DNA from: Betaproteobacteria bacterium
Lineage (GTDB): Bacteria > Pseudomonadota > Gammaproteobacteria > Burkholderiales > SG8-39
NCBI GenBank assembly: GCA_005881575.1
Contig: VBCA01000003.1
Location: 62,001 to 126,000 of the forward strand
Direction: 5' to 3'
Length of the DNA stretch: 64,000 nt
Numbering within the stretch: the stretch's first letter is position 1; the number at the start of each line of letters is the position of its first letter. Below the pieces are notes generated by a model. That model saw only the letters and a program-made list of their open reading frames with translations, had not been told where the DNA came from and ran no database searches. Made by a program: the position numbers and the translations under genes. Of this stretch, positions 1 through 64,000 are shown in pieces.

Positions 1-1237
1 AGAAGGCCAGCACGAAGATGAGGATGTTGGTGACGATCAGAAAGCCCAGCTGGCCTCCGGGAAGGTTGGTGAGCAGGCTTTCCACCCAGAGGTGTCCGTC
101 CACGCCGTAGAAGGTGAGGCTGAACACTCGCGCGCCGACCAGGATGAACACGACGAACGCGGTCAGTTTCGCAGTCGTGTCCATCGCCTGCTTCAACAGC
201 TTGATCGTAAGGCGGCGGCGCGCGAGCGCCATGGCGAGCGCGCCCGACGCGCCCATCGCACCGCCCTCGGTCGGCGTCGCCACGCCGAGGAAAATCGTTC
301 CGAGCACGAGGAAGATGAGCGCGAGCGGCGGGATCAGCACGAAAGTGACGCGCTCTGCTATGCGGGACAGCAGGCCGAGCTTCGCGAAATGATTGATCAC
401 CGACGCCGCGAACGCCACGCCGACCCCGACGGCGGTGGACACGACCAGCATCTCGTCGGTGGGCCCGTCCGGCCCGTACTTGTATTTCGCAAAACCGATC
501 GCGGCGGCCGTGGCGACGAGGACCAGCACGACCAGCGAGCGCGTGCCGCTCGTACCGTCGGGCTCGCGCAGCGTGCGCGCCTCCTGCGGCAGCGCCGGCG
601 CCCACGCCGGCTTGACCAGCGTGATCCCGAGGGCGTACAGGGCATACAGTCCCGCGAGCGTCAGCCCTGGAATGAAGGCGCCCTCGTACATGTCGCCCAC
701 CGAGCGGCCGAGCTGGTCGGCCATGATGATGAGCACGAGCGAGGGTGGGATGATCTGCGCGAGCGTGCCCGAGGCGGCGATCACGCCGGTGGCGAAGCGC
801 CGGTCGTAGCCGTAGCGCAGCATGATCGGCAGCGAAATCAATCCCATGGAAATCACCGAGGCCGCCACCACGCCGGTCGTCGCGGCAAGCAGCGCGCCGA
901 CGAAGATCACGGCGAACGCGAGGCCGCCGCGCAGCGGTCCGAACACCTGGCCGATGGTGTCGAGCAGGTCCTCGGCCATGCCGCTGCGCTCGAGGATGAG
1001 CCCCATGAAGGTGAAGAACGGCACCGCGAGCAGCGTGTCGTTCGACATGACCGCCCAGATGCGCTGCGGCAGCGCCTGGAAGAGCGTCGGATGCAGCAAT
1101 CCCAGCTCGATTCCCCCCAGCCCGAAAAAGATGCCGATGGCGGCGAGGGAGAAAGCGACCGGGTAGCCGATCAGCAAAAAGATGACGAGCGCCACGAACA
1201 TCAGGGGCGCCATGTTGTGGGTCAGGAATGCGATCAT
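1..1237 (-). CDS. dctM: TRAP transporter large permease, DctM family (partial, C-terminus beyond window)
   Basis: Large membrane subunit of a tripartite ATP-independent periplasmic transporter, which would carry an organic acid or similar solute across the inner membrane using an ion gradient. About 412 residues are visible, and the gene runs off the left edge. The translation is a chain of hydrophobic helices with the family-typical glycine/proline-rich stretches, for example FFTFMGLILERSGMAEDLL and IIPPSLVLIIMADQLG. The ATG at 1237 overlaps the dctQ stop by four bases (ATGA), which fixes the start. An extra segment of roughly 70 residues with added helices lies in the middle compared with short DctM proteins. 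The gene is absent from the ORF track because it has no stop inside the window. The substrate is unknown, and no DctP-type binding protein is visible beside it. Confidence 0.9.
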   Translation of the reverse strand, partial: MIAFLTHNMAPLMFVALVIFLLIGYPVAFSLAAIGIFFGLGGIELGLLHPTLFQALPQRIWAVMSNDTLLAVPFFTFMGLILERSGMAEDLLDTIGQVFGPLRGGLAFAVIFVGALLAATTGVVAASVISMGLISLPIMLRYGYDRRFATGVIAASGTLAQIIPPSLVLIIMADQLGRSVGDMYEGAFIPGLTLAGLYALYALGITLVKPAWAPALPQEARTLREPDGTSGTRSLVVLVLVATAAAIGFAKYKYGPDGPTDEMLVVSTAVGVGVAFAASVINHFAKLGLLSRIAERVTFVLIPPLALIFLVLGTIFLGVATPTEGGAMGASGALAMALARRRLTIKLLKQAMDTTAKLTAFVVFILVGARVFSLTFYGVDGHLWVESLLTNLPGGQLGFLIVTNILIFVLAF

Positions 1238-1824
1238 GCCGAAGCTTCCCGCTGCTTGCGGAGTTCTTCGGCAAGCTGCTCTTCCAGGCTCGGCCCTTCG
1301 TCCTTTTCGGTCGGATCGGGAATCAAGCCGCGCAGATACGCGATTCGCTTGATGAGCTCGGAGAAGCCCTGCAGGACGAGCAGAAAGAAGCCGACCGGGA
1401 CCATGAGCCGTGCCGGCCAGACGGTCAAGCCCCCCGCATTGGTCGAGATTTCATGGCTCCTGTAGGCGTCGATGAAAACGGGCCAGGACAGCCACATGAT
1501 TGTTATCGCCATCGGCAACAGAAACAGCAGCGTGCCGAACACATCGATCCACGCCAGAGCTCGCTTCGACAGGCGCCCGGTGATGACGTCGATGCGCACG
1601 TGCTGGTTGTGCAGGAGCGTATAGCCCGCGCAAAACAGGAACACCGCGGAGAACAAGTACCACTGGATCTCAAGCCAAGCGTTCGAGCTGCGATTGAACG
1701 CGTAGCGGACTACAGCGTTTCCGGCGCTCACCAGCACAGCGACCAGGATCAACCAGTAGATCGTCCGCCCAACGCGCTCGTTCAGCGCATCGATGAGGCG
1801 CGAAACCGACAGCAGGAAGTTCAT
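1234..1824 (-). CDS. dctQ: TRAP transporter small permease, DctQ family
   Basis: Small membrane subunit of the same TRAP transporter, 196 residues. Four hydrophobic helices are visible at about residues 22-45, 55-72, 93-115 and 133-155. The motif NAWLEIQWYLFSAVFLFCAGYT is typical of DctQ proteins that work with this class of DctM. The tail is charged and probably cytoplasmic. A purine-rich Shine-Dalgarno sequence (GGGGAGGGAAA) directly precedes the ATG. The gene is first in the visible operon and overlaps dctM by four bases. It is divergent from the iorA-like gene, with about 210 bases between them that must hold both promoters. Confidence 0.9.
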   Translation of the reverse strand: MNFLLSVSRLIDALNERVGRTIYWLILVAVLVSAGNAVVRYAFNRSSNAWLEIQWYLFSAVFLFCAGYTLLHNQHVRIDVITGRLSKRALAWIDVFGTLLFLLPMAITIMWLSWPVFIDAYRSHEISTNAGGLTVWPARLMVPVGFFLLVLQGFSELIKRIAYLRGLIPDPTEKDEGPSLEEQLAEELRKQREASA

Positions 1825-2035
1825 TTTCCCTCCCCAGTGGCGTGCGATTGTCCCCTATTGCCCCTCGGTTTGGCAAAGAAGGAGCGGCGGCGTGGACGCC
1901 TCACGGGGTACGGGCAAGATAACGCATTCCCGGGTCTTGCGACCGCGGCGCCACCGTATGGACTTCCTCCGGGCGCCGGAATAAGATCAAAACCGACCGG
2001 CAAGCTCATTCAGTCGTCCTCCTAGGAGATTTTTC

Positions 2036-2500
2036 ATGGTTTCCCTCGTTGTCAACGGCAAGATCCGCGAGATCGACGCCGCGCCCGATACGCCCCTCTT
2101 GTGGGTGCTGCGCGACTCGCTGCGCCTGACCGGCACGAAGTTCGGTTGCGGTATCGCTCAGTGCGGCGCCTGCACCGTGCATCTCGACGGTGAGCCCGTG
2201 CGCTCCTGCGCTACGCCGGTGTCCGCGGCGGCCGGCAAGAAGGTGACCACCATCGAGGGGATCGGCGCCACGCGGGCCGGCAAAGCAGTGCAGGCGGCGT
2301 GGATCCGGCACGACGTGCCGCAGTGCGGCTACTGCCAGTCCGGCCAGATCATGAGCGCGAGCGCGCTTCTCGCGAAGAAGCGCGCGCCGAGCGACGCCGA
2401 TATCGACGCAGCGATGAGCGGCAACGTCTGCCGCTGCGGGACCTACAACCAGATTCGCGCCGCGATCAAGGACGCGGCCGCGAGCGCGAAAGGAGCGTGA
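2036..2500 (+). CDS. Molybdenum hydroxylase 2Fe-2S subunit, IorA-like
   Basis: Electron-transfer subunit of a xanthine-oxidase-family molybdoenzyme, 154 residues. Cysteines 38, 43, 46 and 58 form the plant-ferredoxin-type cluster site ([13 protein letters not shown]), and cysteines 97, 100, 132 and 134 form the second 2Fe-2S site (CGYCQSGQ and CRCG). The length and the [10 protein letters not shown] ending fit the isoquinoline 1-oxidoreductase alpha subunit better than CoxS. An AGGAGA ribosome site lies upstream. The stop is followed two bases later by the ATG of the large subunit. There is no FAD subunit next to it, as is usual for IorAB-type enzymes that pass electrons to a cytochrome or membrane acceptor. 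The substrate is unknown. Confidence 0.92.
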
Positions 2501-2502
2501 TC

Positions 2503-4635
2503 ATGCGCGCCAAACCCATGAATGCGTCGCGCCGCGAATTCCTCAAGGCCTCCGCGATGGCCGGCGGGGGCCTGATCGTCGGCTTCACCTTGCCGGGCGC
2601 AACCCGGCTCGCTCAGGGCGCCGCGAAGGAAGCGCGGATGAGCGCCTATCTGCGCATCGCGCCGAACAACGAAATCACCGTCGTGTGCGGCCTCTCGGAG
2701 ATGGGCCAGGGCGTGCACACCGCGATCCCCATGCTGGTCGCCGAGGAACTGGATGCCGACTGGTCGCGGGTGCGGGTCGAGCAGGCCGGGGTCGATCAGG
2801 CGTTCGCCAATCCGATCTTCGGCATGCAGGCGACCGGCGGATCGACCTCGGTGCGCGGGCACTGGGAACCGATGCGCAAGGCGGGTGCGACGGCGCGGGC
2901 GATGCTGATCGCCGCGGCGGCGGAGATCTGGAAAGCCGACCCCGCCGAATGCCGCACCGAGCGAGGCATGGTGATCCATGCGAGCGGCAAGAAGCTCTCT
3001 TACGGCCAGCTCGCGGATAAAGCGGCGAAGCTTGCGCCGCCGAAGGATGTCAAGCTCAAGGACCCGACGCAATTCAATCTGCTCGGGAAGAGCGGGACCC
3101 AGCGCCTGGATACGGTCGCCAAGTCGACCGGCAAAGCCAAGTTCGGCCTGGACGTCTACCTCCCCGGCATGCTCACCGCGGTGATCGCCTATCCGCCCGT
3201 CCCGGGCGGCAAGGCCGCGTCGGTCAACGACGCGAAGGCGAAAGCCGTTCCCGGCGTGCGCCGGGTGGTGCAGATTCCGAGCGGCGTGGCGGTGCTCGCC
3301 GACGGCTACTGGGCGGCGAAGCTCGGCCGCGATGCGCTCGAGATCCAGTGGGACCACGGCGCGAACGCCTCGCTCTCCTCGGAGGGCATTTCGAAAATGC
3401 TTTCCGCCGGCGCCGCGGCGGGCGGGGCGGTGGGCCGCAACGAAGGCGACGCCAAGGCCGAGACGCCCGCGAAGAAAATCGAGGCCGAATACGAAGCTCC
3501 TTATCTCTCGCATTCGTGCATGGAGCCGCTCAACTGCACCGCCTGGGTGCGCAAGGACGGCGTCGAAATCTGGGCCGGTACGCAATCCCAGGGTCCGGCG
3601 CAGGGCATCCTCGCCCAGGTCGCGGGCGTCGCGCCCGGCAAGGTGAAGGTCAACACGATGTACCTCGGCGGCGGATTCGGGCGCCGCTTCGCGCCCGATC
3701 CGGTCATCGGCGCGACGGTGCTCTCCAAGATCACTGGCAAGCCCGTGAAGCTCGTCTACAGCCGCGAAGACGATACGCGCGGCTACTTCTATCGCCCCGC
3801 CTCGGTGACGCGCATGACGGGCGGCGTGGACGCGGACGGACGCGCGACGCTCTTCACCGCGAGCGTAGCCTGCCCGTCGATCATGGAGGGCTCGCACTTT
3901 ATGAAGCTGCCCCCGGACGGGGTGGACGAATTCGGCGTCGAGGGCATTCGCGACTGTCCTTACGACATTCCCAATCTGCGCGTCGAGTACTCGCGCCAGG
4001 AGCCGGGCGGCATCCAGGTGTGGTTCTGGCGCTCGGTCGGGCACTCGCAGAACAGTTTCTTTCTCGAAAGCTTCATCGACGAGCTTGCGTACGCGGCGGG
4101 CAAGGATCCGTTCGAGTTCCGGCGTTCGCTCCTCGGCAAGCAGCCGCGCTGCAAGGGCGCGCTCGAGCTCGCCGCCGAAAAAGCGGGCTGGAGCAAGCCG
4201 CTGCCCGCCGGGGTTCACCGCGGCATCGCCGTGGTATTTTCCTTCGGCAGCTGGTGCGCGCAGGTCGCGGAAGTCTCGGTCGCTGCGGACGGCGCGCCGA
4301 AGGTGCACCGCGTCGTGGCCGCGGTGGACTGCGGCATGACGGTGAACCCGGACATCGTCAGGCGCCAGATCGAGAGCGCGATCGTATACGGGCTCACCGC
4401 GGCGCTGTACGGCAAGATCACGTTCAAGGACGGCCGCGTGGAGCAGTCGAACTTCCACGACTACCGGATGCTGCGCATGAACGAAATGCCGAAGGTCGAG
4501 GTGCATATCGTGCCGAGCACGGAGGCCCCCGGCGGAATCGGCGAGCCGGGCACGCCGCCGATCGCGCCCGCTGTGGCGAACGCGATGTTTGCGGCCACCG
4601 GAAAGCGCATCCGCAAGCTGCCGCTGCTAGGTTGA
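2503..4635 (+). CDS. Molybdopterin-binding molybdenum hydroxylase large subunit, IorB-like, Tat-exported
   Basis: Catalytic subunit binding molybdopterin cytosine dinucleotide, 710 residues from the ATG at 2503; an ATG at 2518 is a close alternative. The N-terminus [15 protein letters not shown] is a twin-arginine signal, so the folded enzyme is probably exported with its IorA partner. Family motifs include [26 protein letters not shown] and the near-terminal [17 protein letters not shown], which holds the conserved active-site glutamate. The upstream ORF extension to 2299 overlaps iorA and is rejected. The stop codon overlaps the TTG of the SoxY-like gene (TTGA), so the two are probably translationally coupled. 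The substrate could be an N-heterocycle, aldehyde or other compound; the sequence does not say which. Confidence 0.92.
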
Positions 4636-5111
4636 ACGCACGCCGGCGCCTTCTCGCCGCGCTCCTCGCCCTGCTTGCGTTGCCCCGGCGAGTGCTCGCG
4701 CAGCCGAGCGTCAATCCCGCGCCGGGAATCGATGCGCGCACGCTCAGCACGCCTCAGGGGACGCTGCAAGCTATTCTCAAGGGAACCGAAATGCGCAGGG
4801 GCCGCGTGCGTCTCGAACTGCCTGCGATCGGCGAGAACGGACATTCGGTACCGATGACCGTGCGAGTCGACAGCCCCATGAGCGAGGCCGACTACGTTCG
4901 CCGCATCGATCTCGTTTCGGAGAAAAACCCGGTTGCGCTCATGGCGACCTTCTTCCTCGGTCCGCACATGAGTCGAGCCGAGGTCGAGTCGCGCGTCCGT
5001 CTGAACGGCACCCAGCGGGTGACGGCTCTCGCGCAGCTCTCCGACGGCAGCTTCTGGTTCGATGCCGCGGAAATCGTCGTCAACGAATCCGCCTGCCTGG
5101 ACGGAGGCTGA
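4632..5111 (+). CDS. soxY: SoxY-like sulfur carrier protein with altered C-terminus
   Basis: Periplasmic sulfur-carrier-type protein, 159 residues from a TTG that overlaps the IorB stop. The start comes from the signal peptide ([21 protein letters not shown]) and the TTGA overlap. Residues 75-150 read as a SoxY Ig-like domain, with [34 protein letters not shown] and [22 protein letters not shown]. Classical SoxY ends in GGCGG, where the cysteine carries the sulfur chain. This protein ends in ESACLDGG, so a single cysteine (C155) is kept but the swinging-arm context is changed. SoxZ follows five bases later. No soxA, soxX, soxB or soxCD is present, so thiosulfate oxidation by the full Sox pathway is not supported here. 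Confidence 0.85.
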
Positions 5112-5116
5112 ACGCG

Positions 5117-5437
5117 ATGACGGCGCGAATCGAGGTTCAGCACGAAGTCCGGCGCGGCGACCCGATCGAGGTGCGCATCGTCATCCAGCATCCGATGGAA
5201 ACCGGGTTTCGCTACGATTCGCTGGGCCGCCAGACGCCGCGCAACGTCATTCACCGCTTCGAGTGCCGCTACGGCGGAGTCGAAGTGTTCCGGGCTTCGA
5301 TGGGCGCCGGAATAGCGGCCAACCCTTACCTGAAATTCTTCGTGCGCGCCGAGCGGTCGGGCGACATCGAATGCCGCTGGGTCGATCAGGAAAACGCCTC
5401 GGGATACGCGAGTGCGCGGGTGACGGTGAACGGATGA
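5117..5437 (+). CDS. soxZ: SoxZ-like sulfur carrier partner protein
   Basis: Partner of the SoxY-like protein, 106 residues. The family features [26 protein letters not shown] and the core [32 protein letters not shown] are easy to recognise. It lacks a signal peptide, as expected, because SoxZ is exported bound to SoxY. The start ATG lies five bases after the soxY stop. It is the last gene of the iorAB-soxYZ unit and converges on the coxG-like gene seven bases further on. The pair probably forms a SoxYZ heterodimer. What it carries in the absence of other Sox proteins is unclear. Confidence 0.9.
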
Positions 5438-5444
5438 CCGGGAA

Positions 5445-6011
5445 TCAGTGCGCGGGCTGGAGCGCGAGGTAGACGAGAAACGCGAGGAGCAGTGCGCCGG
5501 CTACCCACCAGGCCGGGTGGATGCGTCGCTTCCCGGTCGCAGGCGCTGCCGTTCCCGCGGCCTTGGCCGCGGGCCCAGCGAGCTTCTCGTTGAACGCAGT
5601 GAAGAAATCGTCGGCCATTTTTCTCGCGACCCCGTCGATCAGTCGCGAGCCGACTTGGGCGAGCTTGCCGCCGACGCTCGCCTTGGCCGAGTAGCTGAGA
5701 CGCGTGCCCGCGCCCTCGGTCTTGAGCGACACCTGCGCGCTGCCCTTGCCGAATCCCGCCGCGCCGCCCGATCCCTCGAAGGACAGCGAATAGGAATTCG
5801 GCGGCTTGAGATCGGAGAGCAGGAGCTTCCCGTTGAACTTGGCCTTCACGGGTCCCACCGACGCCACCATGACGACGCGGTACTCGGTATCGGACACTCT
5901 CTCGATCGCTTCGCAGCCCGCGATGCACGCCTTCAGGACCTCGGGATCGTTCAGCCCGCGCCAGACTTCGGCCTGCGGCACGGGGATCAGTTGCTCGCCG
6001 GTGATTTCCAT
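5445..6011 (-). CDS. coxG: CoxG-like SRPBCC-fold protein with C-terminal membrane anchor
   Basis: CoxG-family protein of 188 residues. In the CO dehydrogenase system CoxG helps attach the enzyme to the membrane. Residues 1-145 match the family (MEITGEQLIPVPQAEVWRGL, then LKACIAGCEAIERV, and AKFNGKLLLSDLKPP). A linker rich in alanine and proline follows, then a single helix (WWVAGALLLAFLVYLAL) at the C-terminus as an anchor. It converges with soxZ and is divergent from the Bug gene. It may serve either the neighbouring IorAB enzyme or the CoxSLM enzyme about 50 kb away; the sequence does not decide. Confidence 0.88.
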   Translation of the reverse strand: MEITGEQLIPVPQAEVWRGLNDPEVLKACIAGCEAIERVSDTEYRVVMVASVGPVKAKFNGKLLLSDLKPPNSYSLSFEGSGGAAGFGKGSAQVSLKTEGAGTRLSYSAKASVGGKLAQVGSRLIDGVARKMADDFFTAFNEKLAGPAAKAAGTAAPATGKRRIHPAWWVAGALLLAFLVYLALQPAH

Positions 6012-6089
6012 GGGATTCCCGTTCCTATATGTGGCACAGTGACCCTCTAGGCGGACTTGAGGGCTATTCTAGCGCGATGCTCGGGTAAA

Positions 6090-7091
6090 ATGACGCCGAT
6101 GGATGGATCCCGTTCGCAACCCGCACGGCACTTCGCTGCGAGCGCGGTGCTCCTCGCCCTGCTGCTCGGGGGCCCGGATGCCTTCGCGCAAGCTTGGCCC
6201 GCCAAGGCCGTGCGCATCGTCGTTCCTTTCGCGCCGGGCGGAACCGCCGACACTCTGGGTCGCCTGGTTGCGCAAAAGCTGGGCGAGACCTTGAAGGAGA
6301 ACTTCATCGTCGAGAACCGCGCCGGCGCGGGCGGTGTCATCGGCTCGGAGCTCGTCGCGAAGGCCGCGCCCGACGGGTACACACTGGTCGTCTCGGGTGT
6401 CGCCACGCATTGCATCGCCCCCGCGCTCTCGAAGACCTTCCCGTTCGATCCGCTGAGAGATTTCACCCACATCGCGCTCTTCGGGGGGCCGCCGGGCGTG
6501 CTGGTCGTGAACCCGTCGCTGCCGGCGCAGGACCTCAAGCAATTCATCGCCTATGCGAAAAGGGAGCCCGGCAAGCTCGCTTACGGTTCACCGGGCAACG
6601 GCACGCAGGGACATCTGATCGCCGAGCAGCTGAAGCAGGTCGCCGGAATCGAGATGACCCACGTCCCGTACAAGGGTGCGAGCCTCGCGGTCGCCGATCT
6701 GATCGCGGGCCATGTGCCCGTGACTTCCACGACGCTCACCACCGCGGCGACGCAGATCAAGGCGGGCCGCGCGCGCGCGCTCGCAGTGAGCGCGGCGAAG
6801 CGCGTTCCCGAATTTCCGGACGTGCCGACCTTCGGGGAGATGGGCTATCCGGAGCTGACCGCTTCGATCTGGTTTTCACTCTCGGGCCCGGCGGGCATCG
6901 CGCCCGAGATCGTGAGCCGGCTCAACGCCGAGGTGCGGCGCGCGCTGTGGGCGCCCGAGGTGCGCGAGCGGCTGCGCCCCGAAGGCATCGAGCCCGGTGA
7001 CCTGGACCCGGGGCAGTTCGCGGCCTTCGTGGCGGCCGAACTGAAGCGCTGGGGCCCGATCGTTCGCGCCTCTGGCGCCACTGCCGACTGA
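6090..7091 (+). CDS. Bug-family tripartite tricarboxylate transporter substrate-binding protein
   Basis: Periplasmic binding protein of the TctC/Bug family, 333 residues from the ATG at 6090; an ATG at 6099 and an upstream TTG at 6057 are alternatives. A signal peptide ends near AFAQAWP. Family motifs follow: VRIVVPFAPGGTADTLGRLVAQKL, FIVENRAGAGGVIGSELVAKA, YGSPGNGTQGHLIAEQL and MTHVPYKGASLAVADLIAGH. Such proteins bind organic acids and are expanded in Burkholderiales. No TctA or TctB permease is nearby, so it is an orphan binding protein. It precedes a Rieske oxygenase by about 30 bases and may be co-transcribed with it, which hints at an aromatic acid ligand. Confidence 0.9.
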   Translation: MTPMDGSRSQPARHFAASAVLLALLLGGPDAFAQAWPAKAVRIVVPFAPGGTADTLGRLVAQKLGETLKENFIVENRAGAGGVIGSELVAKAAPDGYTLVVSGVATHCIAPALSKTFPFDPLRDFTHIALFGGPPGVLVVNPSLPAQDLKQFIAYAKREPGKLAYGSPGNGTQGHLIAEQLKQVAGIEMTHVPYKGASLAVADLIAGHVPVTSTTLTTAATQIKAGRARALAVSAAKRVPEFPDVPTFGEMGYPELTASIWFSLSGPAGIAPEIVSRLNAEVRRALWAPEVRERLRPEGIEPGDLDPGQFAAFVAAELKRWGPIVRASGATAD

Positions 7092-7120
7092 TTTCACGCA
7101 TTCGACTTGAGGACTAGACC

Positions 7121-8404
7121 ATGCTGACCCAGGAACAAAACGACCAGCTGACGCGCACCGGTCGCGGCACTCTGATGGGGGACCTATTCCGGCGCTACTG
7201 GATCCCCGCGCTGCACTCCTGGGAGATCGCGGAGCCGGACTGCGCGCCCGTGCGCGTGCAGATCATGGGCGAGAAACTCGTAGCTTTCCGCGATAGTGAG
7301 GGGCGCATCGGCGTGATCGACGAATTCTGCGCGCACCGCAGCGTGTCGCTGTGGTTCGGCCGGAACGAGGAGTGCGGCCTGCGCTGCCCCTACCACGGCT
7401 GGAAATACGACGTGAACGGTCAGTGCGTGGACCTGCCCTCGGAGCCCGAGGAATCGGGAATGCGCCAGGGGATCAAGCTGAAGTCCTACCCAACGATCGA
7501 GCGGGGCGACGTGGTGTGGATCTACATGGGGCCGCCGGAGCTCAAGCCCGCGCCGCCCGAGCTCGAATGGGTGAGGGTGTCTGCCGATCGGCGCTTCGTT
7601 TCCAAGCGCCTGCAGGAGTCCAATTACCTCCAGGCGATCGAAGGGGGGATCGATTCGAGCCACGTGTCCTTCCTGCATTCGGGCGAGCTCGAGACCGATC
7701 CGCTTTTCAAGGGCAGCAAGGGCAACCAGTACAACCTGGAGGACCGCATGCCGGTCTTCGAAGTCGTGGATTTCGAGGGCGGCCTTCTCATCGGCGCGCG
7801 GCGCAAGGCGGAGCACGGCAAATACTATTGGCGCATCACGCCCTGGATCATGCCCTGGCACACGATCATTCCCCCGCGGGCGGGGCATCCTCTCGGAGCG
7901 CACGCCTGGGTGCCGATCGACGACGAGCACTGCTGGGCCTGGAGCATCAACTATCACCCCGGCCGGGCGTTGAGCGCATCGGAATTGAAAGCGATGAGAG
8001 AAGGCGCCGGGATCCATGTGAAATACGTTCCCGGCACCTTTGTTCCGCTCGCGAACAAGTCGAACGACTATCTGATCGACCGCATGACGCAGAAGCACGG
8101 CCGCTCCTACAGCGGCGTCGAGGGCATTGCGATGCAGGACGCGTCGCTGCAGGAATCCATGGGCCCGATCCAGGACCGCACCAAGGAGCATCTGTGCATG
8201 ACCGACAAGGGGATCGTCGGAACGCGAAGCCGCCTGTTTCGGGCGGCCAAAGCTGCGCGCGAAGGCAAGAGCGTGCCGGGACTCGACGCGGCGTCGCAGC
8301 GGGTGCGCTCCTGCGCGATCGAGCTGCCGGTCGGACAGCACTACAAGGAAGGCGCGAAGCACGGCCTCTTCCCGGCGCTCGACACCGATCCGGTGACGGT
8401 TTAG
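7121..8404 (+). CDS. Rieske 2Fe-2S aromatic ring-hydroxylating oxygenase, phthalate 4,5-dioxygenase-like
   Basis: Oxygenase component of a Rieske non-heme iron enzyme, 427 residues. The Rieske ligands are C70-x-H72 and C89-x-x-H92 (EFCAHRSVSLWFGRNEECGLRCPYHGW, split over two short motifs). The mononuclear iron site is formed by D178, H181 and H186 in EGGIDSSHVSFLHSGE. Length and architecture match phthalate 4,5-dioxygenase and related monooxygenase-type oxygenases without a beta subunit. No reductase gene is adjacent. The downstream neighbour resembles the phthalate-pathway decarboxylase, which strengthens a phthalate-like or other aromatic acid role. The exact substrate is inferred only from family and context. 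Confidence 0.9.
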   Translation: MLTQEQNDQLTRTGRGTLMGDLFRRYWIPALHSWEIAEPDCAPVRVQIMGEKLVAFRDSEGRIGVIDEFCAHRSVSLWFGRNEECGLRCPYHGWKYDVNGQCVDLPSEPEESGMRQGIKLKSYPTIERGDVVWIYMGPPELKPAPPELEWVRVSADRRFVSKRLQESNYLQAIEGGIDSSHVSFLHSGELETDPLFKGSKGNQYNLEDRMPVFEVVDFEGGLLIGARRKAEHGKYYWRITPWIMPWHTIIPPRAGHPLGAHAWVPIDDEHCWAWSINYHPGRALSASELKAMREGAGIHVKYVPGTFVPLANKSNDYLIDRMTQKHGRSYSGVEGIAMQDASLQESMGPIQDRTKEHLCMTDKGIVGTRSRLFRAAKAAREGKSVPGLDAASQRVRSCAIELPVGQHYKEGAKHGLFPALDTDPVTV

Positions 8405-8415
8405 AGAGAAAAATT

Positions 8416-8519
8416 CCCCTCCTCATCGAGGAGGGGTGCCCGCGCAGCGGGCGGGGTGGTGGACTCAAGCCATCGAACCACCCCGGCGCTCCGCGCCACC
8501 CCTCCTTTGCAAGGAGGGG
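8416..8519. repeat. Cloverleaf-like intergenic inverted repeat
   Basis: A 104-base element fills the gap between the Rieske gene and the Pht5-like gene. Three perfect hairpins are visible: CCCCTCCTC/GAGGAGGGG (8416-8436), GCCCGC/GCGGGC (8438-8452) and CCCCTCCTT/AAGGAGGGG (8499-8519). Another small one is GGCGC/GCGCC (8485-8497). GGGGTGGT (8453-8460) also pairs with ACCACCCC (8477-8484). The outer arms are complementary too, so one large branched fold is possible. There is no T-run, so it is not a classic terminator. It looks like a REP/BIME-type mobile or RNA-stabilising repeat, but no second copy was found in this window. Confidence 0.75.
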
Positions 8520-8530
8520 ACGTCTGACCC

Positions 8531-9523
8531 ATGTCCAGACTCCAGCTTTCCCTCGCCTGCTGGGATTACGACCGCACCCGCGCGCTTGCAGATGGAAGCG
8601 TGCGTCCGGAAGGCATCGATCTCATCTATCACAAGCTCCTTGTCGAGGAGACTTTTTTCAGGATGCTGCGCAACCGCGAGTTCGACGCAGCGGAAATGTC
8701 GCTGTCCTCGTATTGCGTGTCGCTCATGCGGGATGATCCGGCGTTCATCGCGATCCCGGTGTTCCCCTCGCGCTTCTTCCGGCACTCCTGCATTTTCGTT
8801 TCATCGAAGAGCGGCATCGGCGAGCCGCGGGAACTCGCCGGCAAGAGAATCGGGGTGCCGGAGTACCAGATGACCGCGCCGGTGTGGATCCGGGGCATCC
8901 TGCAGGACGAGTACGGCGTCGAACCCGCGGGCTGCGAGTACTGGACCGGAGGCGAGGAAGACCCCGGCCGCGACGAGAAGCTCAAGCTCGACCTGCCCGC
9001 AAAATTCAGGCTGCAGCCCATCGGGCCGAAGCAGACGCTCGCGCAGATGATCGCGGAGGGCGAGATCGACGCCCTGCACACCGCGCGCGCGCCCTCGACC
9101 TTCGCGACTCGCCCCGACGCGGTGAAGCGCCTCTTCGAGAACTACGTCGAAATCGAAAAAGCGTATTACCGCAGGACGAAAATCTTTCCGATCATGCATA
9201 CCGTGGTCATCCGCCGCGAGCTGTACCGCGCCAACCGCTGGATCGCGCAGTCGCTCCACAAGGCGTTCGTGCAGGCGCAGCGAAGGACCTACGAAACCCT
9301 CGCTACCACCATGGCACTGGCCACGATGCTGCCCTGGCAAGTCGCGCATGTCGAGGAGGCCCGCCGGGAGCTGGGCGAAGACTGGTGGCCCTACGGCTTC
9401 GAGCCCAACCGCCACGTGCTGGAAACGTTCCTGCGCTATCACCACGAGCAGGGGCTCTCGAAGAGGCTGCTGAAAGCGGAAGAGCTTCTCGCTCCGGAGA
9501 CGCTCGAGTCCTTCCGGGTGTGA
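8531..9523 (+). CDS. 4,5-dihydroxyphthalate decarboxylase-like (Pht5-type) protein with binding-protein fold
   Basis: Protein of 330 residues that resembles Pht5-type 4,5-dihydroxyphthalate decarboxylase, a family related to periplasmic binding proteins. Visible family features are LSLACWDYDRTRALADGSV at the start, then the middle blocks IPVFPSRFFRHSCIFV and GVPEYQMTAPVWIRGIL, and the late block GFEPNRHVLETFLRYHHEQGL. There is no signal peptide, so it is probably cytoplasmic and may be an enzyme rather than a transport protein. It follows the phthalate-dioxygenase-like gene across the inverted repeat. Together they suggest hydroxylation and then decarboxylation of an aromatic acid. A sensing or binding role remains possible. 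Confidence 0.75.
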   Translation: MSRLQLSLACWDYDRTRALADGSVRPEGIDLIYHKLLVEETFFRMLRNREFDAAEMSLSSYCVSLMRDDPAFIAIPVFPSRFFRHSCIFVSSKSGIGEPRELAGKRIGVPEYQMTAPVWIRGILQDEYGVEPAGCEYWTGGEEDPGRDEKLKLDLPAKFRLQPIGPKQTLAQMIAEGEIDALHTARAPSTFATRPDAVKRLFENYVEIEKAYYRRTKIFPIMHTVVIRRELYRANRWIAQSLHKAFVQAQRRTYETLATTMALATMLPWQVAHVEEARRELGEDWWPYGFEPNRHVLETFLRYHHEQGLSKRLLKAEELLAPETLESFRV

Positions 9524-9572
9524 TTCTGACCCGCGCCATGGTGCCAAATGTTGCCTTGTTCCACGGGCGTCG

Positions 9573-9588
9573 TGGCACATCTCTTGCT
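9573..9588 (+). promoter_or_regulatory. Sigma-54 (-24/-12) promoter
   Basis: The sequence TGGCACATCTCTTGCT matches the RpoN consensus TGGCAC-N5-TTGCW at every conserved position, with GG at 9574-9575 and GC at 9586-9587 spaced ten bases apart. It lies about 100 bases upstream of the chosen start of the GGDEF-EAL gene and points towards it. Transcription from it needs sigma-54 and an enhancer-binding protein; neither gene lies in the window. Confidence 0.75.
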
Positions 9589-9686
9589 GCTACAGCACGC
9601 GGAGCGACCCAACAACCATCCAAATGCACGAAATATCCTACGCTCAGGCGGCAAAGGCGCATGATGCGCCTGCGGTGAGAGGACCC

Positions 9687-11882
9687 ATGCTCTCGACGGA
9701 AGAAGACTCAGGCGAAGCCGGCTTTCGCTCTTTCCTGTCGCGCTGGCGGACCCTTGGCCGAAGCAGCTCGCCTGCCGGTTCGACGCTCAACGACCCTCGC
9801 GACGTCAACGTCGGTTTGCGGCGGCGCGTCGCGGTGATCTCCGTGCTCTTTCTCTGCGCGGTCGGTGGAGCGACCTGGTACCTCGTGAACCTCGGACAGC
9901 AGCGGCTCATCGAGATCAAGGCCCTCGACGTGGCCGAGGTCGTCGCGCGACTTTCCACCAGTTCGCGCTCCGTCTACGCTGAGCGCGTCGTGAACAAGCT
10001 GCAACGCGACAGGATCGGCTACGCATCGGAAACCTACTTGCACGAACCTGGGAACGTGCCGCTGCCCGCCCAGTTCCTCAAGTTCGTGGGCGAGCACGCG
10101 AGCAAGGACAACGGGGGCCTTTACCACTACCGCCCGTTGAGCAAATGGAATCTGGCGCATAACCAGGGACTGGCCGATTCGTTCCAGCGCTGGGCCTGGC
10201 AACAGCTCGAAGCCCAGGACCGCGCCGAACCTGAAGGCCCGATCGACTGGAAGCCGGTCTGGCGGATCGAGACTCTCAACGGAGTCAACACGCTGCGCTA
10301 CATGCGCGCCGACCCCGCCTCGAGCACGACCTGCGTCGAGTGCCACAACCGGCTCGAGCAACGCCCGGAAACCGTTGCGATGCGGGTGGCGGACGGCATC
10401 TCGACCGGGAAAATGTGGAAGCTCCACCAGCTGATGGGCGCGCTCGAGATCAACATTCCGCTCGATCGCGTCGAAGCGCGCGCAGAGGAGCACAACCGCC
10501 TCACCTTCATGGTCATGCTGGGGCTGTTGTTGTCGGGCATGCTGTGCATCGGATTCCTCGTCATTGCCGACGTGGCGCGCGCACGCACCCTGACGCGGCA
10601 ACTCGCCTGGCGGGCGAGCCACGACCCTCTCACCGGGCTCCTGAACCGCAGCCAGTTCGAGCACAGCCTCGGCTATCTGCTCAGCCTCGCCAAAAGGGAG
10701 GACAGCACGCACGCCATCATGTACCTCGATCTGGATCAGTTCAAGGTCGTGAACGACACCTGCGGGCACATGGCCGGCGACAGCCTGCTGCTCCAGCTCG
10801 GGGCGACGCTCAAGGCCAACATCCGCGGGACGGATACTCTCGCGCGCCTCGGCGGCGATGAATTCGGCGTACTCCTCATGCAGTGCAACGAAAGCAAGGC
10901 GTTTGAAATCGCCGAGAAGCTGCGCCAGGCAGTCACCGACTTCCGTTTCGTGTGGAACCAGAAAGTCTTCGAGATCGGCGTGAGCATCGGAGTGGTCGTC
11001 ATCAGCAGGGAAAGCGCAAACACCGGTGAGCTGATGAGCGCAGCCGATCTCGCGTGCTACGCCGCAAAGGAGGCGGGAGGCAACAGCGTTCACATCCTGA
11101 AGCCGAGCGATTCCGAAGTTTCCCGCCGACGCGGCGACATGGAGTGGGCCAGCCGGATCACGAGCGCGCTGCAGGAGAACAGAATGCACCTGATGATCCA
11201 GCCCGCCAAGGCGCTGCGCGGCAATCTGGCGATAAGCGAGTATCAGGAAGTGCTGCTGCGCATGAGCGACGAGAGCGGCAAGCAGGTTCCCACCGATGTG
11301 CTCATCAGCGCGGCGGAGCGCTACAACCTGATGCCGAGCAAGCTCGACCGCTGGGTGGTGCAAACCGCGTGCCGTCTCGTGTCCGAGGGCAAGATCGCCG
11401 CGGATCCGCGACGCATCGTCGCGATCAACCTGTCCGGATCCTCGCTCAGCGACGAGGCCTTCCTCAAGTTCGTACACCAGCAGATCACCTCGTTCCGCAT
11501 CGAGCCCACCGCGATGTGCTTCGAGGTAACCGAGACCGCGGCTATCCGCAATCTCTCGAAAGCGATACATTTCCTGAAGAGCCTGAAGAGCATCGGCTGC
11601 CGCTTCGCTCTGGACGACTTCGGCTCCGGGCTGTGCTCCTTCGCCTATCTCAAGTCGCTGCCCGTCGACTTCCTCAAGATCGACGGCGCGTTCGTGCGCA
11701 ATCTTGTCGGCAATCCCTTCGACCGCGCCATGGTCGATTCGATCGCCAAGATCGGGCGGGTGCTGGGTATTCCGACGATCGCCGAATGGGTGGAGAACGA
11801 CGAGACCCTGCGCGAGCTGACGCTTCTCGGCATCGACTACGCTCAAGGGTACGGCGTCGCCGATCCGCGTCGGGTCGGTTGA
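9687..11882 (+). CDS. Heme-c sensor (DUF3365) diguanylate cyclase/phosphodiesterase, GGDEF-EAL
   Basis: Membrane-bound c-di-GMP enzyme, 731 residues from the ATG at 9687, which has a GAGAGG ribosome site. The track start at 9624 lacks one. A first helix is at about residues 47-68. A periplasmic DUF3365/Tll0287-like domain follows with the heme-c motif CVECH (about 216-220), then a second helix at about 272-297. The GGDEF domain is intact (LGGDEFG, about 389-393) with an RGTD inhibitory site upstream. In the EAL domain the signature reads EVL, while DDFGSG is kept; AEWVEN and YAQGY are slightly divergent. Both activities are possible. The CxxCH heme would be attached by the Ccm system encoded later in the window. 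A sigma-54 promoter precedes it. Confidence 0.92.
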   Translation: MLSTEEDSGEAGFRSFLSRWRTLGRSSSPAGSTLNDPRDVNVGLRRRVAVISVLFLCAVGGATWYLVNLGQQRLIEIKALDVAEVVARLSTSSRSVYAERVVNKLQRDRIGYASETYLHEPGNVPLPAQFLKFVGEHASKDNGGLYHYRPLSKWNLAHNQGLADSFQRWAWQQLEAQDRAEPEGPIDWKPVWRIETLNGVNTLRYMRADPASSTTCVECHNRLEQRPETVAMRVADGISTGKMWKLHQLMGALEINIPLDRVEARAEEHNRLTFMVMLGLLLSGMLCIGFLVIADVARARTLTRQLAWRASHDPLTGLLNRSQFEHSLGYLLSLAKREDSTHAIMYLDLDQFKVVNDTCGHMAGDSLLLQLGATLKANIRGTDTLARLGGDEFGVLLMQCNESKAFEIAEKLRQAVTDFRFVWNQKVFEIGVSIGVVVISRESANTGELMSAADLACYAAKEAGGNSVHILKPSDSEVSRRRGDMEWASRITSALQENRMHLMIQPAKALRGNLAISEYQEVLLRMSDESGKQVPTDVLISAAERYNLMPSKLDRWVVQTACRLVSEGKIAADPRRIVAINLSGSSLSDEAFLKFVHQQITSFRIEPTAMCFEVTETAAIRNLSKAIHFLKSLKSIGCRFALDDFGSGLCSFAYLKSLPVDFLKIDGAFVRNLVGNPFDRAMVDSIAKIGRVLGIPTIAEWVENDETLRELTLLGIDYAQGYGVADPRRVG

Positions 11883-11905
11883 CACAGCGTCGCGGGGTCC
11901 CGAAG

Positions 11906-12013
11906 GTGCATAAGGTGCGCGGGACACGGGACCGGGGAGACTTCACGCGAAGGACATTTCTGGAAGGTGGCGCGATCGGAGCGGTGCTCGCGGCGGCGGG
12001 CCCGAGCAACTGA
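11906..12013 (+). pseudogene. Remnant of a Tat signal peptide coding region
   Basis: From a GTG at 11906, 35 residues are encoded and then a stop. The end reads DFTRRTFLEGGAIGAVLAAAG, a convincing twin-arginine signal with an RR motif and a hydrophobic segment. Nothing that looks like a mature protein follows. It is probably the 5' end of a deleted Tat-exported protein gene. The reading continues in the frame of a long shadow ORF, so only the tail is meaningful. The whole gene-poor stretch 11883-12186 holds this remnant and the palindromes listed next; nothing else was seen in it. Confidence 0.5.
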
Positions 12014-12048
12014 AGCTCGTGGCTGGATGAGACGGACGTCCTGGCAGT

Positions 12049-12072
12049 TGCTCGAGCAGTGTCAGCTGACAC
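12049..12072. promoter_or_regulatory. Two adjacent perfect palindromes, candidate operator
   Basis: TGCTCGAGCA (12049-12058) is directly followed by GTGTCAGCTGACAC (12059-12072). Both are perfect dyads and they abut. They lie about 115 bases before the DUF4382 lipoprotein start, which is where a repressor or activator could bind. They may instead be a transcribed hairpin. No regulator is identifiable from the sequence. Confidence 0.35.
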
Positions 12073-12186
12073 GTAGCTGACGTTGCGGTCGGCGTTTGGC
12101 CGATGATCCGTGCCTTTCGGTCAACGGTGCACATTTTCACGCGTTCTCGATCGAAACCACCTCCCGTCCTTAGAGGAGATACGCAC

Positions 12187-14064
12187 ATGACCTGGTTACG
12201 AAGTTTCGTGAAAGGACGCTCTTTCCTTCGGCTGCTCACCACCTTCACCTTGGGCGCGGCACTGGCCCTTGGCCTGTACGCCTGCAAGAACGCGACCGAT
12301 GAAGAAGGCGTGGTCGCGATCGGCCTGACCGATGCGCCGGGTGACTTCCTCACCTACACGGTCGATGTCACCTCCCTCACGCTAACCAAGGCCGACGACA
12401 CGAGCGTCCAGACTCTGCCGCAGAGAACGCGCGTGGACTTCGCCCGGTCTGTGGACCTGACCGAGTTCGTAAGGGCGGTCACGATTCCCGCGGGCAGCTA
12501 CGTCAGCGCGACGCTCAACGTCGATTACACCAACGCCGACATCCGCGTCGATGACGGCACCGGGACTCCCGTGGCAGTGCCGCTCGCCAACATCCGCGAC
12601 ACCCAGAACAGGCAGGTCACGACCTTGCCGATGAAGGTGACGCTCGACAACGCGCGGCAGTTGGTGATCGCGCCGCTGGTGTCGTCGCTGCTCGATCTGG
12701 ATTTCAATCTCGCCGCCTCGAATCTGGTGGACATGAGCGGTCCGGCAGGCCCAGTCGTGACCGTCAACCCGCTGCTAGTGGCTGACGTCAATCCGGACGC
12801 GCCCAAGCCGCACAGGATTCGGGGGCCGCTCGACGCGGTCGACACGCAGGCGGGCAGCTTCACTCTCATTCTGCGTCCGTTCAATCTGCTCCAGGGCGAT
12901 CACGGTCGCGTGACCTTCCTCACCGACAGCAATACCGCTTTCGAGATCAACCAGACGACCTTCCAGGGCAGTGCCGGCCTCACCGCGCTCTCCCAGCAAC
13001 CGCGATTCACCGCCACGGTGGCGGTGGGCACGCTCGATCTCACGACTCGCCGATTCATCGCGACCGAGGTCCTCGCGGGATCGAGCGTTCCTTTCGGCAC
13101 CAGCGACGTCCTGACCGGCAACGTCATTTCCCGCAGCAGCAGCACAACGTTCGTGGTGAAAGGCGCGGAACTCGTGCGGAGCAACGGTACGCTCATCTTC
13201 AGGGACACGGTGACCGTGACTGTGGATAGCGGGACGACGAAGGTGATCAAACAGGGCACGATCGGCGCTCTCGGGATCATCCCGACTAGCAACATCTCGG
13301 TCGGACAGCGCGTGACAGTGCTCGGGAACCTGACAAACACTACGATCGGGTCCACGACCCTAGACGCGAGCCGCGGTCTGGTGCGCCTGCTCGTCACGCA
13401 GCTGAACGGCAGCGTCAACAGCGTGGTGGGCAACACCGTCGCGATGACTCTCGCGAGGATCGACGGCCGGCCGATCGGTCTGTTCAATTTTAGCGGAACA
13501 GGGTCGACCGGCAACGATGCCAATCCGAATTCGTACCAGGTGGCGACCGGTACGCTCGATCTGACCGGCATCGGGCCCAACACGCCCCTCAAAGTGCGCG
13601 GCTTCGTCCGGCCTTTCGGCCAAGCGACCGCCACCGACGATTTCGACGCGATTACGCTGATCGACGTGACCAACGCGCCGGCGACCCTGGTCGTAGGCTG
13701 GCCGTTGCTCGAAGCGGCGCCGTTCAGCAGCCTTACAACAAACGGCATGACCGTCAACCTGGCGAACGCCGGTTTGCTGCACGACGTCTTCCGAGGTGGT
13801 GTGGATACACGACTAGCGTTGAGCGATGCCCCGATCGTGAATGCGGCGAATCCGGCTCGCGGCCTGTTCGTCATCGGCACAAACGGGACCGTGCAAGCTG
13901 AGCGGGAAAGCCGGGTCTACACACAGCTCGGCAACTACCAGGCGGCGCTGCAGGCGAACCTGGCGGCGGGACTCAAGGCGCGCAGCTTCGTCGCCTCCGG
14001 CGGAACCTATCTCGATGGCCCGAAGACGCTCACGGCCAATCTGATGGCGACGGCGCTGCAGTAG
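12187..14064 (+). CDS. DUF4382-containing lipoprotein
   Basis: Large envelope lipoprotein, 625 residues from the ATG at 12187, which has the ribosome site TTAGAGGAGATACGCAC. The longer track start at 12103 is rejected because the lipoprotein signal begins at MTWLRSF. The lipobox is LYAC. The mature N-terminal part (VVAIGLTDAPGDFLTYTVDV and following) fits the DUF4382 fold, a beta-sandwich found in secreted or outer-membrane proteins. The rest contains repeated beta-rich segments resembling DUF5666-type modules, low in charge and rich in threonine, valine and asparagine. No enzymatic motif is seen. It is isolated between the GGDEF-EAL gene and a convergent deacetylase. The function is unknown. 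Confidence 0.8.
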   Translation: MTWLRSFVKGRSFLRLLTTFTLGAALALGLYACKNATDEEGVVAIGLTDAPGDFLTYTVDVTSLTLTKADDTSVQTLPQRTRVDFARSVDLTEFVRAVTIPAGSYVSATLNVDYTNADIRVDDGTGTPVAVPLANIRDTQNRQVTTLPMKVTLDNARQLVIAPLVSSLLDLDFNLAASNLVDMSGPAGPVVTVNPLLVADVNPDAPKPHRIRGPLDAVDTQAGSFTLILRPFNLLQGDHGRVTFLTDSNTAFEINQTTFQGSAGLTALSQQPRFTATVAVGTLDLTTRRFIATEVLAGSSVPFGTSDVLTGNVISRSSSTTFVVKGAELVRSNGTLIFRDTVTVTVDSGTTKVIKQGTIGALGIIPTSNISVGQRVTVLGNLTNTTIGSTTLDASRGLVRLLVTQLNGSVNSVVGNTVAMTLARIDGRPIGLFNFSGTGSTGNDANPNSYQVATGTLDLTGIGPNTPLKVRGFVRPFGQATATDDFDAITLIDVTNAPATLVVGWPLLEAAPFSSLTTNGMTVNLANAGLLHDVFRGGVDTRLALSDAPIVNAANPARGLFVIGTNGTVQAERESRVYTQLGNYQAALQANLAAGLKARSFVASGGTYLDGPKTLTANLMATALQ

Positions 14065-14076
14065 CCCGTCCGGCCC

Positions 14077-14982
14077 TCAGTCAGGCGGGCGGGCTTCGGA
14101 CCGCCCGAGCGGCCGCTCTTTCAGATACCAGTCGAGGATCTGCTCGCCGGTCCAGAAGAGCACGTCGGAGCGCTCGCGGATGCGCTCGAAGATCATGCGG
14201 AAATACTTCAGGCGGTGCGGCGCCCCCATGATGTAGGGATGGACCACCAGCGCCATGATTCGCGCCTGGCCGCCGGCGGCGTCGTGGTAGAGCTGGTCGA
14301 ACTGGTCCATCGCCCGCTGGAAATATTCGCGCGCCGGGTGGTGCTGGATCAGCATCATGGCGATGTCGTTGTTCTCCTGGGTGTACGGGAGGTTGACGAT
14401 GGGCTTTCCGCGGGTCTTCAGCACCACCGGCTGGTCGTCCAACACCCAGTCCGCAACGTAGTCGTAGCCGTTCTCGGAGAGCAGATCGGGCGTCTCCCAG
14501 GTCTCGGTGAGCCCGGGCCCGAGCCAGCCGCGCGGCCGCTTGCCGCCGGCGGCCTCGGCGAGCGCCTCGGTCGTTTTCCTGATGTCTTCGCGCTCGTTCT
14601 CCACCTTCTGCATGTTGCGCTGCGTGTAACCGTGCCCCATGAATTCCCACTTGCGCTCTCTCGCCGCGCGCGCGATGGGAGCGTAGGCACGGACCGCCGT
14701 GCCGTTGACGGCGAGCACCGCGCGGATTTCGTTCCGGTCGAGCACTTCCAGCATGCGCCAGAAACCGACGCGGTTGCCGTATTCGTGCCAGGCCCAGTTC
14801 GGGATATCGGGCATGGGCGACCCGCCTGCGGGCGGAGTGAGAACGGTGCGCGGCATGGCCTGGTCGATGTCCCACTCCTCGACGTTGACGATCACCCAGA
14901 CCGCGATGCGCGCGCCGCCTGGCAGCTTGAGCGCGGCGCGCTCGGTGATCGGCGAATAGGCAATGCGCTCCGTAGGCTTCAT
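14077..14982 (-). CDS. Polysaccharide deacetylase / allantoinase-like (PuuE-type) hydrolase
   Basis: NodB-fold hydrolase, 301 residues from the ATG at 14982. This overlaps the stop of the upstream isochorismatase-like gene by four bases (ATGA), which decides against the longer track start. Blocks typical of the PuuE/deacetylase group are RIAVWVIVNVEEWDID, WHEYGNRVGFWRMLEVLD, WEFMGHGYTQRNM and the late LVVHPYIMGAPHRL. No signal peptide is seen, so it acts in the cytoplasm on a small amide or ureide rather than on a polymer. It forms an operon with the two upstream genes. The likely role is catabolism of a nitrogen compound; the substrate is not known. Confidence 0.85.
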   Translation of the reverse strand: MKPTERIAYSPITERAALKLPGGARIAVWVIVNVEEWDIDQAMPRTVLTPPAGGSPMPDIPNWAWHEYGNRVGFWRMLEVLDRNEIRAVLAVNGTAVRAYAPIARAARERKWEFMGHGYTQRNMQKVENEREDIRKTTEALAEAAGGKRPRGWLGPGLTETWETPDLLSENGYDYVADWVLDDQPVVLKTRGKPIVNLPYTQENNDIAMMLIQHHPAREYFQRAMDQFDQLYHDAAGGQARIMALVVHPYIMGAPHRLKYFRMIFERIRERSDVLFWTGEQILDWYLKERPLGRSEARPPD

Positions 14983-15614
14983 TTTTTGAATCCCTGAAGT
15001 TTGTGAATTTCGTCCGACCGCAGCACCGTGCCGAAGGCGGTGCGGATGCACGCGAGCGCGGCATCATGCAGGGCGGGCCCGTCCATGGTGTCGACGCAGT
15101 CTTCGACCACGACCACGGCGTAGTCGCGCGAGCAGGCCGCGCAGGCGGTCGAGAGCACACAGCTGTTGGTGTTCACGCCGGTGATGAAGACGGTGTTGAT
15201 GCCGTGCGTGCGCAGCACGAAATCGAGGTCCGTGCCGATGAAGCAATCGTAACGCTTCTTCGTATCGACGACCCAGTCGCGCTTCGCGTCGAGCACTTGC
15301 GGCATGATGGCGACGCCGGGCATGCCGCCGAGGTTATGCTTGAGCACATTCGTGCGCGGATTGTCCGGGTCGCGCGAGCGTGCGAGCCACGCCGGCATGG
15401 AGGCGATCTCCCCGGCATCGCGGTACTGCGTGAGCAGGTGCACGATCGGGATGGCGTCCGCACGGCAACTCTGGAAAAAGCGAGCGTTGGCTGCGAGCAC
15501 GCGCGCGGCGCGGTCGGGCGCGAGCGGCATGGTTGCGACGGCAGGGTCGAGGTGCCCGCGATGCAGGTCGATGGCGACCACCGCGGGGACCGGCCGGTCT
15601 ACTCCCAGATCCAT
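14979..15614 (-). CDS. Isochorismatase-family cysteine hydrolase
   Basis: Cysteine hydrolase of 211 residues. The catalytic triad is visible: D16 in AIDLHRGHLDP, a lysine at 119/120 in VDTKKRYDCF, and C152 in ITGVNTNSCVLST. The family includes N-carbamoylsarcosine amidase, nicotinamidase, biuret and ureidoacrylate hydrolases. It lies 16 bases downstream of the zinc dehydrogenase and overlaps the PuuE-like deacetylase. An amidase paired with an allantoinase-like enzyme suggests breakdown of an amide, ureide or cyclic nitrogen compound. The specific substrate cannot be read from the sequence. Confidence 0.9.
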   Translation of the reverse strand: MDLGVDRPVPAVVAIDLHRGHLDPAVATMPLAPDRAARVLAANARFFQSCRADAIPIVHLLTQYRDAGEIASMPAWLARSRDPDNPRTNVLKHNLGGMPGVAIMPQVLDAKRDWVVDTKKRYDCFIGTDLDFVLRTHGINTVFITGVNTNSCVLSTACAACSRDYAVVVVEDCVDTMDGPALHDAALACIRTAFGTVLRSDEIHKLQGFKK

Positions 15615-15630
15615 TCCGAAGGCCGGGAAG

Positions 15631-16737
15631 TTACTGCCAGGGCATGAGCGAGGCGTGGATCACGTCGGCCACGCCCTGGCCGCCTACCGAGCGGATGGCG
15701 AGGTCGACTTCCTTCAATCCAAACTTGTGGGTGGTGACCTTCTCCAGCGGAAAGCGCTTCGAGGCGAGCTGCGCGAGGGCGAGCTCGCAGGCCTTGTAGC
15801 TGTGGCCGCGCGCGCTCTTGATGGTGATGAATTTCACCGTCACTCGCTCGAGCGGGAAGTTCGGGAACTCCTTCATCTCGCCCTGGACCACGATCGTCCC
15901 GCCTTTGCGCTTCAAGGCCTCCACGCCGAGCAGGATGGGGAGGGTCCCCGCGCCCGAGGTGCAGTCGAGCGCGACGTCGACGCCGCGGCCGGCGGTGATC
16001 TCCTTGATGCGCGCGAGCGGATCCTCCTTCTGCACGTCGATCACGTAGTCGGCGCCCAGTTCCTTCGCGACCTTCATCCGCGCGGCGTCCTTGGAGGTGC
16101 CCGTGACGACGATGAGCGATGCGCCCGCTTGCTTGCAGATTACGGTTTGTGAGAGACCTTGCTGCCCCGGCCCTTGAATCAGCACGGTGGAGTCGTAACC
16201 GACTCCGCCGTCGAAGAGCGACCATTCGACGCCGTTCGCCATGGGGGTCACCAGTCCCGCCAATTCCGGCGTAACTCCCTTCGGCACCCGGTGCACGACG
16301 GCGTTCCACGGGAGGTATACGTATTGCGCAAATCCGCCCCACAGATGGGGAGCCTTCTCGGCCGAGGTGTAGCCGTAGCGGATGCCGTCAGGGTTGGTGC
16401 GCCAGTCGGTGTTCTCGCAGTGGCGGTACTGGCCCAGGTGGCACCACTCGCACTTGCCGCACATGACGTAGTGCTCGACGAACACCAGATCGCCTTCCTT
16501 GAAGCCCTTGCGCCGGGTGAACTCTCGGCCCGCCTTGGCGATCGTGCCGATGTTCTCGTGCCCCATGATGACTGGAGTGTTCGAGGGCGGCGTCTTGTAG
16601 AGCTTCACGTCGGTGCCGCAGATCCCGGCGACCTCCATTTTCATGAGCGCACTGTCCTCCGGGATATCCGGCATGGGGAATTCGCGGATCTCGGTTCTGC
16701 CCGGGCCCGTTCTCACCGCCGCCAGCACTTTTTCCAC
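15631..16737 (-). CDS. Zinc-dependent medium-chain alcohol dehydrogenase
   Basis: MDR-family NAD(P)-dependent dehydrogenase, 368 residues, starting with GTG at 16737 behind a GGAGGAA ribosome site. Catalytic zinc ligands are C40 in AGICGTD and H60-E61 in MGHEN. The structural zinc site is C93, C96, C99 and C107 (CGKCEWCHLGQYRHC). The nucleotide-binding loop is GPGQQG near residue 190. It is the first gene of a three-gene operon with the isochorismatase-like and PuuE-like hydrolases. It probably oxidises an alcohol or polyol. A degraded copy of its 5' end lies at about 19284-19330. Confidence 0.92.
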   Translation of the reverse strand: MEKVLAAVRTGPGRTEIREFPMPDIPEDSALMKMEVAGICGTDVKLYKTPPSNTPVIMGHENIGTIAKAGREFTRRKGFKEGDLVFVEHYVMCGKCEWCHLGQYRHCENTDWRTNPDGIRYGYTSAEKAPHLWGGFAQYVYLPWNAVVHRVPKGVTPELAGLVTPMANGVEWSLFDGGVGYDSTVLIQGPGQQGLSQTVICKQAGASLIVVTGTSKDAARMKVAKELGADYVIDVQKEDPLARIKEITAGRGVDVALDCTSGAGTLPILLGVEALKRKGGTIVVQGEMKEFPNFPLERVTVKFITIKSARGHSYKACELALAQLASKRFPLEKVTTHKFGLKEVDLAIRSVGGQGVADVIHASLMPWQ

Positions 16738-16919
16738 GTGCGTTCCTCCGATCGACCACCGTCGATTAGCATTTTCTCACGCGTTGCGTACACGCTCCAA
16801 TCGGCGGTACCTGTTCCTCAGCGTGGGACGCCGAAGCGCCTGCTTGCTTGACTTGCTGCGCCAGGCGACTGCATGATTTGCCGCAGCGCGCGTCCTTTCA
16901 TACGCTGAGAAAGGTAGGA

Positions 16920-17618
16920 ATGTACCGTACTCTTTCCATCGTTACGGTCCTGTCGCTTTGTGCCTGTGCAGATGCGCCCCAAGCACCGAGCTCCCCGCCT
17001 GCCGCCGAACTCCGGATCCAGATTGCGGAGCTCGAGCGCCGCGCGGCGCAGCTCGAACTCCAGCTCATGGAGCGTGATTCCGTGATCGACAGCTTGAATG
17101 CCAGGCTCGATGAGGCCTTGCAGGAGGTGGTCGGTGCCATGGGAAAACTGCAATCGCTCACCAGTCGAGCGGAAGCTGCCTCGGCCATGGCGGAGGCGGA
17201 CGTGGCGCTGCAGGCGATCACGAGCTCGGGCGGCGATTCACCCGAGTCCAGGCAGGGGTTGCGGCTGATGCAACTGAGCGCGGGCGAATTCAAGCGGAAA
17301 AATTTTGGCGGTGCGCTCTACCTGGCCAATCAGGCGAAAGCGGCGGCGCGCGCTCACCTGCTTGCCGGCAAGAGGTTGGGCAATATGCGTTCGGGGGAAA
17401 CGCCGTTCGCGGTACCGGTCAAGCTGCATGTCAGCGGACGCGCCAATGTCCGCAGCGGACCGGGTACAAACTTCGCAATCTCGTTCACTGCCGAATCGAG
17501 CACCACCTTGTCCGGCCTCTCGTATCTCGGGGACTGGATACGGGTGACGAACGATGCCGGGAACGAAGGCTGGATTTCGCGATCGCTTGTCGTCCGGCGC
17601 GCCGACACGAGCCGTTAG
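16920..17618 (+). CDS. Lipoprotein with coiled coil and SH3 domain
   Basis: Envelope lipoprotein of 232 residues from the ATG at 16920, behind AAGGTAGG. The track start at 16848 is too far upstream. The signal ends in a lipobox (LCAC). A heptad-rich coiled coil (AELRIQIAELERRAAQLELQ and on) covers about residues 35-85. A helical linker with GALYLANQAKAAARAH follows, then a bacterial SH3 domain from about 165 to 228 (GRANVRSGPGTNF, then YLGDWIRVTNDAGNEGWISR). Such proteins bind cell-wall peptides or act as scaffolds. Its 3' end overlaps the convergent GGDEF gene by four bases. Confidence 0.82.
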   Translation: MYRTLSIVTVLSLCACADAPQAPSSPPAAELRIQIAELERRAAQLELQLMERDSVIDSLNARLDEALQEVVGAMGKLQSLTSRAEAASAMAEADVALQAITSSGGDSPESRQGLRLMQLSAGEFKRKNFGGALYLANQAKAAARAHLLAGKRLGNMRSGETPFAVPVKLHVSGRANVRSGPGTNFAISFTAESSTTLSGLSYLGDWIRVTNDAGNEGWISRSLVVRRADTSR

Positions 17619-19246
17619 GAAGTCCCCGCCTTCTGCTTCTTCTTGGTGCTCTTGGCGACCGCGCACGCAACCCGATCCCGGCCGGCGCGCTTGGCTTCGT
17701 AGAGTGCGGCATCCGCCTGCCCGATAACCGACTTCGCGGTATCGCCTTGCGAGGGATATTCGGCCACTCCGATCGAGATCGTCACCGACTCGGCCTCGAA
17801 CTGCTCTGCCAGGACCTGCTTCCGAATCCGCTCCGCGGTTTCCTTGGCGGGAGCGAGCGAAGTTCCCGAAAGCATAACCAGAAACTCCTCTCCGCCATAG
17901 CGCGCCGCGCAATCGTAGGGACGGATGGAATTGCGCAGCACCGTGCCGATGCGCGCGAGAACCTCGTCCCCGGCCTGGTGACCGTGGTTGTCGTTGTATT
18001 TCTTGAAATGATCGACGTCCAGCATGAGAATCGAGAAGGAATTACCGCCCCGCTTCGCGCGCTCCACCTCCTGCGCGAGAAGATTCATCAAATGGCGCCG
18101 GTTGCTCAATCCCGTGAGGGTGTCGGTCGTCGAGAGACGTTCGAGTTCGTCGTGGTGCTTGCGCAGGCTTTCGACCATGGTATTGAAGACCTGCGTAAGG
18201 TACCCCACTTCTCCACCCCCGCCCGCAGGCAGTCCCGCCGGCAGATCGCCGGCGGAAACCTGCGCCGCGGCACGGGTCAGCCGCCGCAGAGGGCGCGCAA
18301 TCAGGGCCGTGAGCCAGTAGGCGACGACCGCTATGACGACCAGAAGGACGCCGATGACGAGAAAGGCTACGTCTCTCAGCCGAGTCGCTTGACGATAGGC
18401 GTCGGCTACGGGCATGTCCGCCACCGCTAGCCACGAAGCCTGCGACAGACGTTGTGCGCTTCCCAAAACTTCGATTCCGTCGATGCCGCGGTGCTCAACG
18501 ACCTGGCCGTCAGCTGCAAGCAATCGACCCGCGACGCTCGGCCCCAAATCCCTCGTTTTCCGGTCTGCGGGTCCATTGCGCGAATCGGCAATCAGCGCCC
18601 CCCCGGCCGTCGTGAGATACACGTGTCCCACCGATCGAGCGCTGAAAACACGGAGGACCTGCGTGAGTTCCGCAAAGCTCGCGCGCGCAACAAGCGCGCC
18701 CGCGACTCGACCGTCGGCTTGCAGAACGGGCACGCCAAGGATGACGATCATTTTTTGCGCCGTCTCGTCCCAGTAAGGTTCGCCGACCAGGCTCCGCGAC
18801 GACTTGAAGGTCTTTTCCCACCCCTCCTGCAAACGCACCGGACTCGCACGACGCACGCTGCTGGCAACCAACCCCGCATTTTCATCGACAAGCTGAAGTT
18901 CTTCGTAATCGGCGAAGCGCGCCCGGACGGAGTTGAGGTACTCCACGAGGCGGCCCGGCTGGCCGCGACGGGCCACGGTCTCGGACACCACGGACGAGTT
19001 GGCGAATACACGCAGGTCGTACAGCCGCTCCTTGAGCCACACGTCGGCTTCGCGCCCGGCTTGCGACCCCGCGGTCACCAACTCCTGGGTGATCTTCTCC
19101 GTGAGCGCGCGGCGGCTCTGCGCGTAAGCGATGAGCGAGACGATGAGAGAGGGGACGAGCGCGGCAAGAATAGCGAAGGCAAGAATCTGGCCGCGAATAC
19201 TATCCAGCCGAAACTGCAATAGCGCTTTCTGTATGAGCTGCCGCAC
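17615..19246 (-). CDS. Membrane diguanylate cyclase with Cache sensor, HAMP and GGEEF
   Basis: Predicted c-di-GMP synthase, 543 residues, GTG start at 19246. A first helix lies at about 19-42. A periplasmic double-Cache-like sensor occupies about 44-290, then a second helix at about 293-318. A HAMP segment follows at 315-370, and the GGDEF domain at 372-530 has GGEEF at 451-455. An RPYD inhibitory site is at 442-445, so product inhibition is likely. The C-terminus is lysine-rich (KSTKKKQKA). The signal sensed by Cache is unknown. No partner gene is in the same operon. Upstream, a degraded alcohol dehydrogenase 5' end carries a small reading frame. Confidence 0.93.
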   Translation of the reverse strand: MRQLIQKALLQFRLDSIRGQILAFAILAALVPSLIVSLIAYAQSRRALTEKITQELVTAGSQAGREADVWLKERLYDLRVFANSSVVSETVARRGQPGRLVEYLNSVRARFADYEELQLVDENAGLVASSVRRASPVRLQEGWEKTFKSSRSLVGEPYWDETAQKMIVILGVPVLQADGRVAGALVARASFAELTQVLRVFSARSVGHVYLTTAGGALIADSRNGPADRKTRDLGPSVAGRLLAADGQVVEHRGIDGIEVLGSAQRLSQASWLAVADMPVADAYRQATRLRDVAFLVIGVLLVVIAVVAYWLTALIARPLRRLTRAAAQVSAGDLPAGLPAGGGGEVGYLTQVFNTMVESLRKHHDELERLSTTDTLTGLSNRRHLMNLLAQEVERAKRGGNSFSILMLDVDHFKKYNDNHGHQAGDEVLARIGTVLRNSIRPYDCAARYGGEEFLVMLSGTSLAPAKETAERIRKQVLAEQFEAESVTISIGVAEYPSQGDTAKSVIGQADAALYEAKRAGRDRVACAVAKSTKKKQKAGTS

Positions 19247-19283
19247 GGTGGAAGATTTTTCCAGGAATTAGTCAGGGCTTGCT

Positions 19284-19366
19284 CGCCCGGTCTGAACGGC
19301 CGCCAGAACTTTCCACCTGCGTTCCTCCAATCAGGACCTCGCGCCCGGTATTTTCGCATGCAATGC
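19284..19366 (-). pseudogene. Degraded duplicate of the alcohol dehydrogenase 5' end, now in the GGDEF leader
   Basis: Read on the minus strand, this stretch contains TGGAGGAACGCAGGTGGAAA followed by GTTCTGGCGGCC. It closely matches the ribosome site and first codons of the dehydrogenase at 16737 (CGGAGGAACGCACGTGGAAA, then AAGTGCTGGCGGCG). A two-base deletion breaks the frame. An upstream box is also kept: GCATTGCATGCGAAAATAC here against GCAACGCGTGAGAAAATGC there, each 31 bases before the GTG. As it stands, GTG at 19316 opens a 14-codon reading frame ending in TGA just before the GGDEF gene, with a strong ribosome site. Confidence 0.5.
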
Positions 19367-19462
19367 CCGGTGGGGGTCGCGGTATAATTTTCGCCTGTTT
19401 CTTCGATCGACCATGGCTAACGGCACGCGTCCAACGCATCGAAAAGCGCGGGCCCGCGTGGC

Positions 19463-20212
19463 ATGACGCGAGTCCGCGCCGCGTCCCTGCATCTGGGAAT
19501 CAGCGTGATCGTGGCGCTCATCGCGGTCGCGTCCATGATCCTGGTCTGGTATCCGCCCCCTCTGTTCCAGCTCCTCGGCGGATTCGAGCTACTGCTCCTC
19601 ATCGTCGGAGTCGACGTTACACTGGGTCCCCTGCTGACTTTCGTCGTCTTCAAATCGGGCAAGAAGGGGCTCAAGTTCGATTTGTCGGTGATCGCGTTCC
19701 TTCAGCTCTCGGCGTTGATCTACGGGGCCTCGGTGGTCTTTGTCGCCCGGCCGGGCTACATCGTTTTCGTCAAAGACAGGTTCGAAATGGTACGCGTTGC
19801 GGATATCGAACCACGGCGGCTCGCAGAGGCCCGGATCGAGAGGTTCCGCAGTTTTCCGCTGGGCAGGCCCCAGTTCATCGGCTCTGTCCTGCCGACGGAC
19901 CCTCGCGAGGTCCAGGAAGTGGTCTTTTCCGCACTGAGCGGAGGCCCCGACGTTGCCGAACTGCCGAAGTATTACGCCGATCTCGAGGTGGTCCGCGACG
20001 TCATGGTCCGGAAGTCGATGCCGTTGGACGAGCTGAAAAAGCTCAATCCCGGGGCGGTCGCGTCGATCGACCTCCTTCCCCGGGAGCTGGGAAGAAACGA
20101 TTCGGAGCTGGGCTTTCTGCCTCTGCGCATTCGACGCACATTCGCCGCGGTGATCGTCGATCGGACCGCCAGACTACCAGTGAAAATTGTCGATCTGCGC
20201 CCCTGGAACTGA
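19463..20212 (+). CDS. TfpX/TfpZ-family type IV pilin accessory protein
   Basis: Inner-membrane protein of 249 residues, resembling the TfpX/TfpZ (FimB-like) accessory proteins that assist type IV pilin assembly. Three helices are visible at about 9-30, 36-60 and 70-95. The family pattern LLIVGVDVTLGPLLTFVVFKSGKKGLKFDLSVIAFLQL is split over the second and third. The remainder is a soluble domain with RFEMVRVADIEPRRLAEA near its start. In other organisms it sits beside a pilin gene, but here none is seen, so it is an orphan. The start is the ATG at 19463; no strong ribosome site precedes it. Confidence 0.82.
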   Translation: MTRVRAASLHLGISVIVALIAVASMILVWYPPPLFQLLGGFELLLLIVGVDVTLGPLLTFVVFKSGKKGLKFDLSVIAFLQLSALIYGASVVFVARPGYIVFVKDRFEMVRVADIEPRRLAEARIERFRSFPLGRPQFIGSVLPTDPREVQEVVFSALSGGPDVAELPKYYADLEVVRDVMVRKSMPLDELKKLNPGAVASIDLLPRELGRNDSELGFLPLRIRRTFAAVIVDRTARLPVKIVDLRPWN

Positions 20213-20307
20213 GTCGGCCGCGGGAACCCGGGAAATCCGCGAATCGTGGACCGGCGCGTTCCGGCGATTCCGCTATCATTGCGATCGCGCATTCCCGAAG
20301 AAACGCC

Positions 20308-20364
20308 ATGTTTGGACATGATGAGCCCAGAGATCTCTTGAAACTCGGAGCGGAGAAAACATGA
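20308..20364 (+). CDS. Putative 18-residue leader peptide overlapping the aldolase start
   Basis: An ATG at 20308 opens an 18-codon frame (MFGHDEPRDLLKLGAEKT) whose stop overlaps the ATG of the class II aldolase (ATGA). Such coupling may set translation of the downstream gene. The ribosome site before it (GAAGAAACGCC) is weak, and the AGCGGAGAAAAC sequence used by the aldolase lies inside it. It could be chance. Confidence 0.25.
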   Translation: MFGHDEPRDLLKLGAEKT

Positions 20365-21110
20365 GCGGCGACGCACCCGCATCGGGCGGCCCGGTCCCCG
20401 CCGAGCAGATCGCGGACCTCGCCGCGGCGAGCCGCGTCCTCGTCGCCCAGGGCGTCGTCGACGCCTTCGGCCACGTCTCGATGCGCCATCCCCAAGCGCC
20501 CGAGCGTTACCTGATGGCGCGCGCGATCGCCCCCGCCTTGGTAACGCCCGATGACATCATCGAGTACGACCTGGACAGCAATCCCTGCAACGCCAACGGC
20601 CGGTCGAGTTTCCTCGAGCGATTCATCCACGGCGAGATCTACAAGGCGAGGGCCGATATTCATTCCATCGTGCACAGCCATTCACCCTCGGTGATCCCTT
20701 TCGGGGTCGTCGGCGTTCAGATGCAGGCGATGTTTCACAACGCGGCCTTCATCGCGGAGGGCGTGCCGGTGTTCGACATCCGCAAGAAGTTCGGCGCCAC
20801 CGACATGCTGGTCAGCAACGCGCCCAAGGGCGTGGCTCTCGCCGCCGTCATGGGCAGGAAAAACGTCGCGCTCATGCGCGCGCACGGCAGCGTGGCCTGC
20901 GGGCCGACGCTGCAGACGGCAGTGTTCCGCGCCGTGTATACCGAGGTCAATGCCCGCATCCAGCACTGGGCGACGGCGCTCAAGGGCGGCGCGCCGATCG
21001 CCGCGCTCGACCTCGAGGAAGGCCGGCTTTCGGACGCCGTCAACCAGACCGCGGGTGTGCGCGCCTGGGACCTGTGGCGCCGCCAGGTCCGCAGCGAGGT
21101 CAAGTGGTGA
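20361..21110 (+). CDS. Class II aldolase/adducin family protein (first of tandem pair)
   Basis: Zinc-dependent class II aldolase fold, 249 residues. Zinc-binding histidine motifs are visible in IHSIVHSHSPS and LMRAHGSVACG, with the usual N-terminal LAAASRVLVAQGVVDAFGHVSMR. Family members cleave sugar phosphates (fuculose-1-phosphate aldolase type) or decarboxylate aromatic hydroxy acids. The ribosome site is GGAG at seven to ten bases. The second aldolase begins 22 bases after the stop. The two are only moderately similar, so the pair is an old duplication or a recruited pair and may form a mixed complex or act on successive substrates. The substrate is unknown. Confidence 0.9.
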   Translation: MSGDAPASGGPVPAEQIADLAAASRVLVAQGVVDAFGHVSMRHPQAPERYLMARAIAPALVTPDDIIEYDLDSNPCNANGRSSFLERFIHGEIYKARADIHSIVHSHSPSVIPFGVVGVQMQAMFHNAAFIAEGVPVFDIRKKFGATDMLVSNAPKGVALAAVMGRKNVALMRAHGSVACGPTLQTAVFRAVYTEVNARIQHWATALKGGAPIAALDLEEGRLSDAVNQTAGVRAWDLWRRQVRSEVKW

Positions 21111-21132
21111 GGCTTATCGAGGGAGGCAAGCC

Positions 21133-21834
21133 ATGTCAGCAGCCCAATTGAAGCAGGGAGTCGGCGCTGCGGCCGAATTGAAGCAGCAGCTCGTCGACTG
21201 CATCCGCATGCTGGAGCGGTCCGAGATCATCGACTACAACGGGCATTGCAGCGTCCGCGTCGACGACGACCGCGTCTTCATCAACATCGGGTCGTGCCAG
21301 CGCAGCCGGCTCACGGTGGATGACATCTGCACGATCGACCTCGAAGCAAGCCAGATCGAAGGCAAGGGAAATGCGCCGCTCGAGCGTCACCTGCATTGCG
21401 GCATCTACCGGGTGCGGTCAGACGTCAAGGCGATCGTGCACGCGCATCCGAAGTGGTCGACCTTCCTCACCATGGTCGGCGAGACCTACCAGCCGGTGTA
21501 TGCGCAGGGGTCCCTGGTCTATCCGGTGCCGCTGCTCGATTCGCCGAATTCGATCAACAATCGGGAGATGGCGGACCGGCTGGCGGCGACGCTCGGGGAC
21601 CGGCCCGCGGCGCTCATGAAGTCGCACGGCGCGGTGACAGTCGGCAAGGACATCGTCGAAGCGTTCGTGCTCGCCAATTATCTCGAGGAGAACGCCTACC
21701 GGCAATACATGGCGCTGCAGATCGGCAAGCCCTATTCCTTCAGCGAGGGGGAGATCGCGCTGTGCCGCGAGAAGCTCTGGAACGCGGGCCTGTTCAAGCG
21801 CACCTGGGACCACTTCCGCGCGAAGCTCGGGTGA
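21133..21834 (+). CDS. Class II aldolase/adducin family protein (second of tandem pair)
   Basis: Second class II aldolase, 233 residues from the ATG at 21133, behind GGGAGGCAAGCC. The track start at 20950 runs back into the first aldolase and is rejected. The metal site is built from AIVHAHPKWS and LMKSHGAVTVG. It differs from the first mainly in the N-terminal part and in SLVYPVPLLDSPNSINNREM. It lies in the same direction as the first and is probably co-transcribed. The preceding gene and the regulator downstream do not reveal a substrate. Confidence 0.9.
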   Translation: MSAAQLKQGVGAAAELKQQLVDCIRMLERSEIIDYNGHCSVRVDDDRVFINIGSCQRSRLTVDDICTIDLEASQIEGKGNAPLERHLHCGIYRVRSDVKAIVHAHPKWSTFLTMVGETYQPVYAQGSLVYPVPLLDSPNSINNREMADRLAATLGDRPAALMKSHGAVTVGKDIVEAFVLANYLEENAYRQYMALQIGKPYSFSEGEIALCREKLWNAGLFKRTWDHFRAKLG

Positions 21835-21955
21835 GCTGCAGCGTTGCGAAAAAAAAGACGGGCTCTGCGGTCCGTCTCGTCGTGAGATGCTCGCCGTCCG
21901 CGCTACTGACCAAGGAGGAGGAGGAGTCAGGTCGCGCGCACGGCGAGGCAAGCGG

Positions 21956-22180
21956 TCAGTGCGCCGAGCGTGGCCGGGTGGGCATATCAAGCAGCCTGGC
22001 CAAAGCGCCCTTCGCTCGCGAGAGGGCATCGCTGGCCGCATCGAGTGCGAGATCCCAGCTTTCGGCCTGCTCGATGTACGCGAGGTGGCGCTGGCGCGCG
22101 GTTTGCGGGAGCGATTGGTAGGCCGCTTTCCAGAAAGGCGTGCGCAAAGTGGTTCCGGATTTCATGTTGGCTTTCATCAT
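21956..22180 (-). CDS. Small hypothetical protein, 74 aa
   Basis: A 74-residue frame (MMKANMKSGTTLRTPFWKAAY and on) with a natural amino acid mix and a helix-rich body (YIEQAESWDLALDAASDALSRAKGAL). The neighbouring genes do not use this strand. It is divergent from the LysR gene 80 bases away. No family was recognised. It may be a small regulatory or structural protein, or a chance frame. Confidence 0.5.
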   Translation of the reverse strand: MMKANMKSGTTLRTPFWKAAYQSLPQTARQRHLAYIEQAESWDLALDAASDALSRAKGALARLLDMPTRPRSAH

Positions 22181-22260
22181 GCTCTAGAGGGTAGTCCCCG
22201 CAAGGCGGCACAACAAACGATGAATTCTCATCTGTCGCATAAGAAAAATTCATCCCATCC

Positions 22261-23211
22261 GTGATTTACCGCCTGCCCCCGCTGAACGCGCTGCGGGTAT
22301 TCGAGGCCGCGGCGCGCCACCTCTCGTTCAAGGAGGCGGCGAACGAGCTGTCCATTACCCAGGCGGCCGTGAGCCACCAGATCAAGAGCCTCGAGGAGTA
22401 TCTCGGCGTGGAGCTGTTCCGCCGCTCAGGGCGCGGCGTGCAGCTCACGGAAGCGGCGCGCGCCTGCCTGCCTAAACTGCGCGAAGGCTTCGAGTCGCTC
22501 GCCGCGGCGGTCGAGATGATCCGCGAACGCGCCGAAGAGACCGAGCTGCTGATCACTGCGCCGCCGGTGTTCACGGCGCGCTGGCTGATGCCGCGCCTGG
22601 CCGATTTTGCGAAGCGCGAGCCGCGCGTCGAATTGCGCGTCTTCGGCTCGAGCAAAATGGTCGACGCCGGTGCGCTCGACTCGGCCGCTCTCGTGGGCAA
22701 TCTCGATCTGAGGGACGACGTGTCCGGCGTCGAGATCCATCTGGGCGGCGGCAATTACCCCGGCTATCGGGCCGACCACCTGTTCGACGTCGCGACCGTC
22801 GCGGTGGCGAGCCCGGAACTCGCGCGCGGCGATCCGCCGCTCAGGGAACCCGCCGACCTGGCGCGCCACGTCCTCCTGCACGACGACGCCATGGACCTCG
22901 TGGCCCACGGCGGGGCCTGGCAGAAATGGCTCGAAGCCGCGGGCGTCGCCGACCGCGTCGACGGCAGCCGCGGGCCGCATTTTTCCTCGAACATCCTGTC
23001 GCTCGAAGCGGCGTCGCAGAAGCTGGGCGTCGCGCTCGCCCTCAAGCCCCTGGTCGACGACGACATCGAGTCGGGGAGGTTGTGCGCGCCGTTCAAGGTG
23101 GAACTGAAACCGCAGTCGGCGTATTACCTGGTGTGCCCGGAGGTCATTGCCGGACGCCCGGCCGTCGCTGCTTTTCGCAAATGGCTGCTCGAGCAGGCGG
23201 TCAAGGCATAG
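22261..23211 (+). CDS. LysR-family transcriptional regulator (GcvA-like)
   Basis: DNA-binding regulator of 316 residues, GTG start at 22261. The N-terminal helix-turn-helix (LRVFEAAARHLSFKEAANELSITQAAVSHQIKSLEEYLG) is classic LysR with the A-A-V-S-H-Q recognition helix. A linker and a C-terminal co-inducer domain follow, with ITAPPVFTARWLMPRLADF. It closely resembles GcvA-type members. Its position next to a divergent 74-residue gene and after the aldolases suggests local control; its ligand is unknown. Confidence 0.92.
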   Translation: MIYRLPPLNALRVFEAAARHLSFKEAANELSITQAAVSHQIKSLEEYLGVELFRRSGRGVQLTEAARACLPKLREGFESLAAAVEMIRERAEETELLITAPPVFTARWLMPRLADFAKREPRVELRVFGSSKMVDAGALDSAALVGNLDLRDDVSGVEIHLGGGNYPGYRADHLFDVATVAVASPELARGDPPLREPADLARHVLLHDDAMDLVAHGGAWQKWLEAAGVADRVDGSRGPHFSSNILSLEAASQKLGVALALKPLVDDDIESGRLCAPFKVELKPQSAYYLVCPEVIAGRPAVAAFRKWLLEQAVKA

Positions 23212-23231
23212 CGGATACCCCGGCTCGGCCC

Positions 23232-24287
23232 ATGATCCGGACTTTCGTACGCGCGCAGAGGTATACATCATGGGCGGCGTTTCTTGCCGCGTGCGCCGTA
23301 ATTCCTGCGCATGCCCAGCCCGCGGGAAACGAGATGCTGTACCTGTATCGCGGCGCTGACCGCGATCAGCGTATTCTGGGAAATGCCCGGAGGGAGGGCG
23401 TCCTCGTCATCTACACCTCGCTCGCCCCGAGCGAGTCGCTTCCGTTGACCCGGGCGTTCGAGAAGAAGCACGGCATCAAGGTCGAGTTGTGGCGTGCGGC
23501 GAGCGAAAAGGTCACGCAGCGCACGATCACCGAAGCGCGCGCCCGACGCTTCAGCGTCGATGCCGTCGAGACCATCGGGACGGATCTCGAAAGAATGACC
23601 CGCGAAAAAATCTTCGCGGAATTCCACAGCCCCCATCTCGCCGACCTGACTCCGACTGCGATCCCGTCTCATCGCGCGTGGTTTCCGGACCGCTTGTCCT
23701 ATCTTGGAGTGGCCTACAACACGAAGCTCGTGCACCGGGAGGACTTGCCGAGGACCTACGAGGGTTTCCTCGATCCGAAATGGCAAGGGCGGCTCGGCAT
23801 CGAGGCGAGCGATATCGTCTGGCTCGCGGGAATCGTGAAATTCTGGGGCCAGGATCGCGGCATGAAATTCTTCCACGGACTCGCCGCCATGAAGCCCGAC
23901 GTGCGCACGGGGCACACGCTGCTCACGCAACTGGTGGCGGCGGGGGAAGTGCCGGTCGGGCTCACCGTCTATAGCAGCGGCGCCGTGGCGCACAAGCGCA
24001 CGGGCGCGCCGATCGATTGGGTGCCGATCGAGCCGGTTATCGGCCAGCCGCTCGGCATCGGGCTCGCGAAGGACGCGCCCCATCCGCACGCGGCGCTGCT
24101 GTTTGCCGACTTCGTCCTCTCGCCGGAAGGCCAGGAGCTCTTCAATTCGCTCGGCCGTCCGCCAGCTAGCCAGAAGGCGAAGACCGATCTCGGCGACTTC
24201 GCCTACATCATGATGGACCCGGCAGTGGAGCTGGACGAAAACCCGAAGTGGGAAAAGTTTTGGAACGCCTTGTTCCTGAATAAGTGA
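23232..24287 (+). CDS. Fe(3+)-type extracellular solute-binding protein
   Basis: Periplasmic binding protein of the class I iron/thiosulfate type, 351 residues from the ATG at 23232, with signal peptide ending HAQPAGN. Motifs include GVLVIYTSLAPSESLPLTRAFEKKHGIKVELW, RLSYLGVAYNTKLV and the hinge-region DPKWQGRLGIEASDI. Members bind ferric ion, thiosulfate or small organic ligands. No ABC permease or ATPase is adjacent, so it is an orphan. It follows the LysR gene by 20 bases in the same direction and may be expressed with it. Confidence 0.88.
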   Translation: MIRTFVRAQRYTSWAAFLAACAVIPAHAQPAGNEMLYLYRGADRDQRILGNARREGVLVIYTSLAPSESLPLTRAFEKKHGIKVELWRAASEKVTQRTITEARARRFSVDAVETIGTDLERMTREKIFAEFHSPHLADLTPTAIPSHRAWFPDRLSYLGVAYNTKLVHREDLPRTYEGFLDPKWQGRLGIEASDIVWLAGIVKFWGQDRGMKFFHGLAAMKPDVRTGHTLLTQLVAAGEVPVGLTVYSSGAVAHKRTGAPIDWVPIEPVIGQPLGIGLAKDAPHPHAALLFADFVLSPEGQELFNSLGRPPASQKAKTDLGDFAYIMMDPAVELDENPKWEKFWNALFLNK

Positions 24288-24328
24288 AGTTCTCACTCCA
24301 GCTTCACGCCGAGCACGCGGATCGCTTC

Positions 24329-25171
24329 CTAGATCGTCCGCTCGACCATCGCTCTAAGCTCCGCCGTCACCTCGGGCTCGATGCCGAACCAGGCCTTCCA
24401 GGCCGGCCGGCCCTGATTGAGAAGCATACCCAGGCCGTTGGTGGTGCGGTTGCCGCGCTTGCGTGCCGCGGCGAGGAACGGCGTCTCGAGCGGAATGTAG
24501 ATGATGTCGGCGGCGAGCGCGCCCTGCGGCAGCTTGTCCAGTGTGATGTCGAGGGCCGGCTGGCCGACCATGCCGCAGCTCGTGGTGTTGACCACCATCG
24601 CCGCGCCTTCCAGGGCCTCGTGGCGCTGTTCCCAGGGCAGGGCGTTGATCGGCTTGCCGAACTCGTCGGCAATTCCCTTTGCGCGCGCGAACGTGCGGTT
24701 GAGGAGGCGAATCTCCTTCGCGCCTTCCCGGGCCAGCCCGTAGCACACGGCGCGCGAACCACCGCCGGCGCCGATCACCGCGATGGGCCCGGCGTCGGCC
24801 CGCCAGCCAGGCTGCTCCTGCCTGATGTTGTGGATGAAGCCGTAGCAATCGTTGTTGGTGCCGGAGAGCGACCCATCGGCCCTGACGACCACGCAGCTGA
24901 TCGCGCCGATGCTTCTCGCCAGCGTGTCGACCTCGTCGACGATTTTCATCGCCTGCTGCTTGTGCGGGATCGTCAGGTTGCAGCCCGCGAATCCCAGGGG
25001 ATGCAGAGCGCCGAGCGCGGCGGCGAGGCCCTCCGGCCGGATCGCGAGCGGTACGTAGTTCCCGGCGAGGCCGTGCTGCTTGAACCAGTAGTTGTGCAGC
25101 ATGGGGGAGCGGGAATGCATCACCGGCCATCCCATGACGCCTGCGAGGAGGAAGCGGTCGGGGTGTGCCAT
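24329..25171 (-). CDS. aroE: Shikimate dehydrogenase family protein (AroE-like)
   Basis: NADPH-dependent shikimate dehydrogenase type enzyme, 280 residues. The substrate-binding loop is NLTIPHKQ with catalytic lysine K71; the partner aspartate is D108 in GTNNDCYGF. The nucleotide-binding motif GAGGGSRA is at about 134-141. It is a true AroE homologue by pattern, but the loop reads NNDCYG rather than the usual NTD-x-x-G. This, together with the surrounding catabolic genes, leaves open that it acts on quinate or another related compound. A short box (GCGTGAGAAAATGC, minus strand) precedes the start by a few bases. Confidence 0.85.
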   Translation of the reverse strand: MAHPDRFLLAGVMGWPVMHSRSPMLHNYWFKQHGLAGNYVPLAIRPEGLAAALGALHPLGFAGCNLTIPHKQQAMKIVDEVDTLARSIGAISCVVVRADGSLSGTNNDCYGFIHNIRQEQPGWRADAGPIAVIGAGGGSRAVCYGLAREGAKEIRLLNRTFARAKGIADEFGKPINALPWEQRHEALEGAAMVVNTTSCGMVGQPALDITLDKLPQGALAADIIYIPLETPFLAAARKRGNRTTNGLGMLLNQGRPAWKAWFGIEPEVTAELRAMVERTI

Positions 25172-25216
25172 CGGCGCATTTTCTCACGCAATGCCGCTTC
25201 TGATAGGCTCAAAGCC

Positions 25217-25513
25217 ATGTTCGCGTCCGTCAGGAAGGACCCCGAACGCCTCCAAGCCGTCGATCGGGTGGCGCAGTGGACGCGCGCGCGCTTCGGCCTT
25301 CCGAAAGAGGCGGCGATCTCCGTTGCGGAGGTCGCCTGTACGCTCCCCGGCTGCGCACCGCTGGAGACTGTGGTCATGTTCTGGATTGCCGAACAGCGCC
25401 ACCAGTTCAAGCTGTTCAAGCCGGTGGCGGAGGTGGTCGTCGACGATCTTCCCTACGCCTGGCTGAAGGATGCGCTCGCGGTGCCGGAGGGGGTCGGCTG
25501 GGATTGCTGCTGA
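25217..25513 (+). CDS. Conserved hypothetical protein, 98 aa
   Basis: A 98-residue protein from the ATG at 25217 (MFASVRKDPERLQAV), read from within a longer track ORF whose upstream part is a shadow of aroE. The body holds ISVAEVACTLPGCAPLETVVMFWI, a block seen in small uncharacterised proteobacterial proteins. The sequence then has KLFKPVAEVVVDDLPYAWLKDA and ends in WDCC. It is divergent from aroE, about 45 bases away. The function is not known. Confidence 0.6.
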   Translation: MFASVRKDPERLQAVDRVAQWTRARFGLPKEAAISVAEVACTLPGCAPLETVVMFWIAEQRHQFKLFKPVAEVVVDDLPYAWLKDALAVPEGVGWDCC

Positions 25514-25616
25514 AGCTCCTCCGCCGTTGACAGCCGAGCGGATGAAGAGGGATCATCGGCAAAGATCATCGCCGTTAGACCGAGGGAGTCTTACGGTCCC
25601 TATAGGAGAACGCGTC

Positions 25617-26528
25617 ATGACTGTCAAGGAAAGGACGAAACCTCAGGTAGCGACCATGAACGCAGTGCACGATCTGCCCGTGCTCGTGGCGCGCGACAAA
25701 GGCTTCTTCAAGGACGAGGGCCTGGACCTCGAGTTCGTGACCACGCCGGGAATGGCGCAGGTCACGACCTCCCATTTCGTCAAGTTCGATTCCGTTTTCG
25801 ATCGCCCGCTCGACTCGGTCTACAACGAAGGCGGCATCGACCAGTACCGCATGTGCGAATGGGGGATCATGAAGCGCGCGGTCGAAGCCAACACGCAGGG
25901 GCTGCGCGGGCGCAAGATCGTGGCGCTCGGCGCCTCCATGTCGAAGTTCGCCATCGTCGTGGCGCGCGACTCCAAGTACTACGAACCCGAGATGCTGAAA
26001 GACAAGCCGATCGCTGTGACGCCGAACAACGGCTCGGACTTCACCACGCTGAAGATGATGGAGGGGTTCCTTGCGCCGGAGCACGTCAAGAGGACCAACG
26101 CGGGGTCGATGCTGAAGCGGCTCGAAGCGGTTCGCGACGGCAAGGTCGCTGCGGCGAGCCTCATGGAGCCCTGGATCAGCGTGGCGCAGAAGTGGGGGCT
26201 GCGCATCCTGATCGAGTCCCATTCTACCCGCAGCGAGGCGGCCGGCGACGACCTCGACGGCCCGACCCTCGCGAAGATGTTCCGCGCGCAGGCGAGGGCG
26301 GTCAAGGAGATCGAGAACGACCCCACGCCTTACGTCCACTATTTCATCCGCGAGACCGGCGGACTCTTGGAACCCCACGAGTTCCAGACCTGGCGCCTGC
26401 TCCACGCCGCGCCGCAACCTTACACGCGCGAGCGCTTCGAGGACACCTACAACTGGACCGTCAAGTGGAACATGACCGTTCCCGGCGCGACCTACGAGAA
26501 CACGGTGGACAATCGCGCGTGGCAGTAG
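25617..26528 (+). CDS. ABC-type substrate-binding-like protein (SsuA/NMT1 fold) without signal peptide
   Basis: Protein of 303 residues from the ATG at 25617 behind TATAGGAGAACGCG. The longer track start is rejected. It has the SsuA/NMT1 binding-protein fold (NAVHDLPVLVARDKGFFKDEGLDLEFV; later KPIAVTPNNGSDFTTLKMMEGFL). There is no signal peptide, so it is probably cytoplasmic and could be an enzyme or sensor rather than a transport protein. It precedes the DUF1080 lipoprotein and the PQQ enzyme in the same direction, with about 40 bases to the next gene, so an operon is plausible. Confidence 0.8.
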   Translation: MTVKERTKPQVATMNAVHDLPVLVARDKGFFKDEGLDLEFVTTPGMAQVTTSHFVKFDSVFDRPLDSVYNEGGIDQYRMCEWGIMKRAVEANTQGLRGRKIVALGASMSKFAIVVARDSKYYEPEMLKDKPIAVTPNNGSDFTTLKMMEGFLAPEHVKRTNAGSMLKRLEAVRDGKVAAASLMEPWISVAQKWGLRILIESHSTRSEAAGDDLDGPTLAKMFRAQARAVKEIENDPTPYVHYFIRETGGLLEPHEFQTWRLLHAAPQPYTRERFEDTYNWTVKWNMTVPGATYENTVDNRAWQ

Positions 26529-26567
26529 CACGAACCGCTCAACGCAAAACAAGAGGAGGAGACCACC

Positions 26568-27182
26568 ATGAAACGCTCGTCTGTCGTCACCGCTGGATCG
26601 CTAGCCATCGCGCTCGGTCTTTTCGGCTGTTCGTACATGCCGTGGTCCGACTCGGGCTGGACCACGCTCATCGACGGCGCCGCTGGCATGGGCAACTTCA
26701 GCCCCATCGGCGACGCCAACTGGAGAGCGCAAGACGGTGCCATCGTCGCCGACAAGGGCAAGGGCGGATATCTCCTCACGAATAATTCCTACAAGGACTT
26801 TCAAATCAAGGCGGAGTTCTGGGCGGATCACACGACGAACAGCGGCATTTTCCTGCGCTGCGCCGATCGCACCAAGGTCGGTGCGGTCGCCTGCTATGAA
26901 GTGAACATCTACGACCAGCGTCCGGAGCCGGAGTATGGCACCGGAGCGATCGTCAACGTGGCCAAGGTCTCGCCCATGCCGAAAGCCGGCGGCAAGTGGA
27001 ACACCTACGAGATCACCGCCAAGGGCTCGCAGCTGACCGTCGTGCTGAACGGAGTCCAGACCGTCGACGTTCGGGACGGCAAGCACGCTGAGGGACCGTT
27101 TGCCCTGCAGTTCGGCAACGGCCCCAAGGATGCCCCCGGTGGCGCCATCAAGTGGCGCAAGGTGCAGATCAGGTCGCTATAG
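26568..27182 (+). CDS. DUF1080-family (3-keto-disaccharide hydrolase-like) lipoprotein
   Basis: Lipoprotein of 204 residues behind a strong GAGGAGGAG ribosome site. The signal ends in the lipobox FGCS. The mature domain is a concanavalin-like beta-sandwich of the DUF1080 type (SGWTTLIDGAAGMGNFSPIGD, ADHTTNSGIFLRCAD, YEVNIYDQRPEPEYGTGAIVN). Some members hydrolyse glycosidic bonds of 3-keto sugars; many are of unknown function. It is 214 bases upstream of the PQQ enzyme and may be part of the same periplasmic module. No catalytic residue can be assigned with certainty. Confidence 0.88.
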   Translation: MKRSSVVTAGSLAIALGLFGCSYMPWSDSGWTTLIDGAAGMGNFSPIGDANWRAQDGAIVADKGKGGYLLTNNSYKDFQIKAEFWADHTTNSGIFLRCADRTKVGAVACYEVNIYDQRPEPEYGTGAIVNVAKVSPMPKAGGKWNTYEITAKGSQLTVVLNGVQTVDVRDGKHAEGPFALQFGNGPKDAPGGAIKWRKVQIRSL

Positions 27183-27396
27183 TCCGCGCTTCCATCGGCC
27201 GCTCTATCCGGAGACTCCAGCAGCCGCGCCGGAACCGTTCCCTCTGTCTGGCCGGCGACGGGGACGTCCGAGTATTTCCAACGGGCGAGGCACTCGTGTG
27301 CACTGATAAATACCGGGTTCGAACGCGCACTCATAACCTGGATAGAGCCTAGCCGAGCGCGCGCCGCGCCAATCACGCATCATCAAGGAGGGAGTC

Positions 27397-29064
27397 ATGA
27401 AGACAATATCGGTGGCGTTGCTCTGCTGCGTGTTCAGCTATGCGCTCGCCCAGACCACGCAAGAGCTGATCGACAACGGTAAGAACAGCGAAAACGTGAC
27501 CACCTTCGGCATGGGCTATCACCTCAATCAGTACAGCCCGCTCACCCAGATCAACAAATCGAACGTCAAGCGCCTAGTGCCGATCTGGAGCACGAGCCTA
27601 AGCAACGATACGGGCGAGCTGGCGCAGCCGACGATCTACAACGGCGTCATGTATGTGGTGAACGGAAACTGGACCTTCGCCCTCGACGTTGCGACCGGCC
27701 AGCAGATCTGGCGCACACCGGTGGAATACGAGCGCGCCGCCGCGCGTGTAGGGAACCCCGGCGTCATCGTCCGGGGGCCGGCCACCATCTATAACGGTAA
27801 GCTTTTCCGCGAGTCGATCGATTGCCATGTCATCGCGCTCGACATGAAGACCGGCAAACAGATCTGGAGGGAAAAATTCGCCGACTTCAAGGAGGGTTAC
27901 ACGGGGATCATCGCGCCTCTGGTGGCGAACGGCGTCGTGATCACTGGGATGGCGGGCGGGGACCGCACCACGCGCGGCTTCCTCGACGGCTGGGACCCGG
28001 ACACCGGGAGAAAATTGTGGCGCCGCTACACCGTGCCCGCACCCGGCGAGCCCGGATCCGAAACCTGGCCAAAGGAGATGCCCGACGCATGGAAATACGG
28101 CGGCGGGTCGACCTGGCAGAACGGTTCGTACGACCCGGAACTCGACCTCGTCTACTGGGGGACCGGCAACGCGGAGCCGTACAACCCAGCCTATCGCGGC
28201 GGCGCCGACAGTCTGTACACGGCCAGCGTGCTCGCGATCCGGCCCAAGACCGGCCAGCTGGTGTGGCATTACCAATACACTCCGAACGAAAGCTACGACT
28301 TCGACGGCTCCGCCGAGCCGGTGCTCGCCGATCTGCGCATCGACGGCCGGGTCCGCAAGGTGCTCCTGAACGCCAACAAGAACGGCTTCATGTATGTCAT
28401 CGATCGTACCAACGGCAAGCTGATCGCCGCGCACCCGTTCGTAAAGGTCAACTGGGCCTCGCACGTCGATCTCAAGACCGGCCGCCCGGTTCTGACCGAC
28501 ATCTACGAGCGCGCCGTCAAGGGCGAAACGGTCGAAATCTGGCCGTCGCGCGGCACCAATGCATCGCTGATGGCGTTCAATCCGAAGACCGGGCTCGTCT
28601 ATGTGAACTCCTGGGAAATCCCCCGCATCATGAAATACACGAAGTTCGAGTTCGTGCTCGGCCAGGGCTCGACCGGCGTGGAGACGAGCTTCCGTACGCC
28701 GCCCTCGGGCGAGCCGTGGGGCTATCACATGGCGTTCAATCCGCTGACCGGCAAGGCGGAATGGAAAGTCCCGGTGACGGGAACCGTGATTTCCGCCGGC
28801 ATGCTCGCAACCGATGGCGGGCTGTTGTTCACCGGCAGGCTGAATGGTGATTTCATCGCGCTCGATCAGGCAACCGGCCAGACGCTCTGGCAGTTCAAGA
28901 CCGGTTCCGGCATCAATTCGCCGCCCATCACCTACACCCGCCAGGGTCGCCAATACGTGACCGTTCTGTCGGGCATTGGCGGGGTTCTCAACAGGACCAT
29001 GAAGGCAGCCGACGCCATCCCCACCGGTGGATCGGTGTGGACCTTTGCCTTGATGCCCGAATAA
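27397..29064 (+). CDS. PQQ-dependent dehydrogenase-like quinoprotein
   Basis: Periplasmic quinoprotein of 555 residues with signal peptide MKTISVALLCCVFSYALAQT and an AAGGAGGGAG ribosome site. It forms an eight-bladed propeller with repeated tryptophan motifs, including LNQYSPLTQINKSNVKRLVPIWSTS, LDVATGQQIWRTPV, DPDTGRKLWRRY and LDQATGQTLWQFKTGSGINSPP. The length fits alcohol or methanol dehydrogenase-like soluble enzymes without a heme domain. It probably oxidises an alcohol or aldehyde and passes electrons to the cytochrome c 21 bases downstream. The substrate is unknown. No PQQ biosynthesis genes are in the window. Confidence 0.9.
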   Translation: MKTISVALLCCVFSYALAQTTQELIDNGKNSENVTTFGMGYHLNQYSPLTQINKSNVKRLVPIWSTSLSNDTGELAQPTIYNGVMYVVNGNWTFALDVATGQQIWRTPVEYERAAARVGNPGVIVRGPATIYNGKLFRESIDCHVIALDMKTGKQIWREKFADFKEGYTGIIAPLVANGVVITGMAGGDRTTRGFLDGWDPDTGRKLWRRYTVPAPGEPGSETWPKEMPDAWKYGGGSTWQNGSYDPELDLVYWGTGNAEPYNPAYRGGADSLYTASVLAIRPKTGQLVWHYQYTPNESYDFDGSAEPVLADLRIDGRVRKVLLNANKNGFMYVIDRTNGKLIAAHPFVKVNWASHVDLKTGRPVLTDIYERAVKGETVEIWPSRGTNASLMAFNPKTGLVYVNSWEIPRIMKYTKFEFVLGQGSTGVETSFRTPPSGEPWGYHMAFNPLTGKAEWKVPVTGTVISAGMLATDGGLLFTGRLNGDFIALDQATGQTLWQFKTGSGINSPPITYTRQGRQYVTVLSGIGGVLNRTMKAADAIPTGGSVWTFALMPE

Positions 29065-29085
29065 GGCAAGCGCCCGCGAGGCGGC

Positions 29086-29415
29086 ATGAAAGCCTTGACG
29101 GTGGCCGCAAGCCTCGGCCTCGCGCTCGCCTGCGTGGGGGTCGCTGCGCAAGACCGCGCGCCGCAGTTCCCTGCGGAGCAAATCAAGAAGGGCGCCGCCC
29201 TGTTCGCGCGCAACTGTGTGACCTGCCACGGCACGCGCATGCGCAATCCGCAGGGAGGGATCGACCTGCGGACTTTTCCGCGCGATGCCCGCGCGCGCTT
29301 TGTCGATTCGGTGACGTACGGCAAGCGCAACATGCCGTCATGGGACGACGTGCTCAAACCCGACGACGTGGAAGCGCTGTGGGCGTATGTCGTTGCGGGC
29401 GAGCCCGGGAACTGA
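29086..29415 (+). CDS. Small mono-heme cytochrome c
   Basis: Periplasmic cytochrome c of 109 residues with a signal peptide (ALTVAASLGLALACVGVAAQ) and one heme motif, CVTCH. A methionine in RNMPSW is the likely sixth ligand. It is 21 bases after the PQQ enzyme and is its probable electron acceptor. Heme attachment would depend on the Ccm system found later in the window. It ends the module; the next gene is convergent. Confidence 0.92.
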   Translation: MKALTVAASLGLALACVGVAAQDRAPQFPAEQIKKGAALFARNCVTCHGTRMRNPQGGIDLRTFPRDARARFVDSVTYGKRNMPSWDDVLKPDDVEALWAYVVAGEPGN

Positions 29416-29431
29416 CCCTGCGGCGTACTGG

Positions 29432-29472
29432 CGGTCAGGTCGCCCTGAGCGCAAAGGCGCCGGCGCCTGACG
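29432..29472. terminator. Candidate bidirectional transcription stop between convergent genes
   Basis: Between cytochrome c and the alpha/beta hydrolase lie TCAGG-TCGC-CCTGA (29435-29448) and the perfect palindrome GGCGCCGGCGCC (29456-29467). An outer GTCAGG/CCTGAC pairing spans both. The stretch could fold and stop transcription from both sides, but it has no T-run, so this is only a possibility. Confidence 0.3.
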
Positions 29473-29512
29473 CGCCAATGAAACAAGTTGTCGTTTCGAT
29501 CCGAATTCTGCG

Positions 29513-30376
29513 TTACCGGGCCGTGGCGGCCACTCTATCCAAGAACTGGATCACCCGAGTGGGAGCGGTTTCCTCCGTCTGCCCGTCGGGAAGCACGTCC
29601 CAGTACTCCGCTTTCGGCAGACATTCTTCCAGATACCTCGCTGCCGAAGTCGCGTGAGACGCATCGCGTCCCGGTATGACGAGCGCCGGGACGTCGAGTT
29701 TGAGCAAGTCCTCGGGCTCGGCACCCGGAGAGGTGTCCCGGTCGAATAGGGTACGGCACATTTCGGTGACGAGCTGTTTGTACTTTCCGACGTCGAGTTT
29801 CGCGTAGGCATCGGCGAAGGCGCGGTCGTTCCTGATCACCGAGGCCCAGGGCCCGCCTCTGGGCTCCGCGTTGAATGCTTTTCCCTCCTGCATTACCAGC
29901 GAGACAACGCCGGCGAGGCCGTGCTCTTCGACGTACGCGAGATGATCGGCGAAGCGCTTGTGCGTGCTGATACGGTATCTCGCGCCGCCGACCGGCCAGT
30001 ACAGGACCATGCTCATCACCATCTCGGGATGGGCGACGCCAAAGGCGACGACCGGGCAGCAGCCCATGCAACCGCCCATGAGATGCGCGCGCTTGAACTT
30101 CAAGTGCTCGAGCAGGCCTTTGCCTTGTGAGACATAGTGGGCCCAGGTGATGCGCTCCACGCGTCCGCCCGATTGCCCGGTCTCGCGCCGGTCGAAGACG
30201 ATGCAGGTATATCTTTTCGGAAGATGATCGAGCAGCTTGATGCGGGCATACACGCCCTGCGTTTTCCACTTGTCCAGGGTCGCATCGAAGCCCGCCGGCG
30301 CGTACATCAGCAAAGGCGGGCCGTTGCCGATGACTTCGTAGTTCGTCTTGATGCCGTCGATGAGCGCGGTGGGCAC
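29513..30376 (-). CDS. Alpha/beta-fold hydrolase with cysteine in the nucleophile position
   Basis: Alpha/beta hydrolase of 287 residues from GTG at 30376, two bases after the stop of the PanB-like gene. Core motifs are PLLMYAPAGFDATLDKW and TCIVFDRRETGQSGG. The nucleophile elbow reads GGCMG, so C103 replaces the usual serine. The acidic residue is in LVIPGRDASHATSAA. Near the C-terminus the expected histidine is a glutamine (PDGQTEETAP). The catalytic triad is therefore altered at two positions; it may be a cysteine-based hydrolase, a lyase or inactive. It ends a four-gene operon with Bug, PdxA-like and PanB-like genes. Confidence 0.82.
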   Translation of the reverse strand: MPTALIDGIKTNYEVIGNGPPLLMYAPAGFDATLDKWKTQGVYARIKLLDHLPKRYTCIVFDRRETGQSGGRVERITWAHYVSQGKGLLEHLKFKRAHLMGGCMGCCPVVAFGVAHPEMVMSMVLYWPVGGARYRISTHKRFADHLAYVEEHGLAGVVSLVMQEGKAFNAEPRGGPWASVIRNDRAFADAYAKLDVGKYKQLVTEMCRTLFDRDTSPGAEPEDLLKLDVPALVIPGRDASHATSAARYLEECLPKAEYWDVLPDGQTEETAPTRVIQFLDRVAATAR

Positions 30377-30377
30377 G

Positions 30378-31115
30378 TCAGCCGCCCTTGATCTGCCGGC
30401 CCGAGCGCACGTCGTCGACCAGGGCGCGGAAGGCAGCCAGGGAGAGCTTCGCGGCATTGCCGTAGGTCTCGGTCTTCGAGTCGATCCACTTCGCTGCGTA
30501 GCCGATGGCGGTGTGCGCGAGGCGCACGCGCCCGTCGAGCCACGGCCCGCCGCCCAAGCCGCCGATCACCGGAATGGAAACCGCGCGTACGACGGCAGGA
30601 CCGGCTACGGGACCGGAGTGCCTGAAGTCCAGGAGCGAGGCGCCCGAATCTTCCAATCGCTTCGCTTCCTCCACCAGTTTTTCGGCAGGAAGTTGCTCGC
30701 CATGGAACTCGGCAAAGACCGGGACGCCCGCGCGGACGATTGCTTTCACTACGCTCGGATCGCCCAAGACCTTCACCATGTCCGCCCCTCCCTCTTTTGC
30801 GAAGCGGACGGCGGCGCTGACTGCGGCCTCGGTTCCCGTCTGCGCCGGACCATTGGGAATATCGCAACTGACCAGGGCGCGCTTCGCGCCGCGGCGCACG
30901 GCTTTGCAGACAATCAGCATTTCCTCGACGGTTACTTCCGTGTCTGTCGCGTGCCCCCAGAGATTCAAGCCGACGGAGTCGCCCACCGATATGAAATCCA
31001 CCCCGGCGCGATCCGCGATCCTCGCGATCTCGGTGTCCCAGGCGACCACGCCGACGATCTTGCGACCGTCGCGCTTCATCTGCCGGAGAGCGGAAATCGT
31101 CAGCTTGTCTTCCAT
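30378..31115 (-). CDS. PanB-like aldolase/hydroxymethyltransferase family protein
   Basis: TIM-barrel protein of 245 residues from the ATG at 31115, four bases after the PdxA-like stop. It resembles ketopantoate hydroxymethyltransferase in VVAWDTEIARIADRAGVDFISVGDSVGLNLWGH and in the metal-ligand regions VGDS and CDIP. The C-terminal half is divergent (VFAEFHGEQLPAEKLVEEA, VIGGLGGGPWLDGRV). In a catabolic operon with PdxA-like and hydrolase genes it is unlikely to be the vitamin B5 enzyme. It may form or cleave a carbon-carbon bond in an aromatic or keto-acid pathway. The substrate is unknown. Confidence 0.75.
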   Translation of the reverse strand: MEDKLTISALRQMKRDGRKIVGVVAWDTEIARIADRAGVDFISVGDSVGLNLWGHATDTEVTVEEMLIVCKAVRRGAKRALVSCDIPNGPAQTGTEAAVSAAVRFAKEGGADMVKVLGDPSVVKAIVRAGVPVFAEFHGEQLPAEKLVEEAKRLEDSGASLLDFRHSGPVAGPAVVRAVSIPVIGGLGGGPWLDGRVRLAHTAIGYAAKWIDSKTETYGNAAKLSLAAFRALVDDVRSGRQIKGG

Positions 31116-31119
31116 CGTT

Positions 31120-32121
31120 CTATCTCGCCGAAGAGGTGCCGGCGAGGCGCTTGATCGCGGAAATGATCGCACCCGGATCGGCGCGGTTCTTTCCGGCGAT
31201 GTCGAGCGCGCTGCCGTGCGCGACCGAGGAGAATAGCACCGGCGTGCCCAGCGTGAGTGCCGCGGCGCCGGAGAAGGCGTGCGTTTTCGCCATGATGTGA
31301 CCCTGGTCGTGGATCATGACCACGAAGGCGTCGTAGCCTTTTTTCAGAAACATGACGTCAGCACCGAACGGGCCCTCGGCGTCGACGTCGTTCTTTTTCG
31401 CGTCGGCGATCGCCGGACCGATGATCGCCTGCTCCTCGTCGCCGAAGAGGCCTCCCTCGCCTGCGTGAGGGTTGAGCCCCGACACTGCGATGCGCGGGTG
31501 GGCGACGCCCATGCGGCGCAGCGCGGAATCGGTCGAGCGGATCGCGTTCAGCACGCGGTCACGCGTGAGGAGCTTGATCGCCCGACGCAGGCTCGCGTGC
31601 AGCGTCGCGTGCGCAATGCGCATTTCGATCCCGCCCGACTCGAAGCAGAGCATGAGGAACGCGTCCTCGGGCGACACGCCGGCACAGCGCGCGACGAACG
31701 TGGGATAGCCGTCGAACTCGATTCCGGCGAGCTTGATCGAGCTTTCCGTATGCGGCGCGGCGACTACCGCGTCCACCTCGCCGGCGAGCGCCGCGTCGAT
31801 CGCGGTCTTCGCGGAATCGAGCGCGGCTTCGCCGTGCGGTGCCGCGATCGCGCCGATGTGCAGCTCGCCGGGTTTGAACTGCCTGCGCTCGATGAGGGTC
31901 AGCGCGCCGTCGCCCCAATTTGCGTCCGCGGCGCGCGTCACGCAGCGGAGATTCGGCTCGAGTCCACAGGCGTCGGCATGCGCCTCGATCGCGCCGCGAT
32001 CGCCGACGAGGAGCGGCCGGCAGATTTTTTTCACTTGCGAAGCTAGCGCCGCCTTGAGCGCGATTTCAGGGCCGATCCCTGCCGGATCGCCGGTGGCGAT
32101 GGCGATGCGCGGCAGGCCCAC
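31120..32121 (-). CDS. PdxA-family dehydrogenase (4-hydroxythreonine-4-phosphate dehydrogenase-like)
   Basis: PdxA-family protein of 333 residues, GTG start at 32121, directly after the stop of the Bug gene. Family motifs are AIATGDPAGIGPEIALKAAL, VSGLNPHAGEGGLFGDEE, and the metal-binding histidine motif MIHDQGHIMAKTHAF. Members either make pyridoxal precursors or act in catabolism (PdxA2 type). Because it sits beside a solute-binding protein, a PanB-like protein and a hydrolase, a catabolic role on a hydroxy acid is more likely. The four genes run without gaps, so they are one operon. Confidence 0.86.
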   Translation of the reverse strand: MGLPRIAIATGDPAGIGPEIALKAALASQVKKICRPLLVGDRGAIEAHADACGLEPNLRCVTRAADANWGDGALTLIERRQFKPGELHIGAIAAPHGEAALDSAKTAIDAALAGEVDAVVAAPHTESSIKLAGIEFDGYPTFVARCAGVSPEDAFLMLCFESGGIEMRIAHATLHASLRRAIKLLTRDRVLNAIRSTDSALRRMGVAHPRIAVSGLNPHAGEGGLFGDEEQAIIGPAIADAKKNDVDAEGPFGADVMFLKKGYDAFVVMIHDQGHIMAKTHAFSGAAALTLGTPVLFSSVAHGSALDIAGKNRADPGAIISAIKRLAGTSSAR

Positions 32122-33090
32122 CTAATCCGCCTTGACCCCGGCGGAGCGGATCACCGCGCGCCAGCGCTCGGCGTCTTTCTTCATGAACGCCGCCATCTGC
32201 GCCGGCGTGTTGCCGATCGCGTCGGCGGAGAGATCGGCAAGGCGTTTCTGCACCTCGGGGAGCTTCAGCACCTCGGCGACGGCGGCGGAGATCTTCTCGG
32301 CGATCGGCATCGGCGTCCTCGGCGGCGCCACGATGCCGAACCAGGCGACCGCCTCGAATCCCGGGAGAATCTCGGCAAGTGCCGGCACGTCGGGAAGCGA
32401 CGCGACGCGCCTCTCGCTGCACACCGCAAGCAGCTTCAGCTTGCCGCTTACGACGTGCTGTCGCGACACGCCGAGATTGTCGAACATCATCTCCACCTGC
32501 CCGGCGAGCAGGTCGGTAAGCGCGGGCGCGCTCCCCTTGTAGGGAATGTGCGTGAGGCGCACGCCAGCCATCGATTTGAACATTTCGCCGGTGAGGTGCG
32601 AGGTCGTGCCGCTGCCCTGCGAGGCGTAGTTGAGCCGGTCCGGGTTCGCCTTGGCGTAGGCGATCAGTTCACGGATGCTGTTCACCGGCACCCTGGGATT
32701 CACGAGGACCACGTTGGGGATCGCGACCATGATGCCCACCGGAACGAATTGAGTCGGGTCGAAGGGAAGATTCCGGTACAGGTTCGGATTGATGATGAGA
32801 GGCGGCGGCGGCGAGGACAGCAGCGTGTAGCCGTCGGGCTCGGCCTTGAAGACGTACTCAGCGCCGATGTTGCCGGCGGCGCCCGCGCGGTTCTCCACGA
32901 TGACGGGCTGGCTCCACTTGAGGGACAACTTCTCGCCGATGATGCGCGGGATGACATCGGCGCTGCCGCCGGCGGGGAAGGGCGCGACGATCCTGACCGC
33001 CCTGTTCGGGTATGCCTGCGCTTGCGCGTGCAGAGCAAGCGGAAATCCGCACAGCGCGGCCGCGAACAGCCGGGCGATCATGGGCCTCAT
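32122..33090 (-). CDS. Bug-family tripartite tricarboxylate transporter substrate-binding protein
   Basis: Periplasmic TctC/Bug-type binding protein, 322 residues, with signal peptide ending LHAQAQA. Motifs are VRIVAPFPAGGSADVIPRIIGEKL, VIVENRAGAAGNIGAEYVFKA, KANPDRLNYASQGSGTTSHL and RLTHIPYKGSAPALTDLLAGQV. It is first in the operon with PdxA-like, PanB-like and hydrolase genes and is divergent from a ring-hydroxylating dioxygenase. No TctA/TctB permease is adjacent. Its ligand is probably the acid degraded by the neighbouring enzymes. Confidence 0.92.
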   Translation of the reverse strand: MRPMIARLFAAALCGFPLALHAQAQAYPNRAVRIVAPFPAGGSADVIPRIIGEKLSLKWSQPVIVENRAGAAGNIGAEYVFKAEPDGYTLLSSPPPPLIINPNLYRNLPFDPTQFVPVGIMVAIPNVVLVNPRVPVNSIRELIAYAKANPDRLNYASQGSGTTSHLTGEMFKSMAGVRLTHIPYKGSAPALTDLLAGQVEMMFDNLGVSRQHVVSGKLKLLAVCSERRVASLPDVPALAEILPGFEAVAWFGIVAPPRTPMPIAEKISAAVAEVLKLPEVQKRLADLSADAIGNTPAQMAAFMKKDAERWRAVIRSAGVKAD

Positions 33091-33167
33091 CGAGGTTCTC
33101 CTGGGTCTCGCGCCATTTTACCGGTGCTAGAATCGACCTGAACGAATTTCCCGATAAGGATATTCTC

Positions 33168-34403
33168 TTGTCTGCAGATCCCGCATCACGCGCCTGGCCC
33201 TCCGAAGGACTGGCCCGCGTTCCCTACTGGATATACCAGGACGAGGACGTCTACCGCCGCGAGCAGGAGCGCATCTACCGCGGCGACGCCTGGAATTTCC
33301 TCGGCCTCGAGGCCGAGCTGCCGGAGAAGGGCGACTTCAAGACTACTTTCGTCGGCGAGATGCCGGTGGTGGTGACGCGCGACGAATCCGGCGCGATCCG
33401 CTGCTTCGAGAACCGCTGCGCGCACCGCGGCGCGCTCCTTTGCCTCGCGGACCGCGGCAACACGAAGGAGATCGCCTGCGTCTATCACAACTGGACTTAC
33501 GACCTGCGCGGCGACCTCACCGCGGTGGCATTTCGCCGCGGCGTGCAGGGCAAGGGCGGCATGCCTCTCGACGCCGATCCCGAGAGCCAGGCGCCGCGGA
33601 AATTCCGCGTCGAGATTTTCTGCGGCCTGATCTTCGCGACGCTCTCGGACAAGACGCCGGTCGTCGAGCGGTACATCGGCCCCGAGGTCGCGGCGAGGAT
33701 CCGCCGCGTGATGAAGGAACCGATAAAGATCCTCGGCGGCTACACCCAGGTGCTGCAGAGCAACTGGAAGCTCTACTTCGAGAACGTGAAGGACACGTAC
33801 CACGCGAGCCTCTTGCATCTGTTTTTCTCGACCTTCCGCTTGAATCGCCTGGAGCAGAAAGGCGGGGTCGTCGTCGGCGGCGAGGGCGGCAGCCACGCGA
33901 GCTTCACCATGATGAAGTCGGATCTGTCCGGCGACGAGTACGAAAAGGCCGGCATGCGCTCGGCGAGCGGCGGCTACGCGCTGCAGGCGCCGCAGATGCT
34001 GGAATCGGTGGACGAGATTGGCGACGGCGTCACGCTGCAGATCCTCACCGTGTTCCCGGGATTCGTGCTGCAGCAGATCATGAACAGCCTCGCCGTGCGC
34101 CAGGTGCTGCCCAAGGGCGTGGGCCGCACCGAGCTCGTGTGGACCTGCTTCGGCTATGCGTCGGACGACGCGAAGATGACCGAGCTCCGCATGAAGCAGT
34201 CGAACCTCGTCGGCCCGGCGGGGTACATCTCACTGGAGGACGGCGCGGCGACCGGGTTCGTGCAGCGCGGCGCGGCAGGTGCGTCGGAGCGTTCGTCGTT
34301 CGTCGAGATGGGCGGGCGCACGGTCGAGTCGAACGAATCGCGCGTCACCGAAACCTCGGTGCGGGGCCTTTGGCAGCAGTACCGCAGGCATATGGATTTG
34401 TAA
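33168..34403 (+). CDS. Aromatic ring-hydroxylating dioxygenase alpha subunit
   Basis: Large subunit of a Rieske dioxygenase, 411 residues from TTG at 33168, behind AAGGA. The longer track start reads through the divergent Bug leader and is rejected. Rieske ligands are C84-x-H86 (ENRCAHRGALLCL) and C104-x-x-H107 (IACVYHNWTYD). The mononuclear iron site is in FENVKDTYHASLLHLF, with D209, H212 and H217. The pattern is close to anthranilate and terephthalate-type dioxygenases. The beta subunit follows four bases after the stop. No reductase or ferredoxin is adjacent. The substrate is an aromatic acid by inference. Confidence 0.9.
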   Translation: MSADPASRAWPSEGLARVPYWIYQDEDVYRREQERIYRGDAWNFLGLEAELPEKGDFKTTFVGEMPVVVTRDESGAIRCFENRCAHRGALLCLADRGNTKEIACVYHNWTYDLRGDLTAVAFRRGVQGKGGMPLDADPESQAPRKFRVEIFCGLIFATLSDKTPVVERYIGPEVAARIRRVMKEPIKILGGYTQVLQSNWKLYFENVKDTYHASLLHLFFSTFRLNRLEQKGGVVVGGEGGSHASFTMMKSDLSGDEYEKAGMRSASGGYALQAPQMLESVDEIGDGVTLQILTVFPGFVLQQIMNSLAVRQVLPKGVGRTELVWTCFGYASDDAKMTELRMKQSNLVGPAGYISLEDGAATGFVQRGAAGASERSSFVEMGGRTVESNESRVTETSVRGLWQQYRRHMDL

Positions 34404-34407
34404 GGCC

Positions 34408-34878
34408 GTGGACGTTGAGCTTCAAGTCACCGTCGAGAACCTTCTCGCCCGCTACGTCCACGCCATCGACGACGATCGGCTGGAGGACTGGCCGGGGTTC
34501 TTTGTGGACAAGGGCCGCTACCGCATCACCACCGCGGAGAACTACGAACGCGGCTTGCCGCTGTCCATCATCTACGCCGACTCGCGCGCGATGCTCGCCG
34601 ATCGCGTCTCGGCTCTGCGCCATGCCAACATCTACGAGGCGCAGCGCTACCGGCACACGGTGTCCTCGACCCTGATCGAGCGGATCGACGGGAATACAGC
34701 GCGCGCGACCTCGAACTTTCAGGTCGTGCGCATCATGCACACCGGCGACTCGATGCTCTTTGCAGGCGGCCGCTACCTGGACAGGATCCGCCTCGACGGG
34801 AAGGACTCGCGGTTCGAGGAAAAAATCGTCGTGCTGGACAGCTGCAGTGTCGACACGCTTCTGGCTATTCCTCTTTAG
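34408..34878 (+). CDS. Aromatic ring-hydroxylating dioxygenase beta subunit
   Basis: Small subunit, 156 residues from GTG at 34408, four bases after the alpha stop. The SnoaL-like cone fold is seen in VENLLARYVHAIDDDRLEDWPGFF, DKGRYRITTAENYERGLPL and AQRYRHTVSSTLIERIDG. It pairs with the alpha subunit in an alpha3beta3-type complex and stabilises it. It is the last gene before the Hsp20/Lon pair, separated by 139 bases. Confidence 0.9.
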   Translation: MDVELQVTVENLLARYVHAIDDDRLEDWPGFFVDKGRYRITTAENYERGLPLSIIYADSRAMLADRVSALRHANIYEAQRYRHTVSSTLIERIDGNTARATSNFQVVRIMHTGDSMLFAGGRYLDRIRLDGKDSRFEEKIVVLDSCSVDTLLAIPL

Positions 34879-34933
34879 TTCCAGTGCTGTAGCGGAAGTC
34901 GGCGGTGCGGGGGACCCTCGCGCGGTCACGGGG

Positions 34934-34960
34934 TTGTTCTTCCCGTCGATGCCCCCATTT
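34934..34960 (+). promoter_or_regulatory. Candidate heat-shock (sigma-32-like) promoter
   Basis: CCCCATTT (34953-34960) fits a sigma-32 -10 box, with TTGTTC (34934-34939) 13 bases upstream as a weak -35. GACAAATTGTC directly after it is an 11-base dyad. It lies about 57 bases before the Hsp20 start and is upstream of Hsp20 and Lon, two typical heat-shock genes. The -35 match is poor, so the assignment is tentative. Confidence 0.35.
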
Positions 34961-35017
34961 GACAAATTGTCGAGCTGCGGGGAATGTCTCTCCGCAAGCG
35001 GTGTTCAAGGGACTTGC

Positions 35018-35419
35018 ATGACGTATCGCGATCCACGGTCATGGATGTGGGCTGAAGCGCTGGAGCTGCTTCGAGGGGCGGAGAAGCTGCAGCGCAGGTT
35101 CTATCAGATCGGTGCCGCCGGGGCACCGGGCTGGGAGCCGCCCGTCGACCTATACGAGACGGCGGATGGTCTGACGCTGTGCGTCGCTCTTCCCGGCGTC
35201 GCGGCGGACGAACTCGAGGTCTACCTCGAATCCGGAACGATCGTCGTTCGCGGCGAGCGTGCCTTTCCCATTGAGTATCCGCGCGCCATCATTTACCGGC
35301 TCGAAATTCCCTATGGCCGCTTCGAGCGCCGCATCGCTCTGCCCGCCGGCCAGTATCAGCTCGCCGACAGGCTTCTTGCGAACGGCTGCTTGACGCTCGG
35401 TCTGCACAGACGGGGGTAG
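35018..35419 (+). CDS. Small heat-shock protein, Hsp20 family
   Basis: Alpha-crystallin-type chaperone of 133 residues from the ATG at 35018. The domain runs from about 38 to the end (PPVDLYETADGLTLCVALPGVAADELEVYLESGTIVVRGER, then IYRLEIPYGRFERRIALPAG). It lacks the usual I-x-I tail; the end is LTLGLHRRG. It binds unfolding proteins and hands them to other factors. The gene is five bases before lon, so the two are probably co-expressed under heat or stress. The short N-terminal arm is tryptophan-rich (RSWMWAEALELL). Confidence 0.9.
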   Translation: MTYRDPRSWMWAEALELLRGAEKLQRRFYQIGAAGAPGWEPPVDLYETADGLTLCVALPGVAADELEVYLESGTIVVRGERAFPIEYPRAIIYRLEIPYGRFERRIALPAGQYQLADRLLANGCLTLGLHRRG

Positions 35420-35424
35420 ACGAC

Positions 35425-37842
<2,418 letters not shown>

Positions 37843-37843
37843 T

Positions 37844-38596
37844 TCAGGATCTGAAGCCGATCGAAGAGAGGCCCGGGGTCCTTTCCGTCCAGCGCCTGCT
37901 CGCGAGATCGATGACCTTTCCGTCGCCGGAAGCCGCAGGGTCCCGCTGACTGCCCACCCATTCGATAATAGGCATGAATTGCGCGCACTCCGCAGCCGCC
38001 GCGGAAGGGTCCATCTCGAAAATTCCGATTCCCGCCTCAGCGGCTTTGACGTACGCATCCGAATCGCTGATCCGCGTCAGGAACGGCAAACCGAGCGAAT
38101 TGAGAAACCGCTCGAGCGGCTGATACACCGGCATGGAGCTGCGGACTCGGTTCGCCACCACAGCCAGCTGGATGTTGCGCGCCCGGATCCTGCCGACGAG
38201 GAGGAGATCCCTGATGAAATTTGCGGTTGCGTGGATGTCGATCGCGGACGGCGCAACCGGGATGATGATGCGGTCGGCCCTGTTCAACATCTCCTGCAGG
38301 AGCAGGCCCGAGACGCCGGCCGGTGCATCGATTATGAGCTGCTGCGTGTCCGCAGGCACGTGCATCTCGACGCTGCGAATGCGGCCGCCCCTTTGAGGCG
38401 CGGCATTCGCCCCGTAAATTCTCGCCCCGGGGCAGGTGCGGGCGCGTAGCCAATGCAGGCTCGACCCCTGTGGGTCGTAGTCCATGACGGTAGTCGGGAT
38501 GTCCTGGGTCGCGAAGTAACTCGCGAGGTTGGTCGTGATGGTGGTCTTTCCGGACCCGCCCTTTGAATTGACTACCAGCGTGGCGTTCACTCGCAT
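37844..38596 (-). CDS. ParA-family ATPase
   Basis: ParA/MinD-type ATPase of 250 residues from the ATG at 38596, behind GGGAGAAGGTC. The longer track start is rejected because the Walker-type motif is N-terminal. It has a deviant Walker A KGGSGKTT (12-19) and the block VMDYDPQGSSLHWL with the magnesium-binding aspartate. No ParB gene is adjacent, so it is an orphan ParA that may position a protein, plasmid-like element or polar complex. It is divergent from the SleB-like gene, 136 bases away. Confidence 0.88.
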   Translation of the reverse strand: MRVNATLVVNSKGGSGKTTITTNLASYFATQDIPTTVMDYDPQGSSLHWLRARTCPGARIYGANAAPQRGGRIRSVEMHVPADTQQLIIDAPAGVSGLLLQEMLNRADRIIIPVAPSAIDIHATANFIRDLLLVGRIRARNIQLAVVANRVRSSMPVYQPLERFLNSLGLPFLTRISDSDAYVKAAEAGIGIFEMDPSAAAAECAQFMPIIEWVGSQRDPAASGDGKVIDLASRRWTERTPGLSSIGFRS

Positions 38597-38732
38597 GACC
38601 TTCTCCCTTCCGACATCGACGAACTGCACGCTTAAGCCTATGCGAAAGTCATGCTTTGACGACCATTCGCCCGTTAGCCGGGCGAAGGGCGACCTTTCTG
38701 AGGCGACCCGGTCCCTGGTCGGAACCGACGAC

Positions 38733-39314
38733 ATGTTCTCGAGACTTTTTTACGCGGATCTTCGCTCCCGCCTCGGCTGGGCGGTGTCGCGCAGGTGGTA
38801 CCTACTGCGTGCGTCCTGGCACGCCTGGGACAAGGAGCCCTGGATATTTGCCCTGGTTCTCGGTCTGATCGCTACGGCCTTCTTTTTTGCGCTCCGAGCC
38901 GCCTACGAGCGTCAAGACCACCGGCGAAGTCTGGTCTGCCTTGCGCGGAACGTGTATTTCGAAGCGCGGGGTGAGCCCGTGGCCGGTCAACACGCGGTGG
39001 CCGAAGTCACGATGAATCGCAGGGCCTCGGGCCGCTATTCCGATACGGTCTGCGGCGTGGTCTACCAGAAAAACTGGGACCCGATCCGAAAACGCTACGT
39101 CGGCGCCTTTTCGTGGACGGAGTTCGATACGCTCCCGACCCCGGCGGGCGAAGACTGGCTGCGCGCCTGGGAAGTGGCCGAAGCGGTCTACTACGAGCGG
39201 GAGGCGCCGGTGCTGGAGGGCGCGATGTTCTTCCACGCGACTTACATCAAACCCGACTGGGCAAAGGGCAAGCGGCCTCTCGCCAGGATCGGCGGCCACG
39301 TCTTCTACAAGTAG
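38733..39314 (+). CDS. Cell-wall hydrolase, SleB family
   Basis: SleB/Hydrolase_2-type peptidoglycan hydrolase, 193 residues from the ATG at 38733; the longer track start is rejected. One membrane helix lies near residues 45-64 (WIFALVLGLIATAFFFAL). The catalytic domain holds LARNVYFEARGEPVAGQHAVAEVTMNR and VGAFSWTEFDTLP. Such enzymes cut the glycan strand and act in wall remodelling. It is divergent from the ParA-like gene and convergent with the DinB gene. Confidence 0.88.
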   Translation: MFSRLFYADLRSRLGWAVSRRWYLLRASWHAWDKEPWIFALVLGLIATAFFFALRAAYERQDHRRSLVCLARNVYFEARGEPVAGQHAVAEVTMNRRASGRYSDTVCGVVYQKNWDPIRKRYVGAFSWTEFDTLPTPAGEDWLRAWEVAEAVYYEREAPVLEGAMFFHATYIKPDWAKGKRPLARIGGHVFYK

Positions 39315-39324
39315 AAACGAGGTT

Positions 39325-39828
39325 CTAGCCCGCTTCCCCCATCCCCGGGAGCCACATCAGGTCGGTGACACCCGGGTCCACTCCCGATTGCATGAGGAGC
39401 GTCGTCACCTGGCCGCGGTGGTGCGTCTGGTGGTTGAAGAAGTGCTGCACCGCGAACCACAGGGGAAAACTCCTGTCGCGGTTGCCCACGATGCTGCGGA
39501 ACTTCAGAGGTGCGGCGAGGCGTTTTTCGTCCAAGCTTTCCACCCATTCGAGGATCTCGGCGTCGGTCTTGGCGCGCTCGCGGCGCAGTTCGGAGAAATC
39601 CTCGTACAGCTCGTCGGCGAGCGTCCCGACGCGGAACTCGCGCGCAAGGAATCTTCCGAGCCAAAGCCTGTCGCCGAGCAGCAGGTGATTGAGCGTGCCG
39701 TGTATCGAGCGGAAGAATGCGCCGCGGTCCGCCCTGCGCTCGGCGTCGGAGAGGTTTTCGCAGTGTCCGTAGATGCGTTCGTTCATCCAACGGTTGTAGC
39801 GGGCCATGGCGCGGAAGCCGGGTAGCAT
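39325..39828 (-). CDS. DinB-family protein
   Basis: Four-helix bundle DinB-type protein, 167 residues. The ATG at 39828 is chosen because AAGAAGGAGCAATC precedes it and the family N-terminus ARYNRWMNERIYG follows. An ATG at 39855 that overlaps the Bug stop is an alternative. The metal-binding histidines are seen in IHGTLNHLLLGD and in FFNHQTHHRGQ. Family members are thiol-S-transferases or damage-inducible proteins of unsettled role. It follows the Bug gene by about 23 bases and is probably in its operon. Confidence 0.85.
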   Translation of the reverse strand: MLPGFRAMARYNRWMNERIYGHCENLSDAERRADRGAFFRSIHGTLNHLLLGDRLWLGRFLAREFRVGTLADELYEDFSELRRERAKTDAEILEWVESLDEKRLAAPLKFRSIVGNRDRSFPLWFAVQHFFNHQTHHRGQVTTLLMQSGVDPGVTDLMWLPGMGEAG

Positions 39829-39851
39829 GATTGCTCCTTCTTGGGCAGCGC

Positions 39852-40832
39852 TCATTCGGGTTTCACCCCGGCGGCGCGGATCACGCCGCGCCAGCGCTCC
39901 GCGTCTTCCTTCATGATCGCCGCCATCCCGGCGGGAGTGCTGCCGATCGCCTCGGCCGACAGCGCTTGGAGGCGGTTGGCGACGTCCGGCTGCTTCAGTA
40001 TTTCCGCGATCGCGGCGGAAAGCTTCTCGGCGATCGCAGCGGGCGTCTTCGGCGGTGCTGAAATGCTGAACCACGCGATCGAGACGAATCCCGGATAGAA
40101 CTCCGCCATCGCCGGCACCTCGGGAAGCGAAGGCGCCCGCCGCCTGCTGCCGACGGCGAGCGCCTTCAGCTTGCCCGCGCGAACGTGCTGCACCGTCACC
40201 CCGAGGTTGTCGAACATCATTTCCACTTCGCCTGCGAGCAGCGCGGCGAGCCCGGGAGCCGTCCCTTTGTAGGGTACATGCGTGATTCTCAGCCTTCCGG
40301 CCGCGGTCTTGAACATTTCCGTAGTCAGGAAGGAAACCGTGGTCGTACCTTGGGAAGCATAGTTGAGCTTATCCGGATTGGCGCGCACGAACGCGACGAA
40401 CTCCTGGAACGTGTTCGCCGGGACCTTTGCCGCGTTGACGAGCAGCACGCTCGGGATTGCCGCTATCACCGTCACGGGCACGAACTGCGTCGGGTCGTAG
40501 GGGAGCTTTAGGTACAGGCTGGGATTGATCACCAGCGGGGCAGGGGGCGTCGCGAGCAGCGTGTAGCCGTCCGGCTCGGCGCGCGCCACGGCATCCGCGC
40601 CGATGCTTCCGGAAGCTCCGACCCGATTCTCCACGACGACGGGCTGCCCCCAGTGCGCAGCGAGTTTCTCACCGACGATGCGCGGCAGCGCGTCGGCAGC
40701 CCCGCCGGCCGGAAAAGGGACGATGACCCGGATCGCCCGGTTCGGGTAGTTCGCGGCAGGTGACTGCGCCCAGGCGCCGGGCGCGGCGAGCAGCGCCGCG
40801 AGACATGCGATTCGAATTGTGTTTACCCTCAT
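39852..40832 (-). CDS. Bug-family tripartite tricarboxylate transporter substrate-binding protein
   Basis: Third TctC/Bug-type binding protein in the window, 326 residues from the ATG at 40832, with signal peptide ending APGAWAQ. Motifs are VRIVIVPFPAGG-like IRVIVPFPAGGAADALPRI, VVVENRVGASGSIGADAVARA and HVPYKGTAPGLAALLAGEVEMMFDN. It is more similar to the one at 32122 than to the one at 6090, as shown by shared blocks such as PDGYTLL and EVEMMFDNLGV. No permease is adjacent. Its upstream region holds the decamer repeats. Confidence 0.92.
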   Translation of the reverse strand: MRVNTIRIACLAALLAAPGAWAQSPAANYPNRAIRVIVPFPAGGAADALPRIVGEKLAAHWGQPVVVENRVGASGSIGADAVARAEPDGYTLLATPPAPLVINPSLYLKLPYDPTQFVPVTVIAAIPSVLLVNAAKVPANTFQEFVAFVRANPDKLNYASQGTTTVSFLTTEMFKTAAGRLRITHVPYKGTAPGLAALLAGEVEMMFDNLGVTVQHVRAGKLKALAVGSRRRAPSLPEVPAMAEFYPGFVSIAWFSISAPPKTPAAIAEKLSAAIAEILKQPDVANRLQALSAEAIGSTPAGMAAIMKEDAERWRGVIRAAGVKPE

Positions 40833-40870
40833 CCGCCGGATCGCCCCGATCGCCATGATAGACGACGGCA

Positions 40871-40974
40871 CCGTTTCAGACCGTTTCAATCCGCTTCAAG
40901 TCCTCCGGTCTATCGGGGATTCCCTCTGTAGATAGCTCCTGAATCTACTTCAAACTGTTTCAGGATGCTTCAAA
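40871..40974. repeat. Two triplets of 10-bp repeats (YTTCARN type), candidate integrase or regulator sites
   Basis: Three contiguous decamers, CCGTTTCAGA, CCGTTTCAAT and CCGCTTCAAG (40871-40900), are followed 44 bases later by CTACTTCAAA, CTGTTTCAGG and ATGCTTCAAA (40945-40974). The 10-base phase matches one DNA turn. Directly after comes a related GC-poor stretch with GCGTCAAATGCGGGTATTAG. The GC content here is visibly lower than the surroundings. Such phased repeats occur at integrase arm sites of integrative elements, but no integrase is present. An operator array is the other option. The rest of the 285-base gap (40833-41117) holds nothing else I can support. Confidence 0.5.
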
Positions 40975-41117
40975 TCAATTGCGCGTCAAATGCGGGTATT
41001 AGTGTGGGTATCGGGGAGGGTGAGGACAGAGCTTTGAAGCCTGCTCACAGTCTCTTGTCCGCTGTTTTCGTCGGAAGCAGACTTACCAAATCAGATTGGT
41101 TCGTAGAGTCGCTTAGG

Positions 41118-41336
41118 TCATTTCTTTAGAATGGAAAAAAGGATTACGGCAGCCGCTACCATGAGCAGCAGGACAACGAGCGGCCAAAACATCCCAAAAA
41201 TCACCGCAAGCACAGCCGCTGGCATCCACCCCAAGGCGAACCCCAAAAAGCCGTATGTCAGTGTGCAGAACCCCCATACGCCGACGAACGTCGCGGCCGC
41301 GGTGATCCAGGTGCCAGCGTCGTACCAATCGCGCAT
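41118..41336 (-). CDS. Small two-helix membrane protein, 72 aa
   Basis: A 72-residue membrane protein from the ATG at 41336 (MRDWYDAGTWITAAATFV). Two hydrophobic helices are visible, GVWGFCTLTYGFLGFALGW and FWPLVVLLLMVAAAVILFSI. The longer track start adds a non-hydrophobic part with no clear ribosome site. It sits in the low-GC scar next to the decamer repeats and looks like a cargo gene of a mobile element. No family was recognised. Confidence 0.55.
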   Translation of the reverse strand: MRDWYDAGTWITAAATFVGVWGFCTLTYGFLGFALGWMPAAVLAVIFGMFWPLVVLLLMVAAAVILFSILKK

Positions 41337-41467
41337 GTCTGCAACCCTGGTGATAGCGCACCCCGTGTTAAAATTTCCTCGCCGCGATGGTTCCCTAACA
41401 ACCTGAACGGCTCGGGGAGCAAGCGCTTTACGTCCCATCAGTCTCCCCGATTCAGAGGAGGAGGTCC

Positions 41468-42556
41468 ATGAGCATCGCTTCGAAGAATAACAACGCCGAA
41501 AATCCGGACGATCCGAACTGTGCCTGCTGCGCGCCGCGGCGCGGTTTTCTCGGGACGCTCGTCGCGCTCGGCGCCGCTACCCTGCTGCCGGGAGGGCTGA
41601 TGGCGCAGGGTGCGAAGAAGGCCGCACGCAAACCGCACCGCATCGACGTCCATCACCACCTCATGTACCCCGGCTATCTCGACGAAGTCGGCGGTCGTCG
41701 CGCAGGCTCGAGCTTCAAGTGGTCGCCCGAGATGTCGCTCGAGGACATGGACAAGAGCGGAATCGCCGTGTCGGTGCTCTCGCTCATCCAGCCGAGCGCC
41801 GCGACCAACGAGGTCGAGAAAGGCCGCAAGATCGCGCGCCTCTCGAACGAATTCGGCGCGCAGCTTGCGCGCGACCACAAGGGCCGCTTCGCGAGCTTCG
41901 CGACGCTGCCGCTTCTCGATACCGAGGGAGCGCTGAAGGAAATCGGCTACGCCCTGGATACGCTCAAGGCGGAGGGCATCGGTCTCATGACGAGCTACCA
42001 GGACAAGTACCTGGGGGACGCCTCCTTCGCGCCCATCTGGGAGGAGCTCAACCGGAGGAAGGCGGTGATCTACACCCATCCGCTTTCACCCGATTGCTGC
42101 AGGAACATCAAGAGCGAGGTGCCGCCGGCGGTCGTCGAGTACGCGACCGACACCACGCGCACCATCGCGAGCCTCGTCTTCAGCGGCACCGCGGCCCGCT
42201 ACCCCGATATCCGCTGGATCTTCTCGCACAGCGGCGGCACGATGCCCTTCCTCCTCAGCCGCTTCACGCGCCACGAGATCGACATGAAGGAAAAAGCGAA
42301 GGAGCGCGTGCCGAAGGGCGTGATGTACGAGCTGAAGAAGTTCCACTACGACACCGCCCAGGGGAACCATTCAGGAGCGCTCGCGGCCTTGATGAAGATC
42401 GTTACACCCGGGCAGGTGCTCTTCGGTACCGACTTTCCGTTCCGCGACGGGGCCGAGGAGATCGAAGGGCTCGCAGCGTTCCGCTTCGAACCGAAGGACC
42501 TACGCGCGATCGAGCGCGAAAACGCGCTCAGGTTGTTGCCGCGGCTCGTCGCCTAG
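41468..42556 (+). CDS. Tat-exported amidohydrolase (ACMSD-like)
   Basis: Amidohydrolase-2 family metalloenzyme, 362 residues, behind GAGGAGGAGG. An RR motif at 24-25 (PRRGFLGTLVALGAATLL) is a Tat signal, and the mature protein starts near AQGAKK. The metal site begins with H62-H64 in IDVHHHLMYPG. Later ligand blocks are WIFSHSGGTMPFL and LFGTDFPF. The family includes aminocarboxymuconate-semialdehyde decarboxylase and related decarboxylases. Export to the periplasm is unusual for that reaction. It converges with the Ser/Thr kinase six bases on. Confidence 0.88.
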   Translation: MSIASKNNNAENPDDPNCACCAPRRGFLGTLVALGAATLLPGGLMAQGAKKAARKPHRIDVHHHLMYPGYLDEVGGRRAGSSFKWSPEMSLEDMDKSGIAVSVLSLIQPSAATNEVEKGRKIARLSNEFGAQLARDHKGRFASFATLPLLDTEGALKEIGYALDTLKAEGIGLMTSYQDKYLGDASFAPIWEELNRRKAVIYTHPLSPDCCRNIKSEVPPAVVEYATDTTRTIASLVFSGTAARYPDIRWIFSHSGGTMPFLLSRFTRHEIDMKEKAKERVPKGVMYELKKFHYDTAQGNHSGALAALMKIVTPGQVLFGTDFPFRDGAEEIEGLAAFRFEPKDLRAIERENALRLLPRLVA

Positions 42557-42562
42557 GCCGAA

Positions 42563-43912
42563 CTAGTCTCCATAGCCGGAATTCTTGAGAAACTCGGCGC
42601 GTTCGTCCGGGTCGGCGAGGTTTTCAGCGAGCCGCTGATAGAGGGCTTTCAGGTCACGCGCCTGCGCGGCGGCCTTCTTCGCCATCACCTTGGCGATAGG
42701 ACCCACATAAGGCGCAAGCCGCCCGGCCGCTCTGTCGACATCCACGGCCTCGATCGGCCTGTTCGAAAAACCGGGAGAGGACTGGTCCGGCGCCGCTTCG
42801 CGTCGTCCGATCGCGAAAACTTTCTCGAGCGCCTCTGCGGCGAACGCCTTTCCGTCCCGCTCCGACAGAACGCTCTCGGAGAGAAGGCGCACGAGGGTGG
42901 GGCCGTCGGTCGTGGTCTTCGCCGATCTCTTGACGAGCACTCTCGCCATCGGGCCCACATAGGGGGCGAGCAGCTCCTCGAGAGCTCGCAACCGCGCAGG
43001 CTCCCATCCGGGGGGCGGGGAAGTCGTATCCCGCCGGTCCTGGTGAATGATCGTGGGGAGGATCGTTGCCTCGCTCGGGACTGCCGCGCGGCTCTCGAAG
43101 GCCTTGGCGAGGGCCACCGCGAATTCGCGGGCGCTGGCGTAGCGGTCTTCCGGCTTCTTCGCGAGCGCCTTGCCGAGGATTGCATCGAAAACCTCGGGAA
43201 CGCCCTGGGGATTGATCTCCGAAGGGTTGCGGTGGGGTTCGTGGCATATCTTGTACCCGACGATCTCGGTCGGGCCTTCGAACGGCTTCACGCCGGTGAG
43301 CAGCTCGTAGAGGACGACGCCGCAGGAAAAGATGTCGCTGCGCCGGTCCACCTGCTGTCCCGCGTACTGCTCCGGTGACATGTACGCAGGGGTGCCCATG
43401 ACGGACCCAACCTGGGTCAGGCTGGAGCGGTCGATCCGGGCAATCCCGAAGTCGGCAAGCTTGAGACGGCCGTCCGGAGTCATAATGATGTTCTGGGGCT
43501 TGATATCGCGGTGGATTACGCCGTGCTCATGGGCGTAGTCGAGTGCGTCCAGCAATCGGCTCATGATGGCCATCGTGTCCTGCAGGCCGAAGCGCTCCTG
43601 CCGGGCGAGAAAATCCCGCAGTCCGCGGCCCTGCACGTACTCCATCGCGATATAGGCGAGCTGTCTGTTCTCGCCGTATTCGTAGATGCCGACGATCGCG
43701 GGATGGTTGAGGCGGCCCGAGGCGAGAGCCTCGTTCTTGAACCTCGCAATGATTTGCCCGGCGAGGTTCTCGTCGACCAGCTCCTTGCGCACGGTCTTCA
43801 GCGCGACATGGCGCTCGAGAACGGGGTCGTATCCCTTGTAGACGATCCCCATCGCCCCCTTGCCGATGACTTCGACGATTTTGTACTTGCCGAGTTGCTT
43901 GAGAACTGCCAC
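42563..43912 (-). CDS. Serine/threonine protein kinase with duplicated C-terminal motif
   Basis: Hanks-type kinase of 449 residues. The glycine loop is GKGAMG at 18-23, the lysine is K39, the catalytic loop HRDIKPQN is at 134-141 and DFG is at 154-156; MSPEQ replaces APE. The kinase is complete and likely active. There is no membrane helix, so it is cytoplasmic. The C-terminal 140 residues hold two similar segments, LLAPYVGPMARVLVKRSA (about 314-331) and LAPYVGPIAKVMAKKAA (about 399-415). They are probably a repeated interaction domain. The gene is in a row with a heme-c HAMP protein and FecR gene, and near a cyclase with an FHA domain. Confidence 0.93.
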   Translation of the reverse strand: MAVLKQLGKYKIVEVIGKGAMGIVYKGYDPVLERHVALKTVRKELVDENLAGQIIARFKNEALASGRLNHPAIVGIYEYGENRQLAYIAMEYVQGRGLRDFLARQERFGLQDTMAIMSRLLDALDYAHEHGVIHRDIKPQNIIMTPDGRLKLADFGIARIDRSSLTQVGSVMGTPAYMSPEQYAGQQVDRRSDIFSCGVVLYELLTGVKPFEGPTEIVGYKICHEPHRNPSEINPQGVPEVFDAILGKALAKKPEDRYASAREFAVALAKAFESRAAVPSEATILPTIIHQDRRDTTSPPPGWEPARLRALEELLAPYVGPMARVLVKRSAKTTTDGPTLVRLLSESVLSERDGKAFAAEALEKVFAIGRREAAPDQSSPGFSNRPIEAVDVDRAAGRLAPYVGPIAKVMAKKAAAQARDLKALYQRLAENLADPDERAEFLKNSGYGD

Positions 43913-43942
43913 TAGTCTCCGGGGCCGCCGTTATAGCGGCCT

Positions 43943-44815
43943 TCACTCCCCGAGCATCTTCATCGCCTGCACCAGGCTCGTTCTCATGCGGTTGAACGAC
44001 CCGGCGAGAATCGCGATCTCGTCCTTGCCCTTGCTCGTGAATTCCGGGGCGTCCAGATTGCCGAGGCTTACCTCGTCGGCGATCCGCGACAGCCGGGTGA
44101 CGGGCCGGATCACGATGGCGTGCAGCATGAGATTGAGGGCAACGAAGATGAAGGCGAAGACTCCAGTGAGCGAGATCATGAAAACTTTGAAGGTGTCGTC
44201 GGCGCGCTTGATGGGCAAAGTCATCGGGACGGACACGATCTGTGCGCCGACCACCTCGTTCAGCTTCCAGCCGAAGCCGTTCGCCGGACCGTAGAGCTCG
44301 ATCATGGTCTTCGGAGCGGTGTCCACGGTGCTGTGGCAGTACAGGCAGGCGGCGTCCTTGATCTGCAGCGGCCGGGCCATGTACAGAGCCCGGCCGGTCG
44401 GCGTATCGCGCTCGCCGATGATCTCGGGGCGATCGGGCGCCTGGCGGAACTGGTTTACGACGTCGGCTTCCCAGTCGGTGGCCCGGTTGCGGGGATTGGT
44501 CGGATTGAGCGTCGCTTCCTTGTAGTCGTAGTCGGCGAATTTCTTGCGCAGGTCGCTGAACTGCTCTTGGGCGGCGAAGGCGGGGACCGACTGCGGCAGG
44601 AACTGGTACTTCATCTGCGTCTCGAGCAGCGGGCGCACCTGCTTGGAGGTGTAGCCGCGCGTCGCGAGCGCAGATTCCATCATGATTCGTGCGTGCTGGA
44701 GCACCTCGTCGCGCGCATTCTGCCGGAGGAGATCAAGCGATACATAGGCGGCGATCGCCAGACCGACCAGGAAAATTGCGAGAAACACGATGTTGAACTT
44801 GACGATCAGTCTCAT
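43943..44815 (-). CDS. Heme-c sensor protein (DUF3365) with HAMP domain
   Basis: Membrane protein of 290 residues from the ATG at 44815, behind TAGGAGGGAAGG. The longer track start is rejected. A first helix lies at about 9-28. The periplasmic DUF3365/Tll0287-like domain holds the heme-c motif CLYCH at 157-161. A second helix at about 211-234 is followed by a HAMP domain at about 236-288 that ends the protein, so there is no output domain. It could pass a redox or gas signal to the kinase gene just downstream (30 bases). The heme needs the Ccm system in this window. Confidence 0.88.
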   Translation of the reverse strand: MRLIVKFNIVFLAIFLVGLAIAAYVSLDLLRQNARDEVLQHARIMMESALATRGYTSKQVRPLLETQMKYQFLPQSVPAFAAQEQFSDLRKKFADYDYKEATLNPTNPRNRATDWEADVVNQFRQAPDRPEIIGERDTPTGRALYMARPLQIKDAACLYCHSTVDTAPKTMIELYGPANGFGWKLNEVVGAQIVSVPMTLPIKRADDTFKVFMISLTGVFAFIFVALNLMLHAIVIRPVTRLSRIADEVSLGNLDAPEFTSKGKDEIAILAGSFNRMRTSLVQAMKMLGE

Positions 44816-44826
44816 GACCTTCCCTC

Positions 44827-45741
44827 CTACCGTTGCGTGCCGGATTGCGCGCTCTTCGGGTTGCTCGGCTCCTTCGGAGCGTATTTTCCCGGGAACAGCA
44901 CCTTGTCCCACTCCGGATGTTCCCGGAGATTCTCGATCAGCTTGCGGCGAAACTCGGAATCCTTGGATCGAACCTCAAACCGTTTGACGAAATTTCTTCT
45001 GATCGCGGAACCGGCTTTGAGCCAGGCTTCGACCTCGGCGTAGGTCACCTCGTGTTCGCGCTTGGGCTCCGACCGCCTGTTCTTGAACCGTTCGAGCAAC
45101 ACCGGCAGGTCGTCCCGAAAATGCCGCGGCATGTTTTTTACGAACTCCGCCGAGAGGCGCGAACCGAGAGTTGCCGGCTGCTCGCCCCTCCGGGTGATGA
45201 ACTCGCCTCCCTTCGCGTCGCGCGCGATTCTCTGCACGCCTTTCCTGCCGATTTCGGAAAATCTCAGGGCGCCGGATTCGACGTATATGTCGGTGGAGCC
45301 GTCGCCCGCGTTCAGAACGGCGGTCGCTTCCCCCGCATTGATCTCGACGCGCGGCGTGAGGTAGCGATATTGTGTGCCCTTGCCGGATTTTTTCTGGGTG
45401 AACTTTGCCCAGCCGGACAGCACCGCGATCTCAGCGTGGCCGCGCTCTCCCGGGGCGATGTTCGTGAGCATGGCGCGGGCGCCCTGGCTGAGGTTGAGGA
45501 TCGCGCCGTCCTGGAATTCTATCTGCGCCTGCCCTTTGGGGTCGATCGACAATATGTCTCCGTCTCCCAGCCTTACGCCTTGGGTGGCGGTGTACAGCGT
45601 CGCTCCCCGTATCAGCTCGACGCTTCCTTCGACCAGCGTCAGGGTGCCCGCAGTTTGAGCAAAAGCGGAAGCGCAGGCGCCCAATAGGGCCGCTGCAAGC
45701 TGGAAACGGGGTCTCAGCACCCCCCGGCCGCATCCGCGCAT
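44827..45741 (-). CDS. FecR-domain periplasmic protein
   Basis: Protein of 304 residues from the ATG at 45741 with signal peptide (QLAAALLGACASAFAQ). The FecR domain begins with TLTLVEGSVELIRGATLYTATQGVRLGDGDILSID and continues with IEFQDGAILNLSQGARAML. It has no sigma-factor partner here. A charged C-terminal part (KRFEVRSKDSEFRRKLIENL) follows. It is the first gene of the operon with the HAMP protein and kinase, and it is divergent from the cyclase-FHA gene. It may act as a periplasmic scaffold or sensor. Confidence 0.85.
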   Translation of the reverse strand: MRGCGRGVLRPRFQLAAALLGACASAFAQTAGTLTLVEGSVELIRGATLYTATQGVRLGDGDILSIDPKGQAQIEFQDGAILNLSQGARAMLTNIAPGERGHAEIAVLSGWAKFTQKKSGKGTQYRYLTPRVEINAGEATAVLNAGDGSTDIYVESGALRFSEIGRKGVQRIARDAKGGEFITRRGEQPATLGSRLSAEFVKNMPRHFRDDLPVLLERFKNRRSEPKREHEVTYAEVEAWLKAGSAIRRNFVKRFEVRSKDSEFRRKLIENLREHPEWDKVLFPGKYAPKEPSNPKSAQSGTQR

Positions 45742-45876
45742 GTCCCCCCCGACTTCGCTTGCGTAGCTTCTGGAAGGCATTCTAGAGCAGACGGTAACGC
45801 ACACTCAAGTGCGACGAGCCTAGAACTGCAGACTGACTTGCTGGCCTTTTGGCTTATACTTTGCGCCGCCGCCAGA

Positions 45877-46797
45877 ATGGCTCGCACCTTTCCGATGGAT
45901 AAGAAGCCCGTCAATCTCGCCGTTCTGTTCGCCGACATCACCGGGAGCACGCGCCTGTACGAGAAGCTCGGCAACGCACGGGCGCTCGAGTGCGTCGGGC
46001 TCTGCCTCAATATCATGCGCGAATCGGCGCTCGGCTGCGGGGGGCGGGTGGTCCAGACGATCGGCGACGAGGTCCTGTGCGTGTTCCCGACCGCCCTGGC
46101 GGCGAGCCAGGCCGCGACCGAGATGCAGTCGCGGGTCGAGATGCAGGAACCGGTATCGGGGCAGCGCCTCCAGATCCATGTCGGCTTGCAATTCGGTCCC
46201 GTCCTTGAGGAGGGGCAGAACGTGTTCGGCGACTGCGTCAATGTGGCGGCTCGAATGGTGAAGCTCGCCAAACCTTCCCAGATCATTGCCGGCGGCGAGT
46301 GCGTGGCAGCGTTGACCGGGACGATGAAGGCTCAGACCCGCGCCCTCGACAAGCTTCCCGTCAAGGGACGCGAGCAAGAAGTCGACGTCTACGAGGTTCT
46401 ATGGCGGCAGAGCGAGGAGTTGACCTACATGGCGAGCCGGGCGCCCGGCCCGCCGAATCAGGCTCAGGTGCGCCTATGCCTGAGGCACGGCGGGAAGGAA
46501 ATGATCCTGGGCCCTGGGCGCGAGCTAATAAAGCTCGGCCGGGAGAACTCCTGCGACATCGTCATAGCGGACCGCAAAGCGTCTCGCGAGCACGCACGGA
46601 TCGAGCGCCGCCGCGACAAATTCGTTTTGGTCGACGTCAGTTCCAACGGCACCTTCGTAACGTTTCAAGGTGAGACTGAAATGGCGGTGAAGCGCGAGGA
46701 GGTCCTTCTGCGCGGCCGCGGATCGATCAGCTTCGGGCATCCGTACAGCGCCGATCCGACGGAAGTGGCGGCGTTCGAAATTCAAACTCCGACCTGA
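45877..46797 (+). CDS. Class III adenylate/guanylate cyclase with C-terminal FHA domain
   Basis: Cytoplasmic protein of 306 residues; the ATG at 45877 is chosen, with an ATG at 45895 as alternative and the longer track start less likely. The cyclase domain shows the metal aspartates D20 (VLFADITGSTRLY) and D64 (QTIGDEVLCVF), and the block VFGDCVNVAARMV. The FHA domain (about 205-290) has IKLGRENSCDIVIADRKASREHARIERRR and SSNGTFV, so it should bind phosphothreonine. The kinase at 42563 is the obvious partner. The product, cAMP or cGMP, cannot be decided. It is divergent from fecR and convergent with coxE. Confidence 0.88.
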   Translation: MARTFPMDKKPVNLAVLFADITGSTRLYEKLGNARALECVGLCLNIMRESALGCGGRVVQTIGDEVLCVFPTALAASQAATEMQSRVEMQEPVSGQRLQIHVGLQFGPVLEEGQNVFGDCVNVAARMVKLAKPSQIIAGGECVAALTGTMKAQTRALDKLPVKGREQEVDVYEVLWRQSEELTYMASRAPGPPNQAQVRLCLRHGGKEMILGPGRELIKLGRENSCDIVIADRKASREHARIERRRDKFVLVDVSSNGTFVTFQGETEMAVKREEVLLRGRGSISFGHPYSADPTEVAAFEIQTPT

Positions 46798-46818
46798 AAC
46801 GGGGGCAGCCCGCCCGTT
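46798..46818 (+). terminator. Candidate hairpin after the cyclase-FHA gene
   Basis: AACGGG (46798-46803) pairs with CCCGTT (46813-46818), and GGC/GCC extend the stem with a two-base bulge. It starts one base after the cyclase stop and lies before the convergent coxE stop. No T-run follows, so termination is uncertain. Confidence 0.3.
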
Positions 46819-46874
46819 CCCGGAAGCCTCCGCGTCCCTACTGGGTGCGGTGCACGATGACGCGAGCCGCGTCG

Positions 46875-48098
46875 TCAGGCCGCGCGGCGATATTCGTGCG
46901 AACCCTCGAGCGCTCGGGCGAGCTCGACGAGGCTCGCGACGTTGTGCACCGGCAGGAACTCGTCCACGTGCGGCAGCATCGCACGCACGCCCGCCGGCCG
47001 CGCCTCGAATCCCTGGTAACGCAGGAGCGGATTCAGCCAGATGAGCTTCCTGCACGACTTGTGCAGGCGCTCCATCTCCTTCGCCAGCCCTTCGCCGACG
47101 TCGCCGTCGAGGCCGTCGGAGATCACCAGCACGACCGCGTTTTGGCCGAGGACTCTGCGCGACCATCGCAGGTTGAACTCCCGCAGGCAATTTCCGATGC
47201 GCGTTCCGCCCGACCAGTCGGCGATCGCATCCGATACCCCGCTCATCGCGACGTCCACGTCGCGATGGCGCAGGTAGCGGCTGATGTTGGTGAGCCGCGT
47301 GCCGAAGACGAAGCTTGTCACGCGGTCGCGATCGTTGGTGATCGCGTGCAGGAAGTGTAGAAACATCCTCGAGTAGCGGTTCATCGAGCCCGACACGTCG
47401 CACAAGACGACGAGAGGCGGATGGCGCCGCTGGGGCGAGCGCCGTTTGAGCGGGATGATCTTCGCGCCGCTCCTCAAGCTTGCGCGCAAGCTCGCGCGCA
47501 GGTCGACCCGCCCGCCGCGGGGGTCGGGCTCGAAGCGCCGCGTGCGGATTTCCGGTATCGGCAGGCGCAGGTTCGCGAGCATTTTTTTCGCCTGCGCTAT
47601 CTCCTCGCTCGTCATCGTCTCGAAGTCCGCGTGCTGCAGCACCTCGCGGGACGAAAAGCTGAAGGTCGCATCGAGCTCGGTTTCCTGCGGCGGCTCGGCG
47701 GGCGTTTCCTTGGGTTTTTTCGGCTTCGGGTACAGCGCGTCGGCGACGCGATTGGACGCCGAAGGCTCCTCGTTGGGGCCCGGGCGTCCATAGACCTGCG
47801 GGAGGAACATCGCCATGACGCGCTCGAGCAGCTGCGGGTCGCGCCAGAAGATGTGGAAGGCCTGGTCGTAGATCTCGAACTGCTCGCGCCGACCGAGAAA
47901 GACGCTCGCGAGAGTCCAGTAGAAGTCTTCGCGCCGCTCGACTCCGGCGACTTCCAGCGCGCGCACCGCGTCGAGCACGCGATCGGGCCCGATCGGCAGA
48001 CCCGCGGCGCGCAGCACGCGGGCGAAGTGCATGACGTTCTCCGCGAGGCGGCCGTCCTCGGTCGATTCACCCAAGTTCACTGGTTTTCCGCGCGCCAC
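46875..48098 (-). CDS. coxE: CoxE-like VWA-domain protein
   Basis: CoxE/YehP-type protein of 407 residues, GTG start at 48098 behind GATGAGG. The metal-ion-dependent adhesion site is D234-x-S236-x-S238 (CDVSGSMNRYS). CoxE and the AAA ATPase CoxD together assemble the CO dehydrogenase active site, so it is the expected partner of the MoxR/CoxD-like gene at 55106. Here it is the last gene of the ccm operon, 25 bases after ccmI. The N-terminal half is helical; the rest is the VWA fold. A cytoplasmic location is expected. Confidence 0.9.
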   Translation of the reverse strand: MARGKPVNLGESTEDGRLAENVMHFARVLRAAGLPIGPDRVLDAVRALEVAGVERREDFYWTLASVFLGRREQFEIYDQAFHIFWRDPQLLERVMAMFLPQVYGRPGPNEEPSASNRVADALYPKPKKPKETPAEPPQETELDATFSFSSREVLQHADFETMTSEEIAQAKKMLANLRLPIPEIRTRRFEPDPRGGRVDLRASLRASLRSGAKIIPLKRRSPQRRHPPLVVLCDVSGSMNRYSRMFLHFLHAITNDRDRVTSFVFGTRLTNISRYLRHRDVDVAMSGVSDAIADWSGGTRIGNCLREFNLRWSRRVLGQNAVVLVISDGLDGDVGEGLAKEMERLHKSCRKLIWLNPLLRYQGFEARPAGVRAMLPHVDEFLPVHNVASLVELARALEGSHEYRRAA

Positions 48099-48123
48099 GG
48101 CGACCTCATCCCGGTGGTCATCG

Positions 48124-49365
48124 TCATTTTCCCGAAGGCTCGCGCAGCTCGGTGTCGATCACTACGCTTACACTCTTGGCCCCGACGTTCACGGGAGCGC
48201 TCAGGCCCTGCAAATCGCCGGGGCTCGCGGTGGCGTTGGCGGATTTCGAGACGCGCGCGCCGATGATCACGCGCGGGAAAGCGGAGAGCTTCATCTGCGG
48301 CGCCATCGCCATCGTATCGTCGAGGGTGAACTCGGCGGGAAGATCGCCTGCGCGCTTGCGCAGGATGGCGAGCGGCATGCGCGGACCTTCGGCCGCCCGG
48401 GCAAAAATGAAAACGATGTCGCCGGGAGCGACTTTCCCGGCGAGCTCCGGGGCGAGCCTGACCACGCCGCTCACGCGGTTTCCGCCTTGGGCGGGTGCCG
48501 GTTTCGCGACCTGCGCCTTTCCGCCCGGGGAGCCGGCGAGGGAGCGCGCCTGCACGATGCTCGCCTGCACCCTTTGAATCATGTCGGACTCCTTCGGCAG
48601 AAGCCCCAGCACGCGTTCCCAATGGCGTATCGCAGCGCGGGGGTCGCTCCGGTTGAAGGCGGCGGTGCCTGCGAGGAGCAGCGCCTTCACGTTGTCGGGG
48701 TCGATGGCGAGCGCGCGCAGGATTATTTTTTCCGGCTCTCCTTGCAGCGTCCTCCCCTGCGCCATCGCGAGAGCGTCCGCGTAGTCGGCGAGGAGCTGGG
48801 CGTCGCGCGGCATGCGCGCGGCGGCCTTGGCGTAGGCTTCGCTGGCCTCGCCGAAGCGCCCCAGAACCGCGTACGAACGCGCGAGCATCGTCCAGCCCTC
48901 GGCGTCCTCGGGGTTGTCCTTCATGCGCGCGGCCAGACGCACGACCGCGGCCTCGAACTGCGCCTTGGTCATGCCGTGCGGGTTCGCGCCCCCGGCTGCC
49001 TGCGGCAAAACCGCGCTCGGATTGCCGACCGACAAGTAGACCGCCAGCGCGCAGATCGGAATCGCCAGGCCCAGCGCGAGCGCGGCGCCGCGCGCTCCGC
49101 GAGGAGTTTCCGCCGAGGCTTCGCCCGTGCCCACGTCCGCGATCAGGCGCGCCTCGATCTCGAGGCGCGCCTTTTCGTACTGGTCCGGTGCAAGTGTTCC
49201 GGCGCGCAAGTCGGCTTCCAGCTCGCGCAGCTGGTCGCGATACACCGCAGCGTTCACGGCGTCGCACGTCTCGCTCGGGCGCACCACGCGTCGTGCGAGC
49301 GGCGGCACGATGAAGAGGAGCGCGACCGCGATGAGGACGACGCCGAGAACAACGAAAATGGTCAG
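48124..49365 (-). CDS. ccmI: Cytochrome c maturation protein CcmI (TPR), CTG start
   Basis: CcmI/CycH-type apocytochrome chaperone of 413 residues. The usual CcmI N-terminus M-TIF-x-hydrophobic is matched only if translation begins with CTG at 49365 (TIFVVLGVVLIAVALLFIVPPL). That CTG overlaps the ccmH stop (CTGA). No ATG, GTG or TTG fits in this frame. Two membrane helices are present, with a TPR-rich periplasmic domain from about 140 on (DAEGWTMLARSYAVLGRFGEASEAYAKA, LRALAIDPDNVKALLLAGTAAF). It holds the apocytochrome and feeds it to CcmF/CcmH. Confidence 0.88.
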   Translation of the reverse strand: MTIFVVLGVVLIAVALLFIVPPLARRVVRPSETCDAVNAAVYRDQLRELEADLRAGTLAPDQYEKARLEIEARLIADVGTGEASAETPRGARGAALALGLAIPICALAVYLSVGNPSAVLPQAAGGANPHGMTKAQFEAAVVRLAARMKDNPEDAEGWTMLARSYAVLGRFGEASEAYAKAAARMPRDAQLLADYADALAMAQGRTLQGEPEKIILRALAIDPDNVKALLLAGTAAFNRSDPRAAIRHWERVLGLLPKESDMIQRVQASIVQARSLAGSPGGKAQVAKPAPAQGGNRVSGVVRLAPELAGKVAPGDIVFIFARAAEGPRMPLAILRKRAGDLPAEFTLDDTMAMAPQMKLSAFPRVIIGARVSKSANATASPGDLQGLSAPVNVGAKSVSVVIDTELREPSGK

Positions 49366-49829
49366 CGTCGCTCCCCTTGAGTGCCGGCGAGTAGCTCCGC
49401 CGCGCGCTTTCGATCCGCCGCGGTCATCTCGGCCACTTCCATGGACCGTCGACGCAGCAGGCGCCGGAGCAGCACAGCGAACCCGGCGGCGAGCAGCAGC
49501 AAGGGTCCGAACCACAGCAGTACGGTCGTTGCCTTGAGGGGCGGCCGATAGAGAACGAAGTCGCCGTAGCGCGCAACCAGGTATTCGACTACTTGTGCGT
49601 CGCTGTTCCCTTCGCGCATCCTCTCGCGAATCTGATTCCTCAGGTCCTCGGCGAGCGGCGCGTTCGAGTCGGCGAGGGTCTGGTTCTGACATACGAGGCA
49701 GCGTAGCTCCTCGGCGAGCGTCATCACCCTCTTCTCGAGCACCGGGTCCTGCGCTGCCGGAGCGGCTTCCTTCGCTGGAGCCGCAGCCGTTGCGATGGCG
49801 AGCAGCAGGAGCGCGAGCAGCCTAAGCAC
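49362..49829 (-). CDS. ccmH: Cytochrome c maturation protein CcmH
   Basis: Thiol-disulfide protein of 155 residues with signal peptide and a C-terminal membrane helix. The active-site motif is LRCLVCQNQTLADSNA, with C44 and C47. It keeps the heme-binding cysteines of apocytochrome c reduced and works with CcmF and CcmI. The gene overlaps ccmG by eight bases and ccmI by four, so all three are translationally coupled. Confidence 0.95.
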   Translation of the reverse strand: MLRLLALLLLAIATAAAPAKEAAPAAQDPVLEKRVMTLAEELRCLVCQNQTLADSNAPLAEDLRNQIRERMREGNSDAQVVEYLVARYGDFVLYRPPLKATTVLLWFGPLLLLAAGFAVLLRRLLRRRSMEVAEMTAADRKRAAELLAGTQGERR

Positions 49830-50349
49830 GGCTGAGCTCTTGCACCAGCGGGAGCACCTTCTCTTTGACGATCTGCGGCGTGAGCGGGCCGATGCACTTG
49901 TAGCGGACGACCCCGAGCTTGTCGATCACGTAGGTCTCGGGCACGCCGTAGACGCCGTAGTCGATCCCGACCTTCCCGTCGAAATCGAAGATGGAGACCT
50001 TGTAGGGATCGCCCATTCCTTTCAGCCACGCCAGGCCGTCCTCGCGCTTGTCTTTGTAGTTGAGTCCGTAGACCGGCACGGCGCCGCTTGCTGCGAGCTC
50101 AAGCAGCACGGGGTGCTCCTCGCGGCAGCTCACGCACCATGAGGCCCAGACGTTGAGGATCCAGACCTTGCCGAGCATGTCGCGCTCGGTAAACGTTTGC
50201 TTCGCCTCCTGCAGCAGTGGCAATTCGAAGTGCGGCGCGGGCTTGCCGATGAGCGGAGAGGGCACCTTGCGCGGATCGAGCGTGAGCCCGACGGCGAGCA
50301 GCGCGACCAGTGCGGCGAAGATGGCGAGCGGCAGGACGAAGCGATTCAT
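49822..50349 (-). CDS. ccmG: Thiol:disulfide interchange protein CcmG/DsbE
   Basis: Membrane-anchored thioredoxin-like protein of 175 residues. The helix is at about 7-22, and the active site WASWCVSCREEHP has C72 and C75. GVYGVPETYVID is the cis-proline region. It reduces apocytochrome c before heme ligation. It lies 18 bases after ccmF and overlaps ccmH by eight bases. Confidence 0.96.
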   Translation of the reverse strand: MNRFVLPLAIFAALVALLAVGLTLDPRKVPSPLIGKPAPHFELPLLQEAKQTFTERDMLGKVWILNVWASWCVSCREEHPVLLELAASGAVPVYGLNYKDKREDGLAWLKGMGDPYKVSIFDFDGKVGIDYGVYGVPETYVIDKLGVVRYKCIGPLTPQIVKEKVLPLVQELSRA

Positions 50350-50367
50350 CGGATGCGCCTCACTCCG

Positions 50368-52344
50368 TCATCGCACCGGCACGGCGGAGTACTGTTCCTG
50401 CGGTCGCTTCGCCGCGAGGCGGTAGCGCCGGTCGCTCGCGGCGAGAGCGCCTCCGAGCGCCATGATGAGGCATCCGCCCCAAATCCAGTCGACGAAAGGC
50501 TTGTGATACACGCGGACGATCCAGCCAGTCGCGCCCACCGAATCGCCGAGCGACACGTACAGGTCGCGGGTCAGTCCGGGATTGATCGCGGCCTCGGTCA
50601 TCGGCATGTTCTGAACCGTGTAGAGGCGCTTCTCCGGATAGAGCGTCGTGACCGGGCGGCCGTCCCTGGTCACCTCGATCTGGCCGCGCCCCGCGACGTA
50701 GTTGGGTCCCTGCACGTCCCTCACGCCGTCGAAGCGGAACGTATAGCCCCCGGCCTCGACGGTGTCGCCCGGTTCCATGCGCACGTCCTTCTCTGTCTCG
50801 TAGCCCTTCACCAGCGTGACGCCGACGACGAACACCGCCACCCCGAAGTGCGCGAGCAGCATGCCGTAGGTCGAGCGCGGCACGCTCGAAAGGCGCGTCC
50901 AGGCGTTCGATCCGCTCGCGGCGTTGCGTATCTTTTCGTACAACTGGACGAAGCCGCTCGCGGCGACCCAAGCCGCGAGCAACATTCCCAAGGCGACGAG
51001 CGCGCCCCAGCGTCCCATCGCGAACGGCAGCGTGAGCGCCGCGACGACGCTCGCCGCGAGAGCCCAGCGAAGGCGCGCGGCGAGATCGGGGAGGCTCGCT
51101 TTCTTCCAGCGCGCAAGCGGCCCCACGCCCATGAGGAAAAGCGCGGGGGCCATGAGCGGCACGAACACCGTCTCGAAGTACGGCGGCCCGACCGAGATCT
51201 TGCCCAAGCCCGACGCGTCGAGCGCGAGCGGATACAGCGTTCCGAGCAGCACCGAGCCGGCCGCCGCGACGAAGATCACGTTGTTCGCGAGCAGCATCGA
51301 TTCGCGCGACAGCGGCTCGAAACCGCCGCCCAACCCGATCTTCGGCGCGCGCCACACGTACAGGAGGAGCGAGCCGCCGATCACGATCACGAGCAGCGCG
51401 AGTATGAAGATGCCGCGGGTGGGATCGGTCGCGAAGGCGTGTACGGAAGTGAGGACCCCCGAGCGCACCAGGAAGGTCCCGAGCAGACTCAGCGCGAAGG
51501 CGACGATCGCGAGCAGCACCGTCCAGCTGCGGAAGGCGCCGCGCTTTTCGGTGACCGCGAGCGAATGGATGAGCGCTGTCCCGACGAGCCAAGGCATGAA
51601 GGAAGCATTCTCCACGGGATCCCAGAACCACCACCCGCCCCAGCCCAGCTCGTAGTACGCCCAGCCGCTGCCGAGCGCGATGCCCACGGTGAGGAAGCAC
51701 CACGCCGCGGTCGTCCAGGGGCGCGACCAGCGCGCCCAGGCCGCGTCGAGCCTGCCGGAGAGGAGCGCCGCGACGGCGAAGGAAAAAGCGATAGAGAAAC
51801 CGACGTAGCCCATGTAGAGCATCGGGGGATGAATCACCATGCCGGGGTCCTGCAGGAGCGGGTTCAAGTCGCGTCCGTCTGCGGGGACCGGGAAGCGCCG
51901 CAGGAACGGGTTCGAAGTGAACAAGATGAACAATAGAAAGCCGGTGCTCACCAGTCCCATCACTCCGAGCACGCGGGCCACCATCTCGCGGGGCAAGTGG
52001 CGGCTGAAGAGTGTGACGCCGAAAGTCCACACCCCGAGCATCAGGAGCCACAGCAAGATCGAACCCTCGTGCCCACCCCACACGCCCGAGATGCGATAGT
52101 GAAGCGGCAGCATGGAGTTGGAGTTGGACTCCACATAGGCGACGGAGAAATCGTTGGAGGCGAAGGCGTAGGCGAGGCAGCCGAAGGCCGCGGCCACGAA
52201 CACGAACTGTCCTCGGGCCGCGGGCCGCGTCGCGTCCATCCATACGCTGTCGCCGCGCGCCGCTCCCGCGAGCCCCAGTATTGCCTGTGCCAGCGCGAGA
52301 CACAATGCGACGGCCAGCGCCAACTGTCCGAGTTCGGGAATCAT
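50368..52344 (-). CDS. ccmF: Cytochrome c heme lyase subunit CcmF
   Basis: Multi-helix inner-membrane protein of 658 residues, the core of heme ligation. The start is the ATG at 52344, which overlaps the ccmE stop (ATGA); the longer track ORF is rejected. The heme-handling tryptophan motif [20 protein letters not shown] is clear, and conserved histidines occur in loops (for example [11 protein letters not shown]). It accepts heme from CcmE and joins it to apocytochrome c. It is the largest gene of the operon. Confidence 0.96.
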
Positions 52345-52817
52345 TTGCGTTCGGCGCCACCCTCCACGAGGGTATGCGTCGCCTTCAGGTTGATGGATTG
52401 CGCCTGTTTGATCGCGTCGGCTGCGGCCGGGGGCATGTAGTTCTCGTCGTGCTTGGCGAGCACCTCGCTCGCGTAGAAGACGCCGTCGCCGCCGAGCTTG
52501 CCCTGCGTCACCACTCCTTTGCCCTCGCGGAACAGATCGGGCAGGATCCCGCGATAGACCACCGGTACGTTCTTCGCCGTGTCGGTGACGACGAATTGAA
52601 CAGTGAGCCCGTCCGTCTGGCGCTTCAGGGTGCCGGGCACCACCAGTCCGCCGATGCGGAATGCGCGCCCCTGCGGCACCTCTTTCGCCTCGACTTGCGT
52701 GGGCGTGAAGAAAAATACGAGATTCTCGCGGAACGCGGCGAGCACGAAGGCTGCCGCCACGCCGAGCGCAACGAGGCCGCCCGCGATCATCGCCAGCCGT
52801 TTCTGCCTGGGCTTCAT
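52341..52817 (-). CDS. ccmE: Heme chaperone CcmE
   Basis: Periplasmic heme carrier, 158 residues, anchored by an N-terminal helix ([22 protein letters not shown]). H123 in [12 protein letters not shown] is the covalent heme-binding histidine, with Y127 in the conserved motif. It overlaps ccmD and ccmF by four bases each. Confidence 0.97.
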
Positions 52818-52990
52818 CTGTCGCCTTCTGCGGTGCCGTGGAGGCGAAGGCGTGCGAGAGCGCTGCGCTTACGCAACGCGAGCAGCACGATTTCCGCACT
52901 CACGAGACCGAACGCCACGAGGTAGGAGCCCCAAACATAGAACGCATAGCCGCCCATTGCAAGAAAATTATCCAAGCTGCCCCAGTTCAC
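52814..52990 (-). CDS. ccmD: Heme exporter protein CcmD
   Basis: Small membrane protein of 58 residues, GTG start at 52990 that overlaps the ccmC stop (GTGA). One helix ([27 protein letters not shown]) is followed by a basic tail. It is read from a longer track ORF that is otherwise a shadow of ccmC. CcmD helps release holo-CcmE from the CcmABC complex. The 4-base overlaps with ccmC and ccmE support the call. Confidence 0.88.
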
Positions 52991-53721
52991 GCGGATCGCC
53001 TCGCGTAGTCCCCAACCCACTCGCTCGCGCGTTCGCGCTCGAGCATGATGCAGCGCGCCCGCGTCAGTGCAGCTGCGATGCTGTAGAACCAGAAGCCGAA
53101 AGCCATCACCGCCATGCCGGTCAGCATCGTCGCCGCCATGGTCGGGGCCTTGGTAAGGCTCACCGACGCGCCCTGGTGCAGCGTGTTCCACCACTTCACC
53201 GAAAAGTAGATGATCGGGATGTTCACGACGCCGACCAGAGCAAGCACCGCCCCGGCCTTGTCGGCGCGGCGAGGATCGTCGATCGCCGCCTGGAGAGCCA
53301 TGAAGCCGAAATAGAGAAAGAGCAGAATCAGCTCCGAAGTCAGCCGCGCGTCCCACACCCACCAGGTGCCCCAGGTGGGTTTTCCCCAGAGAGAACCGGT
53401 CCAGAGCGCGAGAAAGGTAAACAGCGCCCCGGTGGGGGCGACCGCGCTCGCCATCATGCCCGAAAGCCGGGTGTTGAACGCGAGCCCCAGCCCCGCCCAG
53501 AACGCCATGACCAGATAGAGGAACATCGACATCCAGGCCGCCGGAACGTGGATGAAGATGATCCGGTAGGCATCGCCCTGCTGGGCATCGGTAGGGGCGA
53601 CGAAAAATCCCAGGTACAGGCCAGCGGCGCAGGTGATCGCCGCCAGAACGCCGAACCACGGCGCAAGCTTTCCCGCCAGGGGGAAGAAAGTTTGTGGAGA
53701 CGAGTACTTGAACCAATTCAC
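52987..53721 (-). CDS. ccmC: Heme exporter protein CcmC
   Basis: Inner-membrane heme-handling protein of 244 residues with six helices. The tryptophan motif WGTWWVWDARLTS is characteristic, and HVPAAWMSMFLYLVMAF holds a conserved histidine. It loads heme onto CcmE. It lies 57 bases downstream of ccmB, the largest gap in the operon, and overlaps ccmD by four bases. Confidence 0.96.
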   Translation of the reverse strand: MNWFKYSSPQTFFPLAGKLAPWFGVLAAITCAAGLYLGFFVAPTDAQQGDAYRIIFIHVPAAWMSMFLYLVMAFWAGLGLAFNTRLSGMMASAVAPTGALFTFLALWTGSLWGKPTWGTWWVWDARLTSELILLFLYFGFMALQAAIDDPRRADKAGAVLALVGVVNIPIIYFSVKWWNTLHQGASVSLTKAPTMAATMLTGMAVMAFGFWFYSIAAALTRARCIMLERERASEWVGDYARRSA

Positions 53722-53778
53722 AGCTGCTCCTGCCTCAGGCCGGGCCTATCACCTGCATTAGATGACGCTGCCGGCCGC

Positions 53779-54447
53779 TTATTCCGTCGAAATACGCAGC
53801 GCCACCGCTGCCGCCCATGGCGCGAAAGCTCCCGCGAACACGAGGAGCGCTCCGAGCAACAGAAGCTGCGCTTGTCCGCCGAGTCCCGAAACAGCCGCAT
53901 CCGCCGCGCCCGCTCCGATGATAAGAACCGGAACGTACAAGGGCAGTACCAGCAGAGAGAGTAGCGCCCCTGCACCCCGCAATCCCAGAGTCAGCGCCGC
54001 GCCGATCGCGCCGATCAGGCTGAGGACCGGGGTTCCGAAAGCCAGGGATAGGGTCAAGGTCCAGAGGAACTCTCGAGGAAAATCAAATTGTAGCGCCAAA
54101 ACAGGCGAGATCAGGACGAGCGGCAGCCCGGATATCACCCAGTGCGCCAATATCTTTGCCGCGACCGTCATTCCGAGGGGCGTGGCGCCGAGCAGCATCT
54201 GCTCGAGCGTTCCGTCTGCATGATCGGAGGCGAACATCCGGTTGAGCGCGAGCATCGAGGCGAGCAGCGCCGCGACCCAGATGACTCCCGGCGCGATCGT
54301 GCGAAGGAGCGCCGGATCGGGGCCCACGCCCAGCGGAAACAGGCTCACGACGATGACAAAAAAGAGCAGCACCGTCAACACGTCGGAGCTGCGCCGCACG
54401 GCGAGCAGCAGGTCGCGGTAGATCACGCATCGGAGCGCGGCCAGCAT
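53779..54447 (-). CDS. ccmB: Heme exporter protein CcmB
   Basis: Membrane subunit of the CcmAB transporter, 222 residues with six predicted helices, including VIWVAALLASMLALNRMFASDHADGTLEQML, which is family-typical. It works with the ATPase CcmA to release heme-loaded CcmE. It starts one base after the ccmA stop. Confidence 0.95.
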   Translation of the reverse strand: MLAALRCVIYRDLLLAVRRSSDVLTVLLFFVIVVSLFPLGVGPDPALLRTIAPGVIWVAALLASMLALNRMFASDHADGTLEQMLLGATPLGMTVAAKILAHWVISGLPLVLISPVLALQFDFPREFLWTLTLSLAFGTPVLSLIGAIGAALTLGLRGAGALLSLLVLPLYVPVLIIGAGAADAAVSGLGGQAQLLLLGALLVFAGAFAPWAAAVALRISTE

Positions 54448-54448
54448 C

Positions 54449-55096
54449 TCAGGTCGCCTCGAGATCGATGCGCAGGGCCGCGGCGGCCGTTATCCTCGCC
54501 TCTAGGTGCGTCGTGAGGATCACAGCGGCGCCCCGCGAAAGCTGCTCCGCAATCAGATCCTGCACGTGCTCTACGGCCGCAGCATCGAGCGCCGCAAACG
54601 GCTCATCCAGGATCCAAAGCGGCGCCCCTTTGCTCAAGGCCAGACGCGCGAGAGCCACCCGCCGCCGCTGTCCCTGCGACAGCACCCGAGCGGGCAGGTT
54701 TTCGCAACCGGCAAGGCCCAAGCGTCGCAACGCCTCGCCGATCTGCGCAGCCTGCCTGGGAACGCCGGCGAGCGTGCACGCCACGTGCAGATTCTCGGTA
54801 GCGGTCAGGTCATCCTTGATTGAATTGGCGTGTCCGACGTAGACGAGCTGCCGCCAGAATTCCTCCTGAAGCCGCCGGATATCTTTTCCGCCCCAACGCA
54901 CTTCGCCGCGGGTGGGTTCGAGCAGGCCGCATGCGATGCGCAGGAGGCTCGTCTTGCCGGAACCGTTGGCTCCTGCGATCCGGAGCAGCTCGCCGCTGCG
55001 CAGCGTGAAGTTCAGCGCGCCGAAGAGCTTGCGCTCGCCGCGCACGCAGTGGAGATCGACCGCCTGGAGCGAGGAGGTGCCCGCTATTTTTCCCAC
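54449..55096 (-). CDS. ccmA: Heme exporter ATP-binding protein CcmA
   Basis: ABC ATPase of 215 residues, GTG start at 55096. Walker A is GANGSGKT at 42-49, the signature is LSQGQRRRVALARLAL and Walker B is LWILDEPFAALD. It powers release of holo-CcmE with CcmB. It begins nine bases after the moxR stop, so it is probably transcribed with moxR. The ribosome site is weak, which would fit coupling to the upstream gene. Confidence 0.95.
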   Translation of the reverse strand: MGKIAGTSSLQAVDLHCVRGERKLFGALNFTLRSGELLRIAGANGSGKTSLLRIACGLLEPTRGEVRWGGKDIRRLQEEFWRQLVYVGHANSIKDDLTATENLHVACTLAGVPRQAAQIGEALRRLGLAGCENLPARVLSQGQRRRVALARLALSKGAPLWILDEPFAALDAAAVEHVQDLIAEQLSRGAAVILTTHLEARITAAAALRIDLEAT

Positions 55097-55105
55097 CGCA
55101 GCGGT

Positions 55106-56014
55106 CTAGGCGGCCGCGAGCTCCGCCCTGACCTCCGCGAGGAGGCGCTCGGCATCGCTGCCGCGTACGCGGGTGATGTCGTCCTGGTACTTGAGCAGGG
55201 TACCGAGGGTGTCGTTGACGGTCTGAGGGTCCAGGGTCATCTTGTCGAGGGCCACCAGCGCCTTCGACCAGTCGATCGTCTCGGCGACGCCGGGGAGCTT
55301 GAACAGATCCATCTTGCGCAGACGCTGCACGAAAGTCACGACCTCGCGGGAAAGGATCTCGGAGGCCTCCGGGGCCTTTCGTTTGAGGATCTCGAGCTCC
55401 CGCGCGGCGTCCGGATAGTCCACCCAGTGGTAGAAGCAGCGCCGCTTGATGGCGTCGTGGATCTCGCGAGTGCGGTTGGAAGTGAGCACGACGATCGGAG
55501 GCTCCGTGGCTCTCACCGTGCCGATCTCTGGGATAGTGATCTGGAAGTCCGACAGTACTTCGAGAAGATACGCCTCGAACGGTTCGTCGGTGCGGTCCAA
55601 TTCGTCGATCAACAGCACCGGCGCCGCGCCCTTACCGCCTTCGAGGGCCTGCATCAGCGGGCGCTTGATGAGAAAGCGCTCGGAGAAGATGTCCTTCGCG
55701 ACCGTGTCGCGCGACGTCCCTTGAGTCTCGGCCAGCCTTATCTCGATCATCTGGCGCGAATAGTTCCACTCATATACCGCCGAGGCGATGTCGAGGCCTT
55801 CGTAGCACTGCAGCCGAACGAGCGGGCGGCCGAGACCGCTGGCGAGGACCTTTGCGATCTCGGTTTTGCCGACGCCGGCCTCGCCTTCGAGAAACAGCGG
55901 GCGGTTCATCTTGAGGGCGAGGAATACCGCGGTGGCGAGGCTGCGCTCGGCGACATAGTCAGCGCGCGCGAGCAGGGCGAGAGCGTCGTCGATCGACTTG
56001 GGAAGCGTGCTCAT
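55106..56014 (-). CDS. MoxR-family AAA+ ATPase (CoxD-like)
   Basis: AAA+ ATPase of 302 residues. Walker A is GEAGVGKTEIAK (about 44-54) and Walker B with sensor is PVLLIDELDRTDEPFEAYLLEVLSD. The MoxR/CoxD group remodels partner proteins together with a VWA protein such as CoxE. That partner is at 46875, on the other side of the ccm genes. This gene is the first of the operon. An extended -10 box (TGGCATAAT) lies only seven bases upstream, so the transcript may be leaderless. Confidence 0.93.
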   Translation of the reverse strand: MSTLPKSIDDALALLARADYVAERSLATAVFLALKMNRPLFLEGEAGVGKTEIAKVLASGLGRPLVRLQCYEGLDIASAVYEWNYSRQMIEIRLAETQGTSRDTVAKDIFSERFLIKRPLMQALEGGKGAAPVLLIDELDRTDEPFEAYLLEVLSDFQITIPEIGTVRATEPPIVVLTSNRTREIHDAIKRRCFYHWVDYPDAARELEILKRKAPEASEILSREVVTFVQRLRKMDLFKLPGVAETIDWSKALVALDKMTLDPQTVNDTLGTLLKYQDDITRVRGSDAERLLAEVRAELAAA

Positions 56015-56020
56015 ACGCGG

Positions 56021-56032
56021 ATTATGCCAGCC
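56021..56032 (-). promoter_or_regulatory. Candidate extended -10 promoter of the moxR-ccm-coxE operon
   Basis: On the minus strand GGCTGGCATAAT contains TG-G-CATAAT, an extended -10. It lies seven bases before the moxR ATG, placing transcription start at or near the ATG. The same 12 bases occur upstream of the malonyl-CoA decarboxylase gene. No good -35 is seen. Confidence 0.4.
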
Positions 56033-56040
56033 TGGCCGGC

Positions 56041-56066
56041 AAAAAACCTTCCGCGGGAGGGAAGGT
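56041..56066 (-). terminator. Intrinsic terminator after malonyl-CoA decarboxylase
   Basis: On the minus strand ACCTTCC-CTCCCGC-GGAAGGT is followed by TTTTTT, a good stem with a T-run, 26 bases after the decarboxylase stop. It separates that gene from moxR, so moxR-ccm-coxE needs its own promoter. Confidence 0.75.
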
Positions 56067-56091
56067 CGACTTACGGGGAGCCCTCAGGGGT

Positions 56092-57450
56092 CTAGGCGGT
56101 GACCGCGCGCCGGCGGGCAGCGCCGCGCATGAGCAGCGAATCTTTCGCCAATACTCCGAAGCGGCGAGCGGCGACGATGCGGCGCTCCCTGGCGTAGGCC
56201 TCGTGGTTGCGCTCCAGGTCGTCGAGGCGGTAGACGTAGTTCACCATGAGCCCCGCCGAGCGGCGCATGCCCGCGACCGAGATATCGCCGAGCCAGTTGA
56301 GGCGCTCCAGGCGCGCGCCGTTGCCGAGGTGAAACCGCGCCACCGGGTCGAGCGGCTCGTCGTCCTGCTTGGCGTAGAGAAGATAGTAGGCGCACAGACG
56401 GCTGAGCTGTTTCAGGATTTCCGCGGCGCGCAGCTTGTCCTTGAACCAGTCCGGCACGTCGAGCTTGGCGAGCAAGGCGGCGAGCTCCGCGTGCCTGGGA
56501 TCGCCTTCCCGCAGCCCCGTACCACCGGTAAGCCATTTGCGGAAACCCGGGATCGGCGAGAGAGTGGCGAAGGTCTTCAGGCGCGGAAATTCGCGGCCGA
56601 GGTCTTCGGCGACCTGCTTGATGAGAAGATTGCCGAACGAGATGCCACGCAGGCCTTCCTGGGGATTCGTAATCGAGTAGAAGATCGCGCAGTCGGCCGA
56701 AGCGGGATCCACTACCGGGGAGCCGAGGGCGAGCAGCGGCTGCACCTTGGCGCTCATGCCGCGGGCGAGCGCCACTTCGATGAAGATCACCGGCTCGTCG
56801 GGCAGCGCCGGATGGAAAAAAGCATAGCAGCGGCGGTCGGCCTGGAGCCGGCGGCGCAGGTCGTGCCAGCCCTGGATCTCGTGCACGGCCTCGTACTGGA
56901 TCAGCTTCTCCAGCACCAGCGCGGACGTGCGCCAGTCGATGCGCTGCAGGACCAGGAATCCGCGATTGAACCAGGAACGGAACAGACGGGCGAGGTCGGT
57001 TTCGATGACCGCCCAATGCGGATGGTCGGCCAAGCCCCGCAGCAGCCGGCGCCGCATTTCCAGGAGAACGCCGATTCCGCCGGGGGCCATGTTGAGGCGC
57101 CGGAAGAGCTCTTGGCGCGGCGATTCCACGGCCCGCTGCAGGTGCAAGAGCTTTGCGGGGGACGGGTCCTTGCGGTAGGCGTCGGCGGATCGGCCGACCG
57201 CCTCGGGGTCGAGAGAAAACTCCTTGACGAGTAAGCTGAAAAAAACCTCCAGTGCCGGCTCATCCAGCGATTGATACGCTGCGAGCGCCTCGCGCGCGAT
57301 GAAGGCGCCGGACCCCTCGCCGCGCTGGGACTGGAGTTCGTGGCAGATCGACGCCGCGCGGCGGGCGCTGCGCACGGCAGCGCGCGAAGGCGCCCCCGGG
57401 TGGGTAGGCGCGGACCCCAGCAGACGCTGCAAGAAAGAAGGCTTGTACAT
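56092..57450 (-). CDS. Malonyl-CoA decarboxylase
   Basis: Malonyl-CoA decarboxylase family protein of 452 residues. The N-terminal helical domain is followed by the GNAT-like catalytic domain, with WHDLRRRLQADRRCYAFFHPALPDEPVIFIEVAL and SITNPQEGLRGISFGNLLIKQV as recognisable blocks. The C-terminal part has LCAYYLLYAKQDDEPLDPVARFHLGNGARL. It converts malonyl-CoA to acetyl-CoA in the cytoplasm. It stands alone between the coxSLM genes and the moxR operon, with a terminator on both sides. Confidence 0.92.
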   Translation of the reverse strand: MYKPSFLQRLLGSAPTHPGAPSRAAVRSARRAASICHELQSQRGEGSGAFIAREALAAYQSLDEPALEVFFSLLVKEFSLDPEAVGRSADAYRKDPSPAKLLHLQRAVESPRQELFRRLNMAPGGIGVLLEMRRRLLRGLADHPHWAVIETDLARLFRSWFNRGFLVLQRIDWRTSALVLEKLIQYEAVHEIQGWHDLRRRLQADRRCYAFFHPALPDEPVIFIEVALARGMSAKVQPLLALGSPVVDPASADCAIFYSITNPQEGLRGISFGNLLIKQVAEDLGREFPRLKTFATLSPIPGFRKWLTGGTGLREGDPRHAELAALLAKLDVPDWFKDKLRAAEILKQLSRLCAYYLLYAKQDDEPLDPVARFHLGNGARLERLNWLGDISVAGMRRSAGLMVNYVYRLDDLERNHEAYARERRIVAARRFGVLAKDSLLMRGAARRRAVTA

Positions 57451-57514
57451 GTTCCCCCCTTATGGACAACTCGGACTGTGCCGGGTTCTGCCCACGGTCT
57501 GACATTTCAGACGA

Positions 57515-57526
57515 ATTATGCCAGCC
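57515..57526 (-). promoter_or_regulatory. Candidate extended -10 promoter of malonyl-CoA decarboxylase
   Basis: AGGCTGGCATAAT on the minus strand is shared with the moxR box (12 identical bases) and contains TG-G-CATAAT. It lies 65 bases before the decarboxylase ATG. A weak or absent -35 leaves this tentative. Confidence 0.4.
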
Positions 57527-57540
57527 TAGCGTGACAACGC

Positions 57541-57571
57541 AAAAAACGCTCCCCCAAGCCAGTTGGGGGAG
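57541..57571 (-). terminator. Intrinsic terminator after coxSLM
   Basis: CTCCCCCAA-loop-TTGGGGGAG forms a nine-base-pair stem, with a T-run after it on the minus strand (GCGTTTTTTG). It lies 33 bases beyond the coxM stop and ends the coxS-coxL-coxM transcript. Confidence 0.8.
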
Positions 57572-57603
57572 GGCCGGTCGGGATCCGGGGACTCCCGGAT
57601 GTT

Positions 57604-58401
57604 CTATTTCATCGCCGCTTCGACCGCACGCTTCGCCATGACCGTGACCAGGTGCGCCCGGTAGTCGGCCTTTGCGTGCAGATCCGAGTTGAGGCCCTTT
57701 TCGGGCACCGCGATGTTCGCCACGGACTCGGGGGCGAATTTCGCCGCGAGCGCTTTTTCCATCGCCGCCACGCGGAACACGCTCGGGGCCGCGCCGGTCA
57801 CTGCGACCCGCACGCCCGAGCCGGAGTCGGCGACGAAGACCCCGACGATGGCGTAGCGCGAGGCCGGATTCTTGAACTTCATGTAGGCTGCCCGCTTGGG
57901 CACCGGGAAGCTCACCGAGGTGATGATCTCACCCTTCTGCAAGGCGGTCTCGTACATGCCCTTGAAGAATTCGTCCGCGGCGATCTTGCGCTTGTTGGTG
58001 ACGATGGTCGCCCCGAGGGCGAGAACCGCCGCCGGATAATCTGCCGCCGGGTCGTTATTGGCGAGCGAGCCGCCGATCGTGCCCATGTTGCGGACCATAC
58101 GGTCGCCGATGCCTCCGGCGAGGCTCGCGAGCGCGGGAATCGCCTTCTTCACTGCGGCGGAAGAGGCGACTTCGGCGTGACGAGTCATCGCGCCGATGGC
58201 GACCGCTTTGCTGTCCCCCTTGATGCCTGAAAGCTCTTTGATCGTGCCGAGATCGATGACCGCGGACGGATGCGCCAGGCGCAGCTTCATCGCCGCGATC
58301 AGGCTCTGGCCGCCGGCGAGCAGCTTTGCGTCGCCGTCTTTCGCGAGCACCTTGGCCGCGTCGGCGACCGTTTTAGCCTTCTGGTAGCTGAATGAATACA
58401 T
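57604..58401 (-). CDS. coxM: CoxM-like FAD-binding subunit of a molybdenum hydroxylase
   Basis: Medium FAD subunit, 265 residues. The FAD-binding motifs are LAGGQSLIAAMKLRLAHPSAVIDLG and RNMGTIGGSLANNDPAADYP. It passes electrons from the iron-sulfur subunit to a quinone or other acceptor. It is the last gene of coxS-coxL-coxM. The C-terminal part has VPKRAAYMKFKNPASRYAIVGV, family-typical. Confidence 0.95.
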   Translation of the reverse strand: MYSFSYQKAKTVADAAKVLAKDGDAKLLAGGQSLIAAMKLRLAHPSAVIDLGTIKELSGIKGDSKAVAIGAMTRHAEVASSAAVKKAIPALASLAGGIGDRMVRNMGTIGGSLANNDPAADYPAAVLALGATIVTNKRKIAADEFFKGMYETALQKGEIITSVSFPVPKRAAYMKFKNPASRYAIVGVFVADSGSGVRVAVTGAAPSVFRVAAMEKALAAKFAPESVANIAVPEKGLNSDLHAKADYRAHLVTVMAKRAVEAAMK

Positions 58402-58410
58402 GCGCGTCTC

Positions 58411-60777
58411 CTAGGCAGCTTTCTTCATCTTGCTTTCCTGGCACGCCCGCCAGATCCTCTGCGGCGTCGCCGGCATCTCGATGTCGCGAACGCCGAGCGC
58501 GTCGGTGAGCGCGTTCATCACCGCGGCCGGGGCGCCGATCGCGCCTGCTTCGCCGCAGCCCTTCACCCCGAGCGGATTGTGCGTGCAGGGCGTTTCCTTC
58601 GTGCCCACCTTGAATGCCGGAACGTCGTCCGCGCGCGGCATGCAGTAGTCGAGGTAGGAGCCCGTGACGAGCTGGCCCGACTCCTTGTCGTAGTGGCAGC
58701 CCTCGGTCAGCGCCTGCCCGATGCCTTGGGTCAATCCGCCGTGCACCTGTCCCTCTACGATCATCGGGTTGATGATCTTGCCGAAGTCGTCCACTGCGGT
58801 GAAATTCACGATGCTCACCGTGCCGGTATCGGGATCCACCTCGACTTCGCAGATGTGGCTCCCGGCCGGGAAGGTGAAGTTGGCCGGATCGTAGAAGGCG
58901 TTCTCGTTCAAGCCGGGCTCCAGCTTGTCCAAAGGATAGTTGTGCGGCACGTAAGCCGCGAGAGACACTTCGGCGAACGCTTTTTTCTTGTCGGTGCCTC
59001 TCACGACGAACGCGCCGTCCTTGAATTCGATGTCGGCTTCCGCGGCCTCCATGAGGTGCGCCGCGATTTTCTTGCCTTTGGCCACGATCTTGTCCACGGC
59101 CTTCACGATCGCAGTCCCTCCTACGGCGATCGAGCGCGACCCGTAGGTGCCCATGCCGAAGAGGATCTTTCCGGTGTCGCCGTGCACGATGTCGATGTCC
59201 TCCATCGGGATGCCGAGGCGATCGGCTACCACCTGCCCGAACGTGGTCTCGTGTCCTTGCCCGTGGGAATGCGAACCCGTGAACACCGTCACCTTGCCGG
59301 TCGGATGGACGCGGACTTCACCCGCTTCGAAGAGGCCCGCGCGCGCGCCTAGCGCTCCGGCGACGTTCGAAGGCGCGATGCCGCAGGCCTCGATGTAGCA
59401 GGAATAGCCCAGGCCGCGGAGCTTCCCGCGCCTTGCCGCGTCGGCCCTCCGTCCCTGGAACCCGGCGACGTCGGCAATTTTCAGCGCTTCGGCGAGCGTC
59501 GCCTCGTAGTTGCCGGTGTCGTACAGGAGCGCGACCGGGGTCTGGTACGGGAAGGTCTTGATGAAATTGCGCCGGCGGATCTCGGCAGGGCTCATCTTCA
59601 TTTCGCGTGCAGCGGTTTCGACCAGCCGTTCGACGACGTAAGTAGCCTCGGGCCGCCCCGCGCCGCGGTAAGCGTCGACCGGCGCCGTATTGGTGAACAC
59701 CGCGGTGACCTCAGCGTAGATTACCGGCGTGGTGTACTGCCCGGCGAGCAGCGTCGCGTAGAGAATGGTCGGAATGCACGATGCGAAAGTGGAGAGGTAC
59801 GCCCCCATGTTCGCCGTGGTGGTGACGCGCATCGCGAGGAATCGTCCCTCCCGGTCGAGGGCCAGCTCCGCCCGGGTCACGTGATCGCGGCCGTGCGCAT
59901 CCGAGACGAAGGATTCGCTGCGGTCCGCGGTCCATTTCACCGGGCGGTTGATCTGCTTCGAAGCCCAGGTGCAGACCACGTCCTCGGCGTAGAGATAGAT
60001 CTTCGAGCCGAAGCCCCCGCCCACGTCGGGCGCTACCACCCGCACCTTGTGCTCGGGAAGTCCCAGCACGAAAGCGGTCATGAGCAGCCGCTCGACGTGG
60101 GGGTTCTGGTTGGCGACGTAAAGCGTGTAGCTGTCGTCGGCGCGCGAGTAGGTTGCGTTCGCGGCCCGCGGCTCGATCGCGTTGGGGACGAGCCGGTTGT
60201 TGAGGAATTCGAGCGTGGTGACGTGCGCGGCGCCGGAGAAGGCCTTGTCCACCGCGGCCCTGTCGCCTAGGCCCCAGACGTAGCAGGTGTTGTCCGGCGC
60301 GATGTCGTGCACCACCGGCGCCCCATTTTTGCGCGCCTCTGCCGCGCGTACCACCGCGGGCAGCTCCTCGTAATCCACTTTCACCAGCTCGGCGGCATCC
60401 CGCGCCTGCGGGTAAGTTTCCGCGATCACAATCGCGACGTGGTCGCCGACGTAGCGCGCCTTGCCCTGCGCGAGGCAGGGGTGCGGCGGCTCCTTCATCG
60501 GCTGGCCGTTGACGTCGGTGATGAGCCAGCCGCAAGGCAGCCCGTTGACCTTGGCCCCGGCGAGATCGTCGCCGGTGAAGATGGCGACGACCCCGGGCGC
60601 TTTGAGCGCTTTGTCCTTCTTGATCGATTTGATCTTCGCGTGGGCGTGAGGCGAGCGCACGAAATGCGCATGCGTCTGCCCCGGCAGCGCGACGTCGTCG
60701 GTATAGTTGCCTGCACCGGTGAGAAAACGATAGTCCTCTTTGCGCTTGATCGAAGCGCCGATATAGGGGGTCGCCAT
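58411..60777 (-). CDS. coxL: CoxL-like large subunit of a form II (CO dehydrogenase-like) molybdenum hydroxylase
   Basis: Molybdopterin-cytosine-dinucleotide-binding subunit, 788 residues. GGGFGSK is at 253-259. The diagnostic motif reads AYRGAGR at 369-375, the form II pattern; form I CO dehydrogenase has AYxCSFR there. CO oxidation is therefore not certain, and an aldehyde or aromatic substrate is possible. The near-terminal [19 protein letters not shown] holds the active-site glutamate. It follows coxS by three bases, and coxM starts nine bases after its stop. Confidence 0.95.
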
Positions 60778-60780
60778 GCT

Positions 60781-61254
60781 CTAGCTCCTCATCGTCTGCG
60801 AGGCGGCTTTGATCGCCTTGACGATATTGTGATACCCGGTGCAGCGGCACAGATTCCCGTCGAGCTGCTCGCGGATCAGTTCCTCGCTGGGGTCGGGGAA
60901 GTTCTTCACCAGATCGATCGCGCTCATGACCATGCCGGGAGTGCAGAAACCGCATTGCAGGCCGTGGTGCTGGCGGAAGGCCTCCTGCATCGGGTGCAGC
61001 GTGCCGTCCGCCTTGGCGATGCCCTCGATCGTGACGAGGTCGGCCCCTTCGGCCTGCATCGCCAGCATATTGCAGGACTTCACGGCGCGGCCGTTCATGT
61101 GGATGGTGCACGCGCCGCACTGGGCGGTGTCGCAGCCGACGTGGGTACCGGTAAGACGCAGGCTGTCGCGGATGAAGTTGACGAGCAGCGTGCGTTCTTC
61201 GACCTCGGCGCTCGCCGGCTTGCCGTTGACGGTCAGGGAGACCTTGACGGTCAT
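60781..61254 (-). CDS. coxS: CoxS-like 2Fe-2S subunit of a molybdenum hydroxylase
   Basis: Small subunit, 157 residues, with two 2Fe-2S sites: C41, C46, C49, C61 ([16 protein letters not shown]) and C101, C104, C136, C138 ([14 protein letters not shown] and LCRCTGYHN). It is the first gene of the coxSLM operon. It is divergent from XdhC, about 270 bases away, which carries both promoters. Confidence 0.96.
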
Positions 61255-61410
61255 GATTCGACTCCTTCGGTGAAAGTTGAACTTTTTCTCGGATGGCGTT
61301 CAAATAAACTACAGAAATCGTTTGACGAAAAAGCCTCCTTGACGGCGATTCCTGTCGAGGGATTTGCGGCGATGCGTGGCGAGAGAAATCCTAGACCATG
61401 ATCGCGCCGC

Positions 61411-61430
61411 AATCAACCACAAGCTTGATT
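61411..61430. promoter_or_regulatory. Inverted repeat AATCAA-N8-TTGATT, candidate operator between coxS and xdhC
   Basis: The perfect six-base arms AATCAA and TTGATT are eight bases apart, in the 270-base divergent region that serves coxS and the XdhC gene. A possible plus-strand promoter, TTGACC (61441-61446) with TAGGCT 17 bases on, lies next to it. A regulator binding here could control both directions. The assignment rests on the sequence only. Confidence 0.35.
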
Positions 61431-61524
61431 TCGTCGCGGCTTGACCCAAGTTTGAGACAGGTCTAGGCTACCTCGTTCAAGCGTCTGTTAGGATTCAACA
61501 ATATTTTCTGAGCAAGGAATTCCC

Positions 61525-62532
61525 GTGGACAGCGTCGATCTGGAAGTGGTGCGCAGCGCCTTGAAATGGAGCGAATCGGGCCATCGCGCCACCTTGGGCA
61601 CAGTCGTTCATACCTGGGGCTCCGCCCCGCGCCCTGTGGGAGCGATGCTCGTCATTCGCGACGACGGCCAGGTCATGGGCTCGGTTTCCGGCGGCTGCGT
61701 CGAGGACGATCTCATCGACAAAGTGAAAAGCCAGGCACTCGCGGCTTCGAAACCTGAAGTCACGACCTACGGCGTCACGCAGGAACAGGCGACGCGTTAC
61801 GGATTGCCGTGCGGCGGCACGCTGCAGATCGTGCTCGAGCCGGTCGGCAAGGAATCGAAGCTGGAGGATCTGTTGAGCGTGATCGAGCGCCACGAGCTCG
61901 CGGCGCGCTTCCTCGACATGGAAACCGGCAAAGTGCGCATGGAACCGGGAAAATGGTCGGACCTGCTCGAGTTCGACGGCAAGGTGCTGAAGACGGTGCA
62001 CGGGCCGCGCTGGCGGCTGCTTTTGATCGGCGCGGCGCAGGTGAGTCGCTATCTCGCGCAAATGGCGCAGGCGCTCGACTATCACGTGACCGTGTGCGAC
62101 CCACGCGGCGAGTACGCCGACGGCTGGGACCTCGTGGAAGTCCCCCTCAATCGCGGCTATCCTGACGATGTCGTCGTGCAGATGAACCTCGACGCGCACA
62201 GCGCGGTGGTCGCGGTGACGCACGACCCCAAGCTCGACGACGCAGCGCTCCTGGAAGCGCTCAAGTCGCCGGCGTTCTACGTCGGCGCTCTCGGCTCCAA
62301 GAAGAACAACGACGCGCGGCGCATACGTCTGGCGGATTTCGACCTCGCCGCCTCCGAGATCGAGAGGTTGCGCGGGCCGGTGGGCCTGAAAATCGGCTCG
62401 AAGACCCCGCCCGAGATCGCGGTAGCCATTCTCGCCGAGATGACGGCGGTCAGGCGCGGCGTGCAGATCCCGGAAACGGTCGAGCCGCCGAAGGTCAACG
62501 TCTCGGCGGGCTGCGAAGTTCCGCAAAACTAG
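61525..62532 (+). CDS. XdhC/CoxI-family molybdenum hydroxylase maturation protein
   Basis: XdhC-type protein of 335 residues, GTG start at 61525 behind CAAGGAATTCCC. The XdhC domain holds GSVSGGCVEDDLIDKVK and LPCGGTLQIVLEP. The C-terminal Rossmann-like half has LLLIGAAQVSRYLAQMAQALDYHVTVCDPR. Such proteins bind and sulfurate the molybdenum cofactor for xanthine-oxidase-family enzymes. It is divergent from coxSLM, and the MobA-like gene follows in the same direction. Confidence 0.92.
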   Translation: MDSVDLEVVRSALKWSESGHRATLGTVVHTWGSAPRPVGAMLVIRDDGQVMGSVSGGCVEDDLIDKVKSQALAASKPEVTTYGVTQEQATRYGLPCGGTLQIVLEPVGKESKLEDLLSVIERHELAARFLDMETGKVRMEPGKWSDLLEFDGKVLKTVHGPRWRLLLIGAAQVSRYLAQMAQALDYHVTVCDPRGEYADGWDLVEVPLNRGYPDDVVVQMNLDAHSAVVAVTHDPKLDDAALLEALKSPAFYVGALGSKKNNDARRIRLADFDLAASEIERLRGPVGLKIGSKTPPEIAVAILAEMTAVRRGVQIPETVEPPKVNVSAGCEVPQN

Positions 62533-62562
62533 TTATTCTCCCTCTCCTTCGAGGGGGAGTTC

Positions 62563-63150
62563 ATGGCCGCAACGATCCGCGGCATTCTTCTGGCAGCGGG
62601 CTATTCGACGCGCTTCGGCTCGAACAAGCTCCTCCAGACGCTGCCGGCGGGCACACCCGAAGCCGGAACGCCGGTCGGGCTCGCCGCCGCCAAACACCTG
62701 CTGGAGGCCTTGCCCGAGTCCATAGCGGTCGTCAGGCCTCGGGCGCAAAAGCTCGGAAAAATCCTGCGCGATGCCGGCTGCAACACCGTCGTGTGCAAGA
62801 ACGCGAGCGAGGGCATGGGAACGAGCCTTGCCGCCGGCGTGCGCGCGACCTCCGACGCCAACGGTTGGATCGTCGCGCTCGCCGACATGCCGTTCATCCG
62901 GCCCGAAACCATCCGGATCGTCACGAAAGCTCTACAGGAAGGCGCAGCGATCGCCGCACCTTCGTTCCACGGCGAGCGCGGACATCCGGTCGGATTCGCG
63001 CGGCGCTTCTACGAGGAGCTTTCTTCTCTGCACGGCGACGACGGCGCGCGCCAATTCCTGAAGCAGCACCCGGAATGGGTGAAGGTCTTCGAGGTCGATG
63101 ACCCCGGGGTCGTGGACGACATCGACAAGCCTTCGGACCTCGAGCGCTAG
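62563..63150 (+). CDS. MobA/MocA-like nucleotidyltransferase (molybdenum cofactor)
   Basis: Nucleotidyltransferase of 195 residues. The start motif GILLAAGYSTRFGSNKLL (8-25) is typical for MobA/MocA and VALADMPFIRPETI holds the metal aspartate. It probably adds CMP to molybdopterin, as needed by the IorB and CoxL enzymes here. It follows the XdhC-type gene by 30 bases, with the GC-rich hairpin-like TCTCCTTCGAGGGGGAG before the ATG, which also serves as the ribosome site. Confidence 0.88.
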   Translation: MAATIRGILLAAGYSTRFGSNKLLQTLPAGTPEAGTPVGLAAAKHLLEALPESIAVVRPRAQKLGKILRDAGCNTVVCKNASEGMGTSLAAGVRATSDANGWIVALADMPFIRPETIRIVTKALQEGAAIAAPSFHGERGHPVGFARRFYEELSSLHGDDGARQFLKQHPEWVKVFEVDDPGVVDDIDKPSDLER

Positions 63151-63179
63151 CCGCCCGAGGCAGACATCCTCCCTCGCGA

Positions 63180-63548
63180 TCAAAGCCCGTGGTACGAGCC
63201 GGAGCGGTGCCTGTCTATGGATTCGGGGCCGAATTGCCGTGCGAGCCCCGTGCCGACAGCGCGCAAGGTCGCAACGAGCGCGCGTCCGATTGCCTGTCGC
63301 AGGCGCGGGGACGGCGCAGGTTCCGACAGAACGAGCTCGCTCCGCTCCTGCGCATGAATCAACGTCAGGCCCGGGCGCTCGAGGGTGAGCGCATCGTTCG
63401 CCGCGAGGAAGTAATCTTCGTGATCCCTGTGCTGGGTGATCCAGAGCGCCCCTCGAACGCACTCGACCCGCGCCCCCCTGGGGTCATAGAGGCGGATGAG
63501 CTCACGAGCTTCGAGGTGGAGCTGGGCGCGATCGAAACCGATGTTCAT
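63180..63548 (-). CDS. DUF2917-family protein
   Basis: A 122-residue protein that matches DUF2917, an uncharacterised family of Burkholderiales (LHLEARELIRLYDPRGARVECVRGALWITQHRDHEDYFLAANDAL). A small beta-rich cupin-like domain is expected. It is divergent from the LysR gene at 63727 and convergent with the MobA-like gene. A LysR regulator next to a DUF2917 gene is a plausible regulator-target pair. The function is unknown. Confidence 0.82.
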   Translation of the reverse strand: MNIGFDRAQLHLEARELIRLYDPRGARVECVRGALWITQHRDHEDYFLAANDALTLERPGLTLIHAQERSELVLSEPAPSPRLRQAIGRALVATLRAVGTGLARQFGPESIDRHRSGSYHGL

Positions 63549-63726
63549 GGGCGTTTCCTATTTCGCAGGCTTGATGTTCGTCAACCTTCCATTCATAATG
63601 CGCGCCACGCATGTGTCACTGCGCTTCCTCCCACCGCGACCTGCGCGCAATCTACGCTCGAGATTATTCGGCGGAACGCGAGCCGGATCAAACGATCTTT
63701 CAGCATGTTTTGCATGAGAAAAAGGA

Positions 63727-64000
63727 ATGCTTAAGCGGGTCCGCGAGCTGCCTTCGCTCGATCTTCTGAAGGGCTTCGAGGCCGCCGCCCGCAATCTGAG
63801 CTTCACCAAGGCGGCGGCCGAGCTCTTCGTCACGCAATCGGCGATCAGCCGCCAGGTCCAGACGCTGGAAGATCAGCTCGGCGTGGCCCTGTTTCGCCGT
63901 CACCATCGCGAGCTGCGGCTCACCGAGGAAGGTCAGACCTTTTACAAGACCACGGGCGAAGTGCTGCGCCTGCTGCGCGACGTCACCGGCCGGCTTGGCG
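63727..64000 (+). CDS. LysR-family transcriptional regulator (partial, C-terminus beyond window)
   Basis: About 91 residues of a LysR regulator, behind AAAAGGA, cut by the right edge. The helix-turn-helix is visible: LLKGFEAAARNLSFTKAAAELFVTQSAISRQVQTLEDQLGVALFRR. A possible operator, TTGATGTTCGTCAA, is at 63571-63584 in the gap to the divergent DUF2917 gene. Confidence 0.93.
   Translation, partial: MLKRVRELPSLDLLKGFEAAARNLSFTKAAAELFVTQSAISRQVQTLEDQLGVALFRRHHRELRLTEEGQTFYKTTGEVLRLLRDVTGRLG

Follow-up and report, generated by a model that had tools for sequence, protein, structure and literature searches.

Results

The window, by which we mean the whole 64-kb stretch of DNA that was analysed, contains a gene for a predicted Tll0287 (sCache_heme)-GGDEF-EAL c-di-GMP enzyme of 731 aa (9687–11882, +; likely start at ATG 9687), and upstream of it a co-directional gene (8531–9523, +) without a Pfam or NCBIfam family. 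Between the two, in intergenic DNA and on the same strand as the c-di-GMP gene, lies TGGCACATCTCTTGCT (9573–9588, +), a putative sigma-54 -24/-12 promoter element whose GG (9574–9575) and GC (9586–9587) stand 10 bases apart inside the consensus TGGCAC-N5-TTGCW. With the usual spacing from the C of the GC at -12 (C9587), transcription would begin (+1) at 9599 (+), in agreement with the start near 9599 given in the preliminary description, and would produce a 5′ leader of ~88 nt (9599–9686, +). Right after the c-di-GMP gene is a gene (12208–14064) whose product carries DUF4382 near its N terminus together with a lipoprotein-like signal. The window also encodes SoxY- and SoxZ-like thiosulfate carrier proteins (4692–5108 and 5117–5437) that adjoin a molybdenum-hydroxylase-like gene; the best model for the SoxY-like protein was 'SoxY-related AACIE arm protein', with a score below that model's cut-off.

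We then examined the domains of the enzyme, which had been described as the product of a heme-c GGDEF-EAL gene, and both Pfam and the motifs bear this out. A Tll0287-like (DUF3365) sensor domain (9909–10460, +; PF11845, 2.1e-13; 51.3 bits, cut-off 24.1) is placed between two predicted membrane helices, as read by eye from the sequence, and contains the heme-c attachment motif CVECH (10332–10346, +), in which C216, C219 and H220 are invariant in 5 homologues. By the PF11845 match and the CXXCH motif, this is a predicted sCache_heme sensor. It is followed by a GGDEF domain (10614–11084, +; PF00990, 1.4e-43) with an intact GGDEF motif and an RGTD I-site (RxxD) five residues before it, and by an EAL domain (11154–11867, +; PF00563, 6.5e-55) in which the EAL signature reads EVL and the other catalytic motifs are present, the motifs in both domains having been read from the sequence. 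With catalytic motifs in both output domains, the protein is predicted to be a GGDEF-EAL c-di-GMP enzyme. A single-sequence search for a solved homologue of the sensor returned none.

The Tll0287/DUF3365 domain has been renamed sCache_heme in a 2026 preprint (PMC12889525), in which a signalling-associated member from P. azotoformans is reported to behave as an NO sensor, binding NO tightly and forming no stable complex with oxygen, and one stand-alone member to show redox-like behaviour (PMC12889525). The enzyme shares with the DUF3365/Tll0287 sensors fused to GGDEF/EAL in that work (PMC12889525) the same domain, the CXXCH motif, a membrane anchor and a GGDEF-EAL output, but Pfam finds no HAMP domain in it and its response to NO is a prediction. 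Since its architecture, a sensor fused to an output domain, groups it with the signalling-associated member, NO sensing is likely to apply here in preference to redox sensing, and the redox role first suggested for the protein becomes the less likely one by this analogy. A denitrification context in the form of nirK was sought and none was found.

To place the start codon, we compared the region with the orthologous locus of a genome of the same genus (G005; contig L047/L115), whose protein is 95% identical. Differences between the two genomes fall on codon positions 1/2/3 in the proportion 17/16/82 within the first 1.9 kb from 9687, while those within 9624–9686 are distributed 5/4/2, unlike coding DNA. 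Because of this pattern and of a Shine-Dalgarno sequence, GAGAGG, just before ATG 9687, we took ATG 9687 as the likely start codon and rejected the first in-frame ATG at 9624. The preliminary description had put the element just upstream of the gene; its intergenic location and shared orientation hold, but the likely start lies at 9687, behind a leader of ~88 nt, and not at 9624. An Rfam search of the leader gave no RNA family above its gathering score. The only riboswitch-like candidate, a match to narK, was rejected as sub-threshold (14.4 versus 43.2 bits), and a hairpin at 9655–9671, a palindrome in the window, was set aside because it is broken in G005.

The element itself had been reported as an exact -24/-12 match, and we found zero mismatches to TGGCAC-N5-TTGCW and no second exact match in the window. 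Scored with a matrix built from the 24 Salmonella sigma-54 sites listed in PMC3844500 (training-site scores 15.1–23.4), TGGCACATCTCTTGCT reached 19.18, in the middle of the training range and the highest score in the window, ahead of runners-up at 15.2 and 14.7. The 15.2 site is intergenic and on the reverse strand (22242, -; TGGGATGAATTTTTCT). By chance, scores of this size are expected ~0.03 times per 64 kb, ~1.5 times per genome and 0.17 times in the genome's intergenic DNA. Across the 3.81-Mb genome there are 6 instances of the exact consensus versus 4 of a reversed control pattern, and 61 of the one-mismatch consensus versus 115 of the reversed control. Since the reversed control is about as frequent genome-wide, a perfect consensus alone is weak evidence, and we rejected it as proof of a promoter; the case for a promoter rests on position and conservation and not on the consensus match.

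As for position, intergenic DNA holds 23 of 59 near-consensus sites, while ~89% of the DNA is coding, a fraction taken from the window with a simple codon-usage gene caller. Among sites with a matrix score of at least 16, 11 of 12 were intergenic in the regions fetched for a near-consensus match, a biased sample in which the intergenic excess is still clear. We looked for a sigma-70-like promoter in 9300–9900 and for an intrinsic terminator between the upstream gene and the c-di-GMP gene, and found neither.

The Salmonella glnK sigma-54 promoter TGGCACATCCTTTGCA (PMC3844500) has the same GG-N10-GC core, TGGCAC and TTGCW as TGGCACATCTCTTGCT. Like known sigma-54 promoters (PMC3844500), TGGCACATCTCTTGCT precedes a gene in a genome with rpoN and activators; in contrast to those promoters, it is predicted from sequence, and none of the NtrC-, GlrR- and NifA-type patterns sought upstream was found.

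We next asked how the element is conserved. The orthologous site in G005, TGGCATGTCTCTTGCT, retains GG, GC and TTGCT, has the same matrix score as the target (19.18; next best in the 10-kb contig, 8.0) and is identical to TGGCACATCTCTTGCT at 14 of 16 bases, compared with 40 of 60 (67%) in the flanks. Under neutral drift at the divergence of the flanks, the chance of retaining such a score would be ~1% (P about 0.01). The same template positions are retained between the two genomes at 17 of 148 intergenic offsets, so the conservation counts only modestly when taken alone, and other constraints act on part of the leader. G005 is the one informative orthologue for the site, the sequence of G003 consisting of Ns across it. 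A homologue in G002 (53% identical) has no good sigma-54 site, its best being CGGCACAAATCGTGCG (L117:1655), which shows GG-N10-GC but scores 7.6 and was not counted as conservation, and the more distant homologues in G242 and G253 likewise have no good sigma-54 site upstream. As far as the sequences are readable, the predicted promoter is common to close relatives only, and would be recent or local.

The genome encodes rpoN and seven strong sigma-54 activators. One is NtrC, which exceeds the curated cut-off of TIGR01818; a GlrR-like regulator falls below the GlrR cut-off (606.8 versus 763), and five of the seven are claimed by no curated NCBIfam model. NtrC-type sites have the consensus GCAC-N7-GTGC and GlrR-type sites YGTCG-N8-CGACR. 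Two promoters served as controls for NtrC, those of nirC (L111) and of a porin-like gene immediately followed by a P-II (glnK-type) gene (L094), each with a -24/-12 element and a perfect GCAC-N7-GTGC that starts 93 nt (nirC, -93) or 109 nt (porin-glnK, -109) before it. In the 300 bp upstream of the target, the best NtrC-type match has 2 mismatches, and we rejected NtrC as the activator. Because the target is without the NtrC-type sites present at the control promoters, the nitrogen input proposed earlier is unsupported.

Four other sigma-54-like promoters (L005:1501, L070:1501, L091:1467 (+) and L114:1537 (-); G000 C51, C15, C53 and C82) look like a small GlrR-type regulon. Each has two near-perfect YGTCG-N8-CGACR sites, the outer one near -150 (range -146 to -151) and the inner one near -82 (range -81 to -83), counted from the -24 element; these have 0–1 mismatch, compared with 3–5 at other sigma-54-like sites. 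One of the four promoters is directly after the glrR-like gene, and the set includes a bactofilin-like protein gene and a small secreted protein gene adjoining fibronectin-like sequence; a genome-wide pattern for such promoters proved too loose to be useful. Upstream of the target, the best paired GlrR-type sites have 4 and 3 mismatches versus 0–1 in the four members, and GlrR was rejected for want of paired sites. A NifA-type pattern was also sought upstream of the target, where an activator site would be expected at 70–150 bp, and not found. By these searches, an activator other than NtrC or GlrR is needed for the predicted promoter. Any activator site would be housed in the 3′ end of the upstream gene, where most differences to G005 are at third codon positions. 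A palindrome there, GCTGGAAACGTTCCTGC at -156, has a counterpart in G005, GCTGGAAACATTCCTGC at -172, but since the upstream region codes for protein, conserved palindromes carry no weight, and it was rejected as an activator site.

A small secreted protein of ~71 aa ending in MACCEAQ is encoded in two copies that are 73% identical (L061:1667–1882 and L065; G000 C1:148221–148433 and C4:49268–49486), each preceded by a sigma-54-like site, TGGCATYGGTCTTGCT, and by a similar, long leader. The L061 copy has a palindrome, TGTCAGGTCACTGACA, just upstream, the 16-mer of L065 recurs before a response-regulator gene (L090), and G005 carries a 93%-identical copy of the protein (C142:22120–22338).

Discussion

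We consider it probable, at roughly three in four, that 9573–9588 works as a sigma-54 promoter and serves one gene, 9687–11882. The score, the location, the conservation and the presence of rpoN and activators together give good sequence support to the RpoN control originally proposed. In such a promoter, E-sigma54 would wait at the -24/-12 element in a closed complex. An activator, reaching it by looping or from a site upstream in the end of gene 8531–9523, would then hydrolyse ATP and open the complex, and RNA would be made from near 9599. The gene would encode a membrane-bound GGDEF-EAL enzyme, its c-di-GMP output adjusted by the periplasmic heme-c Cache domain and NO being the most likely signal. 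The enzyme would make or break c-di-GMP; its transcription, start site, activator, ligand and net direction are what we infer here.

The main rival is a consensus that arose by chance in the short intergenic DNA, in which case the gene would owe its expression to read-through or to a sigma-70 promoter that went unrecognised. The exact consensus is not enriched genome-wide, ~1.5 such scores arise by chance per genome, no activator site of the types sought is recognised upstream, the G002 homologue is without a good site, and, as no intrinsic terminator was found ahead of the gene, transcripts of the upstream genes could run on into it. Set against this are the top score in the window, the intergenic position on the right strand, the equal score kept in G005 and the failure to find a sigma-70-like site in 9300–9900, and we judge a chance match unlikely.

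Two further readings accept that sigma-54 acts at the element. As a sub-case of the working promoter, it could answer to NtrC, so that nitrogen limitation raises the enzyme. NtrC is encoded, and NtrC-type sites accompany the same -24/-12 element at nirC and porin-glnK, but with no GCAC-N7-GTGC of fewer than 2 mismatches within 300 bp, where both controls are perfect, we regard this as improbable, somewhat more so than a chance match. Less probable still, and in our view very unlikely, is that the element does bind the sigma-54 holoenzyme but serves chiefly as a roadblock or as the source of a short leader RNA, and not to drive the enzyme gene. Sigma-54 binding sites distant from gene starts are common (PMC3844500) and the 88-nt leader has a conserved stretch; against it, no RNA family exceeds its threshold and the hairpin is not kept in G005.

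Returning to the working promoter, a fuller but tentative reading, to which we give less than even odds, has two layers: how much of the periplasmic enzyme is made would depend on a sigma-54 activator that is neither NtrC nor GlrR, and NO, sensed by the enzyme, would control its activity. If so, one signal would govern the synthesis of the enzyme and NO its activity. A c-di-GMP enzyme under sigma-54 would fit a theme known from other bacteria, in which sigma-54 controls surface and biofilm genes (PMC3162934), although the organism, sensor and activator differ. Promoters and sensors of these types have both been described before, and the gain is local. If the promoter is real, it would bring a c-di-GMP enzyme with a periplasmic heme-c sensor into the sigma-54 network of an uncultured betaproteobacterial lineage from soil and would offer a concrete promoter on which to seek the matching activator.

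Follow-up and report, generated by a model that had tools for sequence, protein, structure and literature searches.

The gene order in the DNA analysed here (the window, 64,000 nucleotides of a betaproteobacterial contig) raises the question of whether heme c attachment and molybdenum hydroxylase maturation share an assembly module, or whether a cytochrome c maturation (ccm) operon has simply come to lie between moxR and coxE. On the minus strand, the order after coxS-coxL-coxM (61254-57604) runs through a terminator-like hairpin, mcd, another such hairpin, moxR and ccmA to ccmI (55096-48124) to coxE, all genes from moxR to coxE being co-directional and head to tail. With gene families assigned via profile HMMs (Pfam, NCBIfam), the features read as follows.

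60781-61254, minus strand: coxS-like [2Fe-2S] subunit of a xanthine-oxidase-family Mo hydroxylase (NCBIfam matches to family Fe-S subunits)
58411-60777, minus strand: coxL-like Mo subunit (Pfam MoCoBD domains; AYRGAGR motif read in translation)
57604-58401, minus strand: coxM-like FAD subunit (NCBIfam matches)
57549-57571, minus strand: intrinsic-terminator-like hairpin and T tract 3' of coxM, kept in the genus
57515-57523, minus strand: second copy of TGGCATAAT, upstream of mcd (sequence)
56092-57450, minus strand: mcd, malonyl-CoA decarboxylase (Pfam MCD and MCD_N)
56043-56067 (approximate), minus strand: terminator-like hairpin and T tract between mcd and moxR (sequence, folding)
56021-56029, minus strand: TGGCATAAT, extended -10-like promoter element 6 nt before the moxR ATG (conservation)
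55106-56014, minus strand: moxR, coxD-like MoxR-type AAA+ ATPase (profile HMMs)
54449-55096, minus strand: ccmA (TIGR01189, NF010061)
53779-54447, minus strand: ccmB (TIGR01190)
52987-53721, minus strand: ccmC (TIGR01191)
52814-52990, minus strand: ccmD, GTG start, overlapping the end of ccmC (read from sequence; conserved in relatives)
52341-52817, minus strand: ccmE (PF03100, NF009729)
50368-52344, minus strand: ccmF (TIGR00353, PF16327)
49822-50349, minus strand: ccmG, DsbE family (TIGR00385)
49362-49829, minus strand: ccmH (PF03918)
48124-49365, minus strand: ccmI (TIGR03142, Ig_CycH; sequence)
46875-48098, minus strand: coxE, VWA-domain protein (VWA_CoxE, PF05762)

The Ccm system I set is complete, with CcmA to CcmI all present. 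The initial annotation had described a full ccmABCDEFGHI set lying in one direction between moxR and coxE, nine bases after the former and 25 bases before the latter; the profile HMMs, together with the sequence in the case of ccmD, bear out the set, and the coordinates give the same two spacings. The start codon of ccmI is uncertain and is probably a non-ATG codon (CTG or ATT) near the ccmH stop. The coxE gene is the sole coxE match in the window's genome, and Rfam and tRNA scans of the window returned no matches. About 2 kb downstream of coxE, 43943-44857 encodes a HAMP protein with a Tll0287-like domain and a CxxCH heme-c motif; this gene adjoins a FecR-like gene and a Ser/Thr kinase gene and is conserved in the genus. 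On the opposite strand, 45838-46797 encodes adenylate/guanylate cyclase and FHA domains in one protein, near a Ser/Thr kinase gene (42563-43912).

As the window's genome is a draft assembly in 86 contigs, the unusual gene order could in principle reflect an assembly or binning artefact joining two unrelated contigs. The genus sample comprises six genomes of uncultured soil Betaproteobacteria. In five of them moxR is followed by ccmA (G000, which is the window's genome, G008, G034, G061 and G062), and in four ccmI is followed by coxE (G000, G008, G034 and G061). The full block is spanned by the window's own contig only, the other genus contigs ending inside it; no contig contradicts the order, and every other contig agrees at whichever junction it covers. 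The short moxR-ccmA and ccmI-coxE gaps are similar in other genus members, and tight spacing and single direction are kept among members with 88-97% CoxE identity. Since both junctions recur on separate contigs with similarly short gaps (genus members BP_12, BP_14 and BP_43 have similar sample names and may stem from one study), a chimeric assembly is rejected, and an artefact of any such kind is next to impossible. The comparison of gene order proposed in the initial annotation thus found the same two junctions on independent genus contigs.

How might this block be transcribed? In ten genomes of the genus and its relatives, exactly six bases separate the sequence TGGCATAAT from the moxR ATG downstream of it (56021-56029 in the window; loci L041, L045, L053, L054, L079, L096, L097, L098 and L120), and these six bases vary. 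The element has 12 distinct occurrences in the 3.7 Mb of collected sequence and 10 of these are at the moxR site, a proportion that is not a genome-wide rate, the set being enriched for moxR loci and including many near relatives. Because TGGCATAAT stands six bases before the ATG, its position predicts a transcript that probably starts at the ATG itself, as a leaderless message. A sigma-54 reading of the element was dropped, as the -12 element and the spacing misfit. The element is found also in genera without ccm in the moxR-coxE gap and is therefore probably older than the insertion. The copy upstream of mcd may be what remains of the moxR promoter after insertion of mcd, which lies before moxR in G000, G034 and G062 and is absent from that position in G008 and G061. 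In another part of the family a motif that is roughly CAAATNCCGGAAAATGC occurs ∼40 bases before moxR (L101, L137, L147, L149, L176 and others), and this may be a different promoter.

Terminator-like T tracts are present upstream of moxR across the genus. The folding energy of the hairpin before moxR is weak or not unusual (z -0.8), and the hairpin after coxM is stronger. A terminator upstream of moxR had been taken in the initial annotation to indicate a separate operon. A terminator-like hairpin is indeed present there, accompanied by the conserved promoter-like element, and moxR probably does open a separate unit; what had been overlooked is mcd, which lies between two terminator-like hairpins. 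Spacing, promoter-like element and terminator-like site are all consistent, at the level of sequence, with a single operon. Most likely, moxR-ccm-coxE would be expressed as one transcript, separate from coxSLM, from the older moxR promoter.

The arrangement appears to be confined to one genus. In the family, coxE was matched in 57 of 61 genomes and ccmF in 56 of 61, and on the fetched contigs from outside the genus that show both moxR and coxE there was no ccm operon between them. These other genera have moxR directly beside coxE, or have mcd or another gene between the two, with ccm elsewhere. Among 80 named GTDB loci, both genes are visible in 68, where the gap is empty in 35, holds mcd in 27 and other genes in 6, and in none of the 68 does it hold a ccm operon. 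The odd-gap genes resemble, as judged by eye from translations, a lactate/malate-type dehydrogenase, a tricarboxylate-transporter receptor, amidohydrolases and an ABC transporter; MgtE- and Nramp-like transporters, likewise judged by eye, adjoin mcd in one or two loci. A ccmA match (34%) in the gap of L158 proved to be a different ABC transporter. The loci with mcd in the gap include L113, L118, L120 and L128, and in the window's genus mcd is found upstream of moxR. In a wider sample of 160 genomes of the order, coxE is present in 35, and by the listed coordinates only the window's genome among these has ccmF within 10 kb of it. The moxR-coxE gap is thus a permissive slot that tolerates unrelated inserts, and because unrelated genes occupy the same gap in relatives, the arrangement has the look of a common accident of gene order, not of a new joint machine.

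The histories of the two gene sets also differ. The ribosomal-protein tree places the genus next to g19, its sister genus, with weak support (0.64) for the g1-g19 grouping. Whether built from ribosomal proteins, from MoxR plus CoxE or from CoxSLM, the trees keep the genus with one set of close relatives (g19, g6, g4 and g12), several of these branches being weakly supported. The CcmA-H tree groups it not with g19 but with G182, from another family, and with g5/g3. Whereas the cox genes agree with the species tree, the ccm genes conflict with it, which points to an operon that was transferred or to a differentially kept lineage. In the CcmA-H set (50 rows), a constraint that groups the genus with the main g19 copy lowers the likelihood by 95 log units (AU p 0.0008), and one that groups it with the wider vertical clade by 87 log units (AU p 0.0002). 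In the CcmE-F-G set (75 rows; more taxa, smaller data), vertical placement gave AU p values of 0.17 and 0.32 and was not rejected. Moreover, g19 has a second ccm copy in the same wider group as the window's ccm, so that the latter may have been transferred or may equally be an older second copy that the genus retained through differential loss. The g19 second copy and the non-significant CcmE-F-G result would also suit a variant that differs in origin only, in which the operon is the family's native, vertically inherited copy and was merely moved. However, the full CcmA-H set rejects both the grouping with the main g19 copy and the vertical clade, and we regard this variant as rather unlikely.

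Several genera of the family (L094, L285, L288 and L238) have a second ccmF, ccmH and ccmI, and ccmG gave no match between ccmF and ccmH at these four loci. Within the genus there is one ccmF locus per genome where ccmF was found, and ResB was not found in the six genomes, so that a second cytochrome c maturation system was dropped as a candidate. Together, one ccmF locus and no ResB suggest that, within the limits of draft genomes, the moxR-flanked ccm operon is the only system for cytochrome c maturation in the organism.

As for the enzyme next to the block, its CoxL carries the AYRGAGR motif and scores 666 with the CODH model TIGR02416, under the cut-off of 991. It therefore lacks the marks of a bona fide (form I) aerobic CO dehydrogenase and is classed from its sequence as a Mo hydroxylase of form II type rather than as a demonstrated CO dehydrogenase. 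MoxR and CoxE have the make-up of a MoxR AAA+/VWA (CoxD/CoxE) pair, one being an AAA+ ATPase and the other a VWA_CoxE protein, and their genes are neighbours in relatives. CoxD and CoxE of Oligotropha carboxidovorans take part in maturing the metal cluster of its CODH (PMC4240915), and MoxR/VWA pairs also serve in other cofactor insertions, e.g. NorQ/NorD (PMC9976466). Our literature search found no paper naming coxE, moxR and ccmA together, and none on MadB/MadC with MoxR or VWA.

Could MoxR and CoxE nevertheless mature c-type cytochromes, or couple heme attachment to the Mo hydroxylase, with clustering selected for that reason? Such a reading, which the initial annotation had raised as possible in linking heme c attachment with Mo hydroxylase maturation as a shared module, would, if true, make the block a genuine joint cofactor-assembly operon. 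It can draw on the short gaps and common gene direction that genus members share, as well as on the sensor-like gene with a c-type-heme (CxxCH) motif downstream of coxE. However, a shared module should recur across distant lineages and this order is restricted to one genus; other genera keep moxR and coxE with ccm elsewhere, mcd or unrelated genes take up the same gap, and the cox and ccm genes have different phylogenetic histories. As unrelated genes take the same position, position is weak evidence for a role of MoxR and CoxE in heme c attachment, and beyond position nothing here ties them to it. We therefore dropped the shared assembly module as unsupported by distribution or phylogeny, and consider it very improbable.

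A milder possibility is that regulatory coupling is under selection, the ccm insertion having been retained because cytochrome c maturation is of use whenever the Mo hydroxylase is, for example when aerobic oxidation feeds the respiratory chain. The promoter-like element and terminator-like site before moxR are kept in those genus members that show moxR, and this is the only ccm copy found, both of which speak for such selection. Yet as the sole ccm operon it would need to serve all respiration, and the terminator-like site parts moxR-ccm-coxE from coxSLM. Selection for regulatory coupling thus seems to us quite unlikely.

We consider it likely, on the whole, that ccm was inserted into the permissive moxR-coxE gap and is co-transcribed there without forming a joint machine. 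According to this insertion model, a ccmABCDEFGHI operon, acquired by horizontal transfer or present as an older second copy, would have entered the form II cox cluster of an ancestor, from which one betaproteobacterial genus descends, and come to lie in its moxR-coxE gap; the other ccm would have been lost. One message covering moxR, ccmA-I and coxE would arise from the pre-existing, probably leaderless moxR promoter, with a terminator insulating this unit from coxSLM. CcmA-I would keep their ordinary system I cytochrome c maturation and MoxR and CoxE would keep acting on the Mo hydroxylase, so that the link would be shared transcription and not a shared machine.

The locus is a clear case of gene clustering without implied joint function. 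What appears to be a sole ccm operon occupies a gap open to unrelated inserts and seems now to be under another gene's promoter. At the level of one genus, a known operon has moved into a permissive gap of a known cluster and is probably coupled to its neighbours in transcription, which carries mild weight for operon evolution. The analysis also brings out a conserved, probably leaderless candidate promoter of moxR and shows that other genes, mcd most of all, often occupy the space between moxR and coxE.

One of the closest known systems is the O. carboxidovorans cox cluster with coxDEFG (PMC4240915), where a CoxL/M/S-like enzyme likewise precedes CoxD, a MoxR-type ATPase, and CoxE, a VWA protein. 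Unlike in that cluster, CoxL in the window has AYRGAGR, a terminator-like site follows coxM, mcd precedes moxR, and ccm parts moxR from coxE. The moxR-mcd-coxE order of other genera in the family offers a second parallel, related moxR and coxE genes again enclosing a passenger, which there is the single mcd gene and in the window is a seven-kilobase ccm operon. The ccm genes themselves match a system I ccmABCDEFGHI operon, nine genes of the expected families in the standard order, and they differ from the ccm operons of the relatives examined in sitting between moxR and coxE.
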